Shown here piece after piece: positions 1-64,000 of a stretch of DNA of 64,000 bases; the stretch's first letter is position 1; each line of letters starts with the position of its first letter. The translations under genes were made by a program, and so were the position numbers. Under the pieces are notes generated by a model, which worked only from the letters and a program-made list of their open reading frames with translations, made no database searches and was not told where the DNA came from. The DNA comes from Knoellia subterranea KCTC 19937. GTDB lineage: Bacteria; Actinomycetota; Actinomycetes; Actinomycetales; Dermatophilaceae. Location of the stretch: contig NZ_AVPK01000011.1 of NCBI RefSeq assembly GCF_000768685.1, positions 1 to 64,000 of the forward strand, written 5' to 3'.

Positions 1-1122
1 GACCAGATCCTCCCCACCACGCTGCCCCGGCAGCGAACCCGACCCCGGCGACGCTGAACCCGAGCGCGACGACGAACCGGATCCCGCGAATGATGAGGCG
101 CCGGACGCAGCCGACGAAGGCGTGGCTGGGTCGGCATTCTGCGCGGAGCCTGAGGTCTGGGGCGTCGATGTGGCGTCCCGTGAGCTCGACACGGGCTCGT
201 CCGCGTCCGTGGGGTTCGTCGGCGCCGCAGGGATGCCGCTGTCGCCGTCACCGCCGGCGGGGTTGCTGTCACCGCCGGTGCCGTCGCCGGTGGGGTCGGG
301 GTCCCCGTGACTGTCGTGCGCTTCTCCGTTGGGGTCGGCGGCGCGGGTGGCGTGGACGACCACGGAGACGTCGCAGTGTTCGAGGATGAGTTCCATCATC
401 GCGTCCGAGCGGGCCATGGCGAGGTTGTCGGCGTGGCCGGCACGCACGAGTTCGCGGGCGCGTTCGGTGACCGCAGCCCATGCTGCTCGGGCGTCTTCGA
501 CGCGGAAGTCACCACGCCAGTGATCGGTGCCGTTGACGCCGGCTCGGCGGGTGAGTCCGCGGCGTTCCCGTTCGGCTGCGGCATGTTCGGCGACGGCTTC
601 GGGGTCGACCTGCGCTGCGGTCCGGACCAGCAGTCGCCGCAGTGGGCCGGTGGTCAACTGTCCCCACACGTCCTGGATTCGTTCGACGACTTCGGCGGCG
701 GACTCGGGCGACAGGTACTCGGTTTCTTCGGTCACGACCCGCGCCCGCTGCTCATCCAGCACCCCGGAAGCCATCGCCTCGACCACGGCCGGGGTGCGGG
801 TCATTTGCCGGATCGCGTCCAGGATCCGGTTCTCCGCGACGTGCACCGAACACCCCAACCGGGGCGCGGCCAGCTCGGGTGCGTCCAAGCGTTGATGCCC
901 CAGGCCGTGGTGGATCTCGGTGACGGAGCCGTCTTCTTGCCGGTGGGTGTCCCACGCGGACAGGTGCGCCAACGCGATCGCCTGCCGCGCCGAGGCGGCG
1001 TCTTTCTCTCGTTGCGCGAGCTCGATGACGTCGAGCAACTCCTCCATCGACAGTTCGTGCGCGCCGGCACGCAGCGCAGCGAACCGACCCTCCAGGGTCG
1101 CGGTCGCTGCGGTGGTGTTCAT
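1..1122 (-). CDS. DUF222 / 13E12-repeat protein, N-terminal 374 codons (cut by window edge)
   Basis: An open frame runs from ATG at 1122 to the window edge without a stop. Residues 1-240 carry the DUF222 pattern: an N-terminal helical region with EELLDVIELAQ, then LSPESAAEVVERI, a PLRRLL segment and HAAAERERRGL. About 120 residues of Gly/Ser/Asp/Pro-rich linker follow, up to the edge. Proteins of this family usually end in an HNH nuclease domain, which would lie outside the window. DUF222/13E12 proteins are multicopy in actinobacterial genomes and are often linked to mobile DNA; their cellular role is unsettled. No Shine-Dalgarno sequence is evident before the ATG. Family assignment is confident; nuclease activity is inferred only. 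Confidence 0.8.
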   Translation of the reverse strand, partial: MNTTAATATLEGRFAALRAGAHELSMEELLDVIELAQREKDAASARQAIALAHLSAWDTHRQEDGSVTEIHHGLGHQRLDAPELAAPRLGCSVHVAENRILDAIRQMTRTPAVVEAMASGVLDEQRARVVTEETEYLSPESAAEVVERIQDVWGQLTTGPLRRLLVRTAAQVDPEAVAEHAAAERERRGLTRRAGVNGTDHWRGDFRVEDARAAWAAVTERARELVRAGHADNLAMARSDAMMELILEHCDVSVVVHATRAADPNGEAHDSHGDPDPTGDGTGGDSNPAGGDGDSGIPAAPTNPTDADEPVSSSRDATSTPQTSGSAQNADPATPSSAASGASSFAGSGSSSRSGSASPGSGSLPGQRGGEDLV

Positions 1123-1445
1123 GACTCCAAGCTAGTCGAACTGGAGTTCGAGAGTCAAGGGTTTCGGGTTACGCTGATGGCTGAATTGTGAACTGGCACA
1201 ACCGAATTCACCACCACTCGTGCGCGACGGCACCACGACAAGGCCGGTCGTCAACCCCCGCCACAACCCAACCTAGACACCACCACTGACACCCGCTCGA
1301 AGCACCGATGCGATCGGGCCGAGCGAGCCGAGCCGCCGTGCCGAGCCCTCGGACCCAACGTGGAGCCAGCCCCGAACCAAGCCGGCTGGCCAGTAGGGGC
1401 CCGAGCTAGTTGACTTTCCTATCTAGTGTGCACAACCATCTAGCC
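1123..1445. other. Intergenic gap of 323 bases
   Basis: This gap lies between the diverging DUF222 and PadR genes. I see no coding pattern, RNA fold or repeat. Its composition is less GC-rich than its surroundings. The last 40 bases hold a possible -35 (TTGACT, 1410-1415) and a direct repeat of ATCTAG (about 1421 and 1438) just before the PadR start, which could be promoter and autoregulatory sites. Confidence 0.4.
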
Positions 1446-1793
1446 ATGCCGAGGAGCCGCAAGGCGCGAGAGGACCGCCAGAGCCAGTGGCTCAAGGGCG
1501 TCCTCGACCTTGCGGTGCTGGCCGCGCTGTCGCGTGAGAAGTCGGCCTACGGCTACACGCTCATGGCGTCGCTCGCCGAGTCTGGCCTCGATGGCATCAA
1601 GGGCGGCACGATCTATCCGCTCCTGAGCCGATTGGAGGACGACGGACTGGTGAAGAGCGAGTGGGTCACGGGTGATGCCGGTCCACCGCGCAAATACTTC
1701 TGGCTCACGCCGGCGGGGCGCGCCGAGCTCGCGGCCGGCCGCGACGGTTGGCGAGCGTTCTCCAGCACGATGACAACAGCACTGGAGGGGTGA
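1446..1793 (+). CDS. PadR-family transcriptional regulator
   Basis: A 115-residue PadR-type winged-helix protein. LKGVLDLAVLAAL starts helix 1, YGYTLMASL is the usual PadR signature, and GGTIYPLLSRLEDDGLV is the recognition helix and turn. The wing follows with PRKYFWLTPAGRAEL. PadR proteins repress neighbouring genes and respond to a ligand or to partner membrane proteins. The next gene starts 1 nt after the stop and encodes a HAAS-type membrane protein, the standard partner of this PadR subclass, so the two form one operon. I chose ATG 1446 over an upstream TTG (1410) because the conserved domain begins here and the TTG lies in what looks like a -35 box. Confidence 0.85.
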   Translation: MPRSRKAREDRQSQWLKGVLDLAVLAALSREKSAYGYTLMASLAESGLDGIKGGTIYPLLSRLEDDGLVKSEWVTGDAGPPRKYFWLTPAGRAELAAGRDGWRAFSSTMTTALEG

Positions 1794-1794
1794 G

Positions 1795-2475
1795 ATGGCG
1801 ACATCAAGGTGGGAGTACGCGAAGTCTCTGGCGGAGCAACTGCGAATCAACGGGGTGGCTGAGCCCAAGGTGCGCGAGATCGTCGCCCAGGTCGAGGCTC
1901 ACACGAGGATGACGGGCGAGGATCCCGTCGAAGCCTTTGGGCAGCCGGTGGACTATGCCGCCCAGTGGCAGCCACTCAGCGGCCGCCACCTGTTGACCCA
2001 GTTCCTCCTGGGAGTCGTGCTGGCCGCCGGAATCATGGGCGTCATCAAGGCCGTCTCCGTCGATCGGGCCTGGGCTGATCCGACGCCTGTGACGTTCGAC
2101 GACCTGCCCACGTTCGGCGTGTTCGTCGCGCTCCTGGGAGTCCTGCCCTGGACTGTCGACCTGTTCCTCAGCCGCCGCCGCGCCTCCCGTCTCGGACAGA
2201 GCGCCCCGGGACTTGAGTGGCCCCTCAGGTGGGCCGCGATTCTCGGGATCGGCGCAGCGGTGTCCGGGGCAGTCTGGATTCTCGGCGAGCCCTCGGACGG
2301 GACGCTCTTCATGGCGCCTCGATGGCTTCTGCTTGCCCTCGGGCTGGCCACGCTTCCCATCCTGTTTCTGGCCGGACCACATCCGGGGATGGACAGTCAC
2401 CCTCGGCCACCGGGTCCGGCGGGCCACGAGCCGTCATGGAAATCGAGGATGCGCCGTACGTTCCTCAACCGCTAA
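1795..2475 (+). CDS. HAAS-type integral membrane protein, PadR partner
   Basis: A 226-residue protein co-transcribed with the PadR gene. The first 60 residues form a soluble helical region (WEYAKSLAEQLR...EPKVREIVAQVEAH) resembling HAAS/DUF1700-like domains, which follow PadR regulators in many Gram-positive bacteria. About four hydrophobic segments follow (near residues 68-86, 103-121, 140-160 and 172-190), then a short basic Pro-rich tail. The likely role is a membrane partner that links a PadR repressor to an envelope signal. No enzymatic motif is visible. The function is inferred from neighbourhood and architecture. Confidence 0.65.
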   Translation: MATSRWEYAKSLAEQLRINGVAEPKVREIVAQVEAHTRMTGEDPVEAFGQPVDYAAQWQPLSGRHLLTQFLLGVVLAAGIMGVIKAVSVDRAWADPTPVTFDDLPTFGVFVALLGVLPWTVDLFLSRRRASRLGQSAPGLEWPLRWAAILGIGAAVSGAVWILGEPSDGTLFMAPRWLLLALGLATLPILFLAGPHPGMDSHPRPPGPAGHEPSWKSRMRRTFLNR

Positions 2476-2568
2476 CCTCATCGCATCATGAAGAACTGAC
2501 CAGCGACCCAGCCCGCGCCAGAGGCCACCATGCCCGCGCGTGCCACGACTCACCCTCGCTGGAGTTCC

Positions 2569-4155
2569 ATGACCCACCCCACTGCTCTCACGCTGCGCGA
2601 CGTCACGCACACCTACGACGGGCGCACGATCCTCGACGGCGTCGATCTCACCGTTGCGCCCGGCCAACGCGTCGGACTCATCGGCGAGAACGGTGCGGGC
2701 AAGTCGACGCTCATCCGTCTCGTGGCCGGCCTCGAAGAACCCACCCACGGGACGATCACGACGCCGCAGGACCTCGGCTACCTCGCTCAGGACAGCGGAC
2801 TCGATCCCCGCGACACGGTGGGCGATGTCCTCACCAAAGCCTTGGCGCCCCTCCACGACGCTGTTGCCCACCTCGAGAAGCTCGCCCACGACCTCACGAA
2901 TCCCGTTGCGGCACAGGCCTATGACGACCTCCTCACGTGGGCAACCCACCACGACGCCTGGGATGCGGACCGTCGCGCGACGCTCTCCGCACAGCGCCTC
3001 GGCCTCGCTGAACTCGACCGTGACACGCGCATCGCCCAACTCAGCGGAGGCCAACGAAGTCGCCTCGCCCTCGCAGCCCTCCTCACCCGTCGACCGGAAT
3101 GCCTCGTCCTCGACGAACCCACCAACCACCTCGACGACGCCGCACTCGACCACCTGGAATCCGAACTCGTCCAGCTCCCTGGAGCCCTCCTCGTCGCGAG
3201 CCACGACCGTGTGTTCCTCGACCGGGTCTGCACCGCCGTCGTCGACCTCGACCCCTCCCACTTCGGGACCGACGGCGAAGGCGGGCGGCGGTTCAGCGGC
3301 GACTACACGGCATACCGGGAATTTCGTCTCGAGTCCCAGCGCCGCTGGGAGGAGGCGTATGCCGTCCAGCAGGCCGAGCTGGCCGACCTGCGGTCCGCGG
3401 CGCGCACCTCCACGAGCGACGTGGCGCACAACCGGGGGCCGCGGGACAACGACAAGTTCATCCACGCGTTCAAGGGCGCCCGGGTGCAGAAGTCGGCGAC
3501 CCGGAGGGCGAAGGACGCGCAACAGCGGATCGAGGTGCTCGAGCGGGAGCAGGTGCCGAAGCCCCGCCCGCCGCTGCGCTTCACCGGACGGTTCGCGAGC
3601 AACGGTCGCGGTGCAGGCTCCGTGCGCGTGCGCGACCTCGTCGTTCAGGGGCGCGTGCGGGTCCCGAGGTTCGATGTCGCGGCAGGGGAGCACGTGCTGA
3701 TCGAGGGGGCGAACGGCTCGGGCAAGTCGACGCTGCTCCACGTCCTCGCCGGCCGCCTGGCTCCCGACGCGGGCGACGTGCAGGTATCGGCACGGAGGAT
3801 CGGGCTGCTCGGGCAGGACGTCGACTTCGTGGACCCGGCCCGGACCGTCCGCGAGACCTACCGTGCCACCGGCTCCGAGGTGCTCCTCGGCGAACTCGGC
3901 CTCGTGCACCCGCGCGACGTCGATCGCCCCGTCGGCCTGCTCAGCGAGGGGCAGCAGCGTCGCCTCGCCCTCGCCATCGTCATCGGCGAGCAGCCCGACC
4001 TGCTCCTCCTCGACGAGCCCACGAACCACCTCAGCCTCGCGCTCGTCGAGGAGGTCGAGGAGGCACTGGTGCGCACTCCCGTCACGGTCGTCGTGGCGAG
4101 TCACGATCGGTGGCTGCGCGAGCGGTGGACCGGTCCGAGGCACGCCATCGGCTGA
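2569..4155 (+). CDS. ABC-F family ATPase (ribosome-associated / antibiotic-resistance type)
   Basis: A soluble protein of 528 residues with two ABC ATPase domains and no membrane segments, as in ABC-F translation factors. Domain 1 has GENGAGKST, LSGGQRSRLALAALL and VLDEPTNHLDD. A charged linker follows (near residues 250-330). Domain 2 has GANGSGKST, LSEGQQRRLALAIV and LLDEPTNHLS. Both Walker B glutamates are present. The second signature reads LSEGQ rather than LSGGQ, a variant I associate with ribosome-protecting members. A protective or translation-tuning role on the ribosome is inferred. ATG 2530 is an alternative start; I prefer 2569, which has GGAG just upstream and begins next to the domain. 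Confidence 0.8.
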   Translation: MTHPTALTLRDVTHTYDGRTILDGVDLTVAPGQRVGLIGENGAGKSTLIRLVAGLEEPTHGTITTPQDLGYLAQDSGLDPRDTVGDVLTKALAPLHDAVAHLEKLAHDLTNPVAAQAYDDLLTWATHHDAWDADRRATLSAQRLGLAELDRDTRIAQLSGGQRSRLALAALLTRRPECLVLDEPTNHLDDAALDHLESELVQLPGALLVASHDRVFLDRVCTAVVDLDPSHFGTDGEGGRRFSGDYTAYREFRLESQRRWEEAYAVQQAELADLRSAARTSTSDVAHNRGPRDNDKFIHAFKGARVQKSATRRAKDAQQRIEVLEREQVPKPRPPLRFTGRFASNGRGAGSVRVRDLVVQGRVRVPRFDVAAGEHVLIEGANGSGKSTLLHVLAGRLAPDAGDVQVSARRIGLLGQDVDFVDPARTVRETYRATGSEVLLGELGLVHPRDVDRPVGLLSEGQQRRLALAIVIGEQPDLLLLDEPTNHLSLALVEEVEEALVRTPVTVVVASHDRWLRERWTGPRHAIG

Positions 4156-4218
4156 CCGGTCCGCTGCCTGTGGACGACGCCGTGACTGTGGGTGCCACGA
4201 CGTAGGGTTGGACGCAAG

Positions 4219-6738
4219 ATGAGCACCCTTTTTGACGGCATGGATTTCGGCGACGCCCTCGGCGCCAGTGGCTCCGGGAGGAGCGACACGACACCCGGCG
4301 CGGACACCGCACCCACAACGGACCACAACACGCATGACAGCGCGCATGCGGCGATGGTCAACGCCGCCGGCGTGCCGTCGTGGGCGGTGGACGGTGACGC
4401 GGCCGTGCCCAGCGAGCCCGCCTGGGGCGCGACGGCCGCGCCGATGATCGACCCGGACGCGCTGCTCGAGGGCCTCAACGAGGAGCAGCGCGAAGCCGTC
4501 CTGCACGCCGGCAGTCCACTCCTCATCATCGCCGGCGCCGGCTCGGGCAAGACCCGCGTCCTCACGCACCGCATCGCCCACCTCCTGGCGGCACGCAACG
4601 TGCAGCCCGGTCAGATCCTCGCGATCACGTTCACCAACAAGGCCGCCGCCGAGATGCGCGAGCGGGTCGCGCAACTGGTCGGGCCGCGGGCCAAGGCGAT
4701 GTGGGTCATGACGTTCCACAGCGCGTGCGTCCGCATCCTCCGGCGTGAGGCCGACAAGCTCGGCATGAAGTCGACCTTCTCGATCTACGACGCCGCCGAC
4801 AGCCAGCGCCTCATGGCCATGGTCCTCCGCGACATGGACCTCGACCCCAAGCGCTACAACCCGCGCACGTTCGGCCACCAGGTCTCCAACCTCAAGAACG
4901 AGCTCATCGACGAGGAGACGTATGCCGGCCGCGTGGGTGGGGAGCCCAGCGCCGAGAACCCGGGTGGCACCCATACGGAACGGCTGCTGGCACAGGCCTA
5001 CACGGCATACCAACGCCGTTTGCGGCAGGCGAACGCCCTCGACTTCGACGACATCATCATGCTCACGGTCCACATGCTCCAGGCGTTCCCGGACGTGGCC
5101 GAGCACTACCGGCGCCGATTCCGGCACATCATGGTCGACGAGTACCAGGACACGAACCACGCGCAGTACCAGTTGATCCGCGAGCTCGTCGGGCACGGCG
5201 ACAACCGCGGTGAGCACTCGGTCGAGCCGAGCGAGCTCGTCGTCGTCGGTGATGCGGACCAGTCGATCTATGCGTTCCGAGGCGCGACGATCCGCAACAT
5301 CATCGAGTTCGAGGAGGACTACCCCGACGCGCGGACGATCCTGCTCGAACGCAACTACCGCTCGACCCAGACGATCCTCACCGCCGCCAATGCGGTCATC
5401 GCCCGCAACGAGACCCGGCGCAAGAAGAACCTCTGGACCGACTCCGGTTCGGGTGCGCCGATCGTCGGTTACGTCGGTGACAACGAGCACGACGAGGCGT
5501 CCTTCGTCGCGCGCTCGATCGACAAGCTCGGCGACCAGCACGGGGTGAAGCCGGGAGACGTCGCGGTCTTCTATCGGACCAACGCGCAGTCGCGTGCCCT
5601 GGAGGAAGTCTTCGTCCGTGTCGGCCTGCCCTACAAGGTTGTCGGCGGCACACGGTTCTACGAGCGGCGCGAAGTCAAGGACGCGCTGGCCTACCTGCGG
5701 GTCCTGTCCAACCCTGCCGACAGCGTCAACCTGCGGCGCATCCTCAACGTCCCCAAGCGCGGCATCGGCGACCGGGCCGAGGCCGTCGTCGGAGCGCTGG
5801 CTGAGCGCGAGCGCATCACCTTCATCGAGGCTCTGGGCCGCCCCGAGGACGCACCCGGCATCGCCACCCGGTCGGTCACCTCGATCAAGGCCTTCACCGC
5901 CCTCCTCGAGGAGCTGGGCAAGGTGCGCGACGACGACGAGGCCGGCGTTGCCGATCTGCTCGAGGCCATCATCGAGCAGTCCGGCTACCTCGCCGAGCTG
6001 CGCGCCAGCCACGACCCCCAGGACGAGACCCGCATCGAAAACCTCCACGAGCTCGTCGCCGTCGCGCGCGAGTTCGACGAGGCGCGGGCCGAGACCGGTG
6101 AGGTCAACAACCTCGAGGACTTCCTGGAGCAGGTCTCACTCGTCGCCGACGCCGACGAGATCCCCGACTCGGCCGAGGCGGAGGAGCAGGGCGTGGTCAC
6201 CCTCATGACCCTCCACACCGCCAAGGGTCTCGAGTTCCCCGTCGTGTTCCTCACCGGGCTCGAGGACGGGACGTTCCCTCACCTGCGCTCGCTCGGCGAC
6301 CCCAAGGAACTCGAGGAGGAGCGGCGTCTGGCCTACGTGGGCATCACCCGGGCTCGCGAACGCCTCCACCTGTCGCGGGCCGCGGTGAGGTCGGCGTGGG
6401 GTGCGCCGCAATACAACCCGCCGAGCCGGTTCCTCGGTGAGATCCCCGACGACCTCGTCGAGTGGGAGCGTGAACTCAGTGGAGCGGCCGCCGTCGGACA
6501 CCGTGGTCAGCGGCCGGCTGTGGCCTCGCTCGCCGCCCGACCCGGCGTCCGCTCGCCCGGCAACCGACCGATCATCCCGCTGTCACCCGGTGACAAGGTC
6601 ACCCACGACACCTTCGGCATGGGCAGCGTCGTGCGCACGATGGGGGAGGGCGACAAGACCCAGGCCGAGGTCGACTTCGGCGGCGAGACGGGCGTCAAGC
6701 GCTTCCTGCTCCGTTTCGCGCCCCTCGAAAAGCTCTGA
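4219..6738 (+). CDS. pcrA: ATP-dependent DNA helicase PcrA/UvrD
   Basis: A superfamily 1A helicase of 839 residues. After a non-conserved, low-complexity stretch of about 75 residues come LNEEQREAVLH (Q motif) and AGAGSGKTRVL (Walker A). TFTNKAAAEM is motif Ia and VDEYQDTN is Walker B (motif II). GDADQSIYAFRGA is motif III, LERNYRS motif IV, TLHTAKGLEFP motif V and VGITRARERL motif VI. The C-terminal 50 residues (GDKVTHDTFGMGSVV...) form the Tudor-like domain that binds RNA polymerase in PcrA. It unwinds DNA in nucleotide excision repair, replication and conflict resolution. A TAGGGT box at 4203-4208 suggests a very short leader. Length is normal for the actinobacterial family. Confidence 0.95.
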   Translation: MSTLFDGMDFGDALGASGSGRSDTTPGADTAPTTDHNTHDSAHAAMVNAAGVPSWAVDGDAAVPSEPAWGATAAPMIDPDALLEGLNEEQREAVLHAGSPLLIIAGAGSGKTRVLTHRIAHLLAARNVQPGQILAITFTNKAAAEMRERVAQLVGPRAKAMWVMTFHSACVRILRREADKLGMKSTFSIYDAADSQRLMAMVLRDMDLDPKRYNPRTFGHQVSNLKNELIDEETYAGRVGGEPSAENPGGTHTERLLAQAYTAYQRRLRQANALDFDDIIMLTVHMLQAFPDVAEHYRRRFRHIMVDEYQDTNHAQYQLIRELVGHGDNRGEHSVEPSELVVVGDADQSIYAFRGATIRNIIEFEEDYPDARTILLERNYRSTQTILTAANAVIARNETRRKKNLWTDSGSGAPIVGYVGDNEHDEASFVARSIDKLGDQHGVKPGDVAVFYRTNAQSRALEEVFVRVGLPYKVVGGTRFYERREVKDALAYLRVLSNPADSVNLRRILNVPKRGIGDRAEAVVGALAERERITFIEALGRPEDAPGIATRSVTSIKAFTALLEELGKVRDDDEAGVADLLEAIIEQSGYLAELRASHDPQDETRIENLHELVAVAREFDEARAETGEVNNLEDFLEQVSLVADADEIPDSAEAEEQGVVTLMTLHTAKGLEFPVVFLTGLEDGTFPHLRSLGDPKELEEERRLAYVGITRARERLHLSRAAVRSAWGAPQYNPPSRFLGEIPDDLVEWERELSGAAAVGHRGQRPAVASLAARPGVRSPGNRPIIPLSPGDKVTHDTFGMGSVVRTMGEGDKTQAEVDFGGETGVKRFLLRFAPLEKL

Positions 6739-6760
6739 GGCGCATGCCGGGTGACCGATC

Positions 6761-6834
6761 CGGCTCGGGAGCCGGGTCTCAGGTCCAGAGCCTCATCAAT
6801 CGGGCTCTGGAGTCTGCACCCGGCTCCCGAGCCG
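6761..6834. terminator. Compound inverted repeat after pcrA
   Basis: Two nested stems. The outer 17-bp perfect repeat pairs 6761-6777 with 6818-6834. The inner 8-bp repeat pairs 6785-6792 with 6803-6810. It starts 22 nt after the pcrA stop, so it can fold in the pcrA transcript. There is no U-tract, which is common in actinobacteria. Confidence 0.6.
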
Positions 6835-6850
6835 CTGCGGCGACGCGTCA

Positions 6851-6905
6851 GCACCAACGCCGAAGGGCGGCACCCACGCGGGGTGCCGCCCTTCGGCGTT
6901 GGTGC
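6851..6905. terminator. 25-bp perfect hairpin, bidirectional terminator
   Basis: Arms 6851-6875 and 6881-6905 are perfectly complementary around a 5-nt loop (ACGCG). It sits between the converging pcrA and M23 peptidase genes and can end transcription from both sides. Lack of a U-tract fits actinobacterial terminators. Confidence 0.8.
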
Positions 6906-6931
6906 AGGAGTTCGCGCACGAGGCGCTCAGC

Positions 6932-7720
6932 TCACTGCAGGCCCTTCTTGGCCAGCCACGGTGCCGGGTTGACCGCTCCGCCGCCGTCCGGGTGGATCTC
7001 GAGGTGGAGGTGGGGGCCCGTCGAGCGTCCGGTGTTGCCGGTGTAGCCGACGATGTCGCCGGGCATGACCTCCTGGCCCACGAACGCCGAGTACGACGAC
7101 ATGTGGGCGTAGTAGGACTCGGTGCCCTCCCAGTACTTGATCCGCACGAGCTTGCCCATGTTGCCGTGGTAGCCGACGAAGACGACCGTTCCACGGGACA
7201 TGGCGCGCAGCGGGGTGCCGACGGCCGTGCCGAAGTCGTTGCCCCAGTGCATGCGTCCCCAGCGCATGCCGTAGCCCGACGTGAACGTGGCACCGGCAAT
7301 GGGCATGACCCACTTCTTGCCCTCGCGCTCGAGGCGCGCCTTCTCGGCGGCCTCGGCGGCGGCCTTCGCCTTCGCGACGGCAGCCACGCGAGCCTTGTCG
7401 CGGGCGACGCGCTGCTGCTCGGTCACGCGACCCTGCAGCATCGCCGTCTGGATCGCGACCTGCTGGCGGCGGGTGGAGAGGTCGGCCTGCTGGGCGACCT
7501 CGGTCGCGGCCTGGTCCCGAGCGGTCTGCGCCTGGGCAGCCGTCAGGTCAAGGGTCAGCGGGGCGGACTCGGCAACGGTGGCACCGGTAGCCGTGACGAC
7601 CAACGCCGCAGCAGCGGCGGTGGGCAACACGAAGCCCGGGTGCAGGGCGCGCGAGACTCGGGTGGTGGTCGCAGGTTTGCGATGCCGGCCTCGATGGCGC
7701 CCCTGATAAGGGGAAGTCAA
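6932..7720 (-). CDS. Secreted M23-family peptidoglycan metallopeptidase
   Basis: A 262-residue exported protein. A basic N-terminus is followed by a hydrophobic stretch (about residues 28-48, signal peptide or anchor). A coiled-coil region rich in Ala, Gln and Lys spans about 55-135. The LytM/M23 domain covers about 138-258. Zinc ligands are visible in HWGNDFG (first His and Asp) and HLHLEIH (HxH). The fold hallmark GRSTGPHLH is intact, so the enzyme should be active on peptide cross-links in the wall. The coiled coil resembles regulators of cell separation. The frame opens shortly before TTG 7720, so this TTG is the likely start despite a weak ribosome site. Such genes often carry a ydaO riboswitch; I do not see one here. 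Confidence 0.85.
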   Translation of the reverse strand: MTSPYQGRHRGRHRKPATTTRVSRALHPGFVLPTAAAAALVVTATGATVAESAPLTLDLTAAQAQTARDQAATEVAQQADLSTRRQQVAIQTAMLQGRVTEQQRVARDKARVAAVAKAKAAAEAAEKARLEREGKKWVMPIAGATFTSGYGMRWGRMHWGNDFGTAVGTPLRAMSRGTVVFVGYHGNMGKLVRIKYWEGTESYYAHMSSYSAFVGQEVMPGDIVGYTGNTGRSTGPHLHLEIHPDGGGAVNPAPWLAKKGLQ

Positions 7721-7778
7721 AACAGGGATACCTCACGTGCAGGGGACACGGGAGCAACCACCGTACCGTGACCTCCCC

Positions 7779-7805
7779 GTTATACAAACTTTTGTGGGGA
7801 ATCAA
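7779..7805 (-). promoter_or_regulatory. Candidate promoter of the M23 peptidase gene
   Basis: On the minus strand TTGATT (7805-7800) and TATAAC (7784-7779) are separated by 15 nt, or 16 nt if the -35 is read as TTTGAT. This AT-rich island stands out from its surroundings and leaves a leader of about 50 nt before the TTG start. Confidence 0.5.
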
Positions 7806-7891
7806 ATTCGGACTTTCGCCGATGGGCCACGGCGAGGGCCGCGCAGTCCGTGCTCAGGCCCCAGCGACACGCCGAGGGGATGTGAGGTGAG

Positions 7892-8848
7892 TCACGTTCG
7901 GGCGTGCAGGCTCGGGTGAGCGCCACCGGAACGGCGACTACGCGCCCTCGACTCGGCCTCGGCGCGTTGCCTGGCCGCGATCTGGGTGACGCCGGCGGTG
8001 AGGGTGCCACCGTCCTGGTCGAGTTCGGCCAGAGCCGTCGAGATGCCGTGCACGACGTCGCCGACGATCGGCAGCGAGATGTGGCCGACGCCGTGGAGCC
8101 GGATGTTGCGAACGGAGAGGTCGGGATGGCGCAGGGCGCCGTTGCCCTGCGGGACGATCACGACGTCCGTGTCGGACCAGTAGCAGATGAAGCGGGTCGT
8201 GCAGCCGGGCGCCGGTTCGTCGAGTTCGGCGATGAGAGCACTGTCCGGGCGCATCTGCCCGGCGAGCCGGGTCGGGAGGGTGTATGCCGTGTAGGTGCCC
8301 TGGTGCGGCGTTCCGAGCGTGACGAGGGTGTGCACGTGGGCGTCACCCCCGAGCCGGGTGACGTAGTAGCGGGCGATGAGCCCGCCGAGGCTGTGGCCGA
8401 CGATGTGGATCTTCCCGTAGCCGGTCTCGGCCACGATCGCTTCGATCTCCTCGCCGAGCTGGGCAGCCGCCGTGCGCACGTCCTTGGTGACCGACGAATA
8501 GTTCATGGCATAGACCGCGCCGAACCCGCGACGAGTGAGCCCGCGCCGCAGCAGCGTGAAGATCGAGCGGTTGTCGATGAAGCCGTGGACGAGCAGGATC
8601 GGCGTGCCCGACGCCTCCAGGTGCGAAATGATGAGCCCGCGCTGGACGGGGGCGAGGTGCTCGATGCGGTAGCCCCGCAACCCTTCGGTGCGCTCCTGGA
8701 AGATCCCGAGCGGATAGGTCGCAAGGTGCGTCGAGATCCACGCTCCCTCGATGGCCATTCCGATGAGGGCCCGGGGGGTGAAGAGCGTGCCGACTCCGCG
8801 GGCAAGGTCCGCCCCGGACGAGGCGACCCGGCGCGCGCGGCTCAACAT
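7892..8848 (-). CDS. Alpha/beta-hydrolase, triacylglycerol lipase-like
   Basis: A 318-residue esterase or lipase of the alpha/beta-hydrolase fold. The oxyanion-hole region is ILLVHGFIDN. The nucleophile elbow GHSLGG holds the catalytic Ser (near residue 160). The acid is probably the Asp in WSDTDVVIVPQ and the base the His in GVGHISLP. After the elbow it keeps the LIARYYVTRLGG pattern of bacterial PGAP1/LipA-like lipases. No clear signal peptide is present, although a hydrophobic segment near residue 28 could anchor it. The C-terminal 35 residues are basic and poorly conserved in appearance. It is monocistronic and divergent from sucC. Substrate unknown. Confidence 0.8.
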   Translation of the reverse strand: MLSRARRVASSGADLARGVGTLFTPRALIGMAIEGAWISTHLATYPLGIFQERTEGLRGYRIEHLAPVQRGLIISHLEASGTPILLVHGFIDNRSIFTLLRRGLTRRGFGAVYAMNYSSVTKDVRTAAAQLGEEIEAIVAETGYGKIHIVGHSLGGLIARYYVTRLGGDAHVHTLVTLGTPHQGTYTAYTLPTRLAGQMRPDSALIAELDEPAPGCTTRFICYWSDTDVVIVPQGNGALRHPDLSVRNIRLHGVGHISLPIVGDVVHGISTALAELDQDGGTLTAGVTQIAARQRAEAESRARSRRSGGAHPSLHART

Positions 8849-9049
8849 TGAGATCCGATGTCCATGGTGATTGCACCGTATCCCGGCGCGGCTGCGAGGT
8901 GCCCGATGTCATCGGGATCTCTGCCAATCCGTGTCCGGAAATGCAACCGACCTCGTCGTGCCGACCCGCGCGGGGCTAGGCTCGCCCCGGAACAGACCCG
9001 TGGCGAGAGCCGGGTCGGTCAATCGATCATGTGAGGACGGAAAGAATCC

Positions 9050-10225
9050 GTGGACCTTTTCGAGTACCAGGCACGCGACGTGTTCGAGAAGCACGGTGTA
9101 CCCGTGCTGGCTGGCGCAGTCGCCACCACCCCTGAGGAGGCCCGCGCGGCCGCCGAGACCATCGGAGCCAAGAGCGGCGGCGTCACCGTCGTCAAGGCCC
9201 AGGTCAAGACCGGTGGCCGAGGCAAGGCCGGCGGCGTCAAGGTCGCCAAGTCGACCGACGAGGCCGAGCAGCTGGCCGGGCAGATCCTCGGGATGGACAT
9301 CAAGGGCCACACGGTCCACCAGGTGATGATCGCCCAGGGCGCGCAGATCGCCGAGGAGTACTACTTCTCCATCCTGCTCGACCGCACGAACCGCACCTAC
9401 CTTGCGATGTGCAGCAAGGAGGGCGGCATGGACATCGAGCAGCTCGCCGTCGAGCGCCCCGAGGCCCTCGCCCGCATCGCCGTCGACCCCAATGTCGGAA
9501 TCGACGCGGCCAAGGCCCAGGAGATCGTCGACGCCGCGGGCTTCGACGCCGAGACCGGCGCGAAGATCGCCCCCGTCCTCGAGACGCTCTGGAAGGTCTA
9601 CCGCGACGAGGACGCGACCCTCGTCGAGGTCAACCCGCTCGTCAAGGACAACGACGGCAACATCGTGGCGCTGGACGGCAAGGTCACGCTCGACGAGAAC
9701 GCCGAGTTCCGTCACGAGGACCACGCCGCGCTCGAGGACAAGGCCGCGGCCGACCCGCTCGAGGCCAAGGCCAAGGAGAAGGGCCTCAACTACGTCAAGC
9801 TCGACGGCGAGGTCGGCATCATCGGCAACGGCGCGGGTCTCGTCATGAGCACCCTTGACGTCGTCGCCTACGCCGGTGAGGCGCACGGCGTGAAGCCGGC
9901 GAACTTCCTCGACATCGGTGGCGGCGCCAACGCGCAGGTCATGGCCGACGGCCTCGACGTCATCCTCGGCGACGAGCAGGTCCGCTCGGTCTTCGTCAAC
10001 GTCTTCGGTGGCATCACCGCGTGTGACGAGGTCGCCAACGGCATCAAGGGCGCCCTCGAGATCCTCGGCGACCACGCGACCAAGCCGCTCGTCGTCCGCC
10101 TCGACGGCAACAACGTCGATGCCGGCCGCGCGATCCTCAACGAGCTGAACCACCCGCTCGTCACCCAGGTCGACACCATGGACGGCGCCGCGGCCAAGGC
10201 CGCCGAGCTCGCCGCCTCCAAGTGA
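9050..10225 (+). CDS. sucC: Succinyl-CoA synthetase (ADP-forming) beta subunit
   Basis: The beta subunit of the TCA-cycle enzyme that makes ATP or GTP from succinyl-CoA. It has 391 residues, the normal length. It starts [18 protein letters not shown], the conserved N-terminus of the ATP-grasp domain. [23 protein letters not shown] and the CoA-ligase region [11 protein letters not shown]...[10 protein letters not shown] all match the family. GTG 9050 follows GGACGGAAAG. A TAGGCT box at 8977-8982 would give a leader of about 60 nt. sucD follows after 39 nt with its own ribosome site. The pair is co-transcribed and ends at the strong hairpin downstream. Confidence 0.97.
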
Positions 10226-10264
10226 CCCGCTGACAGCTGACGAACACAAAGGAACGCACAACAC

Positions 10265-11155
10265 ATGTCGATCTACCTCAACGCTGACAGCAAGATCATC
10301 GTCCAGGGCATGACCGGTGGCATGGGCTCCAAGCACACCGCCCTCATGCTCGACGCCGGCTCCAACATCGTCGGTGGTGTCAACGCCCGCAAGGCCGGCA
10401 CGACCGCCGAGATCGGTGGCAAGGAGCTGCCCGTCTTCGGCTCCGTCAAGGAGGCCATGGAGGCCACCGGCGCCAACGTCTCCGTCGCCTTCGTCCCGCC
10501 GGCCTTCGCCAAGGACGCCGCCATCGAGGCCATCGACGCCGAGATCCCGCTGCTCGTCGTCATCACCGAGGGCATCCCGGTCAGAGATACTGCCGAGTTC
10601 TACAACTACGCGGCTTCGAAGGATGGCAAGAAGACGCGCATCATCGGCCCGAACTGCCCCGGCATCATCACGCCGGAGGAGTCGCTCGCCGGCATCACGC
10701 CGCACACCATCGCGGGCAAGGGCCCGATCGGTCTCGTCTCCAAGTCGGGCACCCTGACCTACCAGATGATGTACGAGCTGCGTGACTACGGCTTCACGAC
10801 GGCCATCGGCATCGGCGGTGACCCGATCATCGGCACCACCCACATCGACGCTCTCGAGGCGTTCGAGGCCGACCCCGAGACCAAGGCGATCGTCATGATC
10901 GGCGAGATCGGTGGCGACGCCGAGGAGCGCGCCGCGGCCTACATCAAGGAGCACGTCACGAAGCCGGTCGTCGGCTACGTCGCCGGCTTCACCGCCCCCG
11001 AGGGCAAGACCATGGGCCACGCCGGCGCCATCGTCTCCGGCTCGTCGGGCACGGCCCAGGCCAAGAAGGAGGCCCTCGAGGCCGCCGGGGTCAAGGTCGG
11101 CAAGACGCCGTCCGAGACGGCCGAGCTCATGCGCGAGATCATGCGGAGCCTCTGA
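10265..11155 (+). CDS. sucD: Succinyl-CoA synthetase alpha subunit
   Basis: The alpha subunit partner of SucC, with 296 residues. It has the CoA-binding Rossmann region ([15 protein letters not shown]) and [25 protein letters not shown] is conserved, and GHAGAIVSG contains the His phosphorylated during catalysis. ATG 10265 follows an AAAGGA ribosome site. Codon use is strongly biased to C- and G-ending codons, as expected for a highly expressed gene. The genome-wide word CGGCATAC is absent from sucC and sucD. Confidence 0.97.
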
Positions 11156-11191
11156 CTCCAGCGGACGCGGGGCTGAGCCCCACAGCGCACG

Positions 11192-11238
11192 GCGAGCGGG
11201 CGGCATACCGAGAATTTTTCGGTATGCCGCCCGCTCGC
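11192..11238. terminator. 20-bp hairpin between sucD and the anti-sigma-like gene, built on paired CGGCATAC words
   Basis: Arms 11192-11211 and 11219-11238 pair perfectly around loop GAATTTT. Each arm contains one copy of the 8-mer CGGCATAC in opposite orientation, extended by GCGGGC. It serves two converging genes. The reuse of a dispersed genomic word as terminator stem is discussed in the findings. Confidence 0.85.
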
Positions 11239-11259
11239 GTTCCCGGGTTCAGTCGCGTT

Positions 11260-12273
11260 TCACTTCTTCGCGGCGGCGTCCATGAGGTTGCCCAAGAAGG
11301 CCCAGGCGTCGTCGTTGACGCGGGTGTCGGCCAGGACGAAGGTGGCCGTGCGAAGTCCGTCCCGAAGCGCCACCGCGCCGACGAGATAGCTGTGCGGCCC
11401 GTTGCCGTCCGGATAGGTCGCCGTGACGAGGATGGTTCCGGTCCGCGGGCCCTGCTTGAGGGTGACCGCCGGATCGCTCGACTCCTTGCAGGTGGTGTCG
11501 TTGAGCATGGCGCGCACGATCGCAGCCGGCTCGGAGGCGTTGGAGGAACCATCTGACTGGAGGTTGCTCTTCTGGATCCGTTCGGCACCGGTCCAGTTGC
11601 TCTCGCCGGTGTCGCGCATCCAGGCGATGGACGCGGGGGTTGCCTCGGCGTTGGGGTCGCAGGGCACGACGGCACCGACGGTGGCCTCTTCGGGCACCCA
11701 CGATCCGATGGTCATGGCAAAGGGTGTGGCGTCCTGCCAGTCCTGGGCACTGAGGAAGGCCGTGGCCGGGATCGCGGGGTTGCCCTTGGACAGGATCTGC
11801 GGCGGGGCGCCATTGCCGGCGGGGGCGCTCGGGCTCGGGCCGCCCGTGGACCCACCTGTGGAGGAGGTCGGTCGCGGGGTTGAACTCGGCGTGGCAGTGC
11901 CGGTGTTGGTCGGCCGCACTGTGGCCGAAGCGGTGGGTGTGCCCGTCGGCGCCTGCGTCGGGGTCGTGGTGGGCGTCGTGCTCGGGGTGGTTGTCGCGAC
12001 GGTGGGTGTCGGCGTGGCCGGGAGCGGCGGGGGAGCGGCGTCCTCTCGGGCGAGGCCGCGGAAGCCGACGGCGGCCACGATCGCGACCGCTGCTGCGACT
12101 CCGGCGGTGACGGCGAGCATCCGACGGCGACGGCCGCGGTCACCACGGGCCCGGACAAAGGCCGGCTCGGGGATCGGGGTGGCCATCACGTCGTCACGAA
12201 GGGAGAGCAGGGCGCCGCGGAGAAGTGCGTCGTCCTCGGGGGACCATGGGGTGGTGCTGCGAAGGTCATCCAT
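11260..12273 (-). CDS. Single-pass membrane protein with Thr/Pro-rich linker, probable partner of the adjacent ECF sigma factor
   Basis: A 337-residue protein. The N-terminal 45 residues (MDDLRSTTPWSPEDDALLRG...) are cytoplasmic. A transmembrane helix covers about 52-70. About 75 residues are made almost only of Thr, Pro, Ser, Ala and Gly. The C-terminal extracytoplasmic domain has two Cys (PCDPN and DTTCKES) that could form a disulfide. It overlaps the upstream sigma-factor gene by 8 nt, the usual layout for a sigma factor and its membrane regulator. No zinc-binding anti-sigma motif is present. The role as a membrane-bound modulator is inferred from position and topology. The Thr/Pro linker could be O-glycosylated. 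Confidence 0.6.
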   Translation of the reverse strand: MDDLRSTTPWSPEDDALLRGALLSLRDDVMATPIPEPAFVRARGDRGRRRRMLAVTAGVAAAVAIVAAVGFRGLAREDAAPPPLPATPTPTVATTTPSTTPTTTPTQAPTGTPTASATVRPTNTGTATPSSTPRPTSSTGGSTGGPSPSAPAGNGAPPQILSKGNPAIPATAFLSAQDWQDATPFAMTIGSWVPEEATVGAVVPCDPNAEATPASIAWMRDTGESNWTGAERIQKSNLQSDGSSNASEPAAIVRAMLNDTTCKESSDPAVTLKQGPRTGTILVTATYPDGNGPHSYLVGAVALRDGLRTATFVLADTRVNDDAWAFLGNLMDAAAKK

Positions 12274-12799
12274 GACGGTTCTCCTTCCTCGCGAGAGTGG
12301 CTGGATGGTCGGGTTGGGTGGTGCCGCGGAGCAGGTCGGCGAGTTGGGCCCGGCCGCGGTGGAGGCGGGCCTTGACGGTGCCGGGTGGGACGTCGAGCTC
12401 GGCTGCGATCTGCGCGATGCTGCGGTCGGCCAGGTAGTGCAGGGCGACCGTTTCGCGCAACACCGGGCTCAACTGGCGCAGCGCGGCGACGACGGCCACG
12501 CGGCTCTCGTCGGGCGGCGCCTGCGCCGCGACGGACCCGTGCCGCGTGTACGCCCGGTCCCGTGCCTGACCGCGACGCCACTGTGAGATCGCGATGCGCC
12601 GGGCTACGGTGCGGACCCATGCCAGCGGGTCGTCGTGGGTCGACACCCGGGCCCAGTCGCTCCATGCCTTGGCGAACGCCTCCTGAGTGGCGTCCTGGGC
12701 GAGCGTGAGGTCACCGGTCACGGCATACACGAGGTGGATGACGCGGGGCGCGGTCGCCCGATAGAAGTCGTCGAACGCCGCCGTGTCGCGGTCCTTCAT
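12266..12799 (-). CDS. RNA polymerase ECF sigma factor, SigE family
   Basis: A 177-residue ECF sigma factor with only regions 2 and 4. Region 2 runs from FDDFYRATAPRVIHLVYAVTGD through DATQEAFAKAWSDW to the -10 recognising segment WVRTVARRIAISQWRR. Region 4 has RETVALHYLADRSIAQIAAEL followed by VPPGTVKARLHRGRAQL, the -35 recognising helix-turn-helix. The start ATG 12799 is chosen because AGGGGTGGG lies just upstream and region 2 starts there; the frame stays open further upstream without conserved sequence. It directs RNA polymerase to a stress regulon that cannot be named from this window. Confidence 0.9.
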   Translation of the reverse strand: MKDRDTAAFDDFYRATAPRVIHLVYAVTGDLTLAQDATQEAFAKAWSDWARVSTHDDPLAWVRTVARRIAISQWRRGQARDRAYTRHGSVAAQAPPDESRVAVVAALRQLSPVLRETVALHYLADRSIAQIAAELDVPPGTVKARLHRGRAQLADLLRGTTQPDHPATLARKENRHG

Positions 12800-12926
12800 C
12801 GCCCACCCCTTTGCCCGTCGTGTCCAGCCTGTCATGGGAGCAGACGCGCCGGGGGCGAGGAAGGTTGCATCACGTCGGGCGTGTGCTCCACGACTCGGCC
12901 GTGGCTGCGGGGGACACTGGGGCGCG

Positions 12927-14186
12927 ATGACAGTCATGGATTTGCTCCGGGGAATGCGCCCCTCCGAGGACACCGAGGGTGAGGGCGACGACGCGCCCCG
13001 CGCCGGTGGTCCCGCGTGGCTGTCCGACTCCGCGCGCGACGTGGTCATCGGCCTCGTCACCGGACTGATCTCGCTGCTCGTCGTCCTCGTTCCCACCGTC
13101 CTCGGATGGATGCTCGACCCCCGACCCGGCGGATCGTTCGGTGACCCACTCGGGGCCGCGGCCGCGTTCTGGCTGCTGCTCCACGGCGCTCACCTCGGTG
13201 CCGGGGCGACGTCGGTGGCGTTCGTTCCGCTCATGCTCGGTGCGCTCGTCGTCTGGGGCGCGGCTCGTGGGGCGAGTCGGGCTCTCGAGACCGCCGACGT
13301 CGACGACGACTTCGTGGCCGATCTGCTGCCGCGTTCCGTTGTCGGGATCTCCGGTCGGTGGTGGCTCGGGTATGCCGTCGCCCTCGTCCTCGCGTCCCTG
13401 CTCACGTTGGTGGGGTCGTTGCCGCTGCGGTGGCCCACCCTCGTCGTGCCGATCCTCGTCGTTCCGGTTCTGGCGCTCGCGATCGCAATCCGGCGCCTCG
13501 CCCGGGAGGGACACGTCCTCGGGCCGCGCCTCGAGGCGGTCGTGACGCCCGAGGCCGCGCGGCGAGCGTGGGGCCCTGCCCTTCGCGGTCTGGGGCTCGT
13601 CCTCGGACTCGGTGCTGTGGGTGTCGCCGTTGCCGTCGTGCTGTCCTGGCACTCGGTCTCGAGCCTGCATGCCGAAGTGGGCGCCGGTTTCCTCGGTGGC
13701 GTGCTCCTCGCGGGCGCCCAGCTCGCGTCATTGCCCAACCTGGCTCTCTGGGTCGTGTCGGTGTTCGCCGGTCCCGGCTTCTCCGTCGTCGACGGGGCGC
13801 ACACGTCCCTGTCCGGCACGGAGAGCGGACTCATGCCGCTCGTGCCGGTCTTCGGTGCCGTGCCGGAGCCGGGGACCTATCCCTGGGCGGCGTGGCTGTT
13901 CGTCCTCGTGCCCGTCCTCGTCGGCGGCTACATCGGGCGGCGGTCGCTGGCCTCCGTGGCACGGCTGTCGTCGCTGCGGACCAAGGCCTCTGTGGCGCTC
14001 ATGGCGTGTGCTTTCGTGGCCGTGGGCCTCGCCATCCTCGACGGTCTCGGTGGAGGCTCGCTCGGGGCCTATCGCCTCGCCGACATCGGTGCGCCGGCGC
14101 TCAGGATGGCCCTGACGCTCGGGCTCGAACTCGCCGCAGGTGCCCTGGCGGTCGTCGCCTGGGACGCGTGGCGACTGCGCCGCTGA
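12927..14186 (+). CDS. DUF6350 family multi-pass membrane protein
   Basis: A 419-residue membrane protein with about nine to ten hydrophobic segments and a short acidic N-terminal tail. The first helix (VVIGLVTGLISLLVVLVPTV) and the loop before the second (GGSFGDPLGAAAAFWLL) fit DUF6350. That family typically lies directly upstream of purN in actinobacteria, as here. No transport or catalytic motif is visible and the function is unknown. ATG 12927 lacks a clear ribosome site; GACACT 8 nt upstream could be a -10 for a leaderless message. purN follows after 23 nt. Confidence 0.75.
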   Translation: MTVMDLLRGMRPSEDTEGEGDDAPRAGGPAWLSDSARDVVIGLVTGLISLLVVLVPTVLGWMLDPRPGGSFGDPLGAAAAFWLLLHGAHLGAGATSVAFVPLMLGALVVWGAARGASRALETADVDDDFVADLLPRSVVGISGRWWLGYAVALVLASLLTLVGSLPLRWPTLVVPILVVPVLALAIAIRRLAREGHVLGPRLEAVVTPEAARRAWGPALRGLGLVLGLGAVGVAVAVVLSWHSVSSLHAEVGAGFLGGVLLAGAQLASLPNLALWVVSVFAGPGFSVVDGAHTSLSGTESGLMPLVPVFGAVPEPGTYPWAAWLFVLVPVLVGGYIGRRSLASVARLSSLRTKASVALMACAFVAVGLAILDGLGGGSLGAYRLADIGAPALRMALTLGLELAAGALAVVAWDAWRLRR

Positions 14187-14196
14187 TCCCACTCGA

Positions 14197-14202
14197 TAGG
14201 GT
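14197..14202 (+). promoter_or_regulatory. -10 box for leaderless purN
   Basis: TAGGGT ends 7 nt before GTG 14210, the geometry of leaderless promoters in actinobacteria. It lies just after the DUF6350 stop, so purN probably has its own promoter. Confidence 0.55.
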
Positions 14203-14209
14203 GCTCGGC

Positions 14210-14800
14210 GTGAACGAACCCACCGGCATCGTCGTCCTCGTCTCGGGCTCGGGCACGCTGCTCCAGGCGCTCATCGACGCGAGTCTCGACCCGGCATACG
14301 GGGTTCGGATCCTGGCCGTGGGAGCGGACCGGGACGACATCGAAGGACTACGTCGCGCGGAGCGCGCCGGCATCGACACCTTTGTATGCCGGGTGGCCGA
14401 CTTCTCCGACCGCGTCGCCTGGGATGCCGGGCTGGCTGCCGAGATCGCTTCTCGCACACCGAAGTTCGTCGTCACGGCGGGATTCATGAAGATCCTCGGA
14501 CCGGAGACGCTCGCGGACCGGGTCATCCTCAACACGCACCCCGCTCTGCTCCCGAGCTTCCCCGGAGCGCACGGCGTGCGCGACGCGCTGGCCCACGGCG
14601 TGAAGATCACCGGTACGACCGCACACTTGGTCGACGCGGGGGTGGACACCGGCCGGATCCTCGCGCAGCGCGCCGTCGACGTGCTCGACGACGACACCGA
14701 GGAGACGTTGCACGAGCGGATCAAGGTGCAGGAGCGGGAGCTCCTCGTCGAGCTCGTCGGGCGTCTGGGGCGTGACGAGCTGACGCTCCCGGGCCGCTAG
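14210..14800 (+). CDS. purN: Phosphoribosylglycinamide formyltransferase
   Basis: GAR transformylase, the third step of de novo purine synthesis, using 10-formyl-tetrahydrofolate. The 196 residues fit the family. LVSGSGTLLQALID forms the phosphate-binding loop. GFMKILGPE and NTHPALLPSFPGAHGVRDAL carry the catalytic Asn and His. HLVDAGVDTGRIL holds the catalytic Asp. In many homologues the substrate loop has Lys-Gly in a KGI motif; here VLVSGSGTLLQ is normal for actinobacteria. GTG 14210 is chosen from the -10 spacing. It is followed by the riboswitch-controlled purH. Confidence 0.95.
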   Translation: MNEPTGIVVLVSGSGTLLQALIDASLDPAYGVRILAVGADRDDIEGLRRAERAGIDTFVCRVADFSDRVAWDAGLAAEIASRTPKFVVTAGFMKILGPETLADRVILNTHPALLPSFPGAHGVRDALAHGVKITGTTAHLVDAGVDTGRILAQRAVDVLDDDTEETLHERIKVQERELLVELVGRLGRDELTLPGR

Positions 14801-14805
14801 AATCC

Positions 14806-14882
14806 GGAGTGACGACTGGCGCAGGTGGACCACCACCGGGGAGTCACATGGGAGTTGCATCGCCCGCCTGGGTGCACCCGGC
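14806..14882 (+). promoter_or_regulatory. ZTP riboswitch (pfl motif) upstream of purH
   Basis: The purN-purH gap carries the conserved blocks of the pfl/ZTP aptamer in order. CGACTGGCGCAGGTGGACC begins near 14813, then CCACCGGGGAG follows, and after a variable spacer CGCCCGCCTGGGTGCA (about 14861-14876). The CCGCCUGGG block and the GUGGA/CCACC stem are diagnostic. ZTP/ZMP riboswitches sense AICAR phosphates that build up when 10-formyl-THF is short, and they turn on purine and folate genes. PurH consumes ZMP, so the placement makes sense. The expression platform in 14883-14934 is not obvious; initiation control is possible because the ribosome site lies 50 nt downstream. Confidence 0.9.
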
Positions 14883-14934
14883 AGTTCATTGAACGACCGC
14901 ACACCCTGCACTCTCATGATTTGGAGCCACCACC

Positions 14935-16590
14935 ATGGCCGTTTCCGTCAGCAAGCCCGGACCCACCCAGGATCGCCGCCCCCTCCGCCGGGCGCTCATC
15001 TCGGTCTTCGACAAGACCGGCCTGGAGGACTTGGCCCGTGGCCTGCATGAGGCCGGTGTCTCGATCGTGTCGACGGGTGGATCGGCCAAGCTCATCGAGG
15101 GACTCGGCATCCCGGTGACCGAGGTCGCCGACCTCACCGGCTTCCCCGAGTGCCTCGAGGGGCGCGTCAAGACGCTGCACCCGATGGTGCACGCCGGCAT
15201 CCTCGCCGACACCCGCAAGCCCGACCATGTCGAGCAGCTCGGTGAGCTCGGCGTCGAGCCGTTCGACCTCGTCGTCGTGAACCTCTACCCGTTCGCGGAC
15301 ACGGTGGCGTCCGGCGCCGGTGCCGACGACATCGTCGAGAACATCGACATCGGCGGGCCCTCGATGGTTCGTGCGGCCGCCAAGAACCACCCCAGCGTGG
15401 CCGTGGTCGTCGACCCCACGGCATACGCCGAGGTCCTTGCCGCAGCGCAGGGCGAGGGCTTCACGTTCGAGGAGCGCAAGGCGCTCGCGGCGAAGGCGTT
15501 CGTGCACACGGCGACCTACGACACGCACGTCGCGTCGTGGATGGGCAATGCCTACGTCGACAGCTCCGAGGGGACGGGCTTCCCGGCGTGGGTCGGTGCG
15601 ACGTGGAACAAGACTGCGGTGCTGCGCTACGGCGAGAACCCCCACCAGAGCGCGGCGCTGTATGCGAGCGGCTTTGCTCCGCAGCCGGGTCTCGCGCAGG
15701 CCAAGCAGCTGCACGGCAAGGAGATGTCCTACAACAACTACGTCGACGCGGACGCTGCGGTGCGGGCGGCGTACGACCACGGCGACCAGCCGACCGTCGC
15801 GATCATCAAGCACGCCAACCCGTGTGGGATCGCCGTCGGTGCCGACGTGGCCGAGGCGCACCGTCGTGCCCACGCGTGCGACCCCGTGTCGGCGTTCGGC
15901 GGCATCATCGCGACGAACCGTCCTGTGACCGTCGAGATGGCGCGCACGGTCGCCGACATCTTCACCGAGGTCGTCGTGGCCCCGAGCTTCGACGACGACG
16001 CGCTCGAGGTGCTCACCGCGAAGAAGAACATCCGCCTCCTCGAGGCAGCCGCACCATCACGCGGTGGCGCGGAGATCCGGCCGATCTCGGGTGGCCTGCT
16101 CATGCAGCAGCGCGACGCGCTCGACGCCGTCGTGCGTGACGAGTCCGGCGAGGTCGTCGGTGGCGACGACGCCGCGAACTGGCGGCTCGTGTCGGGTTCG
16201 GCTGCCGACGAGGCGACGCTCGCGGACCTGCAGTTCGCGTGGCGTTCGGTGCGTGCGGTGAAGTCCAACGCGATCCTGCTCGCGTCCGATGGCGCGTCCG
16301 TCGGCATCGGCATGGGGCAGGTCAATCGGGTGGACTCGTGCCACCTCGCCGTGTCGCGCGCGAACTCCGGGGCCGGCGCGGATGGTGCGGTGGTCGAGCG
16401 GGCGCGTGGCGCGGTGGCGTCGTCGGACGCGTTCTTCCCGTTCGCCGACGGCCTGCAGGTGCTCATCGACGCAGGCGTTCGCGCGGTCGTGGCGCCCGGT
16501 GGGTCCATGCGCGACGGCGAGGTCATCGAGGCGGCGCAGGCGGCCGGGGTGACGCTCTACTTCACGGGGACCCGCCACTTCGCCCACTGA
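14935..16590 (+). CDS. purH: Bifunctional AICAR formyltransferase / IMP cyclohydrolase
   Basis: Catalyses the last two steps of IMP synthesis; 551 residues, slightly longer than the usual 520 or so. The N-terminal cyclohydrolase domain has [34 protein letters not shown] and [15 protein letters not shown]. The C-terminal formyltransferase has [33 protein letters not shown] and [11 protein letters not shown] (catalytic Lys/His region). It ends in the expected [12 protein letters not shown]...[12 protein letters not shown] riboswitch lies in its leader. This is the last housekeeping gene before the accessory region. Confidence 0.97.
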
Positions 16591-16704
16591 CCCAGTCTTT
16601 TGCCCTGCTGGTTCATCACGACAACAGCGGGCCCAGTCCCTGCCGACCATGGGCAGCCCGGGACTCTAGAGGGACGGGCCACCCGCGCTGACCCGCCGCG
16701 CATC

Positions 16705-16792
16705 GTCCCTGTGCCCTGCACGGACGTACGTCGCTGGCTCGCATGTCCGTGCAGGGCACAAGGACGGGGCTGGCGTGTCCGTGCAGGGCACA
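16705..16792. repeat. Three-copy repeat: one inverted and two direct copies of GTCCGTGCAGGGCACA
   Basis: The word lies inverted at 16705-16725 (with flanks) and directly at 16745-16765 and 16777-16792. The first two form a 21-bp arm with one mismatch around a 19-nt loop; the third could compete for pairing with the first. It lies in the purH-amidohydrolase gap, the left end of the accessory region. It could be a terminator for the converging genes or the remnant of a small repeat element. A weaker hairpin (about 16600-16640) follows purH directly. Confidence 0.6.
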
Positions 16793-16802
16793 AAGAGCAC
16801 TG

Positions 16803-17947
16803 TCAGGCGGGGGCTCCGGGAGCTGCGTAGCCGGTGGGCTCACCCGAGCCGAGGTCGACGATCGCGGCCACCGGGCCACCACCGTCGGGTCCCTGGTGGG
16901 CCGCCGACACGGAGACGAACACGGCGGGGTCGCCGGTCACCGACGCCGTGACACCGCCGACGCACGACTTGATCTGGCGGTGCCAGTGCACGTCGGAATC
17001 GTCAAGCATCGCGTTGCGCCGACCGCGGACCTGGCCGTCCTGGCTGACCTCGCACTTGAGGAAGACGTTGACGAGGCGGCCCTGGATGTCGGAGGTGTGC
17101 GGGCGCTCAGGGAGCTCGAGACCCGCGTCCTTGATGGCCGCCCAGATGCCGTCGGCGTCGAGGGCGTCGCGCATGACGGAGTGGCCGATGCGGTAGCGGC
17201 CGCCGACTCCGCGGGCGTTGCCAACGACGACGACCTGCGCCTGGTCGAGCTCGACGCCGGAGGAGCAGGACGCCACCGACGAGTAGAGGTCGCGGTTGTT
17301 CATGACGTCGGCATCGGTCGGCATCTCGATCTCGCCGAGGGCCACGGCGATGCCGAGGCCGGTCGTGCCGTTGGAGAGGTCCATCGATTCGTGCGTGTGG
17401 TGGGTCCAGACCTTCTGGCCGCGTGACTCGGCGTCGCGGATCGTGTGGATCGTCAGGAGCGGGTCTTCGTCTGGACGTAGTGCACGTCGGCCGGGTCGGT
17501 GATGCCGGCCCGCTCCATGGCGACCTTCACGGCGTCGGCGACCTTGGAGATCATGCCGGTGTAGCCAATCTCCTCGGGCTTGATCGGCTCACTCATGGCG
17601 AAGCCGACGGTGAGCCGCAGGTCGTCGCTCGGCTCGACCTTGTCCTCGGGGACCGTGGCGAAGATCGTGGCGTGCGGGCTGATGATGCCGTCCGTGCCAC
17701 CCGACCAGACGATCGGAACCTGCTTGACCTGGTCGGCGGGTGCGCCCTTGGCGACGAGGACTTCACGGAAGGCGCGGTCGGCGATGATGCGGGTGTAGTC
17801 GTTGACCCCACCGTTGCCCTCCGTCTTGCCGATGATGGCGATGACGCGGCGGGCTTCCATCACGCCGTCGTCGATGAGCTTGGCCAGCTCGGAGGCGTCG
17901 GCGACGCTGTGGATCGGAACCTTGCGGACCTCAATGGCTTCTGGCAC
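16803..17947 (-). pseudogene. Ring-opening amidohydrolase (barbiturase / cyanuric acid hydrolase family), frameshifted
   Basis: Two frames together encode one protein of about 380 residues. The N-terminal part (GTG 17947 to stop 17453) has [28 protein letters not shown] and ends [11 protein letters not shown]. The C-terminal part resumes in another frame with [14 protein letters not shown]...[12 protein letters not shown] and runs to 16803. All three Ser/Lys pairs of the three-fold repeated family seem present: Lys in GKTEG, Ser in WSGGTDG; Lys in VQTK, Ser in ASCSSG; Lys in FLKCE, Ser in VSAAHQGP. A missing base near 17455-17460 (AGCGGGTC on the plus strand) explains the break. The family opens cyclic imides or ureides such as barbiturate or cyanurate. 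It is followed upstream in the operon by carbamate kinase, 24 nt away. A sequencing error or a recent mutation are both possible. Confidence 0.8.
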
Positions 17948-17971
17948 GGCTGAACCTCTCTTTGTTGGGAC

Positions 17972-18913
17972 TTAGTCCTCGGGACTGGTGTCGATGACCG
18001 TGCCGAACTCGCGCTCGACGGCATCGGTGATGTGGGCGAGCGACGTGATGATCGAGCGGCCACCGGACTCGGCGAACCGCATCGCGGCATCGACCTTGGG
18101 ACCCATCGAGCCGGACGTGAACTGACCGTCGGCGGCGTGCGCCTTCATCTGGGCGAGCGAGGTGAATCCGAGCGGTCGCTCGTCCGGGGTGCCGTAATCG
18201 ACCATGGCGTGGTCGACGTCGGTGGCGATGATGAGGATGTCGCACTCGAGGGCCCGGGCGAGCAGGGCGGCAGTGAGGTCTTTGTCGATGACGGCCTCGA
18301 CGCCGCGCAGCGTGCCGTCGGCGTCTCGGACCACCGGGATCCCGCCGCCGCCCGCGGCAACGACGACCTGGCCGGCGTCGATGAGCGCGCGGATCGCTGG
18401 GAGGTCGAGGACCTCGATCGGTTCCGGGGAGGCGACGACCCGTCGCCATCCCTTGTCGCCACGGTCCTCCCATTGCTGCCCGTGGTCGATCATCTGCTGC
18501 GCCTCGGCGGCCGGGAGGTAGCGGCCGATCGGCTTGGTCGGTTCGGCGAAGTGCGGGTCTGCGGCGTCGACGAGGGTGCGGGTCACGAGCGCTGCGACAG
18601 ACCTGTCCGCTCCGTGTCGGGCCAACGCCGGCTCGAGGGCGTCGAGGACGGTGAACCCGATGGTCCCCTGCGTCTGCGCACCGCACCAGTCGAGCGGGAC
18701 GGGCGGGACGACCGAGGCGGCCAGCTCGTTCTTGACGAGCAGGTTGCCCACCTGGGGCCCGTTGCCGTGGGTGAGGACGACGTCGTGGCCGGCAGCGACG
18801 AGTTCGGCGACGTGCTCCATGGCCTCGGTGATCGCCCGGACCTGGGCACCCGGGTCGGCCGACCCATCCGCGGAGGTCATGGCGTTGCCTCCCAGCGCGA
18901 CGAGAACGCGCAC
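17972..18913 (-). CDS. arcC: Carbamate kinase
   Basis: Converts carbamoyl phosphate and ADP to ATP, ammonia and CO2. It has 313 residues in the amino-acid kinase fold. VLVALGGNAM is the N-terminal phosphate loop and LTHGNGPQVGNLL is the family signature. VVAAGGGGIPVV is the nucleotide site, and VIDKDLTAALLA carries the conserved Lys-Asp. GSMGPKVDAAMRF lies near the C-terminus. GTG 18913 has GGGAGG upstream. It heads an operon with the ring-opening amidohydrolase. No arginine deiminase genes are nearby, so the carbamoyl phosphate most likely comes from ureide breakdown; the FdrA/DUF1116/DUF2877 genes 28 kb away would supply it. Confidence 0.92.
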   Translation of the reverse strand: MRVLVALGGNAMTSADGSADPGAQVRAITEAMEHVAELVAAGHDVVLTHGNGPQVGNLLVKNELAASVVPPVPLDWCGAQTQGTIGFTVLDALEPALARHGADRSVAALVTRTLVDAADPHFAEPTKPIGRYLPAAEAQQMIDHGQQWEDRGDKGWRRVVASPEPIEVLDLPAIRALIDAGQVVVAAGGGGIPVVRDADGTLRGVEAVIDKDLTAALLARALECDILIIATDVDHAMVDYGTPDERPLGFTSLAQMKAHAADGQFTSGSMGPKVDAAMRFAESGGRSIITSLAHITDAVEREFGTVIDTSPED

Positions 18914-18934
18914 GCACCCACCTCCCTGACCGGC

Positions 18935-18957
18935 CGGCATACCCCGTTGGTATGCCG
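18935..18957. repeat. Inverted pair of the dispersed CGGCATAC word
   Basis: CGGCATACC (18935-18943) and GGTATGCCG (18949-18957) form a 9-bp hairpin with a 5-nt loop, in the leader of the carbamate kinase gene. Here it does not follow a gene end on the minus strand, so a terminator role is less obvious than at 11192 or 51729. Confidence 0.6.
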
Positions 18958-19001
18958 TTGCGGCGAGCCTAGGGAGGCGGCTGCGGTGCGGCGTTGGCAT
19001 C

Positions 19002-19034
19002 ACCTGACAGGCGAAGCCCCTCTGTTTGTCAGGT
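19002..19034. promoter_or_regulatory. Spaced inverted repeat ACCTGACA ... TGTCAGGT
   Basis: The 8-bp arms (19002-19009 and 19027-19034) are 17 nt apart. The site lies just after the methyltransferase stop and upstream of carbamate kinase on the same strand. It may be an operator for the carbamate kinase operon or part of a terminator; the wide spacing favours an operator. Confidence 0.35.
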
Positions 19035-19038
19035 CTGC

Positions 19039-19884
19039 TCAGGTGCGGGTGGCGGTGAGGAGGAGGTACTCCCAGTCGAGGATGAGATGGCCGTCGCCGC
19101 GGTCGTACCGGTCCGCGAGGGCGATGAGCTCGGCGTCGAGGGCAGCGACTCGCTCGGGGTCGTCGGCGATGAAGCGGTAGACCGCGATCGTCGGGCCGTA
19201 GTTCAGCTTGAAGAACTCGAGGAAGTCCTCTGACGTCGGAAAGACGTCGACGACCAGATCCTGCTGTGAGGCATGGCCGATCTGGACGCGGTCGCCGAAG
19301 AGCTCTCGGACGTGGTCGACATGGCCCCACAACGGCGGCGGCTGCGCACCGGGAGGCGGCGGCGGGGCGTAGGGCTTCATCGTCGCGAACATCTGGCCGA
19401 TGAAGCCCTCCGGCGTCCAGCTCAGGAGGCCGATGGTGCCGCCGGGTCGTGTGATGCGGACGAGTTGGTCGGCCACGGCCTGGTGGTGCGGAGCGAACAT
19501 GACGCCCACGCACGACACGGTCGCGTCGAACTCGCCGTCGTCGCACGGGAGGTTCTCGGCGTCGGCCACGACCCACCTGACCTCGAGACCCTCCGCCTCG
19601 GCGTGGGCTCGTCCGACGTCGAGCAGTTCGGGCGTGAGGTCGGTCGCGGTGACGTGGGCTCCGGTGCGCGCCGCGGGGAGGGCGACGTTTCCCGACCCCG
19701 CCGCGACGTCGTGGATACGTTGTCCCGCACCGATGTTCGCGGCTTCGACGAGGATCGGACCCAGGGAGGAGATGACGTCCGACGCCACCGCGGGGTAATT
19801 GCCAAGGGCCCACATGGCGCGGTGCTTCGCCTTGAGCTCGGTGTCGGCAGAGGCGGGGTCGGCCTGGGTGGAGGTGGTGTTCAT
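19039..19884 (-). CDS. Class I SAM-dependent methyltransferase
   Basis: A 281-residue methyltransferase of the UbiE/MenG-like group. Motif I is VAAGSGNVALPAA; the acidic residue of motif II is in TATDLTPELLDVG. The post-motif region VADAENLPCDDGEFDATVSC and RITRPGGTIGLLSWTPEGF are typical. ATG 19884 is chosen because GGAAGG is upstream and the conserved fold begins shortly after it; the open frame extends to 19962. A Pro-rich insertion (APPPPPGAQPPPLWG, near residue 180) is unusual but in frame. Substrate unknown. It appears monocistronic. Confidence 0.8.
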   Translation of the reverse strand: MNTTSTQADPASADTELKAKHRAMWALGNYPAVASDVISSLGPILVEAANIGAGQRIHDVAAGSGNVALPAARTGAHVTATDLTPELLDVGRAHAEAEGLEVRWVVADAENLPCDDGEFDATVSCVGVMFAPHHQAVADQLVRITRPGGTIGLLSWTPEGFIGQMFATMKPYAPPPPPGAQPPPLWGHVDHVRELFGDRVQIGHASQQDLVVDVFPTSEDFLEFFKLNYGPTIAVYRFIADDPERVAALDAELIALADRYDRGDGHLILDWEYLLLTATRT

Positions 19885-20028
19885 GGCAGCGGCCTTCCGG
19901 TGGGTGGGGTACTGCCACCAAACGTAGGAACGGGCGAGGCGTCGACACATCGGCGCCAACACGCAACGGTGAGGTGCTCCGTGAATGGGGGATGACGGCC
20001 TACACGTAGGTGCCTGTATGCCGTCCCC

Positions 20029-21123
20029 TCACCTCGTGAGGTAGGCCGCCACTGCTGCCGTGCGCGCCGATCTCCCGTGGAGGTCGAGCTTGGCGTAGAC
20101 GTTGCTCAGGTGGCGTTCCACGGTCCGGCCACTGAGGACGAGTTCGCCGGCGATGGCGTCATTGTCGAGGCCGCGCGCGGCGAGGCCGAGAATCTCCTCC
20201 TCGCGTGGGGACAGCCTGTCGAGTGGGGAGGGATGAGTTGCTGAATTGTGTTGTGCGGCAGGAGGTTCGTCGAGGAAAGCGTCGAGCTCGCGGGTGAAGG
20301 TCTGCCACGCCGGCTCGTCCTCCAACACGATGTGGTTGTCGCTCTCCAGGGCAACGAGGCGGGCATCGGTGATGTGCGAAGCGAGGTAGCGGGCCTCGGA
20401 GAAGTTGTTCATGCGGTCCCCGGTGGAGTGGAGGACGAGGGTGGGTGCGGCGACCCGACCCAGGAGGTGCGACGCGTCGGCGACGAGCCTCTGTCGGCGA
20501 GCCGTCAGAGCGGTCGCGGTGTCGGTGGCATTACGCTGGAGTTCGTCGAGCCACACGTGCTGCTCCTCGGTGCCCTCCGGGATCATCAGCGAGGTGAAGA
20601 CGCGGCGGAACGCCGAGTCGGGCCGCGCCCAACCGACCTTGATGAGCGCGTCGAGGGCGTCGTTGAGCTCGGCATCCTTCGGATCCCGTCCCTGCTGGCC
20701 CGAATAGCTGCCGTAGAACGCGAGCCGCGAAACTCGCTCTGGATGGCGGACGGCATACGCAATGGCGATGGGTCCGCCCTGCGCCATGGCGAGAAGGTCG
20801 AACCGGTCCAGACCGGCGTCATCGGCAACCGCTTCGAGGTCGGCGAGGCGCAGTTCGGGGCTGTGGTCGGTGACGCCGCGGTCAGACAATCCGTGGCCCC
20901 GCTCGTCGAACCTGACAACGGTGTGCCGGGTTCCCCAGAAGGTCAGGTAGTGCCGCCAGACCGGTGAGGACCAGTCGTATTGCAGGTGGCTCAACCAACA
21001 CGCGTCGACGAGCAGGGGCGGGCCGGACCCGTGGACGGCATAGGCGATCTGCACACCGTCGACCGACCGCGTGAATCGGATGTCCTGCCGCGGTGTCGGA
21101 GGAGCCTGCCGGTCAGAGACCAC
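20029..21123 (-). CDS. LuxR-type regulator fused to an alpha/beta-hydrolase domain lacking the nucleophile Ser
   Basis: A 364-residue two-domain protein. Residues 15-280 are an alpha/beta-hydrolase fold (VDGVQIAYAVHGSGPPLL, FDERGHGLSD). The nucleophile elbow should read G-x-S-x-G but reads A-M-A-Q-G (LLAMAQGGPIAIAYA), so catalytic Ser is replaced by Ala. The acid Asp (HSTGDRMNNF) and the His (SDNHIVLEDE) remain. Residues 300-364 are a LuxR helix-turn-helix (LSPREEEILGLAARGL...SGRTVERHLSNVYAKL). The hydrolase part is therefore likely a ligand sensor. GTG 21123 overlaps the upstream carboxyltransferase gene by 11 nt, implying coupling to the CoA-transferase operon, its probable target. Confidence 0.85.
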   Translation of the reverse strand: MVSDRQAPPTPRQDIRFTRSVDGVQIAYAVHGSGPPLLVDACWLSHLQYDWSSPVWRHYLTFWGTRHTVVRFDERGHGLSDRGVTDHSPELRLADLEAVADDAGLDRFDLLAMAQGGPIAIAYAVRHPERVSRLAFYGSYSGQQGRDPKDAELNDALDALIKVGWARPDSAFRRVFTSLMIPEGTEEQHVWLDELQRNATDTATALTARRQRLVADASHLLGRVAAPTLVLHSTGDRMNNFSEARYLASHITDARLVALESDNHIVLEDEPAWQTFTRELDAFLDEPPAAQHNSATHPSPLDRLSPREEEILGLAARGLDNDAIAGELVLSGRTVERHLSNVYAKLDLHGRSARTAAVAAYLTR

Positions 21124-22642
21124 CCTTCATCGTAGATTTTCCGGCCCGTCCGAGGAGGCGGTATCGAGAGTGTCGTGCGGCGAGGCGCTCCATTCGCTCG
21201 AGCGTGGAGAGGTCCGCGAGTTCGTGGCGGATCGCCTGGGCCATGCGTCGGCAGAACTCCTCCGGCTCCTGCGAGGCGTCCGGGTGCTCGGCGACGATGC
21301 GATCGATGATGCCGTCCTCGAGGAGATCGAGGGAGCGGACGCGCTGGCGCTCGGCGAGTTCGGGAGCGCGGTCGGGGGTGCGGTAGAGGATCGCCGAGGC
21401 GCCCTCGGGTGGGAGCGGCGACAGCCACGAGTGCTGGGCGCTGATGACGCGGTCCGCGGGCATGAGTGCGAGGGCGCCACCACCCGTGCCCTGACCGAGA
21501 AGGACGCAGACGGTGGGGACGTCAAGGACGACGAGGTCGGCGAGGCAGCGTGCGATCTCCCCGGCCATGCCGCCCTCCTCGGCCTCCTTGGACAGTGCTG
21601 CGCCGGCGGTGTCGATGATGCTCACGAGTGGGAGGTTGAGCTCGGTGGCGAGCTTCATGCCGCGGCGGGCGACGCGCAGGCCCGACGGGCCGAGCGGTGC
21701 CTCGGTCTGCTCTCCACGACGGTCCTGGCCGAGGACGACGCACGGTGTGCCCTCGAAGCGGGCCAGGGCGAGGAAGAGGGAGGAGTCCCACTCGCCCGCT
21801 CCGGTCCCGAAGAGCGGGAGGACGTCGGTGGCGCCGAGCTTGAGCAGAGCGCGCACTCCCGGACGAGAAGGCTTGCGGGACAGCAGGATCGAATCCCACG
21901 CGGGGATGTCCGGTAGCGGCTCGCGCGGCACGTCGGGCGCCGGTGTCGAGTCGTGCGGGGCGAGGACGAGGTCGAGGAAGCGGGCCGCCGTCTGGGTGAG
22001 GAGTTCGACGGGAAGAACCGCGTCGAGCAGGCCGTGGGCGAAGAGGTTCTCGGCCGTCTGGACCCCCTCGGGGAAGGGCTGCCCGTAGAGCGCTTCATAG
22101 ACGCGGGCTCCGAGGAAGCCGATCGTCGCTCCCGGCTCGCCGACCGTCACGTGGCCGGTCGAACCCCATGACGCGAAGACGCCACCGGTGGTGGGGTGGC
22201 GCAGGTAGGTGATGTAGGGCAGGTGCTCCTGCTTGTAGGCCGCCACCGCCGCCGAGATCTTCACCATCGTGACGAACGCAGGCGTGCCCTCCTGCATGCG
22301 CGTGCCACCCGATGCGGGGGCCGCGAAGAGGGGCAGCCGCTCCTGCGTCGCCCGCTCGAAGGCCAGGACGATGCGCTCGGCCGCCGCGACGCCGATGGAG
22401 CCGGCGAGGAAGCGGAACTCACCGGCGATGACAGCGACCCGGTGGCCGTTGATCGTGCCCTCGCCGGTGACGATCGACTCGTCAGTGCCGGCCTTCTCGG
22501 CAGCGGCGGCGAGCTCAACGGCATACGAGCTGCCCTCCTCGGCCACCGCGAGAGGGGTGGTGTCCCAGGACTGCCACGACCCGTCGTCGAGGACGGCGGC
22601 AATGAGCTCACTGGACGTGGGGCGGTTGGGCTTGTCGCTCAC
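21113..22642 (-). CDS. Acyl-CoA carboxylase carboxyltransferase (fused beta/alpha halves)
   Basis: A 509-residue protein of the crotonase-superfamily carboxyltransferases. The N-half resembles AccD: AAPASGGTRMQEGT and HPTTGGVFASWGSTGHV form the oxyanion and acyl-CoA sites. There is no zinc ribbon. The C-half resembles AccA: PLVSIIDTAGAALSKEAEEGGMAGEIAR and LLGQGTGGGALALMPADRV. Such proteins carboxylate acyl-CoA using biotin, or work in reverse as decarboxylases. No biotin carboxylase or carrier gene is nearby, so partners would be elsewhere. It overlaps the CoA-transferase gene by 4 nt (GTGA), so both probably act on one CoA thioester. Substrate unknown. Confidence 0.8.
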   Translation of the reverse strand: MSDKPNRPTSSELIAAVLDDGSWQSWDTTPLAVAEEGSSYAVELAAAAEKAGTDESIVTGEGTINGHRVAVIAGEFRFLAGSIGVAAAERIVLAFERATQERLPLFAAPASGGTRMQEGTPAFVTMVKISAAVAAYKQEHLPYITYLRHPTTGGVFASWGSTGHVTVGEPGATIGFLGARVYEALYGQPFPEGVQTAENLFAHGLLDAVLPVELLTQTAARFLDLVLAPHDSTPAPDVPREPLPDIPAWDSILLSRKPSRPGVRALLKLGATDVLPLFGTGAGEWDSSLFLALARFEGTPCVVLGQDRRGEQTEAPLGPSGLRVARRGMKLATELNLPLVSIIDTAGAALSKEAEEGGMAGEIARCLADLVVLDVPTVCVLLGQGTGGGALALMPADRVISAQHSWLSPLPPEGASAILYRTPDRAPELAERQRVRSLDLLEDGIIDRIVAEHPDASQEPEEFCRRMAQAIRHELADLSTLERMERLAARHSRYRLLGRAGKSTMKGGL

Positions 22643-23814
22643 TCGGTGTCCTCCTCCGCGAGCCAGGCGCGGATGCTGTCGTTGTGCTGGCCGAGAGCGG
22701 GCGGTGCCAGGTGCTCCTCGCGACCTCCGGCAAAAGCGTTGTCGCCCAGCCGAATCGGTGGTCCCGGGATCTCGATCGACCCGAGGACCGGGTGGTCGAT
22801 GTCGAGCACGAGCCCCTGAGAGCGGGTCTGGTCCCAGTCGTAGACCCGGTCGATCGTGCGCACCTCTCCGGAGGGAACGCCGAGCTCGGCGAGACGGGGG
22901 AGGAGGTCGTCCAGACGCCACGTGGAGAAGGCCTCGTTGAGGGTGGCGATGACGTCGTCGCGGTGGGCCATGCGCTCCCGGTTCGTGGCCATGCCGGGCG
23001 CGGCCGGGTCGATGCCGAAGCCCTCCGCGAGCTTGACCCACAACGCCTCGCTGCCGCACGCGACCTGGACATCGCCGTCGGCGCAGTGGAACAGGCCATA
23101 GGGGGTGATGCTCGGGTGGTGGTTGCCCTGGGCGCGACCCACCTGGCCCGCCACGGTGTAGGCCGTGCCATGCATGGCGTGCGACGCGACGACGGCCGCA
23201 AGCAGGCTCGTTCGCACCACCTGACCGCGTCCCGTTGTCGTGCGCTCGTGAAGGGCGGAGACGATGCCGAACGCGCCGTACATCCCCGCGAGGAGGTCGC
23301 CGATGGGCACGCCCACGCGCTGGGGGTCGTCCGGCGCGGAGCCGGTCAGTGACATGAGCCCGGCCTCGCCCTGGGCGATCTGGTCGTATCCCGCGCGACC
23401 TCCTTGCGGCCCGTCATGGCCGAAGCCACTGATGGACAGGACGACGAGGCGCGGGTTGAGGTCGTGCAGTGCGTCGTTGCCGAAGCCGAGCCGGTCCATG
23501 ACTCCCGGGCGGAAGTTCTCGATGAGGACGTCGGCGCGTCGGACGAGTCGCGTAAGGACATCGCGACCGTCGTCGGACTTCAGGTCGAGGGTGATCGACT
23601 CCTTGTTGCGGTTGGCGCTCAGGTAGTAGGTCGAGATGGGGTCGTCCTCGGGCCCGACGAAGGGCGGCCCCCACCCGCGCGTGTCGTCGCCGGCGCCGGG
23701 CGTCTCGACCTTGATGACGCGGGCGCCCATGTCGCCCAGCATCATTGCGGCGTGCGGCCCGGCGAGGGCGCGCGACAGGTCGACGACGACGATGTCCTCA
23801 AGGGGTCCGCTCAT
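22639..23814 (-). CDS. Class III CoA-transferase (CaiB/BaiF family)
   Basis: A 391-residue CoA-transferase. It has VVDLSRALAGPHAAMMLGDMGA and the catalytic Asp region in SANRNKESITLDLKS. IENFRPGVMDRLG and SISGFGHDGPQGGRAGYDQI are also typical of the fold. It moves CoA between carboxylic acids such as oxalate/formate or dicarboxylates. The first gene of a three-gene operon with the carboxyltransferase and the LuxR regulator. Its ATG lies 6 nt after a TAGGCT -10 box, so it is likely leaderless. The real substrate cannot be told from the sequence. Confidence 0.88.
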   Translation of the reverse strand: MSGPLEDIVVVDLSRALAGPHAAMMLGDMGARVIKVETPGAGDDTRGWGPPFVGPEDDPISTYYLSANRNKESITLDLKSDDGRDVLTRLVRRADVLIENFRPGVMDRLGFGNDALHDLNPRLVVLSISGFGHDGPQGGRAGYDQIAQGEAGLMSLTGSAPDDPQRVGVPIGDLLAGMYGAFGIVSALHERTTTGRGQVVRTSLLAAVVASHAMHGTAYTVAGQVGRAQGNHHPSITPYGLFHCADGDVQVACGSEALWVKLAEGFGIDPAAPGMATNRERMAHRDDVIATLNEAFSTWRLDDLLPRLAELGVPSGEVRTIDRVYDWDQTRSQGLVLDIDHPVLGSIEIPGPPIRLGDNAFAGGREEHLAPPALGQHNDSIRAWLAEEDTE

Positions 23815-23820
23815 GGATCG

Positions 23821-23826
23821 AGCCTA
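23821..23826 (-). promoter_or_regulatory. -10 box for the leaderless CoA-transferase operon
   Basis: TAGGCT on the minus strand ends 6 nt before ATG 23814. The region 23815-24010 to the divergent CHRD gene shows no other repeat or RNA fold. Confidence 0.55.
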
Positions 23827-24010
23827 GGGAGAGCGCCCGCGCAAAGGCTCGGTGAGTTCGTGGCAAGACGAACGTCACACCGTGTCACCTTCTGCCAAAG
23901 CGAGGGATCGGCCCCGTCGGCGATCGGCAATCCGACGGTGGACGTCGCTCCGAACAGTGGGCGTACAGCGGGCCCAACGACGAGTCCGCGACCACCCCCT
24001 GGGAGTTGTC

Positions 24011-24646
24011 ATGCCAACGATCAGTCGTACCACCAAGGCCGTCCTGGCGGCCGGAGTCCTCGTCACGTCCATGGGCGTCATTGCCAGCACGGCCACGGCC
24101 AACAGTGCCGATCTCTCCGCGTCCCTCGAGCCCGCGGTCCTGAACGGCGTCGACGGCGGCGGCACCGCCCTTGTGTCCGTCCGCGGGACCCGCATCGACA
24201 TCGCGATGGTCGCCTCCGGGCTCCTCGCGGACGCTCCACACGCTGCGCACATCCACTTCGGCGCCGACGCGCGCCACGAGTGCCCCTCGGCGACCGACGA
24301 CTCCGATGGCAGCGGCACCCTCAACACGACCGAGGGCGCTCCGGCCTACGGACCGGTCCGCGTCTCCCTCACCAAGTCAGGCGACACGAGCCCCGCGAGC
24401 GCACTGGCCATCGATCGGTTCGACACCGCCCCCGGTGGTGAGCTCAGCTACGAGCGCGGGCACATCAAGGTCACCCAGGACGTCGCCAAGGCCGTCGCGG
24501 ACGGGCTGGGTGTCATCGTCATCCACGGCGTCGACCACAACCATGACGGCGTCTACAGCGGCACGGTCGGAAGCGATCTCGACCCGTCACTGCCGACCGA
24601 GGCGACGGACCCGGCCCTGTGCGGTGTCATCACTCCGCAGGACTGA
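24011..24646 (+). CDS. Secreted CHRD-like protein
   Basis: A 211-residue exported protein. A Sec signal peptide spans about residues 1-31 (RTTKAVLAAGVLVTSMGVIA, cleavage near TATA-N). The mature part has the pattern of CHRD or superoxide-dismutase-like beta domains: ALVSVRGTRIDIAMVASGL, APHAAHIHFG (two His) and a late VIVIHGVDHNHDGVY with more His. GGGAG lies 5 nt upstream of the ATG. Enzymatic activity is unproven for such proteins; the His cluster may bind metal. It is monocistronic. Confidence 0.7.
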   Translation: MPTISRTTKAVLAAGVLVTSMGVIASTATANSADLSASLEPAVLNGVDGGGTALVSVRGTRIDIAMVASGLLADAPHAAHIHFGADARHECPSATDDSDGSGTLNTTEGAPAYGPVRVSLTKSGDTSPASALAIDRFDTAPGGELSYERGHIKVTQDVAKAVADGLGVIVIHGVDHNHDGVYSGTVGSDLDPSLPTEATDPALCGVITPQD

Positions 24647-24657
24647 CTCCCGGATGT

Positions 24658-24693
24658 GTGTCTCAGCGCGACCGAGAACTCGCGCTGGGACAC
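24658..24693. repeat. 13-bp inverted repeat after the CHRD gene
   Basis: GTGTCTCAGCGCG (24658-24670) and CGCGCTGGGACAC (24681-24693) pair with one G-T mismatch around a 10-nt loop. It can terminate the CHRD transcript. Its core CGCTGGGACA also occurs in the ACTTCTTGC repeat family at 30.4, 50.6 and 54.4 kb, so it may be a diverged member. Confidence 0.5.
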
Positions 24694-24734
24694 GCTGCCG
24701 GACAACGCGCGGCGGCGCGGCGACGACGGTCGCG

Positions 24735-24844
24735 GGCCGACCGGCATTCGCCTCGTCGGCAACGGATTGGGGCGAGCCGAGCTCGGTGAGGACGCGGCGT
24801 ACGTCCTCGTCCGATGCGTCCGGCGGCAGCGGGGCCTCGAGGTG
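24735..24844 (-). pseudogene. Fragment of a HAAS-type domain
   Basis: Directly after the TAG stop of the next gene, and in the same frame, the minus strand reads LPPDASDEDVRRVL then TELGSPQSVADEA. This is the typical second half of the HAAS helical domain found in PadR-linked membrane proteins. It has no start codon of its own and no first half. It may be the remnant of a fused or deleted PadR/HAAS gene. This is a judgement from pattern only. Confidence 0.4.
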
Positions 24845-25342
24845 CTACGTCCGGGGGTCGGGCGCGGGCTCGCCGTGGGTCATGAACTCCCACACGAGCC
24901 AGTGGGCGAGGGCGACGAGCAGGATGAGCAAAGTGGCCTCGGCCTGGAGGGGCGTGACCCCGATGGGCTTGACGATCTCGGGGACGACGCCGAGTACGGC
25001 AATGACGGCGTAGATGACCACCGCGATCCAGCGGTGTCGGGCGAACGTGCCGGCGTCACCATCGGCGCGCGAGCGTTGCAGCAGGCGGAGCGTCGACCAG
25101 CAACCGATGAGCGCGACGGCGACAAAGCTGACCCGCCAGATGAGCGGGTTCGTCGTCCCTCCGACCTGCGCGAAGAGGCCCATGAGTGCGGGCAGCAGGA
25201 AGGAGAGGTAGATGCCGCCGATGTCTCGCCGACCGGCACGCGAGCGCAGCCATGCCTCGTGCTTCTGGACGACGGTCCACCAGAGGCCGACGAGCGTGAA
25301 GCACGTCGCGGAAAAGAGCGCGTAGAACGTCGACACATCCAT
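24845..25342 (-). CDS. Small integral membrane protein, unknown function
   Basis: A 165-residue protein with about five hydrophobic segments (near residues 3-21, 42-62, 68-86, 106-124 and 130-148). No recognised catalytic motif is present. ATG 25342 is supported by GGGAGG 6-7 nt upstream; the open frame extends to 25393 without conserved features. A TAGCGT box lies further upstream. The stop is followed in frame by the HAAS fragment, so the present protein could be the truncated form of a longer one. Function unknown. Confidence 0.65.
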   Translation of the reverse strand: MDVSTFYALFSATCFTLVGLWWTVVQKHEAWLRSRAGRRDIGGIYLSFLLPALMGLFAQVGGTTNPLIWRVSFVAVALIGCWSTLRLLQRSRADGDAGTFARHRWIAVVIYAVIAVLGVVPEIVKPIGVTPLQAEATLLILLVALAHWLVWEFMTHGEPAPDPRT

Positions 25343-25413
25343 GCCGAGCCTCCCGATCACTGGATTGGGCCACGCTAGCGCCCCGGGGCGCACGCGCCCA
25401 TGGCCCAGTCAGG

Positions 25414-26244
25414 TCAGGACGCCAGCAGCTCGCGCCAGGTGCGGGGTGCCCGCCCGAGCAGGCTCCGCAGGGTGGTGCAGTCGCCGACGAGCCCGCCGCG
25501 GTCGTAGCTGCGGAACATCGCGGCGAGGTCGTTGCGGGCCTGCTCAGGGAGGCCGGATCCGGCACCGGCGAGCCAGGCATCGAGCGGCAGTTCGCGTGCC
25601 TCGACGGGATGCCCGAGCGCCTCGGTCGCCACGGCGGCCATCTCGCGCATGGTCATGGTCTCGGGCCCGGCGAGATCGAGGGTGGCGCCCTCGTAGCCGT
25701 CCTGGATGAATGCGTGCGCCGCGACCTCGGCGACGTCGTCGAGGTCGACGTTGGTGAACCGGGAGTCGAGCGAGTAGGGCACCTCGAGAAGACCGGCTCG
25801 CACGCCGCCCTCGAGGTTCTGGAGGTAGGCCGCCGGGCGAAGGATCGTCGCCGACGCGATCCGCTCCCGCACCACCTTTTCGGCCTCCGCCTTGCGCAGG
25901 TGGTGCGGCATCGACGCATCCTCGGGATGCAGCACTGAGTGGAACACGAACCGTGAAACACCCTGTGCCACAGCGGCATCAGCCACTCGACGCGCCATCG
26001 CCACCTCGCCGGGATGGACGTTCGGAGCGAGGTGGTGGACGCCATCGACGCCCGCCATCGCCTCGGCCAGACCCGCCCCCGTCTCGAGGTCGAGCGGGAC
26101 AGCGCGAGCCAGCGGACCGGCATACACCGGGCTGGTCGACCCGGGGCGGACAGCGGCGCGGACGCGAACCCCACGGGACGCCAGGGCACGCGTCACGGCG
26201 CGGCCGGTCTTGCCGGCCGCGCCGATGACGAGGACCTCGGGCAC
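25414..26244 (-). CDS. NmrA-like NAD(P)-binding protein (atypical short-chain dehydrogenase)
   Basis: A 276-residue Rossmann protein. The dinucleotide site is VLVIGAAGKTGRAVTRAL. Next come VHHLAPNVHPGE and RFVFHSVLHPEDASMPHHLRKAEAE, where the usual catalytic Tyr of Tyr-x-x-x-Lys is replaced (HHLRK). LRPAAYLQNL is the NmrA-type substrate loop. These proteins are NADPH sensors or quinone/imine reductases. GTG 26244 lies 4 nt after the HyuB stop, so it is the last gene of the hydantoinase operon. Its place there suggests a reductive or sensing role in ring breakdown, which is inference. Confidence 0.75.
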   Translation of the reverse strand: MPEVLVIGAAGKTGRAVTRALASRGVRVRAAVRPGSTSPVYAGPLARAVPLDLETGAGLAEAMAGVDGVHHLAPNVHPGEVAMARRVADAAVAQGVSRFVFHSVLHPEDASMPHHLRKAEAEKVVRERIASATILRPAAYLQNLEGGVRAGLLEVPYSLDSRFTNVDLDDVAEVAAHAFIQDGYEGATLDLAGPETMTMREMAAVATEALGHPVEARELPLDAWLAGAGSGLPEQARNDLAAMFRSYDRGGLVGDCTTLRSLLGRAPRTWRELLAS

Positions 26245-26248
26245 GAGG

Positions 26249-28204
26249 TCAGAGCCAGTCGTACTCGCTGGCCTGCGCACCCTCGGCGAGTTGCGCATAG
26301 CCGGGTCCGCGGTCGAAGAACGGCTCGTCAGAACGCTCCTCGCGCAGCTGCGCACGCAAGGCCTCACTCGCCTCCACGTCGACTGTCGCCGTGTCGCGGT
26401 CGCCGGACGCCACGACACCGTATGCCGTCCGCGCACCGTCGAGGGACACCTTGCCCCAACGCAGGTCGCGTTCGACCTCCTCGAGGGGGCGCTCGAGCGG
26501 GTCGCCCCAACCGCCGCCACCGGTCGTGCGGATCCGAATGACCTGACCCGCCTTGACCGCCTCGGCGTCGGCGAGGGCATCGACGATGCGTTCGTCCGGA
26601 CCACCGACGTCGATGGTGACCTCGAACGGCCGGCCGGCCTTGCCACCCTTGACGCCCCAGCAGGCGAGGATCGAACGGTCGGCGATGGACATGAAGTGCG
26701 CGTCCTCGAGCATCCGGATGTGCTTCTCGTAGCCGAGGCCGCCCCGATAGCGGCCCGCCCCACCGGAATCCACCGCGAGGCCGAGGCGCTCGACGATGAA
26801 CGGGAAGCGTGACTCGGTGAACTCGGTCGGCAGGTTCCGGGAGTCGGGCACGACGTGGATCGTGTCCTCGCCGTCGGCGTAGTAGCGCCCGCCGGACCCA
26901 CCGCCGAGCACCTCACGCATGAGGTAGTCGTTGCCGTCGCGGTCCTTGCCGTAGACGCCGGTGTAGCGGATCGTCTCCTGGTCCGCCGGCATCTGCCCGT
27001 CGACAGCCTTGGCGACGACACCGGCAAGGACACCGAGGAGTCGGAGGATGACGAACGTGCGCGCGTTCGTCGGTGCCGGGTAGATCGGTGTGAGGAGCGT
27101 GCCCTTCTCCGGGAAGCGCATCTCGATGAGCGGCACGATGCCCTCGTTGACGTCGAGTTCGGCCATGCGCTCGGGAGTGTCGGCGAGGTTGCGCAGGATG
27201 GGCGCGAGCCACTTCTTGAGGAAGTTGCCGCCGACGTAGTCGCCGCAGTGGTTGATCGGCCCCTTGGCCTGGGGTGCCGTGCCGGTGAAGTCGACGATGA
27301 GGCGGGCGCCACCAGGGAAGTTCGTCTCCGGGTCGGCCGGAGCGTCGTCGACCTTGGTGAGCGTGATGCGCTGTGTGTGCAACTTGGGCTCGTCGACGCC
27401 GTCGTGCTCGGCGTAGTCCTCCCACACGTAGGTTCCGGCGGGGATCTTGGACAGGATCTCGCGACGGTAGGTCTCGGTCGTGCTGTCGAGGATTGCGTCG
27501 AAGGCGGCCTCGATGTCGTCGCGGCCGTAGCGGGCGAAGAGGTCCGACAGACGGCGGGCGCCCATGAGGCAGGCGGAGCACTCGGCGTCGAGGTCCGCGG
27601 CCAGGCTGTCGGGCATGCGCGAGTTGCGGGTCATGATCCGCAGGGCCGCCTTGTTGGGAACACCCTTCTCCCACAGCTTGATCGGCGGGACGGAGAGGCC
27701 CTCCTCGTGGACGCTGGTCGCGTTGCTCGGCATGGAGCCGGGGACCGCGCCGCCGATGTCGTCGTGGTGCCCGAAGGCCTGCACGAAGGCAACGACCTTG
27801 CCGTCGTGGAAGACCGGGACCGTGACGCACAGGTCGGGCAGGTGGCCGATGCCGCCCTCGGACTCGTAGACGTCGTTGTGGAAGAAGACGTCGCCCTCGT
27901 GCATCTCGTCGAGCGGGTAGTCCCGCACGATCGGGTGCACGAGCGCCGAGTAGGAACGACCCGTGAGCTTGCGGAGCTGCCGGTCGTGGATGCCGGCGCG
28001 GAAGTCGTGCGCGTCGCGGATCATGGGGGAGCGCGAGGTGCGCGCGATGGCCGTCTCGACCTCCATCTCGACGCTCGCCAGGGTGCCCTGGACGATCTCG
28101 ACGAGGATGGGATCGACCTTGGTTCCGGCCGCGGTGAGCCGCTTTCCGTGCTCGTATGCCGTGGGGAGACCTGCGGGGTTCGGGGCGGCTTCGGTGGTGG
28201 TCAC
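26249..28204 (-). CDS. hyuB: Hydantoinase/oxoprolinase subunit B
   Basis: A 651-residue HyuB-type subunit. VDPILVEIVQGTLASVEMEVETAIARTS and DRQLRKLTGRSYSALVH are at the N-terminus. HEGDVFFHNDVYESEGGIGHLPDL and AFGHHDDIGGAVPGSMP follow and are typical metal- and substrate-site regions. ETIRYTG, LGGGSGGRYYADG and a late RTTGGGGWGDPLERP complete the pattern. With HyuA it forms an ATP-dependent ring-opening enzyme (N-methylhydantoinase, 5-oxoprolinase) or an acetone carboxylase-like enzyme. It overlaps hyuA by 4 nt (GTGA). No third small acetone carboxylase subunit is present, which favours a hydantoinase or oxoprolinase. Confidence 0.9.
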   Translation of the reverse strand: MTTTEAAPNPAGLPTAYEHGKRLTAAGTKVDPILVEIVQGTLASVEMEVETAIARTSRSPMIRDAHDFRAGIHDRQLRKLTGRSYSALVHPIVRDYPLDEMHEGDVFFHNDVYESEGGIGHLPDLCVTVPVFHDGKVVAFVQAFGHHDDIGGAVPGSMPSNATSVHEEGLSVPPIKLWEKGVPNKAALRIMTRNSRMPDSLAADLDAECSACLMGARRLSDLFARYGRDDIEAAFDAILDSTTETYRREILSKIPAGTYVWEDYAEHDGVDEPKLHTQRITLTKVDDAPADPETNFPGGARLIVDFTGTAPQAKGPINHCGDYVGGNFLKKWLAPILRNLADTPERMAELDVNEGIVPLIEMRFPEKGTLLTPIYPAPTNARTFVILRLLGVLAGVVAKAVDGQMPADQETIRYTGVYGKDRDGNDYLMREVLGGGSGGRYYADGEDTIHVVPDSRNLPTEFTESRFPFIVERLGLAVDSGGAGRYRGGLGYEKHIRMLEDAHFMSIADRSILACWGVKGGKAGRPFEVTIDVGGPDERIVDALADAEAVKAGQVIRIRTTGGGGWGDPLERPLEEVERDLRWGKVSLDGARTAYGVVASGDRDTATVDVEASEALRAQLREERSDEPFFDRGPGYAQLAEGAQASEYDWL

Positions 28205-30351
28205 TTCGCGTCCTCCTTGGTGATGACGAGGTTGCCGTAGGTGTCGACGCGGACGACGAAGCCCGGGTGGACGGGAACCGTGGAGCCGAACTCCTCGATG
28301 ATCGCCGGACCCTGGACCGTGTCCCCGGCCCGCAGGTCGGGTCGCCACCAGACTCCGGTCTCGACGTAGCCCTCGTCGGCGTCGAAGCACACCTTGCGGG
28401 TCGAGCGGCGGGCCCGGTCCTCGACGGAACCCCCTGTGGCAGAGGCGGATTCGTATTCCTGAAGCTCCGGTCGCGTGATCGGTCCGACGCCGGTGACGCG
28501 CAGGTTGACCCACTCGACCTGCTGGCTCGGATCGTTCCGGAAGTCGTAGCCGTAGAGCTGGTGGTGAGCGTCGTGGAACGCCTCGGCGACCTGACCGGCA
28601 TACGCGTCGTCGACAACCTGACCAGAGGGTGCGGTGACGCGAACCTCGTAGGCCTGGCCGAAGTAGCGCAGGTCCACCGTGCGGGTGAACTGGTGGGTGT
28701 CGGCCGCGAAGCCCTCCTTGGACAGGGCCGCCGCGGCCTTCTCCGTGAGGGAGGCAAAGGTCGCGTCGATGGCGGCGTGGTCGAGAGCGGACTGCTTGGC
28801 GACCTGGGTCTGGACGTAGTCGTTCTTCACGTCGACGGTGAGCAGGCCGAAGGCGCTGACGTTGCCCGGGTTCGGCGGGACGACGACGCCGGCGAGGTCG
28901 AGGATGTCGACGAGGCGGCAGGCGAGGAGCGACCCGGAACCACCGAACGTCGTGAGCATGAAGTCGCGGACGTCGAGTCCACGCTTCACCGACACCTGAC
29001 GCAGCGCGTTGGCCTGGTTCCACGCGGAGATCTCGAGAATGCCTGTGGCACACCGCTCGTAGTCGAGTCCGAGCTCAGCAGCGAGCTCCGTGATGCCCTT
29101 GCGGGCGGCGTCGACGTCGAGCGGGATCTCGCCGCCGAGCAGGTGCGGGGGGATGCGTCCGAGGGTGACGTGGGCGTCGGTGATCGTGGGCTGGGTCCCG
29201 CCCTTGCCGTAGCAGAGCGGGCCCGGGTCGGCGCCGGCCGACTGCGGTCCGACCTTGAGCGCCCCCTCGGGAGACACCCAGGCGATGGAGCCTCCGCCGG
29301 CACCCACGGTGACGACATCGATCATCGGGATCTTGCTGGGGTAGGCGCCGACCGTTCCCTCGGTCGTGAGCGTGGGCTCGCCGTCGAGGACGACGGAGAC
29401 GTCGGTGGACGTCCCGCCACCGTCACAGGTGAGGATCTTGTCGAAGCCGGCCTTCTGCGCAATGAGGGCCGCACCGAGTGCGCCGGCCGCCGGGCCGGAC
29501 ATCGTCGTCGTGATCGGCTGGTGCACGACCTCGTCCGCCGACAGGACACCGCCGTTGGACTTCATGATGTAGAACGGCAACGCCGTTGAGCTCGCTCCGC
29601 TCGCGCGCCCTCCCGTTTCGGCCAGTTCAGGCTCCTTCGTCGCGAACTGCCCGAGTCGCTCGTGGATGTTCGTGACGTAGCGGGACACGTTGGGCTTGAC
29701 CGCGGCGTCGACGAGGGTGGTCATCGACCGCTCGTACTCGCGATACTCGCGCAGCACCTCGCTCGAGATCGACACGATCGCCTCGGGGTGCTCGGCGCGC
29801 AGGATCTCGCGCATCCGCAACTCGTGGGCGTCGTTGGCGTAGGAGTGGAGGAAGCAGACGCCGATCGTCGTGATGCCCTGCTCCTTGAACCAGCGCGCTG
29901 CGGCGACGGCGCTCTCCTCGTCGAAGGGCCGGATCTCGTTGCCCTCGAAGTCCATGCGGCCGCCGACCGTCCGGACCGCGTCGGCCGACACGATGCGCGG
30001 CGGCTTGACCCAGAAGTAGGAGTTGCCGTAGCCGTCGGGCACCGCCTGGCGGGCGATCTCGAGCATGAACTCGTAGCCCTCGGTCGTGATGAAGCCGAGC
30101 TGCTCGACCTTGCCCTCGAGGAGCTTGTTCGTGGCGACGGTGGTGCCGTGGCAGACGGCGGTGATGTCGTCGCCGGACGCTTCCATGAGGCCGAGAACCT
30201 TCTCGATGCCGTTGATGAATCCGTCGGCGGGATTGCTGGGCGTGCTCGGCGTCTTCGTCGTGACGAGCTCCCCCGTGTCCTCGTCGAATGCCACCACGTC
30301 CGTGAACGTGCCGCCGGTGTCGATCCCGATCCTGATGCGTCGCTGAGCCAT
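28201..30351 (-). CDS. hyuA: Hydantoinase/oxoprolinase subunit A (ATP-binding)
   Basis: A 716-residue HyuA subunit with the ASKHA ATPase fold. RIGIDTGGTFTDVVAFDEDTG is the phosphate loop. CHGTTVATNKLLEG is a conserved loop, TCDGGGTSTDVSVV is the second phosphate loop, and TVGAGGGSIAWV and SAGADPGPLCYGKGG are typical. It phosphorylates the lactam carbonyl so that the ring can be opened by HyuB. First gene of hyuA-hyuB-NmrA. The ATG is 7 nt after a TTGAAT box. A CGGCATAC-family word (30370-30376, with the extended tail) and an inverted repeat lie in the 173-nt leader region. Confidence 0.9.
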   Translation of the reverse strand: MAQRRIRIGIDTGGTFTDVVAFDEDTGELVTTKTPSTPSNPADGFINGIEKVLGLMEASGDDITAVCHGTTVATNKLLEGKVEQLGFITTEGYEFMLEIARQAVPDGYGNSYFWVKPPRIVSADAVRTVGGRMDFEGNEIRPFDEESAVAAARWFKEQGITTIGVCFLHSYANDAHELRMREILRAEHPEAIVSISSEVLREYREYERSMTTLVDAAVKPNVSRYVTNIHERLGQFATKEPELAETGGRASGASSTALPFYIMKSNGGVLSADEVVHQPITTTMSGPAAGALGAALIAQKAGFDKILTCDGGGTSTDVSVVLDGEPTLTTEGTVGAYPSKIPMIDVVTVGAGGGSIAWVSPEGALKVGPQSAGADPGPLCYGKGGTQPTITDAHVTLGRIPPHLLGGEIPLDVDAARKGITELAAELGLDYERCATGILEISAWNQANALRQVSVKRGLDVRDFMLTTFGGSGSLLACRLVDILDLAGVVVPPNPGNVSAFGLLTVDVKNDYVQTQVAKQSALDHAAIDATFASLTEKAAAALSKEGFAADTHQFTRTVDLRYFGQAYEVRVTAPSGQVVDDAYAGQVAEAFHDAHHQLYGYDFRNDPSQQVEWVNLRVTGVGPITRPELQEYESASATGGSVEDRARRSTRKVCFDADEGYVETGVWWRPDLRAGDTVQGPAIIEEFGSTVPVHPGFVVRVDTYGNLVITKEDAK

Positions 30352-30446
30352 GTCAGAGATTCAAGCGGGGTATGCCGTCCGCTCGCCTTGGCAATGAGTG
30401 CCAACGGATCGGCGTGGTCGCCTCAGAACCCGCCAATCAGCCCACG

Positions 30447-30505
30447 ACTTCTTGCGCTGCTGGGACAACGCGGCCGCGACGTCGTGTCTCACCAGCGCAA
30501 GAAGT
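30447..30505. repeat. ACTTCTTGC-type inverted repeat, copy 1 (imperfect)
   Basis: Arms ACTTCTTGCGCTG (30447-30459) and CAGCGCAAGAAGT (30493-30505) match perfectly; pairing continues less well into GGGACA/TGTCTC. It lies between the nitrilase-family gene and hyuA and may end the upstream transcript. Two better copies are at 50597 and 54383. Confidence 0.65.
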
Positions 30506-30524
30506 GGAGAGCGAGGGCTCGGGG

Positions 30525-31457
30525 TCAGTCGCCTTCGGGGACGTGGTCCGGGCGCGGCCCGCCGTGGGGGAACGACGTCTTCGCCGGTGCCTCCAGCTCC
30601 TCGCGGTGGCGGCGGATGAGATCGAGGTTGCGGTCGCGCAGGTGGTCGAAGCCCTGGGCGATGTTCGAGCCCGGCGTGAGTGACGAGAGCGCCGTATCGG
30701 GGTCGAGCCGGGCCGTCACCCAACCCTCGTGCGAAGCCGCCTTGGCCACGATCGTCGCGTTGGGCGTGACGATGTGGCTGTTGCCGAAGTAGATGACGCC
30801 AGCGGGGTCGATCCCTGTCGCGTTGGCGCCGATGACGAAGACGTGGTTGTCGTAGGCGCGAGCCCTCGAGGTGAGCTCCCAGATGTCGGCGGAGCGCAGC
30901 AGCGCCGACGGCCGGCAGATGACCTCAGCACCCTGGACGGCCTGGATGCGCGACAGCTCCGGGTAGTCGCCGTCGAAGCAGATGATCATCCCGATGCGCC
31001 CAATTGCGGTGTCGCACAACGCAACCGTGTCACCAGGGGTCACCCAGCCACCGCCGGACACCGCCTCCGTGCAGAACGGGTGGGTCTTGCGATAGACACC
31101 CAGCAGGGCGCCGTCGGTGTCGCACAGGATCGAGGCGTTGTAGACCACGCCGCGCTCGGGGCCGCGTTCGTAGGTGCCCACGCACAGCACGATCCCGAGT
31201 TCCTCGGCGAGGTCCTGGAACGGCTGCGACATCGCGCCGGGCAACTCGCTCACGAGGTCCCACAACTGCTCGGTGGAGCAGTCCGGGGTGAATCCGGTCG
31301 TCGCCGACTCCGGCAGGACCACGAGTTCGGCGCCGGTCTCGGCGACACACCGGCGCACGAAGTCCACACAGCGCTCGATGTTGGCGTCGACGACCTGGGG
31401 GGTGAGCGAGCCGCGCACGGGCGCCACCTGGATCGCGGCCGCGGTGAAGGCGCGCAT
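30525..31457 (-). CDS. Carbon-nitrogen hydrolase (nitrilase superfamily amidase)
   Basis: A 310-residue member of the nitrilase superfamily. The Glu-Lys-Cys triad is visible: Glu in LVVLPESATTGF, Lys in LGVYRKTHPFCTE, Cys in IGMIICFDGDYPE. The family includes N-carbamoyl-amino-acid amidohydrolases, beta-ureidopropionase and aliphatic amidases. Its operon places it after a molybdenum hydroxylase and before the hydantoinase pair, so a role on an N-carbamoyl or amide intermediate from an opened ring is plausible. ATG 31457 shares one base with the upstream stop. The exact substrate is not readable. Confidence 0.85.
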   Translation of the reverse strand: MRAFTAAAIQVAPVRGSLTPQVVDANIERCVDFVRRCVAETGAELVVLPESATTGFTPDCSTEQLWDLVSELPGAMSQPFQDLAEELGIVLCVGTYERGPERGVVYNASILCDTDGALLGVYRKTHPFCTEAVSGGGWVTPGDTVALCDTAIGRIGMIICFDGDYPELSRIQAVQGAEVICRPSALLRSADIWELTSRARAYDNHVFVIGANATGIDPAGVIYFGNSHIVTPNATIVAKAASHEGWVTARLDPDTALSSLTPGSNIAQGFDHLRDRNLDLIRRHREELEAPAKTSFPHGGPRPDHVPEGD

Positions 31458-32128
31458 CAGCGACCTCCGATGAGCCAGCCGACGACGACGCCGACGAGGG
31501 CGACCCCGGCACCGAACAGGGCACCCGGGACGAACCCCGGCCCGCTGGAGCCGGAGCCGGCAGCGGAAGCGGCCGACCCGGCATACACGCGCCCGGCTGT
31601 CTCTGCCGCGGCTCCCGTGGAGGAACCGGCCATTTCCCCTGCTTCGGGAGGCGAACCGGCGGCGCCGACCGGCGCTGCGGCCGCGCGTTCACCCGCGATG
31701 TCGGCGTCCAGCGCCGTGAACATCTGGCCGGCCATCTTGCGGGCGACCCCGGCGAGCATCCGTTGACCGACTCCGCCGATCGGACCACCGACGAGAGCGT
31801 CCGCCTCATAGCTGATCTGCGTCCCGCCTCCCTCAGCGGGAGCGAGATTGACGTCGACGGTCGTCGAGATCGTCCCCGGTGCACCTGCGCCGTCGGCCTT
31901 CATCGTGAAGCGGTCGGGTTCGGAGACGTCGGTGATGGCGACCTCGCCGTCGTAGGACCCCTTGATCGCGGCGACCCCGGCCATGACCGTCATCGCGTAG
32001 CGTCCGGGGGAGATCTCGCGCAACGACTGGCAGCCCGGGATGCTGCGGGCGAGGACGCCCGGGTCGTGAACCGCCGCCCACACCTGATCCGGGGACGCCT
32101 TCATCGTCGCGGTGCCGTTGATCTTCAT
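31457..32128 (-). CDS. CoxG-like SRPBCC protein with C-terminal membrane anchor
   Basis: A 223-residue CoxG-type protein. Residues 1-145 form the SRPBCC fold (MKINGTATMKASPDQVWAAV, ARSIPGCQSLREI, ISYEADALVGGPIGGVGQRM). An Ala/Ser/Gly-rich linker follows, then a C-terminal membrane helix (ALFGAGVALVGVVVGWLIGG). CoxG proteins recruit CO dehydrogenase and related molybdenum hydroxylases to the membrane, so it probably anchors the enzyme of the three upstream genes. Its start overlaps the large-subunit stop (GCATGA). Confidence 0.88.
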   Translation of the reverse strand: MKINGTATMKASPDQVWAAVHDPGVLARSIPGCQSLREISPGRYAMTVMAGVAAIKGSYDGEVAITDVSEPDRFTMKADGAGAPGTISTTVDVNLAPAEGGGTQISYEADALVGGPIGGVGQRMLAGVARKMAGQMFTALDADIAGERAAAAPVGAAGSPPEAGEMAGSSTGAAAETAGRVYAGSAASAAGSGSSGPGFVPGALFGAGVALVGVVVGWLIGGR

Positions 32129-34548
32129 GCGGACTCCTCGGTGGTGCTGGTCTGGCTGGTCGGGGATGCGCCTGCGTGCGCGTGCTGGCGCCTCAGGTCC
32201 CACAGTTCGGTCGGGCTGATCGGCATGGAACGGATCGGGAATCCCTCGGCGTCCTCGATCGCGGACGCGATGACCGCTGTGACCGGAATGGTGCCGGCCT
32301 CGCCAGCGCCCTTGATTCCCAACGGATTCAGCGGCGACGGTGTCTCGAGGTGGTCGGTCTCGATGTGCGGCACCTCGGAGGCATAGGGCATGAGGAAGTC
32401 CATGAACGAGGCGTTGAGCAACTGGCCGCTCTCGTCGTAGACCATCCGCTCGTAGAGGGCGCCGCCGATGCCCTGGGCGACTCCGCCGTGCACCTGTCCC
32501 TCGACGATCATCGGGTTGACGACGGTGCCGCAGTCGTGGATGACGCAGTAGCGCAGGATCCTGATCTCGGCCGTCACCGGGTCGGTCTCGACGATGGCCG
32601 CGTGCATGCCGTTGGCGAAGGTCGCCTGGGTGGGGGAGTAGAAGTCCTTGCCCTCGAGCCCTGGCTCGTCGTCATCGGCGACGGGAGGCTTGTCGGGGTC
32701 GAACGCGCCCGCGAATTGCGTTGCGGCTTTTGCTGATTCGTCGAAGGCGTAGCGCAACGGGTTGGACATGACCGCGACGGTCGAGAGGGCGATCGAGGCG
32801 TTGGGAGCGCCCTTGACGCTGATTGTGCCGTCCTCGATCTGGAGGTCGTCCTCGCTCACCTCGAGCGCGTCGGCTGCGATGCGCAGGGCCTTGGCGCGCA
32901 CGGCACGGGCGGCGAGTGCCACGGCGTTGCCGGACATCACGGCGCCGCGCGACGCGAACGTCCCCACGGCATACGGCATGCGCCGGGTGTCGCCGGTCGT
33001 GACGTGGACGTCGTCGATCGACACGCCGAGTTCGTCGGCGACGATCTGCGCGAGGATCGTCTGGTGGCCCTGCCCCTGGGTCGTGAGGCCGGTGGCGACG
33101 TTGACCCGTCCGCTCGTCTCGACATGGACGTGCCCACCTTCGTAGGGGCCGACACCCGTGCCCTCGACGTAGCAGCCGATGCCAAGGCCCACTTTGCGGC
33201 CCTGCGCTTCGGCTTCCTTCTTGTATGCCGCGAAGTCGTCCCAGCCCACGAGAGCCTTGAGCTTGGCCAGGCTTGCGGGAAAGTCACCGGAGTCGTACTT
33301 GAGCGGGCGACCGTCCTGGAAGAGCAGGCCCTGGTCGTAGGGCATCTCCTCCGGTTGGATGAAGTTGCGGGAGCGGACCTCGGCGCGGTCGATGCCGAGC
33401 TCGGCGGCGATGGCGTCCATCGTGCGCTCCATCGCGTAGCAGCCCTGCGGTCGCCCGGCGCCCCGATAGGGCGTCACGAGAACGGTGTTGGTGTACATCG
33501 ACCAGAACTCGACGCGATAGTTCTGTGGCTTGTAGGGGCCGAGCAGCTGGGTGGCCGTGATGATCGGGACGATGACGCCGTAGGGGAGGTAGGCGCCGTT
33601 GTCGTGCCAGAACTTCACGTCGAGGGCGAGGAGCCGCCCGTCGTCGTCGAAGCCGACGGTGACCTTCTGGAGCTGCCCACGTTCGTGGGCGCTCGAGGTG
33701 AAGTGCTCGCGTCGGTCCTCGGTCCACTTGACGTCGTGATCGAGTCGCCGGGCGGCCCACGGGACGAGGACCTCCTCTGGCCAGGGGTGCATGATCTTGA
33801 CGCCGAAGCCACCGCCCACGTCAGGGGCGATGCACTCGACCTGCGCGAGGGGGAGTTCGAGCTTGGCGGCGACGGCGGCGCGGACACCGGTGGACGTCTG
33901 GGTGGAGGAGTGGATGCGCATCCGCTGCTCGTCGGAGTCCCAGTGCGCGTGGACACCCTTGCCCTCCATGGGCATGCAGGCGCTGCGTTCGATCTCGAGG
34001 TCGAGGGTCAGGGTGTGCGGTGCGGCGGCCATCGCGGGTTCGACGTTCCCGACCTCCTGGAGGAGGTGCGCTGCGACGTTCCCGGGCGCGTCGTCGTGGA
34101 CGAGGTCGGAGCCGTCGCGCGAGGTGGCGATGCCGACGACAGGCGTGAGGAACTCGTAGGTGACGACGATGCGCTGGGCGGCGTCCTCGGCGATGTAGCG
34201 GTCCCGGGCGACGACCATGACGATGGCCTCGCCGACGTGGTTGACCTCGTCCTTGGCCAGGGCGTAGCCGGTGCGGCCGGCCTCGATCGACGGGTGGGGG
34301 ATGAGCAGTGGCAGGCGGTCGCCGGCCGGGCCGTCGAGGTCCTCGTGGGTGAAGACGGCGATGACTCCGTCGACGTCGACCGCGCCGTCCACGTCGATGT
34401 CGACGATGCGGGCGTGGGCGTGGGGGCTGCGCACGAAGGCGGCCTCCCAGGCGTCATGGCCGAGGTCGTCGACGTAGCGGCCGTTGCCGGTGACGAGGCG
34501 GGGGTCTTCTTTGCGCTTGACGGGCGCGCCGAACTGGCGGGTGGTCAC
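32125..34548 (-). CDS. Molybdenum hydroxylase large (molybdopterin-binding) subunit, xanthine dehydrogenase family
   Basis: An 807-residue Mo-cofactor subunit. The order of blocks is GAPVKRKEDPRLVTGNGRYVDD, the QVECIAPDVGGGFGVK loop, VTPYRGAGRPQGCYAMER, TTQGQGHQTILAQ and the active-site Glu in GIKGAGEAGTI. The loop PYRGAGRPQ differs from the AYxCSFR loop of true (form I) CO dehydrogenase, so this is a form II-type enzyme oxidising an N-heterocycle or aldehyde. With its 2Fe-2S and FAD subunits it makes a full enzyme. GTG 34548 overlaps the small-subunit stop by 4 nt. The neighbouring NCS2 permease suggests a purine, pyrimidine or similar ring as substrate. Confidence 0.92.
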   Translation of the reverse strand: MTTRQFGAPVKRKEDPRLVTGNGRYVDDLGHDAWEAAFVRSPHAHARIVDIDVDGAVDVDGVIAVFTHEDLDGPAGDRLPLLIPHPSIEAGRTGYALAKDEVNHVGEAIVMVVARDRYIAEDAAQRIVVTYEFLTPVVGIATSRDGSDLVHDDAPGNVAAHLLQEVGNVEPAMAAAPHTLTLDLEIERSACMPMEGKGVHAHWDSDEQRMRIHSSTQTSTGVRAAVAAKLELPLAQVECIAPDVGGGFGVKIMHPWPEEVLVPWAARRLDHDVKWTEDRREHFTSSAHERGQLQKVTVGFDDDGRLLALDVKFWHDNGAYLPYGVIVPIITATQLLGPYKPQNYRVEFWSMYTNTVLVTPYRGAGRPQGCYAMERTMDAIAAELGIDRAEVRSRNFIQPEEMPYDQGLLFQDGRPLKYDSGDFPASLAKLKALVGWDDFAAYKKEAEAQGRKVGLGIGCYVEGTGVGPYEGGHVHVETSGRVNVATGLTTQGQGHQTILAQIVADELGVSIDDVHVTTGDTRRMPYAVGTFASRGAVMSGNAVALAARAVRAKALRIAADALEVSEDDLQIEDGTISVKGAPNASIALSTVAVMSNPLRYAFDESAKAATQFAGAFDPDKPPVADDDEPGLEGKDFYSPTQATFANGMHAAIVETDPVTAEIRILRYCVIHDCGTVVNPMIVEGQVHGGVAQGIGGALYERMVYDESGQLLNASFMDFLMPYASEVPHIETDHLETPSPLNPLGIKGAGEAGTIPVTAVIASAIEDAEGFPIRSMPISPTELWDLRRQHAHAGASPTSQTSTTEESA

Positions 34549-35063
34549 GGTACGTCACCGCCCTCGGTCGCGCCTTGGCGGCGGATCTCGGCGGCGCGCA
34601 GGACGGCCTTGCAGATGTTCTGGTAGCCGGTGCAGCGGCAGAGGTTGCCGGAGATGGCCTCGCGCGCCTCGGCCTCGGTGGGGTCGGGGTTCTCCTCGAT
34701 GAATGCGGTGATCGTCGTGATGAATCCCGGTGTGCAGAACCCGCACTGGAGTCCGTGGCACTCGACGAAGGCCTGCTGCACGGGGCCCATGTCCTCCTGG
34801 GTGCCGAGGCCTTCGGTCGTGGTGATCTCGTGTCCCTGCGCGGACACGGCGAACATCAGGCAGGACCGCATGGGGTCGCCGTCGACGAGGACGGTGCACG
34901 CACCGCAGACGCCGTGCTCGCAGCCGACGTGGGTGCCGGTGAGCCGCAGGTCGTGGCGCAGGAAGTCGGAGAGAAGCCGTCGGGGCTCGACGGTGCGGGT
35001 GTGGGCGACGCCGTTGACGGTGAGCGTCACGGGCACCCGAAGGGTCTCGTCGATGGTGGTCAT
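34545..35063 (-). CDS. Molybdenum hydroxylase small (2Fe-2S) subunit
   Basis: A 172-residue iron-sulfur subunit. CEHGVCGAC and the following Cys (RSCLMF) bind the plant-type 2Fe-2S cluster. CGFCTPG and NLCRCTGYQNI bind the second, all-helical cluster. ATG 35063 is preferred over GTG 35066 because GGAGG then sits at a usable distance. It carries electrons from the Mo centre to the FAD subunit. Confidence 0.93.
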   Translation of the reverse strand: MTTIDETLRVPVTLTVNGVAHTRTVEPRRLLSDFLRHDLRLTGTHVGCEHGVCGACTVLVDGDPMRSCLMFAVSAQGHEITTTEGLGTQEDMGPVQQAFVECHGLQCGFCTPGFITTITAFIEENPDPTEAEAREAISGNLCRCTGYQNICKAVLRAAEIRRQGATEGGDVP

Positions 35064-35929
35064 CACGCCTCCTTCACGGCCGTGGCCAGCGCTCTGCGGG
35101 TGAGTTCGGCGGCGAGCATCCGGCGATAGTCACTGCTCGCATGGATGTCGGCCTCGGGCGCGATTCCGCTCTGCACGAGGTCCTCGACGGCGTCCCAGGT
35201 TGACGAGATCGACTGTCCCGCAACGGCTTCGGAGAGATCGATGACGACGGGCACGTCGGTGACGGACACGTATGCCGCTCGCGCGCGCTCCACGACCGCG
35301 TCACCTCCGTCTCCGCTCACGTCCACGGCGACAGCGACTCCGGCCAACGCGTAATCGCCGTGTCGTCGGGCCGACTCGAGGAACGCGGTGCGAGTCCCTG
35401 GGGTGAACCGGCCGAAGCGCACCGCCTCGAGCAGCTCATCGGCCTCGAGCACGGTCTGGAGCGGACCCTCGAAGAAGTCGGTGGCGGCGACCTCACGCCG
35501 ACCGCGCGGGCCGACGACCTCCATGACGGCGTTCGTGAGCACCGCGATCGAGGGCATCTCGCCGGAGGCGTCGGCGTGGGCGATCGAACCGACGGTCGTG
35601 CCGCGGTTCCTGATGGCCGGGTGGGCCACGTTCCGCAACGCCTGACGGAGAAGCGGCAGGACGGCATACGCGTCGTCGTTTCTCTCGAGCGCAGCGTGAC
35701 GGACGGTCGCGCCGACGCGGACGAAGTCGTCCGCGACGGTCACGGCGTCCAGACCGTCGACCCGGTTGATGTCGACGAGATGCGCCGGTTGGGCCAGGCG
35801 CATGTTGAGCACGGGGATGAGGCTCTGCCCCCCGGCGAGAACCTTGCCGTCGTGCCCCACTTCACCCAGGGTTGCGACGGTTTCGTCGAGGGTGCGGGGG
35901 GAGTGGTGGACGAACGGGGCGGGCTTCAC
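35063..35929 (-). CDS. Molybdenum hydroxylase medium (FAD-binding) subunit
   Basis: A 288-residue subunit of the CoxM/FAD_binding_5 family. It has LAGGQSLIPVLNMRLAQPAHLVDIN (FAD pyrophosphate loop), RNRGTTVGSIAHADASGEMP (second FAD loop) and TDFFEGPLQTVLEADELL. Starts at GTG 35929, 28 nt after the permease stop. It passes electrons to the final acceptor. Gene order M-S-L-G equals that of cox operons. Confidence 0.92.
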   Translation of the reverse strand: MKPAPFVHHSPRTLDETVATLGEVGHDGKVLAGGQSLIPVLNMRLAQPAHLVDINRVDGLDAVTVADDFVRVGATVRHAALERNDDAYAVLPLLRQALRNVAHPAIRNRGTTVGSIAHADASGEMPSIAVLTNAVMEVVGPRGRREVAATDFFEGPLQTVLEADELLEAVRFGRFTPGTRTAFLESARRHGDYALAGVAVAVDVSGDGGDAVVERARAAYVSVTDVPVVIDLSEAVAGQSISSTWDAVEDLVQSGIAPEADIHASSDYRRMLAAELTRRALATAVKEA

Positions 35930-35957
35930 GGCGGGGGGTCAGCTCCTCAGCGGTCGG

Positions 35958-37424
35958 TCAGCGCTTGTCTTGGTAGAGGTCGTCGATGCCGTCCTCGTCG
36001 CCATAGACACGGTCGCCCGTGGCGATGGCCGTGCCACCGATGCCGCCGGAGCCGTCCGCGCGGTCGCGGAGGTCGGCCGGTGCGATGGCGCGGGCGAGGT
36101 GGTAGGCGCCGATGGCGACGATCGTGCCCAGGGCGATGCCGCTGAGCGTGAAGTCGTCGGAGAACTTCATCTTGACGTCGCCGATGCCGATGACGATGCC
36201 GGCCGCCACCGGGACGAGGTTGATCGGGTTCGCGAAGTCGACCCCGTTCTCCTTCCAGATCTTGGCGCCGAGCAGGCCGATCATGCCGTAGAGGACGACG
36301 GTGATGCCGCCGAGGACGCCGCCGGGGACGGACGCCACGAGGGCACCGAATTTCGGCGAGAGGCCGAAGAGGATCGCGACGATCGCGGCGACGTAGTAGG
36401 CGGCGGTCGAGTAGACGCGGGTCGCGGCCATGACGCCGATGTTCTCGGCGTAGGTCGTGGTGGGTGACCCACCGACCGACGAGGCGATCACGGTGCCGAC
36501 ACCGTCAGCGGCGATGGCCTTGCCCATGTCCTTGTCGAGGTCGGCGCCGGTCATCTCGGCGACGGCCTTGACGTGGCCGGTGTTCTCCGCGATGAGCGCG
36601 ATGACGGCGGGGAGGACGAGCAGGATCGCGGCGGTCGAGAAGCTCGGCGTGTGCCAGCCGGGGACCTCGGTGCCGTCGGCGTTGAAGATCGACTTGGCCG
36701 GGAAGCCGAACCACGCAGCGTCCCCGATGCCGGCCGTGTTCCAGCGGAAGTGGTCGGTCGCCTCGGTGGCGCCGCCGAGGACGGAGTTGATCTGGCCGGC
36801 GGTCTTGTCGAGGACCCACGACAGTGCGGTGCCGAAGATCAGGGCGAGGAAGATGGCGATGCGGCTGATGAAGCCCTTGAACGCCACGGCGCACACGATC
36901 GTGAAGAGCATCGTCAACAGCGCGACCCACTGGTCCTGCGGCCAGTAGATGTTGGCGACGACCGGTGCGAGGTTGAAGCCGATGAGCATGACGACGGCGC
37001 CGGTCACGACGGGCGGCAGCACCTTGTGCAGCACGGCCGAGCCGAGGAAGTGGATCGCCAGGCCGACGAGGGCGAGGACGAGGCCGGCCACGAGGATCGC
37101 CCCGGTGACCTCCTTGCTGTCGCCGCCCTGGGCGCGGATCGCCGCGACTCCACCGACGAAGGCTGCCGAGGTGCCGAGGTAGCTCGGGACGCGGCCCTGG
37201 ACGATGAGGAGGAACGCGATGGTCGCGATGCCGCTCATCATGATGGCGAGCTGCGGGTTGAGTCCCATGACGAGCGGGAAGACGAATGTCGCCCCGAACA
37301 TCGCGACGACGTGCTGCGCACCGAGGCCGATGGTGCGGCCCCAGTCGAGTCGTTCGTCGGGCGCCACGACCTCATCGAGACCGAGCGCACCCTCCTTCAC
37401 CTTCCAGCCAAGACCGAGAGCCAT
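35958..37424 (-). CDS. NCS2-family nucleobase permease (uracil/xanthine type)
   Basis: A 488-residue, 12-14 helix transporter of the uracil-xanthine permease family. QHVVAMFGATFVFPLVMGLNP is the TM1 signature, and ALIAENTGHVKAVAEMTG and GGSPTTTYAENIGVMAATRV are the conserved substrate-site segments of TM8 and TM10. It imports a base with protons. First gene of the operon with the molybdenum hydroxylase, so the imported base is probably the enzyme substrate. The start context looks like a uracil permease, but NCS2 substrate cannot be fixed by eye. The leader has GAGGAAGG before ATG 37424. Confidence 0.93.
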   Translation of the reverse strand: MALGLGWKVKEGALGLDEVVAPDERLDWGRTIGLGAQHVVAMFGATFVFPLVMGLNPQLAIMMSGIATIAFLLIVQGRVPSYLGTSAAFVGGVAAIRAQGGDSKEVTGAILVAGLVLALVGLAIHFLGSAVLHKVLPPVVTGAVVMLIGFNLAPVVANIYWPQDQWVALLTMLFTIVCAVAFKGFISRIAIFLALIFGTALSWVLDKTAGQINSVLGGATEATDHFRWNTAGIGDAAWFGFPAKSIFNADGTEVPGWHTPSFSTAAILLVLPAVIALIAENTGHVKAVAEMTGADLDKDMGKAIAADGVGTVIASSVGGSPTTTYAENIGVMAATRVYSTAAYYVAAIVAILFGLSPKFGALVASVPGGVLGGITVVLYGMIGLLGAKIWKENGVDFANPINLVPVAAGIVIGIGDVKMKFSDDFTLSGIALGTIVAIGAYHLARAIAPADLRDRADGSGGIGGTAIATGDRVYGDEDGIDDLYQDKR

Positions 37425-37478
37425 GTTGTGCCTTCCTCAGTGGGGGACGTGCAGGGACACGTCGTCAGGGATACGAGG

Positions 37479-37505
37479 ACGCTAATCGCGGTGTCCCCGT
37501 GGACA
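37479..37505 (-). promoter_or_regulatory. Candidate promoter and palindrome of the permease-hydroxylase operon
   Basis: TAGCGT on the minus strand (37484-37479) is a plausible -10, 54 nt before the ATG. Just upstream, TGTCC-CCGT-GGACA (37492-37505) is a perfect 5-bp palindrome at the -35 position, a possible regulator site. Confidence 0.4.
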
Positions 37506-37582
37506 TTCGGCAATTCGTGACAGGGGAGCGGCAGGGGCCTTGGCAACTCGACGTGGCCCGCGTCACACCGTTGTCACTTCGG

Positions 37583-38737
37583 TCATCGTGGCACGGCCCG
37601 CGGCTCCGGAGTCCAAGTCCGGAGCAACTCGCCGAGTGCGGCTGTCCGCGCTCCCACGAGGGCGGCGTCCTCGGTCACCTCCGCGGTGGCGACTCGGGCC
37701 TGGACCCCGCCGGCGTCGCCGATCGCGGTGGTCACGGCGTTGACGACTTCGGTATGCCGTCCCCACCGTCCGCTGAGCACCACCAGTTCGGGGTCGAGAA
37801 GATAGGCGTGGGCCACGGTGATCTCGGCGATGGCGGTGGCGAGGCGACGAGACTGTCCGGTGGCGCGGTCGAGGTCGTCGATGAGCTCGTCGACGTCGAT
37901 GGCTCGGGTTCCCTCACGCAGGTAGCCGAGGGCCTCGACGGCGTCCATGAGGGTCCCGCTCGTCGGCGTCGTCGTGGCTCGGCCGGTCGTGCTCGTGCGT
38001 GCGTAGGCGATCTCCCCTGCGAGGCCGCGGGCTCCGTGGAGCGGGCGGCCACCGACCCACATGGCGGCTCCCATGCCCTCGTCGAGATAGAGCTGGAGGA
38101 CGTCGTCGGTGTCGGCGGCCACGCCATGGGTGCGCTCGGCGAGCAGGGCCCAGCTCACGTCGTTGTCGATGACGGGGTGCACCTCGGCCGGGAGCAGTGG
38201 GGCGAGGATGCCCACGGGGTCCAGCTCGCCCACGAGGAAGGGGCTGGCCGGGAATTCGACCACTCTGCCCGTGCGCCGGTCGACGGGGTCGGCGACCGAA
38301 AGGGTCACGGCGCGGATCGGTCCGGGCGAGGCGGAGGTGAGTGACCGGCATACCTTCCGCAGTGCCGAGCCCAGTGCGCCGCCGGTGACGGGCACGGGAA
38401 CCGTCCTGCGGCGGGTCGCGAGGACCCGACCGTCGAGGGCGAGAGTCTCGCCGACCACCCCGGTGGGGCCGGCCTGGATCGCGAGGGCGCAGCCGGCGGC
38501 GTCGTTGACGGTCAGGTACGTGCCGGCACGCCCGCGTCCACCGGAGGTCCGTTCGCCCTCCACGAGGACGCCGGACTCGAGGAGTCGGGCGACGCTCTGC
38601 GAGACGGTGGGCTTCGAGAGGCCGGTGGCGCTGGCTGCTGCCGCGCGGGTGAGCTGCCCCGCGCTGGCGACGACGGACAGGACGTGCCGGTCGCTGAGCG
38701 AGCGGAGCAGGCCGAGCGAGGGAAGGTCGACGGTCAC
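37583..38737 (-). CDS. ROK-family transcriptional repressor
   Basis: A 384-residue NagC/XylR-type regulator. A winged helix (residues 15-70: SVVASAGQLTRAAAASATGLSKPTVSQ split around the turn) is followed by the ROK sugar-kinase-like domain with IDNDVSWALLAE and GARGLAGEIAYA. The zinc-binding Cys cluster and the catalytic motif of true sugar kinases are not evident. GTG 38737 is chosen because the domain starts there. It is divergent from the DUF1479 gene, and the shared intergenic region has two copies of a TTAGGA-C-TCCTAA palindrome. Confidence 0.85.
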   Translation of the reverse strand: MTVDLPSLGLLRSLSDRHVLSVVASAGQLTRAAAASATGLSKPTVSQSVARLLESGVLVEGERTSGGRGRAGTYLTVNDAAGCALAIQAGPTGVVGETLALDGRVLATRRRTVPVPVTGGALGSALRKVCRSLTSASPGPIRAVTLSVADPVDRRTGRVVEFPASPFLVGELDPVGILAPLLPAEVHPVIDNDVSWALLAERTHGVAADTDDVLQLYLDEGMGAAMWVGGRPLHGARGLAGEIAYARTSTTGRATTTPTSGTLMDAVEALGYLREGTRAIDVDELIDDLDRATGQSRRLATAIAEITVAHAYLLDPELVVLSGRWGRHTEVVNAVTTAIGDAGGVQARVATAEVTEDAALVGARTAALGELLRTWTPEPRAVPR

Positions 38738-38750
38738 CGGGGGCCTTTCG

Positions 38751-38820
38751 TTAGGACTCCTTGCAAAATACCAGAGGGCGCCGCTACGATCGCCTCCACG
38801 AATCAAGTGAGGACTCCTAA
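38751..38820. promoter_or_regulatory. Twin ROK operators flanking the DUF1479 promoter
   Basis: Half-matching palindromes TTAGGACTCCT (38751-38761) and AGGACTCCTAA (38810-38820) fit one consensus, TTAGGA-C-TCCTAA, and are 59 bp apart (helical phasing close to six turns at 10 bp). Between them lies TTGCAA (38761-38766) and TACGAT (38785-38790), 18 nt apart: a plus-strand promoter. Binding to both sites could loop out the promoter and also repress the ROK gene itself. Confidence 0.65.
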
Positions 38821-38843
38821 CCAAAACGAAGGAGTGGTCGACG

Positions 38844-40130
38844 ATGACCGCGAACGTTGCAGCACAGCCCCTCCCGCACTGGGAGTCCAAGCCCGAGGAC
38901 GTCTCCGGCGCCATCTTCGAGATCAAGCGGGCACTCCGTTCCCGCATCGCGGAGAGCGGCCGGACCGTCGAGCAGCACTTCGCCGACCTCGAGGCCCGCA
39001 TCTCTCAGCGCGTGGAGCAGATCAAGGCCGAGCGCGAGGCGGGCGAACAGGTGTGGCCCGTCATCGACTTCGCCGACATCGAGGCCGGCACGGTCCCCGC
39101 CGAACTCGTCGCCAAGGTCAAGCAGCGCGGCTGCGCCGTCGTCCGGGGCACGTTCCCACACGAGCAGGCGCTCCAGTGGGACCAGGACATCGTCGACTAC
39201 GTCGAGCGCAACCACTTCTTCGAGAACTACACGGGCCCCGCCGACGACTTCTTCGCCAGCGTCGAGAGCACCCCCGAGATCTACCCGATCTATTGGTCGC
39301 AGCCCCAGATGGAGGCGCGCCAGAGCCCGCGGATGGCGGCCGTCCAGGGCTTCCTCAACAGCCAGTGGACGTTCGAGTCCGAGGGCCGCCAGTGGTTCGA
39401 CCCCCACCGCGACTCCCTCTATCCCGACCGCATCCGCCGCCGCCCGCCGGGCACCGACTCGGCCGGCCTGGGGACGCACCTCGACACCGGCTCGATCGAC
39501 CTCTTCATGACGGAGGGCTACCAGCAGGTCTTCCGGCATCTCTTCTCCGGTGACGTCGAGAGCTACGACCCGTGGGATGCCGCGCACCGGACCGATGCGG
39601 TGAACTACCCGGCGTCGACGATGTGCTCGGCGTTCCGCACCTTCCAGGGCTGGACGGCCCTCTCCGACATGGGGCACGACCAGGGCGTCCTCCACACGGT
39701 TCCGATTCCGGAGGCGATGGCCTACCTCATGCTCCGGCCGCTGCTCGACGACGTCCCCGAGGACGAGCTCTGCGGCATCGCGCACAACCAGACCTTCCCC
39801 ATCTCGTGGAAGTGGCACCCGCTCCTCATGGAGGCCGTCTCCGGCATCCCGGACGTGCGGGCCGGCGACACCGTGTGGTGGCACTGCGACCTCATCCACT
39901 CCGTCGCCGAGGTCGAGGACCAGGTGGGCTGGGGCAACGTCATGTACATCCCCGCCGCACCGTGGTGTCCCCGCAATGAGGCGTATGCCGTGAGCGTGCG
40001 GGAGGCGTTCCTCACCGGTTCCAGCCCGGGCGACTTCCCGGAGGAGCACTACGAGCGCGACTGGGAGGGGCGCTTCCAGCCGGACCAGCTCAACGAGATC
40101 GGTCGTCGCGGTCTCGGCATGACCGACTGA
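38844..40130 (+). CDS. DUF1479 family protein (2-oxoglutarate/Fe(II) oxygenase-like)
   Basis: A 428-residue protein of the DUF1479 (YbiU) family. VVRGTFPHEQALQWDQDI and IYPIYWSQPQMEARQSP are family blocks. GLGTHLDTGSIDLF has the H-x-D pair and WWHCDLIHSV the distal His expected for a jelly-roll Fe(II) dioxygenase. GAAGGAG lies 9 nt before ATG 38844. It is controlled by the divergent ROK regulator through two operators. Substrate unknown; family members are linked to sugar or uronate contexts by some, but this is not visible here. The last 82 bases overlap the converging antiporter gene. Confidence 0.85.
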   Translation: MTANVAAQPLPHWESKPEDVSGAIFEIKRALRSRIAESGRTVEQHFADLEARISQRVEQIKAEREAGEQVWPVIDFADIEAGTVPAELVAKVKQRGCAVVRGTFPHEQALQWDQDIVDYVERNHFFENYTGPADDFFASVESTPEIYPIYWSQPQMEARQSPRMAAVQGFLNSQWTFESEGRQWFDPHRDSLYPDRIRRRPPGTDSAGLGTHLDTGSIDLFMTEGYQQVFRHLFSGDVESYDPWDAAHRTDAVNYPASTMCSAFRTFQGWTALSDMGHDQGVLHTVPIPEAMAYLMLRPLLDDVPEDELCGIAHNQTFPISWKWHPLLMEAVSGIPDVRAGDTVWWHCDLIHSVAEVEDQVGWGNVMYIPAAPWCPRNEAYAVSVREAFLTGSSPGDFPEEHYERDWEGRFQPDQLNEIGRRGLGMTD

Positions 40131-41698
40131 TCCCCGTGGGCGGCGGACGCCGAGGCGGGTGCCGTGCCGGACGCCGGGGCGTGCGCCGATGCGGGTGCCG
40201 GGACGGGGTCGCCGTGCTCGCCGCGCCACTCCGCCAGGCGACCTGCCCGGCTCACTGCCCGCAGTCGACGTTCGGTGCGCTCGCGCTCTGAGTTGGAGGT
40301 AGCAAGGAGCAGTCGATCATGGCTGCGCAGAACGGTGTTCGCGTTCGGGACGAAGATTCGCCCGTTGCGCACGATCATCGTGACGGCGCTCTCCGCCGGC
40401 AGTGCGAGCTCGAAGACCGCCACCCCCGCCAGGCGTGATCGCGGTGGCAGGTCGAACTGGAGCAGGCTGACGTCCATCTCCTCCAGTGGGGCGGCATCGA
40501 TGTCGACCTCGCGCGTCGCCTCCACCTCGGTGACCCCGAGGCGCCGAGCCAGCCCGGGCAGCGTCGGCCCCTGCACGAGCGTGAAGACGATGACGAGCAG
40601 GAAGACGACGTCGAAGATTCGGTCGGCGGCCGGTAGCCCGCGCGTCATGGGAATCGTCGCAAGCACGATGGGGACCGCTCCGCGCAACCCGGCCCAGGAC
40701 ATGAACGCCTGTTCTCGCCAGGGAACCCTGAAGGGCGTGGCACACAGGAACACCGAGATGGGTCTGGCGACGAACGTCAGGGCAGCGCCGACGACGAGCG
40801 CCGGGATGATCGCGTCCACGAGCCGACTCGGTGAAGCGAGCAGCCCCAGCATGATGAAGAGCCCGATCTGGGCGAGCCACGCGAGCCCCTCGGCGAAGCT
40901 CGTCGTCGTGCGTCGGTGCGGCAGCGCAGCGTTGCCCAGCCAGAGTCCCGCGACATAGACGGCGAGGAACGGGCTTCCCCCGGCCACGCCCGACACGGCG
41001 AAGGCGAGCATCGCGATGGCGATCGTGGCCAACGGATAGAGCCCGGCCGAGGGCAGCGCGCTGCGGGCGAGCACCCACTGCCCGGCCCGGGCGACGACGA
41101 GCCCGAGTCCCGCGCCCAGCACCAGTTGGACGAGCATCGCCGTCCCGATGCTCACCACGCCGGACTCGCCCCAGGCGTCGGAAGCGACGACCGACACGAG
41201 GATGATCACCGGTGGATCGTTGAAGCCGGACTCCGCCTCCAGCGCCGCCCGGAGTCGCCGCTGCAGCGGCATCGCGCGCAGCACCGAGAAGACGGCCGCG
41301 GCGTCCGTCGACGAGGCGACTGCGCCGAGCAGCAATGCCGTGCGCAGGTCGACGTCGAGGACGAGATGAACCAGCGATGCCGTGACGGCCACGCTGATCC
41401 CGACCGCCACGGTGGCCAGGACGAACGACAGCTTCGCGACCGGTCGCACCACCGCCCACTGGGTCGAGAACCCGCCCTCGGCCAGGATGATCGCGAGGGC
41501 CAGCGACCCGAGGATCATCGTGAGGTTGAAGTCCTCGAAGCCCAGCCCCAACCCGGACTGTCCCAGGGCCAGCCCGATGGCGAGATAGAGCAGGAGGCTC
41601 GGGAGTCCGACCCGGCTCGACACGCGCACCGCTGCCACGCCGAGGAGGAGCACGAGCGTCGTCACGAGGACGACGACGTTGAGGTCCGCGGCGTTCAC
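40049..41698 (-). CDS. CPA1-type cation/proton antiporter with TrkA-C-like regulatory tail
   Basis: A 549-residue K+ or Na+/H+ antiporter of the NhaP2 kind. About 12 helices fill residues 5-390; SSTDAAAVFSVL and ESGFNDPPVIILV carry the paired acidic residues of the ion site. WAGLRGAVPIVLATIP is a family hallmark. Residues 430-500 are a TrkA-C-like ligand domain (SRLAGVAVFELALPAESAVTMI). The last 50 residues are Ala/Pro-rich, and the final 27 are encoded antisense to the 3 prime end of the DUF1479 gene, suggesting loss of an earlier stop. Start GTG 41698 overlaps the band-7 gene stop by 4 nt. Confidence 0.88.
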   Translation of the reverse strand: MNAADLNVVVLVTTLVLLLGVAAVRVSSRVGLPSLLLYLAIGLALGQSGLGLGFEDFNLTMILGSLALAIILAEGGFSTQWAVVRPVAKLSFVLATVAVGISVAVTASLVHLVLDVDLRTALLLGAVASSTDAAAVFSVLRAMPLQRRLRAALEAESGFNDPPVIILVSVVASDAWGESGVVSIGTAMLVQLVLGAGLGLVVARAGQWVLARSALPSAGLYPLATIAIAMLAFAVSGVAGGSPFLAVYVAGLWLGNAALPHRRTTTSFAEGLAWLAQIGLFIMLGLLASPSRLVDAIIPALVVGAALTFVARPISVFLCATPFRVPWREQAFMSWAGLRGAVPIVLATIPMTRGLPAADRIFDVVFLLVIVFTLVQGPTLPGLARRLGVTEVEATREVDIDAAPLEEMDVSLLQFDLPPRSRLAGVAVFELALPAESAVTMIVRNGRIFVPNANTVLRSHDRLLLATSNSERERTERRLRAVSRAGRLAEWRGEHGDPVPAPASAHAPASGTAPASASAAHGDQSVMPRPRRPISLSWSGWKRPSQSRS

Positions 41699-42270
41699 CG
41701 TTCGGTCCTGCTGCCCATCGGGCGGTCGTCGCCTGGGAGGCGGGCACTCGCGAGCAGGCCCGCGGTCAGCCGGGTCTCGAAGTCCCGCAGGTCGAGCGTT
41801 GCGACCCGCGTCCCCCGAGCGGCCATCGTGTCGTTCACCTCCTCGAGCACGTCCGACTCGAGGCGCTCGCGCGCGGGGAGGACCTCGGCCAGGGCGAGGC
41901 GGGCGACCGCGCGGGCCACGCCGTCCTCGAGGGCCACGACGGCGGCCGACGCGGGGTCCGGGGCGGCGGTGGTGGCCTGCTCCGGGTCGGTGATGACGAC
42001 CGTGGCCATCCCGACGATGTGGACGGTGGCACCGTCGCACGTCACGGCAGGCACGGAGAGGACGACATGCTCGGGCCGCAGGGACACCGTCGCGACCCGC
42101 TCGACCAGGGGCAGGTGCAGCGACACTCCCGGCCCGACGACGCGATGGGTGCGGCCCAGACGCGTGACGACCCCTCGCTGCTGCTCGCCGATGATGCGCA
42201 CGGATGCGACGGCACCCACGACGAGCGCGGCGACGGGCACGGGGAGCCACGAGACGAGGCCGGTCTCCAC
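41695..42270 (-). CDS. Short SPFH/band-7 membrane protein
   Basis: A 191-residue stomatin-like protein. An N-terminal helix (WLPVPVAALVVGAVASV) is followed by the band-7 domain: GVVTRLGRTHRVVGPGVSLHLPLVERV, then a VVALEDGVARAVARLALAEVL helix. It is shorter than usual (about 250-300) and lacks a long C-terminal oligomerisation helix. GTG 42270 follows GGGAGG. Translational coupling with the antiporter gene suggests it organises or stabilises that transporter; this is inferred. Confidence 0.75.
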   Translation of the reverse strand: METGLVSWLPVPVAALVVGAVASVRIIGEQQRGVVTRLGRTHRVVGPGVSLHLPLVERVATVSLRPEHVVLSVPAVTCDGATVHIVGMATVVITDPEQATTAAPDPASAAVVALEDGVARAVARLALAEVLPARERLESDVLEEVNDTMAARGTRVATLDLRDFETRLTAGLLASARLPGDDRPMGSRTER

Positions 42271-42454
42271 GCAGCACCTCCCGTCCGACGGCTGGTGCGG
42301 CGGGAGGCCCCTGCGAGTGCACTCCCGCCGCCCACCCAGACTCTCCCGCGGTGCCATGGGACGGTATCGGGGCCACCACCCACATTTGTGCCGACCTGCA
42401 CGCGCCCCGGTGTGCCCGTGGACGGTCCTCGCACCGATGCGCGAAGGTGGGGAG

Positions 42455-43429
42455 GTGAGGCTTCTCTGGCGGATGCCGCTCTATTGGCGGGTCGTCGTCA
42501 TCAACGCGGTCGTCTTCGTGCTCGGCACGGTGGCCCTGGCGCTGGCGCCCGTCACCGTCTCCGCGCGCGTTCTCGCCTCGGAGGCCGTCGTGCTCGCGGT
42601 GGGCCTGACTGCGATCCTCGTCGTCAACGCCCTGCTCCTGCGCTCCACGCTGCGACCGCTCGACCGTGCCGTCCGGCTCATGGAGCGGGTCGATCTGCGT
42701 ATGCCGGGTGAGCGGCTCCCCGAGACCGGTGCCGGTCCCGTGGCCGAGCTGGTCGAAGCCTTCAACGCCATGCTGGAGCGACTCGAGGCCGAGCGCAGCG
42801 CCAGCACCGCCCGAGCCCTCGCGGCGCAGGAGGCAGAACGTCACCGCATCGCCCGCGAACTCCACGACGAGATCGGGCAGGGCCTGACCGCCATGCTGCT
42901 CGGCCTCAAGCGGGCCATCGACCGTGCCCCGGACGAGGTCCGTGGCGACCTCGAGCTGGTGCAGCAGGCGGCCCGCGGCAGCCTCGAGGAAGTGCGTCAG
43001 GTGGCCCGGCGGCTCCGTCCCGGTGTGCTCGAGGACCTTGGTCTGCTCAGTGCGCTCGCGGCCTCCGCGACCGACCTGTCCACCCACAGCCGGATCCACG
43101 TCGAGCGCGGGCTGGCCTCGGGCCTGCCCGACCTGGGACCCGACGCCGAACTCGTCGTCTATCGCGTCGCGCAGGAGGCGATGACCAACATCGCCCGCCA
43201 CTCGGACGCGGACACGGTCTGGCTGTCGCTGAGCCGTCAGGGCGACAACGTCGCCCTGCTCGTGGCGGACAACGGAAGGGGAACCTCGGGACTGCAGGAG
43301 GGCGCCGGCATACGCGGAATGAAGGAACGCGCCCGACTCGTCGGCGCCGACCTCACCGTCCGCCCACGCCCCGAAGGGGGAACCGAGGTGCGCCTCGTCG
43401 TGCCCATCAAGGAGGACGCTGACCCATGA
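42455..43429 (+). CDS. Sensor histidine kinase, NarL/DegS type (HisKA_3)
   Basis: A 324-residue kinase. Two membrane helices (about residues 10-30 and 45-65), a HAMP-like linker (LRPLDRAVRLMERVDLRMPG), then the HisKA_3 domain with phospho-acceptor His in RIARELHDEIGQGL. The ATPase domain has QEAMTNIARHSDADTVWL (N box), VADNGRG and GAGIRGMKERARLVGA. No large sensor domain sits between the helices, so the signal is probably in the membrane. Start GTG 42455 follows GAAGG; ATG 42437 and 42473 are alternatives. The response regulator overlaps by 4 nt (ATGA). Confidence 0.9.
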   Translation: MRLLWRMPLYWRVVVINAVVFVLGTVALALAPVTVSARVLASEAVVLAVGLTAILVVNALLLRSTLRPLDRAVRLMERVDLRMPGERLPETGAGPVAELVEAFNAMLERLEAERSASTARALAAQEAERHRIARELHDEIGQGLTAMLLGLKRAIDRAPDEVRGDLELVQQAARGSLEEVRQVARRLRPGVLEDLGLLSALAASATDLSTHSRIHVERGLASGLPDLGPDAELVVYRVAQEAMTNIARHSDADTVWLSLSRQGDNVALLVADNGRGTSGLQEGAGIRGMKERARLVGADLTVRPRPEGGTEVRLVVPIKEDADP

Positions 43430-44073
43430 CGATTCGGATCCTCCTCGCCGAGGACCATGCGCTGGTGCGGCAGGGAGTGCGACTCATCCTCGATGCCGAG
43501 CCGGACCTCGAGGTCGTGGCGCAGGCAGCCGACGGGGCAGAAGCCGTCGCGATCGTCCGCGAGCAGGAGATCGACCTCGCCGTGCTCGACGTGTCGATGC
43601 CCCGGATGACGGGACTCCAGGCGGCGCGCGAGCTCAGTCGACGACGGGACGCGCCACGCATCCTCATGCTGTCGATGCACGACAACGAGCAGTACTTCTT
43701 CGAGTCGCTCAAGGCGGGTGCGTCCGGCTACGTGCTCAAGTCGGTCGCGGACCAGGACCTCGTCGAGGCGTGCCGTGCGGCGATGCGCGGCGAGTCGTTC
43801 CTCTATCCGGGGGTGACGAGCACGTTGGTGCGCAACTACCTCGAGCGGGTGCGGCGCGGTGAACGCGTCCAGGCCGGAGGTCTCACACCGCGGGAGAGCG
43901 AAGTCATCAAACTCATCGCCGAGGGGTATCCGTCGAACGAGATCGCCGAGGCGCTGACGATCAGTCTCAAGACGGTCGAGCGGCACCGGTCCAACATCCT
44001 CGCGAAGTTGGGGATGCGGGACCGGACGCAGTTGACGCGCTACGCCATCCGGGCGGGGCTCGTCGAGCCGTGA
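43426..44073 (+). CDS. NarL/FixJ-type response regulator
   Basis: A 215-residue regulator paired with the upstream kinase. The receiver has ILLAEDHALVRQGVR (acidic pocket), AVLDVSMPRMTG with the phospho-accepting Asp, and the Lys in GYVLKSVADQD. The LuxR helix-turn-helix is LTPRESEVIKLIAEGYPSNEIAEAL...SLKTVERHRSNILAKL. Targets are not known; the neighbouring antiporter and band-7 genes are candidates. Confidence 0.94.
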   Translation: MTIRILLAEDHALVRQGVRLILDAEPDLEVVAQAADGAEAVAIVREQEIDLAVLDVSMPRMTGLQAARELSRRRDAPRILMLSMHDNEQYFFESLKAGASGYVLKSVADQDLVEACRAAMRGESFLYPGVTSTLVRNYLERVRRGERVQAGGLTPRESEVIKLIAEGYPSNEIAEALTISLKTVERHRSNILAKLGMRDRTQLTRYAIRAGLVEP

Positions 44074-44085
44074 CGTGGTGCGCGC

Positions 44086-45408
44086 TCAGGCGAAGGCGAA
44101 GTAGCGCGCCCACACATAGGCCCACGCCACGACCAGGGTCATGGCCGTGACGATGAGCCCGTAGCGGGTGAATTCCCAGAAGCTCACCGGCGTGCCGTTG
44201 CGGGCGGCGATGCCGATGATGACGACGTTGGCGCCGGCGGCGACGGCCGTCGTGTTGCCGCCGAGGTCGGCACCCAAGGCGAACGCCCACCAGAGCGACT
44301 GTCCCTCGGCGGCCGGCAGCGACGCCACGAGGTCCTGGACGACCGGGGCCATCGCCGTCGTGTAGGGGATGTTGTCGACAAAGGCGCCGAGCACCGCGGA
44401 CCCGAAGAGCAGGAAGGAAGCAGCGGCGAAGCTCTGGTCGCCGGTGGCCGCGACGGCAGCCTCACCGAGGTTTCCGATGACGCCGGTCTCCACGAGCCCG
44501 CCGACGAGGACGAACAGCGCCATGAAGAACGCGAGGGTGGGCCATTCGACCTCCTCGAGGAACTGAGCTGGATGTGCGCCGGACACGAGCACCATCAGCC
44601 AGGCGCCGAGGAGGGCGATGAGCGAGGGCTGCACATGGAGGACCGAGTGCAGCGAGAAGCCGACCATGACGAGCGCCAGGACGACGAGGCAGCGTCGCAG
44701 CATGCGCCGGTCGCGGATCTCATCGCCGGGGGAGAGGTCGCAGATCGTGTCGGCGAGGTCGCCGGCGCGGCCGGCGCGCGCGTCCAGGCGTCGGCGGAAG
44801 AGCAGCCACGCCAGCCCCAGCAGCAGGACCTGCATGACGATGACGATGGGTGTCATGTGGACGAGGAAGTCGTTGAAGGACAGGCCTGCTCGGCTTGCGA
44901 TGATGATGTTGGGCGGGTCACCGATGAGGGTTGCTGCGCCGCCCACGTTCGACGAGAACGCCAGGGTGATGAGGTAGGGCACGGGGTCGAGCCCGAGCCG
45001 TCGGCACACCATGAGCGCGACGGGTGCCATGAGGAGGACTGTCGTGACGTTGTCGAGCAGTGCCGAGGCGGTCGCGGTGACCGTCATGAGCAGCGCCATG
45101 AGGCGGAACGGCCGACCACGTGAGCGTTGGGCAGCCCACACCGCGAGGTAGTCGAAGAGCCCGGTCTGCTTGAGGATCGAGACGACGATCATCATCCCGA
45201 AGAGCAGGAAGATGACGTTCCAGTCGATGCCGGAGCGCTCCGAATAGAAGGCTGTCTCGGTGTCGACGATCCCGAGGATCGCCATGAGGGCGACCCCGCC
45301 GACCGCGGCCGCAACGCGGTGGATCCGCTCCGTGGCGATGAGGAAGTACGTCGCCACGAAGACGGCAACGGCGAGCACCGCAGGCGGGGCGCTCACGGGC
45401 GGCCCCAC
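44086..45408 (-). CDS. ArsB/NhaD/SLC13-type ion transporter
   Basis: A 440-residue membrane protein of the ion transporter superfamily. About 11 helices. The duplicated signature is seen as LDNVTTVLLMAPVAL and SNVGGAATLIGDPPNIIIASRAG in the first half and DNIPYTTAMAPVVQDL and GADLGGNTTAVAAGANVV in the second. NhaD-like Na+/H+ exchange, arsenite export or anion uptake are all possible; I see no arsenic genes. GTG 45408 is the track-independent best start; GTG four codons later is an alternative. It lies downstream of the PucR gene on the same strand with an 89-nt gap. Confidence 0.82.
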   Translation of the reverse strand: MGPPVSAPPAVLAVAVFVATYFLIATERIHRVAAAVGGVALMAILGIVDTETAFYSERSGIDWNVIFLLFGMMIVVSILKQTGLFDYLAVWAAQRSRGRPFRLMALLMTVTATASALLDNVTTVLLMAPVALMVCRRLGLDPVPYLITLAFSSNVGGAATLIGDPPNIIIASRAGLSFNDFLVHMTPIVIVMQVLLLGLAWLLFRRRLDARAGRAGDLADTICDLSPGDEIRDRRMLRRCLVVLALVMVGFSLHSVLHVQPSLIALLGAWLMVLVSGAHPAQFLEEVEWPTLAFFMALFVLVGGLVETGVIGNLGEAAVAATGDQSFAAASFLLFGSAVLGAFVDNIPYTTAMAPVVQDLVASLPAAEGQSLWWAFALGADLGGNTTAVAAGANVVIIGIAARNGTPVSFWEFTRYGLIVTAMTLVVAWAYVWARYFAFA

Positions 45409-45497
45409 GGAGGTCGCGTCGACATGCCGTCACTGTGCAGCGGCACCCCACGCGGGCGGCATCCGTGCCACCACCCAAGTTCTGGGCTCCTCGGTCC

Positions 45498-46925
45498 TCA
45501 GACTCCGCGCATCTGCCGGATCCGCAGGGCCAGCGCGAGCGTGAGCCGCAATTGCGGGTCGGTCGTGAACGGGCCGAGCATCTGCTCGAGTTTGGTGATG
45601 CGATAGCGGAGCGTGTTGTAGTGGAAGAAGAGGATGCGGGCGGTCTCGGCGACGTTGAGGTTCGTGTCGAGCAGGACCTGCAGGGTCTGGCGCAGGTCTG
45701 CGTATGACGGCTGGTCGTCGGTCGCGAGCTCGCACAACGCCTCGTCGACGAAGGCGCGCAGGTCGGCACTGTCGGGGATGAGGGACAGGAGTCGATAGAT
45801 GCCGAGGCCGTCGAAGTGCATGACGGCGGACTCGCCCTGCATCTGCCGCCCCACCGCCACGGCCCGCAGAGCCTCGGCATAGGCGCGGGGGATGTCGGCG
45901 ACGGACTCGACCGGTCGGGAGACGCCGGTGGAGAACGTGCGCCGTCCGCCGCCGCCGTCGCCACGCACGACCTTGACGATCTCGCCGACGGATCGCATGA
46001 CGCTGCCCCGCTCGCCGTTGGCGTCGGACGTGTCGGCTGTGCCGGTCGTGCCGGTCGTACCCGGCTCGCCCGTCCCCGGCGCGCAGGGCGCGGGCAGCAG
46101 GGCGACGACCTCCTGGGAGAAGCCGGCCACGGGTGCGTTGGGCTCGCGGGTGCGGACGGCCTGGACCCAGGCGCGTACGAATCGCTCCTGGAGAGAACGC
46201 AATTCCTCGGCGTCGCGGCTCGTGCGTGAGTCGTCCTCGTCGGTCTCGGCAACGACGACAACCATGCGGCGGTCGAGGTTCCAGCCGAGCGATGCAGCGT
46301 GGGCGATGGCCTCCTCCGGGGCGCCGGCGCGCCCGACGAGGGTGTCGCGGAGGAACTCGGCGCGGTACTTGCCCTCGACCGCCGACACGGCCTGTTCCTT
46401 GGTGATCGCGAGGGCCGCCACCGCGGAGGCGCGCTCCAGGCCGTGGACGTCGGTCGTGGTGAGCACCCGACCCGGCGTGAAGACGGCGAGCAGTCCGTGG
46501 TCGGAGGTGCCCGCCACGATCCGCACCATGGTTCGTTCGGACTTCGTCGCGCCCGGGGTGCGGACGCCCACTGGTTCGTCCTCGACGATGAGCCGTCCGG
46601 TGCGGTCGAAGCATTCGAGTGCCATCGCCTGCGCGACGTCCGCTTCGGATCCCGCCGTGGCGACGATGCGACCGTCGGTGGTTGTCACGAGGGCCACGCC
46701 GGGGAAGAGTTCGACGAGGGCCCGGCAGAGGTCGGCAAGGGAACCACCGGCGAGAACGGTCTGGACGAGGATCCGATTGACCTCGTCCTCGCGGCGCAGC
46801 AGTTCGGCCTGGTGGTCGACGACACGACGCAGCGACGCGACGGTGGATCCGTCTTCGACGACCCCGGGGCCGTCGGCTGGCAACTGCTGGTCCTTGCGAC
46901 CCAGATCGTTGGCAACATTTACCAT
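45498..46925 (-). CDS. PucR-family transcriptional regulator
   Basis: A 475-residue regulator with the PucR/CdaR layout. The N-terminal half (residues 45-160) is a GAF-like sensor (LADLCRALVELFPGVALVTT). The middle is a degenerate GGDEF-like domain (GWNLDRRMVVVVAETDEDD...). The C-terminal helix-turn-helix has LQVLLDTNLNVAETARILFFHYNTLRYRI, the PucR hallmark. A short Thr/Gly repeat (PGTTGTTGTADTS) interrupts the middle domain. It is divergent from the AllH-FdrA-AllG genes with only 35 bp between start codons. PucR proteins control purine and allantoin use, which fits the divergent operon as target. Confidence 0.9.
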   Translation of the reverse strand: MVNVANDLGRKDQQLPADGPGVVEDGSTVASLRRVVDHQAELLRREDEVNRILVQTVLAGGSLADLCRALVELFPGVALVTTTDGRIVATAGSEADVAQAMALECFDRTGRLIVEDEPVGVRTPGATKSERTMVRIVAGTSDHGLLAVFTPGRVLTTTDVHGLERASAVAALAITKEQAVSAVEGKYRAEFLRDTLVGRAGAPEEAIAHAASLGWNLDRRMVVVVAETDEDDSRTSRDAEELRSLQERFVRAWVQAVRTREPNAPVAGFSQEVVALLPAPCAPGTGEPGTTGTTGTADTSDANGERGSVMRSVGEIVKVVRGDGGGGRRTFSTGVSRPVESVADIPRAYAEALRAVAVGRQMQGESAVMHFDGLGIYRLLSLIPDSADLRAFVDEALCELATDDQPSYADLRQTLQVLLDTNLNVAETARILFFHYNTLRYRITKLEQMLGPFTTDPQLRLTLALALRIRQMRGV

Positions 46926-46960
46926 CAGGCCACCCTAGTCGCGCTGACTAGCGTCGAACC
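46926..46960. promoter_or_regulatory. Divergent overlapping leaderless promoters with a central palindrome
   Basis: Only 35 bp separate the two start codons. TAGGGT on the minus strand (46937-46932) lies 6 nt from the PucR ATG. TAGCGT on the plus strand (46949-46954) lies 6 nt from the allH GTG. Between and partly within them is the perfect inverted repeat CTAGTC-GCGCT-GACTAG (46935-46951), a likely PucR site that would block both promoters. Confidence 0.65.
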
Positions 46961-47656
46961 GTGCAATCGAGAATCCCGGCTGCGGCGTCCCCCCTGGCGC
47001 GGGATCTCGTGGCGGGCGCGCACCGACGGGCCGTCGTGCTGGCCGCCTTCCCCACGGCCCTCTACCTCGGGTTTGAGGCGCACGCCGAGGTGCTGCCGGT
47101 CGTCACGAGCGATGCGCTCGTCCTGCCGACTGCCCTGCGCCTCGCCGCGTCCGGTCCGTTCGACTGGGGCGTGGCCGGTGGAGACGTCGTGACCGTGGGA
47201 GGTGGCGCGGTCGCATTGCCGAGCCGCGGCATACACGTCGTCAGGTCGTGGCGCCCCCGACGGGTCGCGACGGGCGCAGCCAACGCAACGCCGTTCGACT
47301 GGGCCCCGCTCCTCGCCGAGATCGGCCGCGGCGAGGGCCTCACGCCCCGGGCCGACGACGTCCTGTGCGGGGCCCTCCTCGCCGCCCGCGCCCGGGGAGT
47401 CGCCCGTCCGGAGGCGCTACCCGTGGAACGCACGACGAGCCTGTCGGCGTCCCTTCTCGTCGCCGCCCACGCCGGGTATGCCGTGTCCTCCGTCGTCGAC
47501 CACGTCACCCACGCTGTGGCCGGCTCACCCGAACGCGAGGTCACGCGCGAGTGCGTCCTCGCCATCGGCCACACCTCGGGCGCTGGTCTGCTCGAGGGGA
47601 TCGATCTCGTCCTGAACCATGTCAATAGCCCTGTGGCACAAGGAGTTTCATCGTGA
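46961..47656 (+). CDS. allH: DUF2877 protein (AllH-like carbamoyltransferase subunit)
   Basis: A 231-residue DUF2877 protein. The family block is GRGEGLTPRADDVLCGALLAA (residues 123-143), followed by a helical C-terminus ending GHTSGAGLLEGIDLVL. To my knowledge the Escherichia coli relatives FdrA, YlbE and YlbF were assigned to an oxamate carbamoyltransferase (AllF, AllG, AllH) of allantoin breakdown; YlbF is the DUF2877 member. Here the three genes are contiguous and overlapping, so this is very likely the third subunit. The GTG is probably read from a leaderless message. A rare ATA codon occurs here only because of a CGGCATAC word (47227). Confidence 0.75.
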   Translation: MQSRIPAAASPLARDLVAGAHRRAVVLAAFPTALYLGFEAHAEVLPVVTSDALVLPTALRLAASGPFDWGVAGGDVVTVGGGAVALPSRGIHVVRSWRPRRVATGAANATPFDWAPLLAEIGRGEGLTPRADDVLCGALLAARARGVARPEALPVERTTSLSASLLVAAHAGYAVSSVVDHVTHAVAGSPEREVTRECVLAIGHTSGAGLLEGIDLVLNHVNSPVAQGVSS

Positions 47657-49149
47657 CCGTCACCAAGATCGATGTGCGCAAGGGCGCCTACCATGACTCC
47701 GTGACCCTGCTCCAGGTCTCGCGCACCGTCGCGGGGACACCGGGTGTCTCTGCCGCGCAGGTCGCGATGGCAACCGAGCTCAACGTCGAGGTGCTCACGA
47801 GCATGGGCTTCGACATCCCCGACACGGCCGGGCCCAACGACCTCGTCGTCGCGGTGCGTGGAGACGACGACGCTGCGGTTGCCGCCGGGCTGGCCAAGGC
47901 GGATGCCGAACTCTCGGCCACCTCGAAGGGCTCTGCCGGCGGGTTCGGTGAGGCCCCACCTCCGCGCACCACCGGTTCGGCCGTCCGGTCCGGGTCCACC
48001 GAGGTGGCGATGATTTCGGTGCCGGGACGCTTCGCCACGGCCGAGGCACTCGACGCCATTGCGGCGGGCGCGAGCGTCATGCTGTTCTCGGACAACGTGT
48101 CCGTCGAGGACGAGGTCCTGCTCAAGGACGCTGCGGCGCAGGCCGATGTCCTCGTCATGGGCCCGGACTGCGGCACCGCCGTGATCGGGGGAGTGGCGCT
48201 CGGTTTCGCCAACGTCGTGAGCGCGGGTCCCATAGGGATGGTCGCAGCCTCGGGTACGGGCGCGCAGCAGATCATGTGTCTGCTCGACGCCGCCGGAGTC
48301 GGCATCTCGAACTGTCTCGGCGTCGGTGGACGCGACCTCAAGTCGGCCGTCGGTGCTCGCTCGACCCGACAGGCGCTGGCGGCCCTCGCTGCCGACGAGG
48401 CGACGTCGTCGATCGTCGTCGTGTCGAAGCCGCCGGACGAGGAGGTCCTCGTCGACCTCGAGGCGTATGCCGGTGGGCTCGGTCTCCCCGTCCGTTGGGC
48501 CACACTCGGTGCCGGTCGTCCCGACCTGACGACGGCTCTGGAAGCGGTGCTCGAGGCGGAGGGTCACGCAGTTCCCGAGTGGCCGAAGTGGCTGTCCGAC
48601 AACGATCCTGAGGCCGGGTCGATCGCAGGCAGCCTCCGCGGACTCTTCTGCGGCGGGACCCTCGCGGACGACGCAATGCTGCTCGCGGCCGACGCCCTCG
48701 GTGACATCCGCTCCAACATCCCGCTGCGCGACGACCTCGCTCTCGGCCCCGGACTGAAGCACGACGGGCACCTCGTCATCGACTTCGGTGACGACGGACT
48801 CACCCAGGGGCGCGCCCACCCCATGATCGACCCGACGCTGCGGATGGAGCGGATCGCCGCCGAGGCTCTCGACCCCACCTGTGGCGTGCTCCTCCTCGAC
48901 CTCGTGCTCGGGTTCGGTGCACACCAGGACCCCGCCGGCGAGCTGGCCGAGGCGATCCGTGCGGCGAAGCAGTCCGCGCGCACCGCAGGCCGTGAGCTGC
49001 CGGTCGTGGTGTCCCTCACCGGCACGGAGGGCGACCCACAGGGGTTGACCCGCACGGCCGAGACGCTGGCCGCGGCCGACGCATCGGTGTTCCTGTCCAA
49101 TCGCGATGCCACCCGGCACGCACTGAGCTTCCTCGGGAGTGCCTCATGA
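47653..49149 (+). CDS. fdrA: FdrA-like protein (AllF-type carbamoyltransferase subunit)
   Basis: A 498-residue FdrA family protein, related to the succinyl-CoA synthetase alpha subunit. MGPDCGTAVIGGVALGFANVV and GPIGMVAASGTGAQQIMCLLD and ISNCLGVGGRDLKSAVG are the CoA-ligase-like blocks. Residues 430-470 have DLVLGFGAHQDPAGELAEAI. Coupled to allH (GTGA) with AAGGAG upstream. In the Escherichia coli scheme it carries the carbamoyl transfer to phosphate together with AllG and AllH, feeding carbamate kinase. The actual carbamoyl donor here may be oxamate-like or another ureido acid. Confidence 0.85.
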   Translation: MTVTKIDVRKGAYHDSVTLLQVSRTVAGTPGVSAAQVAMATELNVEVLTSMGFDIPDTAGPNDLVVAVRGDDDAAVAAGLAKADAELSATSKGSAGGFGEAPPPRTTGSAVRSGSTEVAMISVPGRFATAEALDAIAAGASVMLFSDNVSVEDEVLLKDAAAQADVLVMGPDCGTAVIGGVALGFANVVSAGPIGMVAASGTGAQQIMCLLDAAGVGISNCLGVGGRDLKSAVGARSTRQALAALAADEATSSIVVVSKPPDEEVLVDLEAYAGGLGLPVRWATLGAGRPDLTTALEAVLEAEGHAVPEWPKWLSDNDPEAGSIAGSLRGLFCGGTLADDAMLLAADALGDIRSNIPLRDDLALGPGLKHDGHLVIDFGDDGLTQGRAHPMIDPTLRMERIAAEALDPTCGVLLLDLVLGFGAHQDPAGELAEAIRAAKQSARTAGRELPVVVSLTGTEGDPQGLTRTAETLAAADASVFLSNRDATRHALSFLGSAS

Positions 49150-50576
49150 GCGAGATGACCAGCAGCAGCCCTCTCCGCGGCCTCCTCTCGGCCGAGTCTC
49201 CGGCCGTCGCGACTGCTGGCGTTCAGCTCTTCGCCGACGCCCTTCGGGAGCAGGCCGTGACGGTCGTCGAAGCCGACTGGCAGCCACCCATGGAAGGCAC
49301 CGAGGCCCACCTGGCCGCGGTCATGGCGGACGTCCGACGAGCGGAAGCCAACGCGACGGCATACGCGCGCATGACGGCGGCGGGAGCCGAGCTCTGTGAC
49401 GTGAAGCAGGCCAAGGACGCTCTCGGCCTCGAGCGCGGCACCTTCCTGCACGCCGGGCCGCCCATCGAGTGGGAGCGCATGTCCGGGCCGCTCAAGGGCG
49501 CGCTCATCGGTGCGGTCCTCTTCGAAGGGTTGGCCGACAACGCCGAAGCGGCCGAAAAGGCCCTCGCTGCAGGGCAGTTCGCGTTCGAGCCGTGCCACCA
49601 CAGGGATGCCGTTGGGCCGATGGCCGGTGTGGTGTCGCCGTCGATGTGGATGTACGGCCTGCGCGACGAGGTCCACGACGCGTGGTCCTGGTGCTCGCTC
49701 AACGAGGGGCTGGGCAAGGTGCTGCGTTACGGCGCCTACGGGCCCGAGGTGGTCGACCGGCTGCACTGGATGACCGACGTCCTCGGGCCGATCCTCCAGC
49801 AGTCGGTGCGGGCAACGGGCCCGTTCGACATCAAGACGATCCTCGCCCAGATGCTGCAGATGGGCGACGAGGGGCACAACCGCAACCGAGCCGGTTCGTT
49901 GATGTTGCTGCGCGAACTCCTGCCGGGGATGATCACCGCCGATGCGCCGTCGAGTGACATCGCCGAGGCGGTGCGCTTCTCGGGCGCGAACGAGCACTTC
50001 TTCCTCAACCTCGGTATGCCGGCGTGCAAGCTCGCGACGATGGCTGCCCACGGGGTACCCGGGTCGTCGGTCGTGACGACGATGGCGCGCAACGGCACCG
50101 ACTTCGGGATCCGCGTGTCCGGGACGGGCGACCAGTGGTTCACCGGCCCGGCCAACACCCCTGAGGGGCTGTTCCTCGGCGACTACGGTCCGGAGGACGC
50201 CAACCCCGACATCGGTGACTCGGCGATCACGGAGACCGGTGGCATCGGTGGTTTCGCGATGGCTGCCGCGCCGGCGATCGTGAAGTTCGTCGGCGGTGAC
50301 GTGGCCTTTGCGCTTCAGGCGACGCAGCGGATGTATGAGATCACGTCGGGGGAACACCCCATGTTCCAGGTCCCCATCCTCGACTTCCGGGGCACCCCGA
50401 CCGGCATCGATGTCGTTTCGGTGGTGCGCACCGGGATCCTGCCGCAGATCAACACCGGTATGGCCGGACGTGTTGCGGGGACGGGCCAGGTCGGTGCGGG
50501 ACTCGTGACCCCACCGGCGGAGTGCTTCCCGGCGGCGTTGGCCGCTCTCGCCGCGGCCGTCCCCGAGCGCACCTGA
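49146..50576 (+). CDS. allG: DUF1116 protein (AllG-type carbamoyltransferase subunit)
   Basis: A 476-residue DUF1116 (YlbE) family protein. [48 protein letters not shown] and [23 protein letters not shown] are the conserved blocks; they are rich in His, Asn and Arg and likely form an active site. Start ATG 49146 overlaps fdrA by 4 nt. It completes the trio. An inverted repeat 20 nt after the stop ends the operon. Confidence 0.85.
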
Positions 50577-50596
50577 GCGGCTCCCTGCCCACACCC

Positions 50597-50662
50597 TCCG
50601 ACTTCTTGCCCCGCTGGGACAACTCGCTGGCGCTCGCTGTCCCAGCGGGGCAAGAAGTCGGA
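50597..50662. repeat. ACTTCTTGC-type inverted repeat, copy 2 (25-bp perfect)
   Basis: Arms 50597-50621 and 50638-50662 are perfect reverse complements with a 16-nt loop (CTCGCTGGCGCTCG core). The loop core is also found in the copy at 54383, so the unit is conserved as a whole, not just as a stem. It follows the allG stop and marks the right edge of the accessory region before folD. Confidence 0.85.
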
Positions 50663-50685
50663 AGCGCGTCTGGGAGGATTGGCCC

Positions 50686-51552
50686 GTGACGGCTCAGATT
50701 CTCGACGGCAAGGCGATTCTCGCGACGATCAAGGAGGAGCTGCGCGGACGCGTCGCAGCTCTCGCCGAGCGGGGCATCACCCCCGGACTCGGCACCGTTC
50801 TCGTCGGGGACGACCCGGGCAGCACCTGGTATGTCAACGCCAAGCACAAGGACTGCGCCGAGATCGGCATCGCGAGCATCCGCCGCGACCTGCCCGGCAC
50901 GTCGACGCTCGACGACGTCCTCACCGTCGTGCGCGAACTCAACGAGGACCCGGCATGCACCGGCTTCCTCGTCCAGCAGCCCACCGGACTCGACGAGAAC
51001 CAGATCCTGGCGACCGTCGACCCGGCCAAGGACGTCGACGGACTCCACCCGACCAACCTCGGCTGGCTCGTGCTCGGTCAGGAGGCGCCGCTGCCGTGCA
51101 CGCCCGTGGGGTGCATCGAGCTGCTCCGTCGCTTCGACGTGCCGATCGCCGGTGCTCGCGTCGTCGTCGTGGGCCGCGGCATCACCGTGGGACGCCCGCT
51201 GTCGCTCATCCTCACCCGACGCTCGGAGAACGCCACGGTCGTCCAGTGCCACACCGGCACGGTTGACCTCGCGGCCGAGGTCCGTCGCGCCGACATCGTC
51301 ATCGCTGCCGCGGGCGTCCCCGGTCTCATCACGGGCAACATGATCAAGCCCGGCGCCGCGGTCCTCGACGTCGGTGTGAGTCGCGTGGTCGAGGACGACG
51401 GCCGGTCGGTCATTGCCGGCGACGTCGCGGCCGATGTGGCCGACGTCGCGGGTTGGGTCAGCCCCAACCCCGGAGGCGTCGGTCCGATGACCCGCGCCAT
51501 GCTCCTGACTAACGTCGTCGAGATCGCCGAGAAGCAGGCCGGCCTGCGCTGA
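50686..51552 (+). CDS. folD: Methylenetetrahydrofolate dehydrogenase / cyclohydrolase
   Basis: A 288-residue bifunctional FolD. It interconverts methylene-, methenyl- and 10-formyl-tetrahydrofolate. The catalytic Lys is in [16 protein letters not shown] (YxxxK). [24 protein letters not shown] and the NADP loop [16 protein letters not shown] follow. [13 protein letters not shown] and [14 protein letters not shown] are at the end. GGGAGG lies 8 nt before GTG 50686. Supplies the formyl donor for PurN and PurH, whose genes lie on the other side of the accessory region. Confidence 0.96.
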
Positions 51553-51571
51553 GCCGCGCCGCCATCGACAC

Positions 51572-51603
51572 GGCCCGTGTCCCCCAGGGAGGGGACACGG
51601 GCC
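51572..51603. terminator. 13-bp hairpin terminator after folD
   Basis: GGCCCGTGTCCCC (51572-51584) pairs with GGGGACACGGGCC (51591-51603) around a 6-nt loop, 20 nt after the folD stop. Confidence 0.8.
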
Positions 51604-51728
51604 TCGTCGATCCGGATGGATCACACCTCTCCGGAGCACCCTGCCAGCGACGTTCGGTGTCGTCCATGGTTCTGCACAGAATTTTGTGAAGTCCATACCT
51701 TCGTGACGGTGACGTGTCCCGGAAACGG

Positions 51729-51767
51729 GAGCACCCGGCATACCGAAAGTTGGTATGCCGGGTGCTC
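51729..51767. terminator. 16-bp hairpin from paired CGGCATAC words, between folD and mdh
   Basis: Arms 51729-51744 and 51752-51767 are perfect around loop GAAAGTT. Each arm holds one CGGCATAC copy in opposite orientation. It lies just past the mdh stop (minus strand) and probably terminates mdh. Confidence 0.8.
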
Positions 51768-51799
51768 ACCGAGCGCTGTGCGCTCGCCTCGGATGAGGC

Positions 51800-52789
51800 T
51801 CAGATCAAACCGAGGCCCTTGACCGCGTCGCGCTCCTCGGCGAGCTCGGCCACGGAGGCGTCGATCTTGCCGCGGGAGAACTCGTCGATGTCGAGGCCCT
51901 GGACGATGCTCCACTGGCCGTCCTTGACGGTGACGGGGAAGGAGCTGATGAGCCCCTCCTCGACGCCGTAGGAGCCGTCGGAGCGGACCGCCATGGAGAC
52001 CCAGTCGCCGTCGGCCGTGCCCTCGACCCAGGTGCGGGCGTGGTCGATCGTCGCGGAGGCGGCGGACGCGGCCGAGGACGCACCGCGCGCCTCGATGATG
52101 GCCGCGCCGCGCTTGGCGACGGTCGGGATGAAGGTGTTGGCCAGCCACTCCTGGTCGTTCACCGTCTCGGCAGCGTTCTTGCCGGAGACCTCGGCGTGGA
52201 AGAGGTCGGGGTACTGCGTCGCGGAGTGGTTGCCCCAGATCGTCATCTTGCGGATCTCGGTGACGGGCACCTGGAGCTTGGCCGCGAGCTGGCTGATCGC
52301 GCGGTTGTGGTCGAGGCGCGTCAGCGCGGAGAAGCGCTCGGTGGGGATGTCGGGCGCGTTGCTCATCGCGATGAGCGCGTTGGTGTTGGCCGGGTTGCCG
52401 GTGACGGTGATGCGCACGTCGTCGGCCGCAACCTTGTTCAGGGCCTTGCCCTGCGGGGCGAAGATGCCGCCGTTGGCCTCGAGGAGGTCACCGCGCTCCA
52501 TGCCCGGGCCACGGGGACGGGCGCCGACGAGGAGGGCGTGGTTGACACCGTCGAAGACTTTCTCGGCGTCGTCACCGATCTGGACACCGGCCAGGGTCGG
52601 GAAGGCGCAGTCGTCGAGCTCCATGACGACGCCCTCGAGGGCCTTGAGCGCCGGGGTGATCTCGAGCAGTCGCAACTCGACGGGGGTGTCGGGGCCGAGG
52701 AGGGCTCCGGAAGCGATGCGGAACAGCAGGCTGTAGCCGATCTGACCGGCGGCGCCGGTCACGGCCACCTTGACGGGGGTCTGGCTCAC
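51800..52789 (-). CDS. mdh: Malate dehydrogenase
   Basis: NAD-dependent malate dehydrogenase of the 329-residue type. The dinucleotide loop is [40 protein letters not shown] is the active-site loop with substrate Arg residues. [28 protein letters not shown] (catalytic Asp) and [13 protein letters not shown] (catalytic His) follow. GTG 52789 follows AAGAGG; the frame upstream to 52870 lacks conservation. A TAGCGT box (52836-52831 on the minus strand) would give a leader of about 40 nt. Confidence 0.97.
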
Positions 52790-52883
52790 GATGGATACCT
52801 CTTCGTGCGGGGCAGTGTTGGTCGATCGTGACGCTATCAGCGCGGGCACAGCGGGCGGACAACAGCCCACGAGGTGTGCGCCC

Positions 52884-52889
52884 TAGGGT
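52884..52889 (+). promoter_or_regulatory. -10 box for leaderless galE
   Basis: TAGGGT ends exactly 6 nt before ATG 52896 with a run of G between, so the message likely starts at the AUG. Confidence 0.6.
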
Positions 52890-52895
52890 GGGGGG

Positions 52896-53909
52896 ATGCG
52901 CGTTCTCGTCTCCGGCGGTGCCGGCTACATCGGATCCCACACCGTCGTCCAGCTCGTCGCGGCGGGGCACGACGTCACGGTGGTGGACTCGTTCGCCAAC
53001 GCCAAGCCGTCGGTCGTGGGCCGCCTCGAGGCCCTGACGGGCAAGCCCCTCGACGTGCGCTCCTTCGACCTCACCGACCGGGACAAGACCGAGGCGACGT
53101 TCGTCGACACCCCCATCGACGCCGTCATCCACTTCGCCGGGTTCAAGGCCGTGGGGGAGAGCGTGGACAAGCCGCTCAGCTATTACGAGAACAACCTCGA
53201 CACGACGATGTCGCTGCTGCGGGCGATGGACCGCCACGGCGTTCGCAAGCTCGTCTTCTCGAGCTCCGCGACGGTCTATGGGGCCGAGCCGGTCGTGCCG
53301 ATGACGGAGGACGCGCCCACGTCGGCGACGAACCCCTATGGCTGGACCAAGGTCATGAACGAGCAGGTGCTGCGGGACATGGCCGTCGCCGACCCGACGT
53401 GGCGCATCGCGCTCCTCCGCTATTTCAACCCGGTCGGCGCCCACGAGAGCGGCACCATTGGCGAGGACCCGAGCGACTACCCCAACAACCTCATGCCCTT
53501 CCTGGCGCAGGTGGCGGTGGGTCGGCGCGAGAAGCTCTCGGTCTTCGGTGACGATTACCCGACGCCCGACGGCACGGGCGTGCGCGACTACATCCACGTC
53601 GAGGACCTCGCGGCCGGGCACGTTGCCGCGCTCAACCGCCTCGGTGCCACCGACGAGCCGGTCAGCACGTGGAACCTCGGCACGGGGCGGGGCACGTCGG
53701 TGCTCGAGCTGCTGCACGCCTTCGAGCGCGCCGTCGGGCGCGAACTGCCCTACGAGATCGTCGACCGCCGCCCCGGTGACATCGCCGCGTCCTACGCCGA
53801 CCCCCGTCGCGCCGAGGCCGACCTCGGCTGGAAGGCGACCCGCAGCATCGACGACATGTGCGCCGACACGTGGCGTTGGCAGAGCAACAACCCCGCCGGC
53901 TACCCGTGA
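52896..53909 (+). CDS. galE: UDP-glucose 4-epimerase
   Basis: A 337-residue extended SDR. The NAD loop is VSGGAGYIGSHTVVQL. SSSATVYG carries the Ser/Thr of the active site and NPYGWTKVMNEQVL the Tyr-x-x-x-Lys. LRYFNPVGAHESGTIGEDP and RDYIHVEDLAAGHV are standard GalE blocks. Interconverts UDP-glucose and UDP-galactose. The GNAT gene overlaps its stop (GTGA). galK and ugd lie within 11 kb, but not in one operon. Confidence 0.95.
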   Translation: MRVLVSGGAGYIGSHTVVQLVAAGHDVTVVDSFANAKPSVVGRLEALTGKPLDVRSFDLTDRDKTEATFVDTPIDAVIHFAGFKAVGESVDKPLSYYENNLDTTMSLLRAMDRHGVRKLVFSSSATVYGAEPVVPMTEDAPTSATNPYGWTKVMNEQVLRDMAVADPTWRIALLRYFNPVGAHESGTIGEDPSDYPNNLMPFLAQVAVGRREKLSVFGDDYPTPDGTGVRDYIHVEDLAAGHVAALNRLGATDEPVSTWNLGTGRGTSVLELLHAFERAVGRELPYEIVDRRPGDIAASYADPRRAEADLGWKATRSIDDMCADTWRWQSNNPAGYP

Positions 53910-54379
53910 TCGCCGGCGCGACCTCGCCGCAGGGCGTCACCGTCCGCACGGCCACCCGGGATGACGTCCCGGCGATCGTCGCGCTGCTGACGGACGACCC
54001 GCTCGGGGCGACCCGGGAGACGGGCGCCGACGACACGGCATACCTCACGGCTTTTGAGGCGATCGACTCCGACCCGGCACACGACCTCGTCGTTCTCGAC
54101 GACGGTGGTGAGATCGTTGGCACCCTCCAGCTGACGATCCTCCCCGGCCTCTCGCGCGGTGGTGCGCTTCGAGCGCAGATCGAGGCGGTGCGCGTCGCGT
54201 CGAGCCGGCGTGGCGCAGGGCTGGGCGAGTTCCTGTTCCGGTGGGCCATCGACGAGTCGCGGCGTCGTGGTGCCGTCATCGTGCAGCTGACAACGGACCT
54301 CAGTCGCGAGGGAGCGCACCGCTTCTATGAGCGCCTCGGCTTCGTGGCGACCCACGCCGGGATGAAGCTTCCCCTCTGA
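53906..54379 (+). CDS. GNAT-family N-acetyltransferase
   Basis: A 157-residue acetyltransferase. The N-terminal strand is VTVRTATRDDVPAIVALL. EAVRVASSRRGAGLGEFLFRWAI contains the acetyl-CoA pyrophosphate loop (RRGAGLG). LTTDLSREGAHRFYERLGFVAT is the C-terminal GNAT hallmark. Start GTG 53906 is chosen because it overlaps the galE stop in the common coupled form. Substrate unknown. Confidence 0.85.
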   Translation: MIAGATSPQGVTVRTATRDDVPAIVALLTDDPLGATRETGADDTAYLTAFEAIDSDPAHDLVVLDDGGEIVGTLQLTILPGLSRGGALRAQIEAVRVASSRRGAGLGEFLFRWAIDESRRRGAVIVQLTTDLSREGAHRFYERLGFVATHAGMKLPL

Positions 54380-54382
54380 CTT

Positions 54383-54446
54383 CGACTTCTTGCCCCGTTG
54401 GGACGGGCTCGCTGGCGCTCGCGTGTCCCAACGGGCCAAGAGGTCG
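54383..54446. repeat. ACTTCTTGC-type inverted repeat, copy 3
   Basis: Arms 54383-54404 and 54425-54446 pair with two mismatches. The loop again holds CTCGCTGGCGCTCG, as in copy 2. It follows the GNAT stop by 4 nt. Confidence 0.8.
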
Positions 54447-54466
54447 GCCTGTCGGCCGTGAGAACG

Positions 54467-54510
54467 CGTATGCCGTCCGCTCACCTCAGGAGGCGAGCGG
54501 ACGGCATACG
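54467..54510. terminator. 16-bp hairpin from paired extended GTATGCCG words
   Basis: CGTATGCCGTCCGCTC (54467-54482) pairs with GAGCGGACGGCATACG (54495-54510); loop of 12 nt. Both arms carry the longer form GTATGCCGTCCGCTC seen in other intergenic copies. It lies just after the icd stop (minus strand) and after the GNAT gene on the plus strand, so it can serve both. Confidence 0.8.
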
Positions 54511-54533
54511 GGATGGCGCCGCAGGTGCTGGGG

Positions 54534-56756
<2,223 letters not shown>

Positions 56757-56838
56757 TCGAACGTCGACGAACATCCCGTATGCCGCCCGCTCACCGTCCG
56801 CGGGAGCCGCGCGGTGGTCGTTGGCACCGGAGGAAAGA

Positions 56839-56877
56839 TGAAGGGTCCGGAGGGCACATAAGCCTCCGGACCCTTCA
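56839..56877. terminator. 15-bp hairpin after the aquaporin gene
   Basis: TGAAGGGTCCGGAGG (56839-56853) pairs with CCTCCGGACCCTTCA (56863-56877), loop of 9 nt. It follows the aquaporin stop on the minus strand and is followed by a pyrimidine-rich run (TCTTTCCTCC). Confidence 0.8.
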
Positions 56878-56920
56878 GGTTCCCTCATGGGGAGCAAATG
56901 TTGGGGCGGTCGGTCCGCTC

Positions 56921-57745
56921 TCAGGCGGGGCGGGGGGCGTCGGGGTCGACGCCGTCCGGGACGAGCTCGTCCTCGGCACGCACCTGGCCGGTGATGTCGC
57001 GGTCACGACGGTCGACGCCGGTGATGAGGTGGAACGTCGCTCCGGCGATGGCGGCACCGATGATCGGGGCGAGCCAGAAGAGCCACAGCTGGCCCGGGGC
57101 GCCGTTGCCGTTGAAGAAGGCCACACCGGTCGAGCGGGCAGGGTTGACCGACGTGTTGGAGATCGGGATGGAGATGAGGTGGATGAGGGTGAGGCAGAGA
57201 CCGATGGCGAGAGGTGCGAAGCCGGTCGGAGCACTGTCGCGGGTCACGCCCAGGATGACGTAGACGAAGAACATCGTCAGCAGCACCTCGGCGCAGAGCA
57301 CCGCCACGAGCGAGTAGCCGCCGGGGGAGTGCGCGCCGTAGCCATTGGCCGCCATGTTGCCCGTCGCGTCGAAGAGTTCGCGGCCGCCCGCGATGGCCCA
57401 CAGCGCGCCACCGGCAGCCAGACCACCGAGGACCTGGGCGACGACGTAGCCGGGGACGTCCTTCCACTCGAAGCGCCGGGCGATGGTCACGCCGATCGTC
57501 ACGGCCGGGTTGAAGTGGGCACCGGAAACGTGCCCCACGGCATACGCCATCGTCACGACGGTCAGACCGAAGGCGAGCGCAACACCGAGGAAGCCGATGC
57601 CGAGGTGAACCGGGGACCCCGAGCCGAGCGTCGGCGTCGACAGGAAGCCGGCGGCGAAGATCGCGGCGCCACATCCGCCGAAGACGAGCCAGAACGTGCC
57701 GATGAACTCCGCGAGGAGGCGCTTGGACATCTCAGGGGTCTGCAT
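56921..57745 (-). CDS. aqpZ: Aquaporin (MIP family, AqpZ-like)
   Basis: A water or glycerol channel of about 274 residues with six helices. The two pore motifs are [12 protein letters not shown] and [12 protein letters not shown] (both Asn-Pro-Ala). ARS after the second motif and the [11 protein letters not shown] helix resemble water-selective AqpZ. The last 40 residues form a charged tail. Three ATG codons (57754, 57745, 57730) are possible; I prefer 57745, which lies 7 nt after a CAGAAT -10-like box. It is divergent from ugd. Confidence 0.9.
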
Positions 57746-57802
57746 GTCGCCCATTCTGGCCCACCGGGCGGGCGCGATGGGTGATCCGACACAGCCGACC
57801 GG

Positions 57803-57808
57803 TAGCGT
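57803..57808 (+). promoter_or_regulatory. -10 box for leaderless ugd
   Basis: TAGCGT ends 7 nt before GTG 57816, in the 70-bp gap shared with the divergent aquaporin gene. Confidence 0.5.
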
Positions 57809-57815
57809 TGCCGCC

Positions 57816-58982
57816 GTGAAGATCTCGGTTGTCGGCCTGGGGTACGTCGGCCTGTCCAACGCAGTTGTCCTGGCGCAGCACCACGACGTCGCAGCCGTCG
57901 ACCTCGACGCCGAGCGCGTCGCCCAGGTGAACCGTCGCGAGTCGCCGCTCGTCGATCCCGAGCTCGAGGACTACCTCGCCAACAAGGAGCTGTCGCTCAC
58001 GGCGACGACGTCGGCCGATGAGGCCCTCCCGGGGTCGGACTACGTCATCATCGCCACCCCGACGGACTACGACCCGGTCAAGGACTTCTTCAACACCTCG
58101 TCGGTGGAGTCGGTCATCGGGTCCGTGGCGGAGCTCGCACCCGACGCGACGGTCGTCGTGAAGTCCACGGTGCCGGTCGGGTTCACCGAGCGGTTGCGGG
58201 CCGCTCACCCCGAGCTCGATGTCGTCTTCTCGCCGGAGTTCCTCCGTGAGGGCCGGGCGCTCTACGACAACCTCCACCCGAGCCGCGTCGTCATCGGCGG
58301 ACGCTCCGACGCGGCAGTGCGCTTCGGTCAGCTGCTCGTCGAGGGGGCCCTCGACACGGATGTGCCCGTGCTGCACACGGATCCGACCGAGGCCGAGGCG
58401 ATCAAGCTCTTCGCGAACACGTACCTCGCGATGCGCGTGGCGTACTTCAACGAACTGGACACGTATGCCGTGTCGCACGGTCTCGACACCCGTTCCATCA
58501 TCGACGGGGTCGGGTTGGACCCCCGGATCGGGACGCACTACAACAACCCGTCGTTCGGTTACGGCGGCTATTGCCTCCCCAAGGACACCCGCCAGCTCCT
58601 CGCGAACTACAGCGACGTCCCTCAGAACCTCATCCGCGCCATCGTCGACTCCAACACGACCCGCAAGGACTTCATCGCGACCGACATCCTGGGTCGCCAG
58701 CCGAAGGTCGTCGGGATGTATCGCCTCATCATGAAGGCGGGCTCGGACAATTTCCGGGTGTCGAGCATCCAGGGGATCATGAAGCGGATCAAGGCCAAGG
58801 GCGTCGAGGTCGTGCTCTACGAACCGGCGCTCGACGAGGATTCGTTCTTCAACTCCGAGGTCATCCGCGATCTCGACGAGTTCAAAAAGCGGGCGGACGT
58901 CATCGTCGCCAACCGCAGCAGCGACGTCCTCGACGACGTCGCCGACAAGGTCTACACGCGCGACCTCTTCAACCGCGACTGA
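57816..58982 (+). CDS. ugd: UDP-glucose 6-dehydrogenase
   Basis: A 388-residue nucleotide-sugar dehydrogenase. The NAD loop is [33 protein letters not shown] and [21 protein letters not shown] are conserved. [17 protein letters not shown] holds the catalytic Asn region and [17 protein letters not shown] the catalytic Cys and Lys-Asp. Makes UDP-glucuronate for surface glycans. Monocistronic on the plus strand; the following genes run on the opposite strand and also handle nucleotide or lipid-linked sugars. Confidence 0.93.
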
Positions 58983-58987
58983 GGCAG

Positions 58988-59623
58988 TCAGCGCGCGGGG
59001 ACGCCCTTGACCGTCGTGCCCGGCGCCACCTCGCGGGTCACCACGGCTCCTGCCCCCACGACGGCACCCGCTCCGACGGTCAGGTTCTGCAGCACGGTCG
59101 CGTTGGCACCGACGAGCACCTGCTCCCCGACGGTGACGAACCCGGAGATGCAGGCCTGGGGGTTGAGCCGGGAGTAGGCGTCGAGCCTGGAGTCGTGCCC
59201 CACCGTGACGTTCTGGTCGATGTGGACGTGCTCGCCGACGGTGATGTTGGTGCTGAGGCGGGCACCGGCCGCGATGACGACCCCTGCGGCGAGGCTCACG
59301 TCGTGACCCACGGTGGCGTCGGGGTGGACGAGCGTGGCCCAGTCGCAACCGTCGTGGGCTGCGGCGATGCGGGCTCGGGTGGCGGGATCTCCGATGGCGA
59401 TGACGACGGATGCCGACGCACTGTGCACGACCTCGGAGAGGGACGCCACGGGACCGAGCACTGCCACTCCGAGCCGTTCCAGGTGCGCTCGAGGCACGTC
59501 TCCGGGCCCGTCGTCGACGACCCCGAGGAGGTCCCATGTCGGCGCCACCGCGTTGATGGCGCGCACGATCTCGATGACCTCACGACCGAAGCCCCCGGCA
59601 CCACAGATGACGAGCGGCCTCAT
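58988..59623 (-). CDS. Hexapeptide-repeat sugar N-acetyltransferase (PglD/NeuD-like)
   Basis: A 211-residue acetyltransferase. The N-terminal Rossmann-like part MRPLVICGAGGFGREVIEIV binds the nucleotide sugar. From about residue 95 the left-handed beta helix has repeated hexapeptides (TLVHPDATVGHDV, GEHVHIDQNVTVGHDS, VLVGANATVLQNLTVGAGAVVGAGAVV). The His in NVTVGHDS corresponds to the catalytic base of PglD. It ends VKGVPAR, typical of the family. Last gene of a three-gene operon with coupled overlaps; together they match PglE-PglC-PglD. Confidence 0.88.
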   Translation of the reverse strand: MRPLVICGAGGFGREVIEIVRAINAVAPTWDLLGVVDDGPGDVPRAHLERLGVAVLGPVASLSEVVHSASASVVIAIGDPATRARIAAAHDGCDWATLVHPDATVGHDVSLAAGVVIAAGARLSTNITVGEHVHIDQNVTVGHDSRLDAYSRLNPQACISGFVTVGEQVLVGANATVLQNLTVGAGAVVGAGAVVTREVAPGTTVKGVPAR

Positions 59624-60228
59624 GCCCCGGACCCCCGGAACTCCTCCATCGTCGCCTGCCCCTCGGCGCTGATGCCTTCGCGACGAAGGACGGTGCCGAT
59701 GGTGCGGCCGATGATGCGCAGGTCGAGGGCGAGGCTGCGGGTGTCGACGTACTCGACGTCGAGCGCGAGGCGCTCCTCCCACGTGATGGCGTTGCGTCCG
59801 GACACCTGCGCCAGACCCGTGAGGCCGGGGCGGACCTCGTGGCGGCGCGCCTGCTCGGGTGAGTAGCGCTCGAGGTAGCTCACGAGGAGCGGTCGCGGGC
59901 CGACGAGGCTCATGTCGCCGCGGACGATGTTCCACAGGGTTGGGAGCTCGTCGAGGCTCGTGGCCCGCAGGAACCGTCCGAGTCCGGTGAGCCGCTGCTC
60001 ATCGGTGACGAGGCCACGGGAGGTGTCGACGGATCGCATCGTCCGGAACTTGCGCATCGTGAACACCTCGCCGTGCAGGCCGGGGCGCTCCTGGGCGAAG
60101 AGGACCGGCGAGCCCATCGAGCGGCGAACCGCCACGGCAATCACGGCCTGGATGGGCAGGCTCACGAGGAGGGCAGGAGTGGTCAGTGCGAGGTCGAGCG
60201 CGCGCTTGCCGAGGCCACTCGAGGTCAT
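59620..60228 (-). CDS. Undecaprenyl-phosphate sugar phosphotransferase (PglC-like)
   Basis: A 202-residue monotopic phosphoglycosyl transferase. A re-entrant N-terminal helix (ALDLALTTPALLVSLPIQAVIA) is followed by SPVLFAQERPGLHG and FTMRKFRTM. SLDELPTLWNIVRGDMSLVGPRPL has the catalytic Asp-Glu and the GPRP loop. HEVRPGLTGLAQVSGRN completes the pattern. Transfers a phospho-sugar, probably diacetylbacillosamine-like, to the lipid carrier and starts a glycan. Overlaps both neighbours by 4 nt. Confidence 0.92.
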   Translation of the reverse strand: MTSSGLGKRALDLALTTPALLVSLPIQAVIAVAVRRSMGSPVLFAQERPGLHGEVFTMRKFRTMRSVDTSRGLVTDEQRLTGLGRFLRATSLDELPTLWNIVRGDMSLVGPRPLLVSYLERYSPEQARRHEVRPGLTGLAQVSGRNAITWEERLALDVEYVDTRSLALDLRIIGRTIGTVLRREGISAEGQATMEEFRGSGA

Positions 60229-61361
60229 GACGCGCCCAGGTGCCGCCGCAGCGAGGCGATGACCCGGTCGATGGCGTCCTCGTCGAGCTCGGAGCCGGAG
60301 GGAAGCGTCACCCCGGTGGAGAAGAGCCGCTCCGACGTGCCGGTCACAGCGGCGCGGGAGCCTGCGAACACCGGTTGGAGGTGCATGGGCTTCCAGAGGT
60401 GACGGGCCTCGATGCCATCGGCGTCGAGGCCGGCCATGAGCTCGGTCGGGGTCACCGTCACCGTCGCCGGGTCGAGGAGCACCGCCGTGAGCCAGTGGTT
60501 GTCCTCCGCGTCGCCGCCCTGGTCGCGCCCCAGGAAGGTGAGGCCGGCGACGTCGGCCAGCCCGACGGCATACCGTTCCCTGATGGCGCGGCGGCGCTCG
60601 ATCATCGAGGGAAGCCGCTCGAGCTGGGCCATCCCCAGCGCCGCGAGGATGTTGGAGAGCCGGTAGTTGTAGCCGATGTCGGTGTGCTCGTACCACGGCA
60701 CGGGCTGGCGGGCCTGCGTCGAGAGGTAGCGGGCCCGGGCGATCAGCTCGCCGTCGTCACTGAGGAGCATCCCGCCACCGGACGTCGTCATGATCTTGTT
60801 GCCGTTGAACGACAGGGCAGCGGAACGACCGAACGAGCCGGCCCCGCGGCCCCTGTGCGTCGCACCCAGGGCTTCGGCGGCGTCCTCGATGAGCGGCACG
60901 TCGAGCTCGGCGAGGGCAACGGTGAGTGCTGTGTAGTCGCAGCACCGCCCCATGAGGTCGACGGTCATGACCGCAGCGACGTCGACACCCTCGGACCGCA
61001 GGGTCCGCACTGTGTCGAGGAGCAGGCCGACGTCGACGTTGGCGTCGTCACCGGAGTCAACGAGGACGAGGTCCGCTCCGGTGTAGGCCACCGCGTTCGC
61101 CGACGCCGCGAAGGTCATCGACGGCAGGACGACGGCGCGGCCCGGCCCGGCTCCGATGTCGAGCAGCGCCAGGTGCAGGGCGGCCGTGCCGGACGAAAGG
61201 GCGAGCGCGTGCTCCACCCCGACGAACTCGGCAATCGCCGCCTCGAAGCGATCCACCATCGGCCCCAGCGGGGCGACCCAGCCCGAGCGGAGGGCCTCGA
61301 GGACGTACTTCTCCTCGAGCTCCGACACGTGGGCGCGCGAGAGATGGATGCGTTCGGGCAT
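60225..61361 (-). CDS. DegT/DnrJ/EryC1/StrS sugar aminotransferase (PglE-like)
   Basis: A 378-residue PLP aminotransferase. HLSRAHVSELEEKYVLEAL and SGWVAPLGPMVDRFE open the protein. ALSSGTAALHLAL is the phosphate site, LIEDAAEALGATHRG holds the Asp that binds the PLP ring nitrogen, and SFNGNKIMTTSGGGML has the Schiff-base Lys. The GNK context and VLPSMTFAASANAVAYTGA match PglE rather than WecE. First gene of the pgl-like operon; leaderless start. No PglF dehydratase is in the window. Confidence 0.9.
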   Translation of the reverse strand: MPERIHLSRAHVSELEEKYVLEALRSGWVAPLGPMVDRFEAAIAEFVGVEHALALSSGTAALHLALLDIGAGPGRAVVLPSMTFAASANAVAYTGADLVLVDSGDDANVDVGLLLDTVRTLRSEGVDVAAVMTVDLMGRCCDYTALTVALAELDVPLIEDAAEALGATHRGRGAGSFGRSAALSFNGNKIMTTSGGGMLLSDDGELIARARYLSTQARQPVPWYEHTDIGYNYRLSNILAALGMAQLERLPSMIERRRAIRERYAVGLADVAGLTFLGRDQGGDAEDNHWLTAVLLDPATVTVTPTELMAGLDADGIEARHLWKPMHLQPVFAGSRAAVTGTSERLFSTGVTLPSGSELDEDAIDRVIASLRRHLGAS

Positions 61362-61367
61362 GGTTCG

Positions 61368-61373
61368 AGGCTA
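61368..61373 (-). promoter_or_regulatory. -10 box for the leaderless pgl-like operon
   Basis: TAGCCT on the minus strand ends 6 nt before ATG 61361. On the other strand TACGAT (61387-61392) is a likely -10 of the divergent xthA, 8 nt before its ATG. Confidence 0.5.
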
Positions 61374-61400
61374 ACCGGCGGGCAACTACGATTTCGGGTG

Positions 61401-62196
61401 ATGCGCATTGTTACAGCCAACGTCAACGGAATCCGTGCCGCTGCCCGCCGTGGTGGCCTCGACTGGCTGGCTCGGCAGGACGCCGATGTCATCGCCCTCC
61501 AGGAGGTGCGCGCGTCGGACGAGCAGTTGCTCAAGGTGCTCGCCGACGGCGGGCTGGGCGAGTGGCACGTGAGCGCGGCGGAGGGCCGCGCCAAGGGGCA
61601 CGCCGGCGTCGCGGTCCTCACCCGACGGCAGCCGACGCGCGTCTCGAGCGACGTGGGTCCGGTCGAGTTCACCGACGTCGGTCGCTGGATCGAGGTCGAG
61701 CTGCCCAGCGACCACGGCACGGTCACCGTCATCTCCACCTACGTCCACACGGGCGAGGCGGAGACCCCGAAGCAGGACGAGAAGTTCCGCTTCCTCGACG
61801 CTGTCGGCGAGCGTCTCGCGTCGCTCGCCGAGAACGGCGGGTATGCCGTCCTCACCGGTGATCTGAACATCTGCCACTCCGCGGACGACCTGAAGAACTG
61901 GAAGGGCAACGTCGGCAAGGCGGGCTTCCTCCCGGAGGAGCAGGCCCATCTCGACCGGTGGATCGGCGACCACGAGTACGTCGACGTCCAGCGTGCGCTC
62001 CACGGGCCGGGGCCCGGCCCCTACACCTGGTGGTCGTGGCGCGGGAAGGCGTTCGACAACGACGCCGGCTGGCGGATCGACTACCAGTTCGCGAGCCGCG
62101 CTCTCGCGGAGCGGGCGACGCGTGCGGACGTCGGCCGCGCGGCGGCATACGCGGAACGCTGGAGCGACCACGCCCCGGTGACCGTCGACTACGACG

Positions 62197-62210
<14 letters not shown>
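61401..62210 (+). CDS. xthA: Exodeoxyribonuclease III
   Basis: A 269-residue exonuclease III / AP endonuclease. MRIVTANVNGIRAAARRG opens the fold. IALQEVRASDEQL has the catalytic Glu, YAVLTGDLNICHSADDLKNW the Asp-x-Asn, and RIDYQFAS and RWSDHAPVTVDYD the last Asp and His. All catalytic residues are present. Works in base-excision repair. Its 3 prime end overlaps galK (opposite strand) by 14 nt. Confidence 0.95.
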
Positions 62211-63360
<1,150 letters not shown>

Positions 63361-63367
63361 GCCTGTG

Positions 63368-63373
63368 AGTCTA
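63368..63373 (-). promoter_or_regulatory. -10 box for leaderless galK
   Basis: TAGACT on the minus strand ends 7 nt before GTG 63360, within the 32-bp gap to the divergent trpS gene. Confidence 0.5.
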
Positions 63374-63374
63374 G

Positions 63375-64000
<626 letters not shown>

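Follow-up and report, generated by a model that had tools for sequence, protein, structure and literature searches.

A class III CoA-transferase and a fused carboxyltransferase as a probable malonate module beside barbiturate genes in Knoellia subterranea

The window analysed here, a 64,000-nucleotide stretch of the Knoellia subterranea genome, carries an overlapping pair of genes that we consider likely to form a two-gene malonate module. A class III CoA-transferase (CoAT) would convert malonate to malonyl-CoA and a fused carboxyltransferase (CT) would convert this to acetyl-CoA without biotin, the malonate in the window being derived from barbiturate. The proposal draws on domain content, gene overlap, conserved neighbourhoods, co-occurrence across genomes and the residue signature of a neighbouring barbiturase.

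The CoAT-CT gene pair

The pair and the gene behind it are arranged as follows.

20029..21123, minus strand: alpha/beta hydrolase-LuxR HTH fusion (PF00561 + PF00196), accessory
21113..22642, minus strand: CT, fused AccD-like/AccA-like protein, proposed biotin-independent malonyl-CoA decarboxylase (509 aa, GTG start)
22639..23814, minus strand: CoAT, class III CoA-transferase, proposed malonate CoA-transferase (391 aa; PF02515)

As the initial annotation had it, the genes for the class III CoA-transferase and the fused beta/alpha carboxyltransferase overlap, by 4 nt, and "sensor-like LuxR" is a fair label for the gene behind them, in which an alpha/beta-hydrolase domain is fused to a LuxR-type HTH. 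This gene occurs in the window and in three other Knoellia genomes of nine (five loci, one of them a duplicate); we set it aside, together with a methyltransferase, as accessory to the pair.

CoAT is a full protein of its family, matching CoA_transf_3 (PF02515) with 391.8 bits over model positions 1-366 of 366. Its best PDB matches are 4ed9 (CaiB/BaiF) and 9br6 (succinate-hydroxymethylglutarate CoA-transferase), and the NCBIfam equivalog models that match it all score under their cut-offs. The column of Asp144, which we take to be the catalytic Asp after formyl-CoA transferase, holds Asp in 84 of 84 CoAT rows (80 distinct). CT is a single frame in which an AccD-like half (TIGR00515, residues 10-226) precedes an AccA-like half (PF03255, residues 245-498; also NF004344). 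Its AlphaFold model (pLDDT 78) has the CT fold and, with a 13-row alignment behind it, supports the fold only; residues 78-81, most of 110-120 and 153-155, which are partly conserved motifs, fall below a pLDDT of 50.

From these families we infer both the direction of reaction and the CoA donor: CoAT would move CoA from an acyl-CoA donor, probably acetyl-CoA, onto malonate, and CT would then decarboxylate malonyl-CoA to acetyl-CoA at its AccD-like/AccA-like interface, where an oxyanion hole would hold the enolate without any need for biotin. CT would thus act in the manner of MdcDE, with the substrate on CoA in place of an acyl carrier protein.

Relation to biotin-dependent and Mdc enzymes

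CT shares its fold with the carboxyltransferase of bacterial acetyl-CoA carboxylase (31% identity to the AccA chain 9m70_B over 266 columns) and differs from AccA and AccD in its fused beta/alpha architecture, in leaving no space for a zinc ribbon, in an altered AccA loop and in having no partner genes nearby. The AccA and AccD models score it at 174.9 bits (cut-off 357) and 174.1 bits (cut-off 317), both below threshold. The AccD zinc ribbon is not encountered, the AccD model aligning from its position 59 only, at CT residue 10, and a CxxC within the first 60 residues is found in none of 105 CT rows. Neither the NFG segment nor the GEGGSGG loop occurs in any of 101 distinct CTs; both are present in the four listed stand-alone AccA chains.

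The Mdc models fit far less well, with 44.5 bits for MdcD (cut-off 278) and 32.3 bits for MdcE (cut-off 237). On these scores CT is not a member of the Mdc family, and its sequence resembles biotin-dependent AccD/AccA more than MdcD/MdcE; the 50 fold matches listed for the CT model include no MDC chain. According to excerpts of PMC5534430, MdcDE, itself a pair of CT-like chains, can decarboxylate malonyl-CoA in vitro with no biotin present, and in MdcACDE, as in the scheme proposed here, malonate is activated as a thioester before biotin-free decarboxylation by a CT-fold pair (same excerpts). Mdc employs a class II transferase, MdcA, and an acyl carrier protein that bears a special prosthetic group; the window, unlike Mdc, encodes a class III CoA-transferase and a single fused CT chain.

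The initial annotation had also remarked that no biotin carboxylase or carrier lies near the pair, and indeed such domains are found nowhere on contig C6, which carries the window. In the genome as a whole (3.57 Mb, 33 contigs, 99.99% complete), a profile search placed Biotin_carb_C matches on contigs C32 and C1 only and Biotin_lipoyl matches on C12, C32, C31, C1 and C10 only. The biotin carboxylases are a fused BC-BCCP of 590 aa on C32 and one inside a 1152-aa frame, and a small protein encoded on C10 has the biotin-type motif ESMKMEIP, so that the genome cannot be said to lack a stand-alone carrier.

These proteins bear on an alternative that we regard as unlikely, in which CT works as a conventional biotin-dependent carboxyltransferase, with the BC-BCCP or the small carrier of the genome as a shared partner, and makes malonyl-CoA or an alpha-carboxyacyl-CoA. 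Shared biotin partners are common in Actinobacteria, and given the BC-BCCP and the small C10 protein, the absence of a neighbouring partner proves little; the C10 protein slightly strengthens this alternative and slightly weakens the malonate module. The closest sequence relatives of CT, AccD and AccA of biotin-dependent acetyl-CoA carboxylase, favour it as well. However, the BC-BCCP shares its contig with two full-length Carboxyl_trans proteins that belong to a different type, a stand-alone biotin carboxylase was not found in the genome, CT does not have the NFG segment and GEGGSGG loop of AccA, and a role in synthesis would not readily explain why CT is paired with CoAT and MatC.

Barbiturase, MatC and the choice of substrate

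Beyond the accessory gene, the following genes adjoin one another on the same strand.

16803..17384, minus strand: barbiturase C-terminal piece (best PDB match barbiturase 5hwe, E 9e-103)
17453..17947, minus strand: barbiturase N-terminal piece (PF09663 positions 1-158), frameshifted in the assembly
17972..18913, minus strand: carbamate kinase (TIGR00746 341.5 bits, cut-off 358; NF009007 310 bits, cut-off 266)

The amidohydrolase gene is split across two reading frames by a frameshift in the window's assembly; among nine Knoellia genomes it is a single frame in seven, two frames in that of the window and absent from Knoellia remsis (G002). Residues N195, H321, K325, V345 and S/A346 (AtzD numbering) specify barbiturases (PMC3758960). 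The C-terminal piece reads N, H, K, V, S at these positions, and 54 of 55 rows carry the signature, which rules out a cyanuric acid hydrolase. The link that had been suggested between the pair and this ring-opening amidohydrolase therefore gains support, with malonate as a sensible end product.

The association recurs among relatives. In Intrasporangiaceae, Streptosporangiaceae and Nocardioides, CoAT-CT is found close to barbiturase and carbamate kinase genes, one locus (L128) having the order CoAT-barbiturase-CT, and carbamate kinase adjoins barbiturase in 44 of 52 loci (L148, a duplicate of L115, is not counted). Where barbiturase and carbamate kinase are missing, CoAT-CT is often found beside a malonate-carrier-type (MatC) gene. 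K. remsis, which has neither barbiturase nor AllG, keeps the orthologous pair beside MatC and GntR genes. It is this placement beside either barbiturase or MatC, and its persistence beside MatC in K. remsis, that makes malonate the likely substrate, and the earlier guess that the enzyme decarboxylates a malonyl-CoA-like compound is borne out to that extent by comparative genomics. In genomes without barbiturate genes, the MatC carrier would bring malonate in.

Of 101 CT loci surveyed by tblastn, the window left out, 62 have CoAT no more than 1.5 kb from CT; the 39 with no CoAT inside that distance are chiefly from Nocardioides/Marmoricola, Rhodococcus and Actinomadura. Gene calls place CoAT directly upstream of CT on the same strand in 56 of 93 loci with a called CT, 32 of them with a 4-nt overlap. 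The tblastn count is the fairer, as the gene caller missed CT in 10 of 103 loci (L059, L079, L106, L114, L117, L123, L126, L131, L132 and L137), eight of which have CT and no CoAT by tblastn. Duplicate loci L060, L061 and L152 were left out of the locus counts and kept in the 105 CT and 84 CoAT rows; L149 has no gene calls.

Across 394 genomes of the class, barbiturase occurs in 82 and CT in at least 136 (167 at E <= 1e-60, of which 136 enter the co-occurrence counts), and at least 58 have both. AllG occurs in 88 and is found together with barbiturase in 75. MatC_N has some match in 82 genomes, exceeds its cut-off in 70 and gives the strong rows used here in 54, with at least 42 genomes shared with CT; the Fisher tests on these co-occurrences ignore the relatedness of the genomes. 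Among the matches listed, 23 of 33 barbiturase-CT pairs on one contig fall within 20 kb, and 28 of 33 MatC-CT pairs within 2.4 kb. CT is not essential to the barbiturate route, since CoAT occurs without CT at 10 of 52 barbiturase loci and 24 of the 82 barbiturase genomes have no CT among the matches listed.

Such loci lend something to a second alternative, to which we give little credence: that the acid activated by CoAT is ureidomalonate or malonamate in place of malonate, the resulting CoA ester being split by CT or another enzyme into acetyl-CoA and allophanate or a like fragment. CoAT adjoins carbamate kinase-barbiturase in four loci devoid of CT (L157, L166, L168 and L172). Against this, CoAT-CT beside MatC without barbiturase points to free malonate, and amidase-type genes are already there for the amide bonds. 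It is very improbable that the CoAT-CT pair instead serves an unrelated dicarboxylic or branched acyl-CoA and stands beside the barbiturate genes only by chance. CT homologues without CoAT do adjoin unrelated genes in Nocardioides and Rhodococcus, but several families show the same proximity, at distances beyond chance, and the pair is not conserved next to unrelated genes only, as it stands beside barbiturase and carbamate kinase across several families.

A candidate pyrimidine route

The conserved cluster has the appearance of an entire bacterial pathway for the oxidation of pyrimidine bases via barbiturate. Its remaining members in the window are listed below.

26249..28204, minus strand: HyuB, hydantoinase B/oxoprolinase family (PF02538; synteny), conserved cluster
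28201..30351, minus strand: HyuA (PF01968/PF05378; synteny), conserved cluster
30525..31457, minus strand: carbon-nitrogen hydrolase (PF00795), amidase candidate
31457..32203, minus strand: CoxG-like protein (PF06240)
32125..34548, minus strand: CoxL-type molybdenum hydroxylase large subunit, uracil dehydrogenase candidate (NF040766 1535 bits; loop PYRGAGR)
34545..35066, minus strand: CoxS-type iron-sulfur subunit
35063..35929, minus strand: CoxM-type FAD subunit
35958..37424, minus strand: NCS2 permease, nearest model RutG for pyrimidine transport (TIGR03616 355 bits, under the cut-off of 759)
46961..47656, plus strand: AllH-like subunit of oxamic transcarbamylase (PF11392 57.7 bits)
47653..49149, plus strand: AllF/FdrA-like subunit (NF004760 390 bits, cut-off 433; PF00549)
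49146..50576, plus strand: AllG-like subunit (PF06545 317 bits)

The NCS2 permease would import the pyrimidine, CoxLMS would oxidize uracil to barbiturate, and barbiturase would open this to ureidomalonate, the acylurea then being cleaved to malonate. Besides a gene bearing the barbiturase signature, the cluster has genes for a molybdenum hydroxylase and for an NCS2 permease, and in this it resembles the barbiturase-containing oxidative pyrimidine pathway (Soong et al. 2001, 2002, as cited in PMC3758960). Barbiturase is the sole gene named for that route in the literature surveyed, and the cluster would offer testable candidates for its remaining steps along with a new way of using malonate. 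Proteins annotated as "carbon-monoxide dehydrogenase" or "acetyl-CoA carboxylase" in cluster-bearing Actinobacteria probably need correction.

The known route ends with ureidomalonase, which yields urea and malonate. In contrast, the AllFGH-like and carbamate kinase genes of the window suggest a phosphorolytic step. We put at about even the chances that 16.8-50.6 kb holds a complete energy-saving version of the oxidative pathway, made up of CoxLMS, barbiturase, AllFGH, carbamate kinase, an amidase and CoAT-CT. In this version an AllFGH-type transcarbamylase would convert ureidomalonate and phosphate to malonamate and carbamoyl phosphate, carbamate kinase would harvest ATP, and the amidase would free malonate for CoAT-CT. 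The 75 genomes with both AllG and barbiturase suggest that ATP is gained from ureidomalonate by way of carbamoyl phosphate. The E. coli AllFGH oxamic transcarbamylase acts on oxalurate in allantoin fermentation (excerpts of PMC11326118); the same three families and a carbamate kinase occur in the window, where ureidomalonate, one carbon longer, is the proposed substrate. The AllH, FdrA and AllG genes overlap one another at 46961-50576, some 28-30 kb from the carbamate kinase gene beside barbiturase. If the scheme is true, AllFGH would act on a second substrate and the pathway would have a way round ureidomalonase and urea, which would fit the missing urease.

An Amidase (PF01425) family gene takes the place of the carbon-nitrogen hydrolase in L150, L151 and L162. 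Identity of the relatives' amidase with malonamidase E2 is not supported: in the one member compared, that of L111, malonamidase E2 matches at only about 1e-20 and ranks below GatA, aryl acylamidase and biuret hydrolase.

In the MatABC pathway, the carrier MatC, the ATP-dependent synthetase MatB and the decarboxylase MatA take malonate to malonyl-CoA and acetyl-CoA. The loci of relatives share with it a MatC-type carrier, a GntR-type regulator and, as proposed here, the same sequence of conversions, with MatB and MatA apparently replaced by CoAT and CT. A search of the genome with the MCD profile (PF05292) was silent, as were all 14 controls, and it is therefore uninformative. In the window itself, a CitMHS transporter at 44086-45408 gives a marginal MatC_N match of 22.5 bits (23.1 with its neighbours; cut-off 23).

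The gene pair and biotin

The overlap of a CoA-transferase gene with a fused carboxyltransferase gene, proposed in the initial annotation, is confirmed, with 4 nt shared between the two genes of the putative malonate module:

21113-22642, minus strand: fused carboxyltransferase (CT), AccD-like half at residues 10-226 and AccA-like half at 245-498
22639-23814, minus strand: CoA-transferase (CoAT), class III over its full length in a domain search

The solved structures closest to CoAT are a CaiB/BaiF protein and a succinate-hydroxymethylglutarate CoA-transferase. Both halves of CT score far under the curated cut-offs of acetyl-CoA carboxylase models, profile scores place it even further from MdcD/MdcE, and its AlphaFold model has a carboxyltransferase fold (mean pLDDT 78, pTM 0.83).

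The claimed lack of nearby biotin partners also held, as a search of the whole genome (33 contigs, 99.99% complete) gave no biotin-domain match on the window's contig. The genome encodes four CTs and two biotin carboxylase C-domains, in a 590-aa BC-BCCP protein (contig C32) and a 1152-aa frame (C1). Contig C10 encodes a small protein with the biotin-type motif ESMKMEIP, which counts against a biotin-independent CT; a weak match on C1 near 67.2 kb falls in a 392-aa ORF without this motif. The NFG segment and GEGGSGG loop, present in all four stand-alone AccA chains aligned (two of them near-identical), occur in none of 101 distinct CT proteins; at the loop position 71 have G[EQ]GxGGG and 30 do not match this pattern. 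CxxC is absent from the first 60 residues of all 105 CT rows. These observations agree with a CT whose biotin role has been lost, though they do not prove it.

The barbiturase cluster and its proposed nitrogen end

The window's barbiturase gene (16803-17947) lies in two frames in the assembly, through either a genuine frameshift or an assembly error, and is intact in seven other Knoellia genomes. Its C-terminal amidohydrolase piece best matches barbiturase 5hwe and has all five barbiturase-type residues given in PMC3758960; the full set recurs in 54 of 55 rows of the alignment (two rows are duplicates). The order CoxL-CoxG-amidase-HyuA-HyuB-CoAT-CT-carbamate kinase-barbiturase is found again in other genera (loci L043, L045 and L050). 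Among 52 barbiturase loci, carbamate kinase adjoins barbiturase in 44, CoAT lies within four genes of it in 28 and CT in 25; 29 loci have both CoAT and CT, 10 CoAT alone, two CT alone and 11 neither, proportions that are not random rates because 20 loci were chosen for a missing or distant CT and most others for having one. Nocardioides flavescens has barbiturase between the pair (CoAT-barbiturase-CT), and in Nocardioides speluncae FdrA-AllG-CoAT-CT-HyuA-HyuB all point the same way, and neighbours in the FdrA-to-CT stretch overlap by 4 nt.

The window also carries oxamic transcarbamylase genes:

46961-50576, plus strand: AllH-FdrA-AllG

According to PMC11326118, E. coli AllFGH converts oxalurate and phosphate to oxamate and carbamoyl phosphate. 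The substrate proposed here is ureidomalonate, the homologue with one CH2 more. Urease alpha had no match in the genome in a search that matched 4 of 14 control genomes. Given the AllFGH precedent, the homology of the two substrates and the lack of a urease alpha match, we suggest by analogy that ureidomalonate would be split phosphorolytically, with carbamate kinase acting next.

Association and separation of the proposed module and route

In an even sample of 394 genomes of the class, PF09663 (82 genomes) and AllG (88) coincide in 75 (Fisher p 3.5e-58), and barbiturase and CT (136 genomes among the matches listed) in at least 58 (p 5e-14); both p-values are too small because genomes were treated as independent, and the distances between genes are stronger evidence. 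On shared contigs, 40 of 48 PF09663-AllG pairs lie within 60 kb and, among the matches listed, 23 of 33 barbiturase-CT pairs within 20 kb. MatC_N (54 genomes) accompanies CT in 42, and 28 of 33 same-contig pairs are at most 2.4 kb apart; only 19 genomes carry both MatC and barbiturase, with one pair within 20 kb (all among the matches listed), as expected if both are alternative malonate sources.

Barbiturase and AllG occur together in eight of nine Knoellia genomes (the window's barbiturase in two frames), and Knoellia remsis (G002) has neither, most simply through loss. Its CT groups within the Knoellia set (nine rows, SH-aLRT 97) and is therefore the same gene, neighboured by CoAT, a GntR gene and MatC. 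The module thus seems to persist where the barbiturate route has gone, next to a malonate-carrier gene.

Counting against the malonate-module reading, CoAT is absent within 1.5 kb (tblastn) at 39 of 101 CT loci, mainly in Nocardioides/Marmoricola, Rhodococcus and Actinomadura. CT is missing from some barbiturase clusters, and from 24 of 82 barbiturase genomes among the matches listed. The named relatives are the best 80 of 586 matches, biased to close relatives. The split barbiturase gene of the window itself is a further point against this reading.

Other genes of the cluster

The CoxL-type protein (32125-34548), which NCBIfam labels an aerobic CO dehydrogenase (NF040766), carries PYRGAGR in a loop that reads AYxCSFR in form I CO dehydrogenase. 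The protein is perhaps a uracil dehydrogenase. Titles and abstract openings yielded no published account of the module or cluster, which is no proof of novelty because the subscription literature lay mostly outside the search.

Six loci of relatives (L035, L036, L037, L039, L040 and L042) have a dCMP/cytidine-type deaminase gene (PF00383, one member scanned) between the HyuB side and CoAT, with no tblastn match in the window. Locus L092, lacking barbiturase and HyuAB, has a compact CoxM-CoxS-CoxL-amidase-CoAT-CT run, perhaps for a different heterocycle. In Actinomadura L111, L122 and L124 a divergent amidase-family gene directly adjoins a CT without CoAT. The interval between the two cluster halves of the window includes genes for a CitMHS-type transporter (44086-45408), whose match to MatC_N is marginal, and for a PucR-type regulator (45498-46925).
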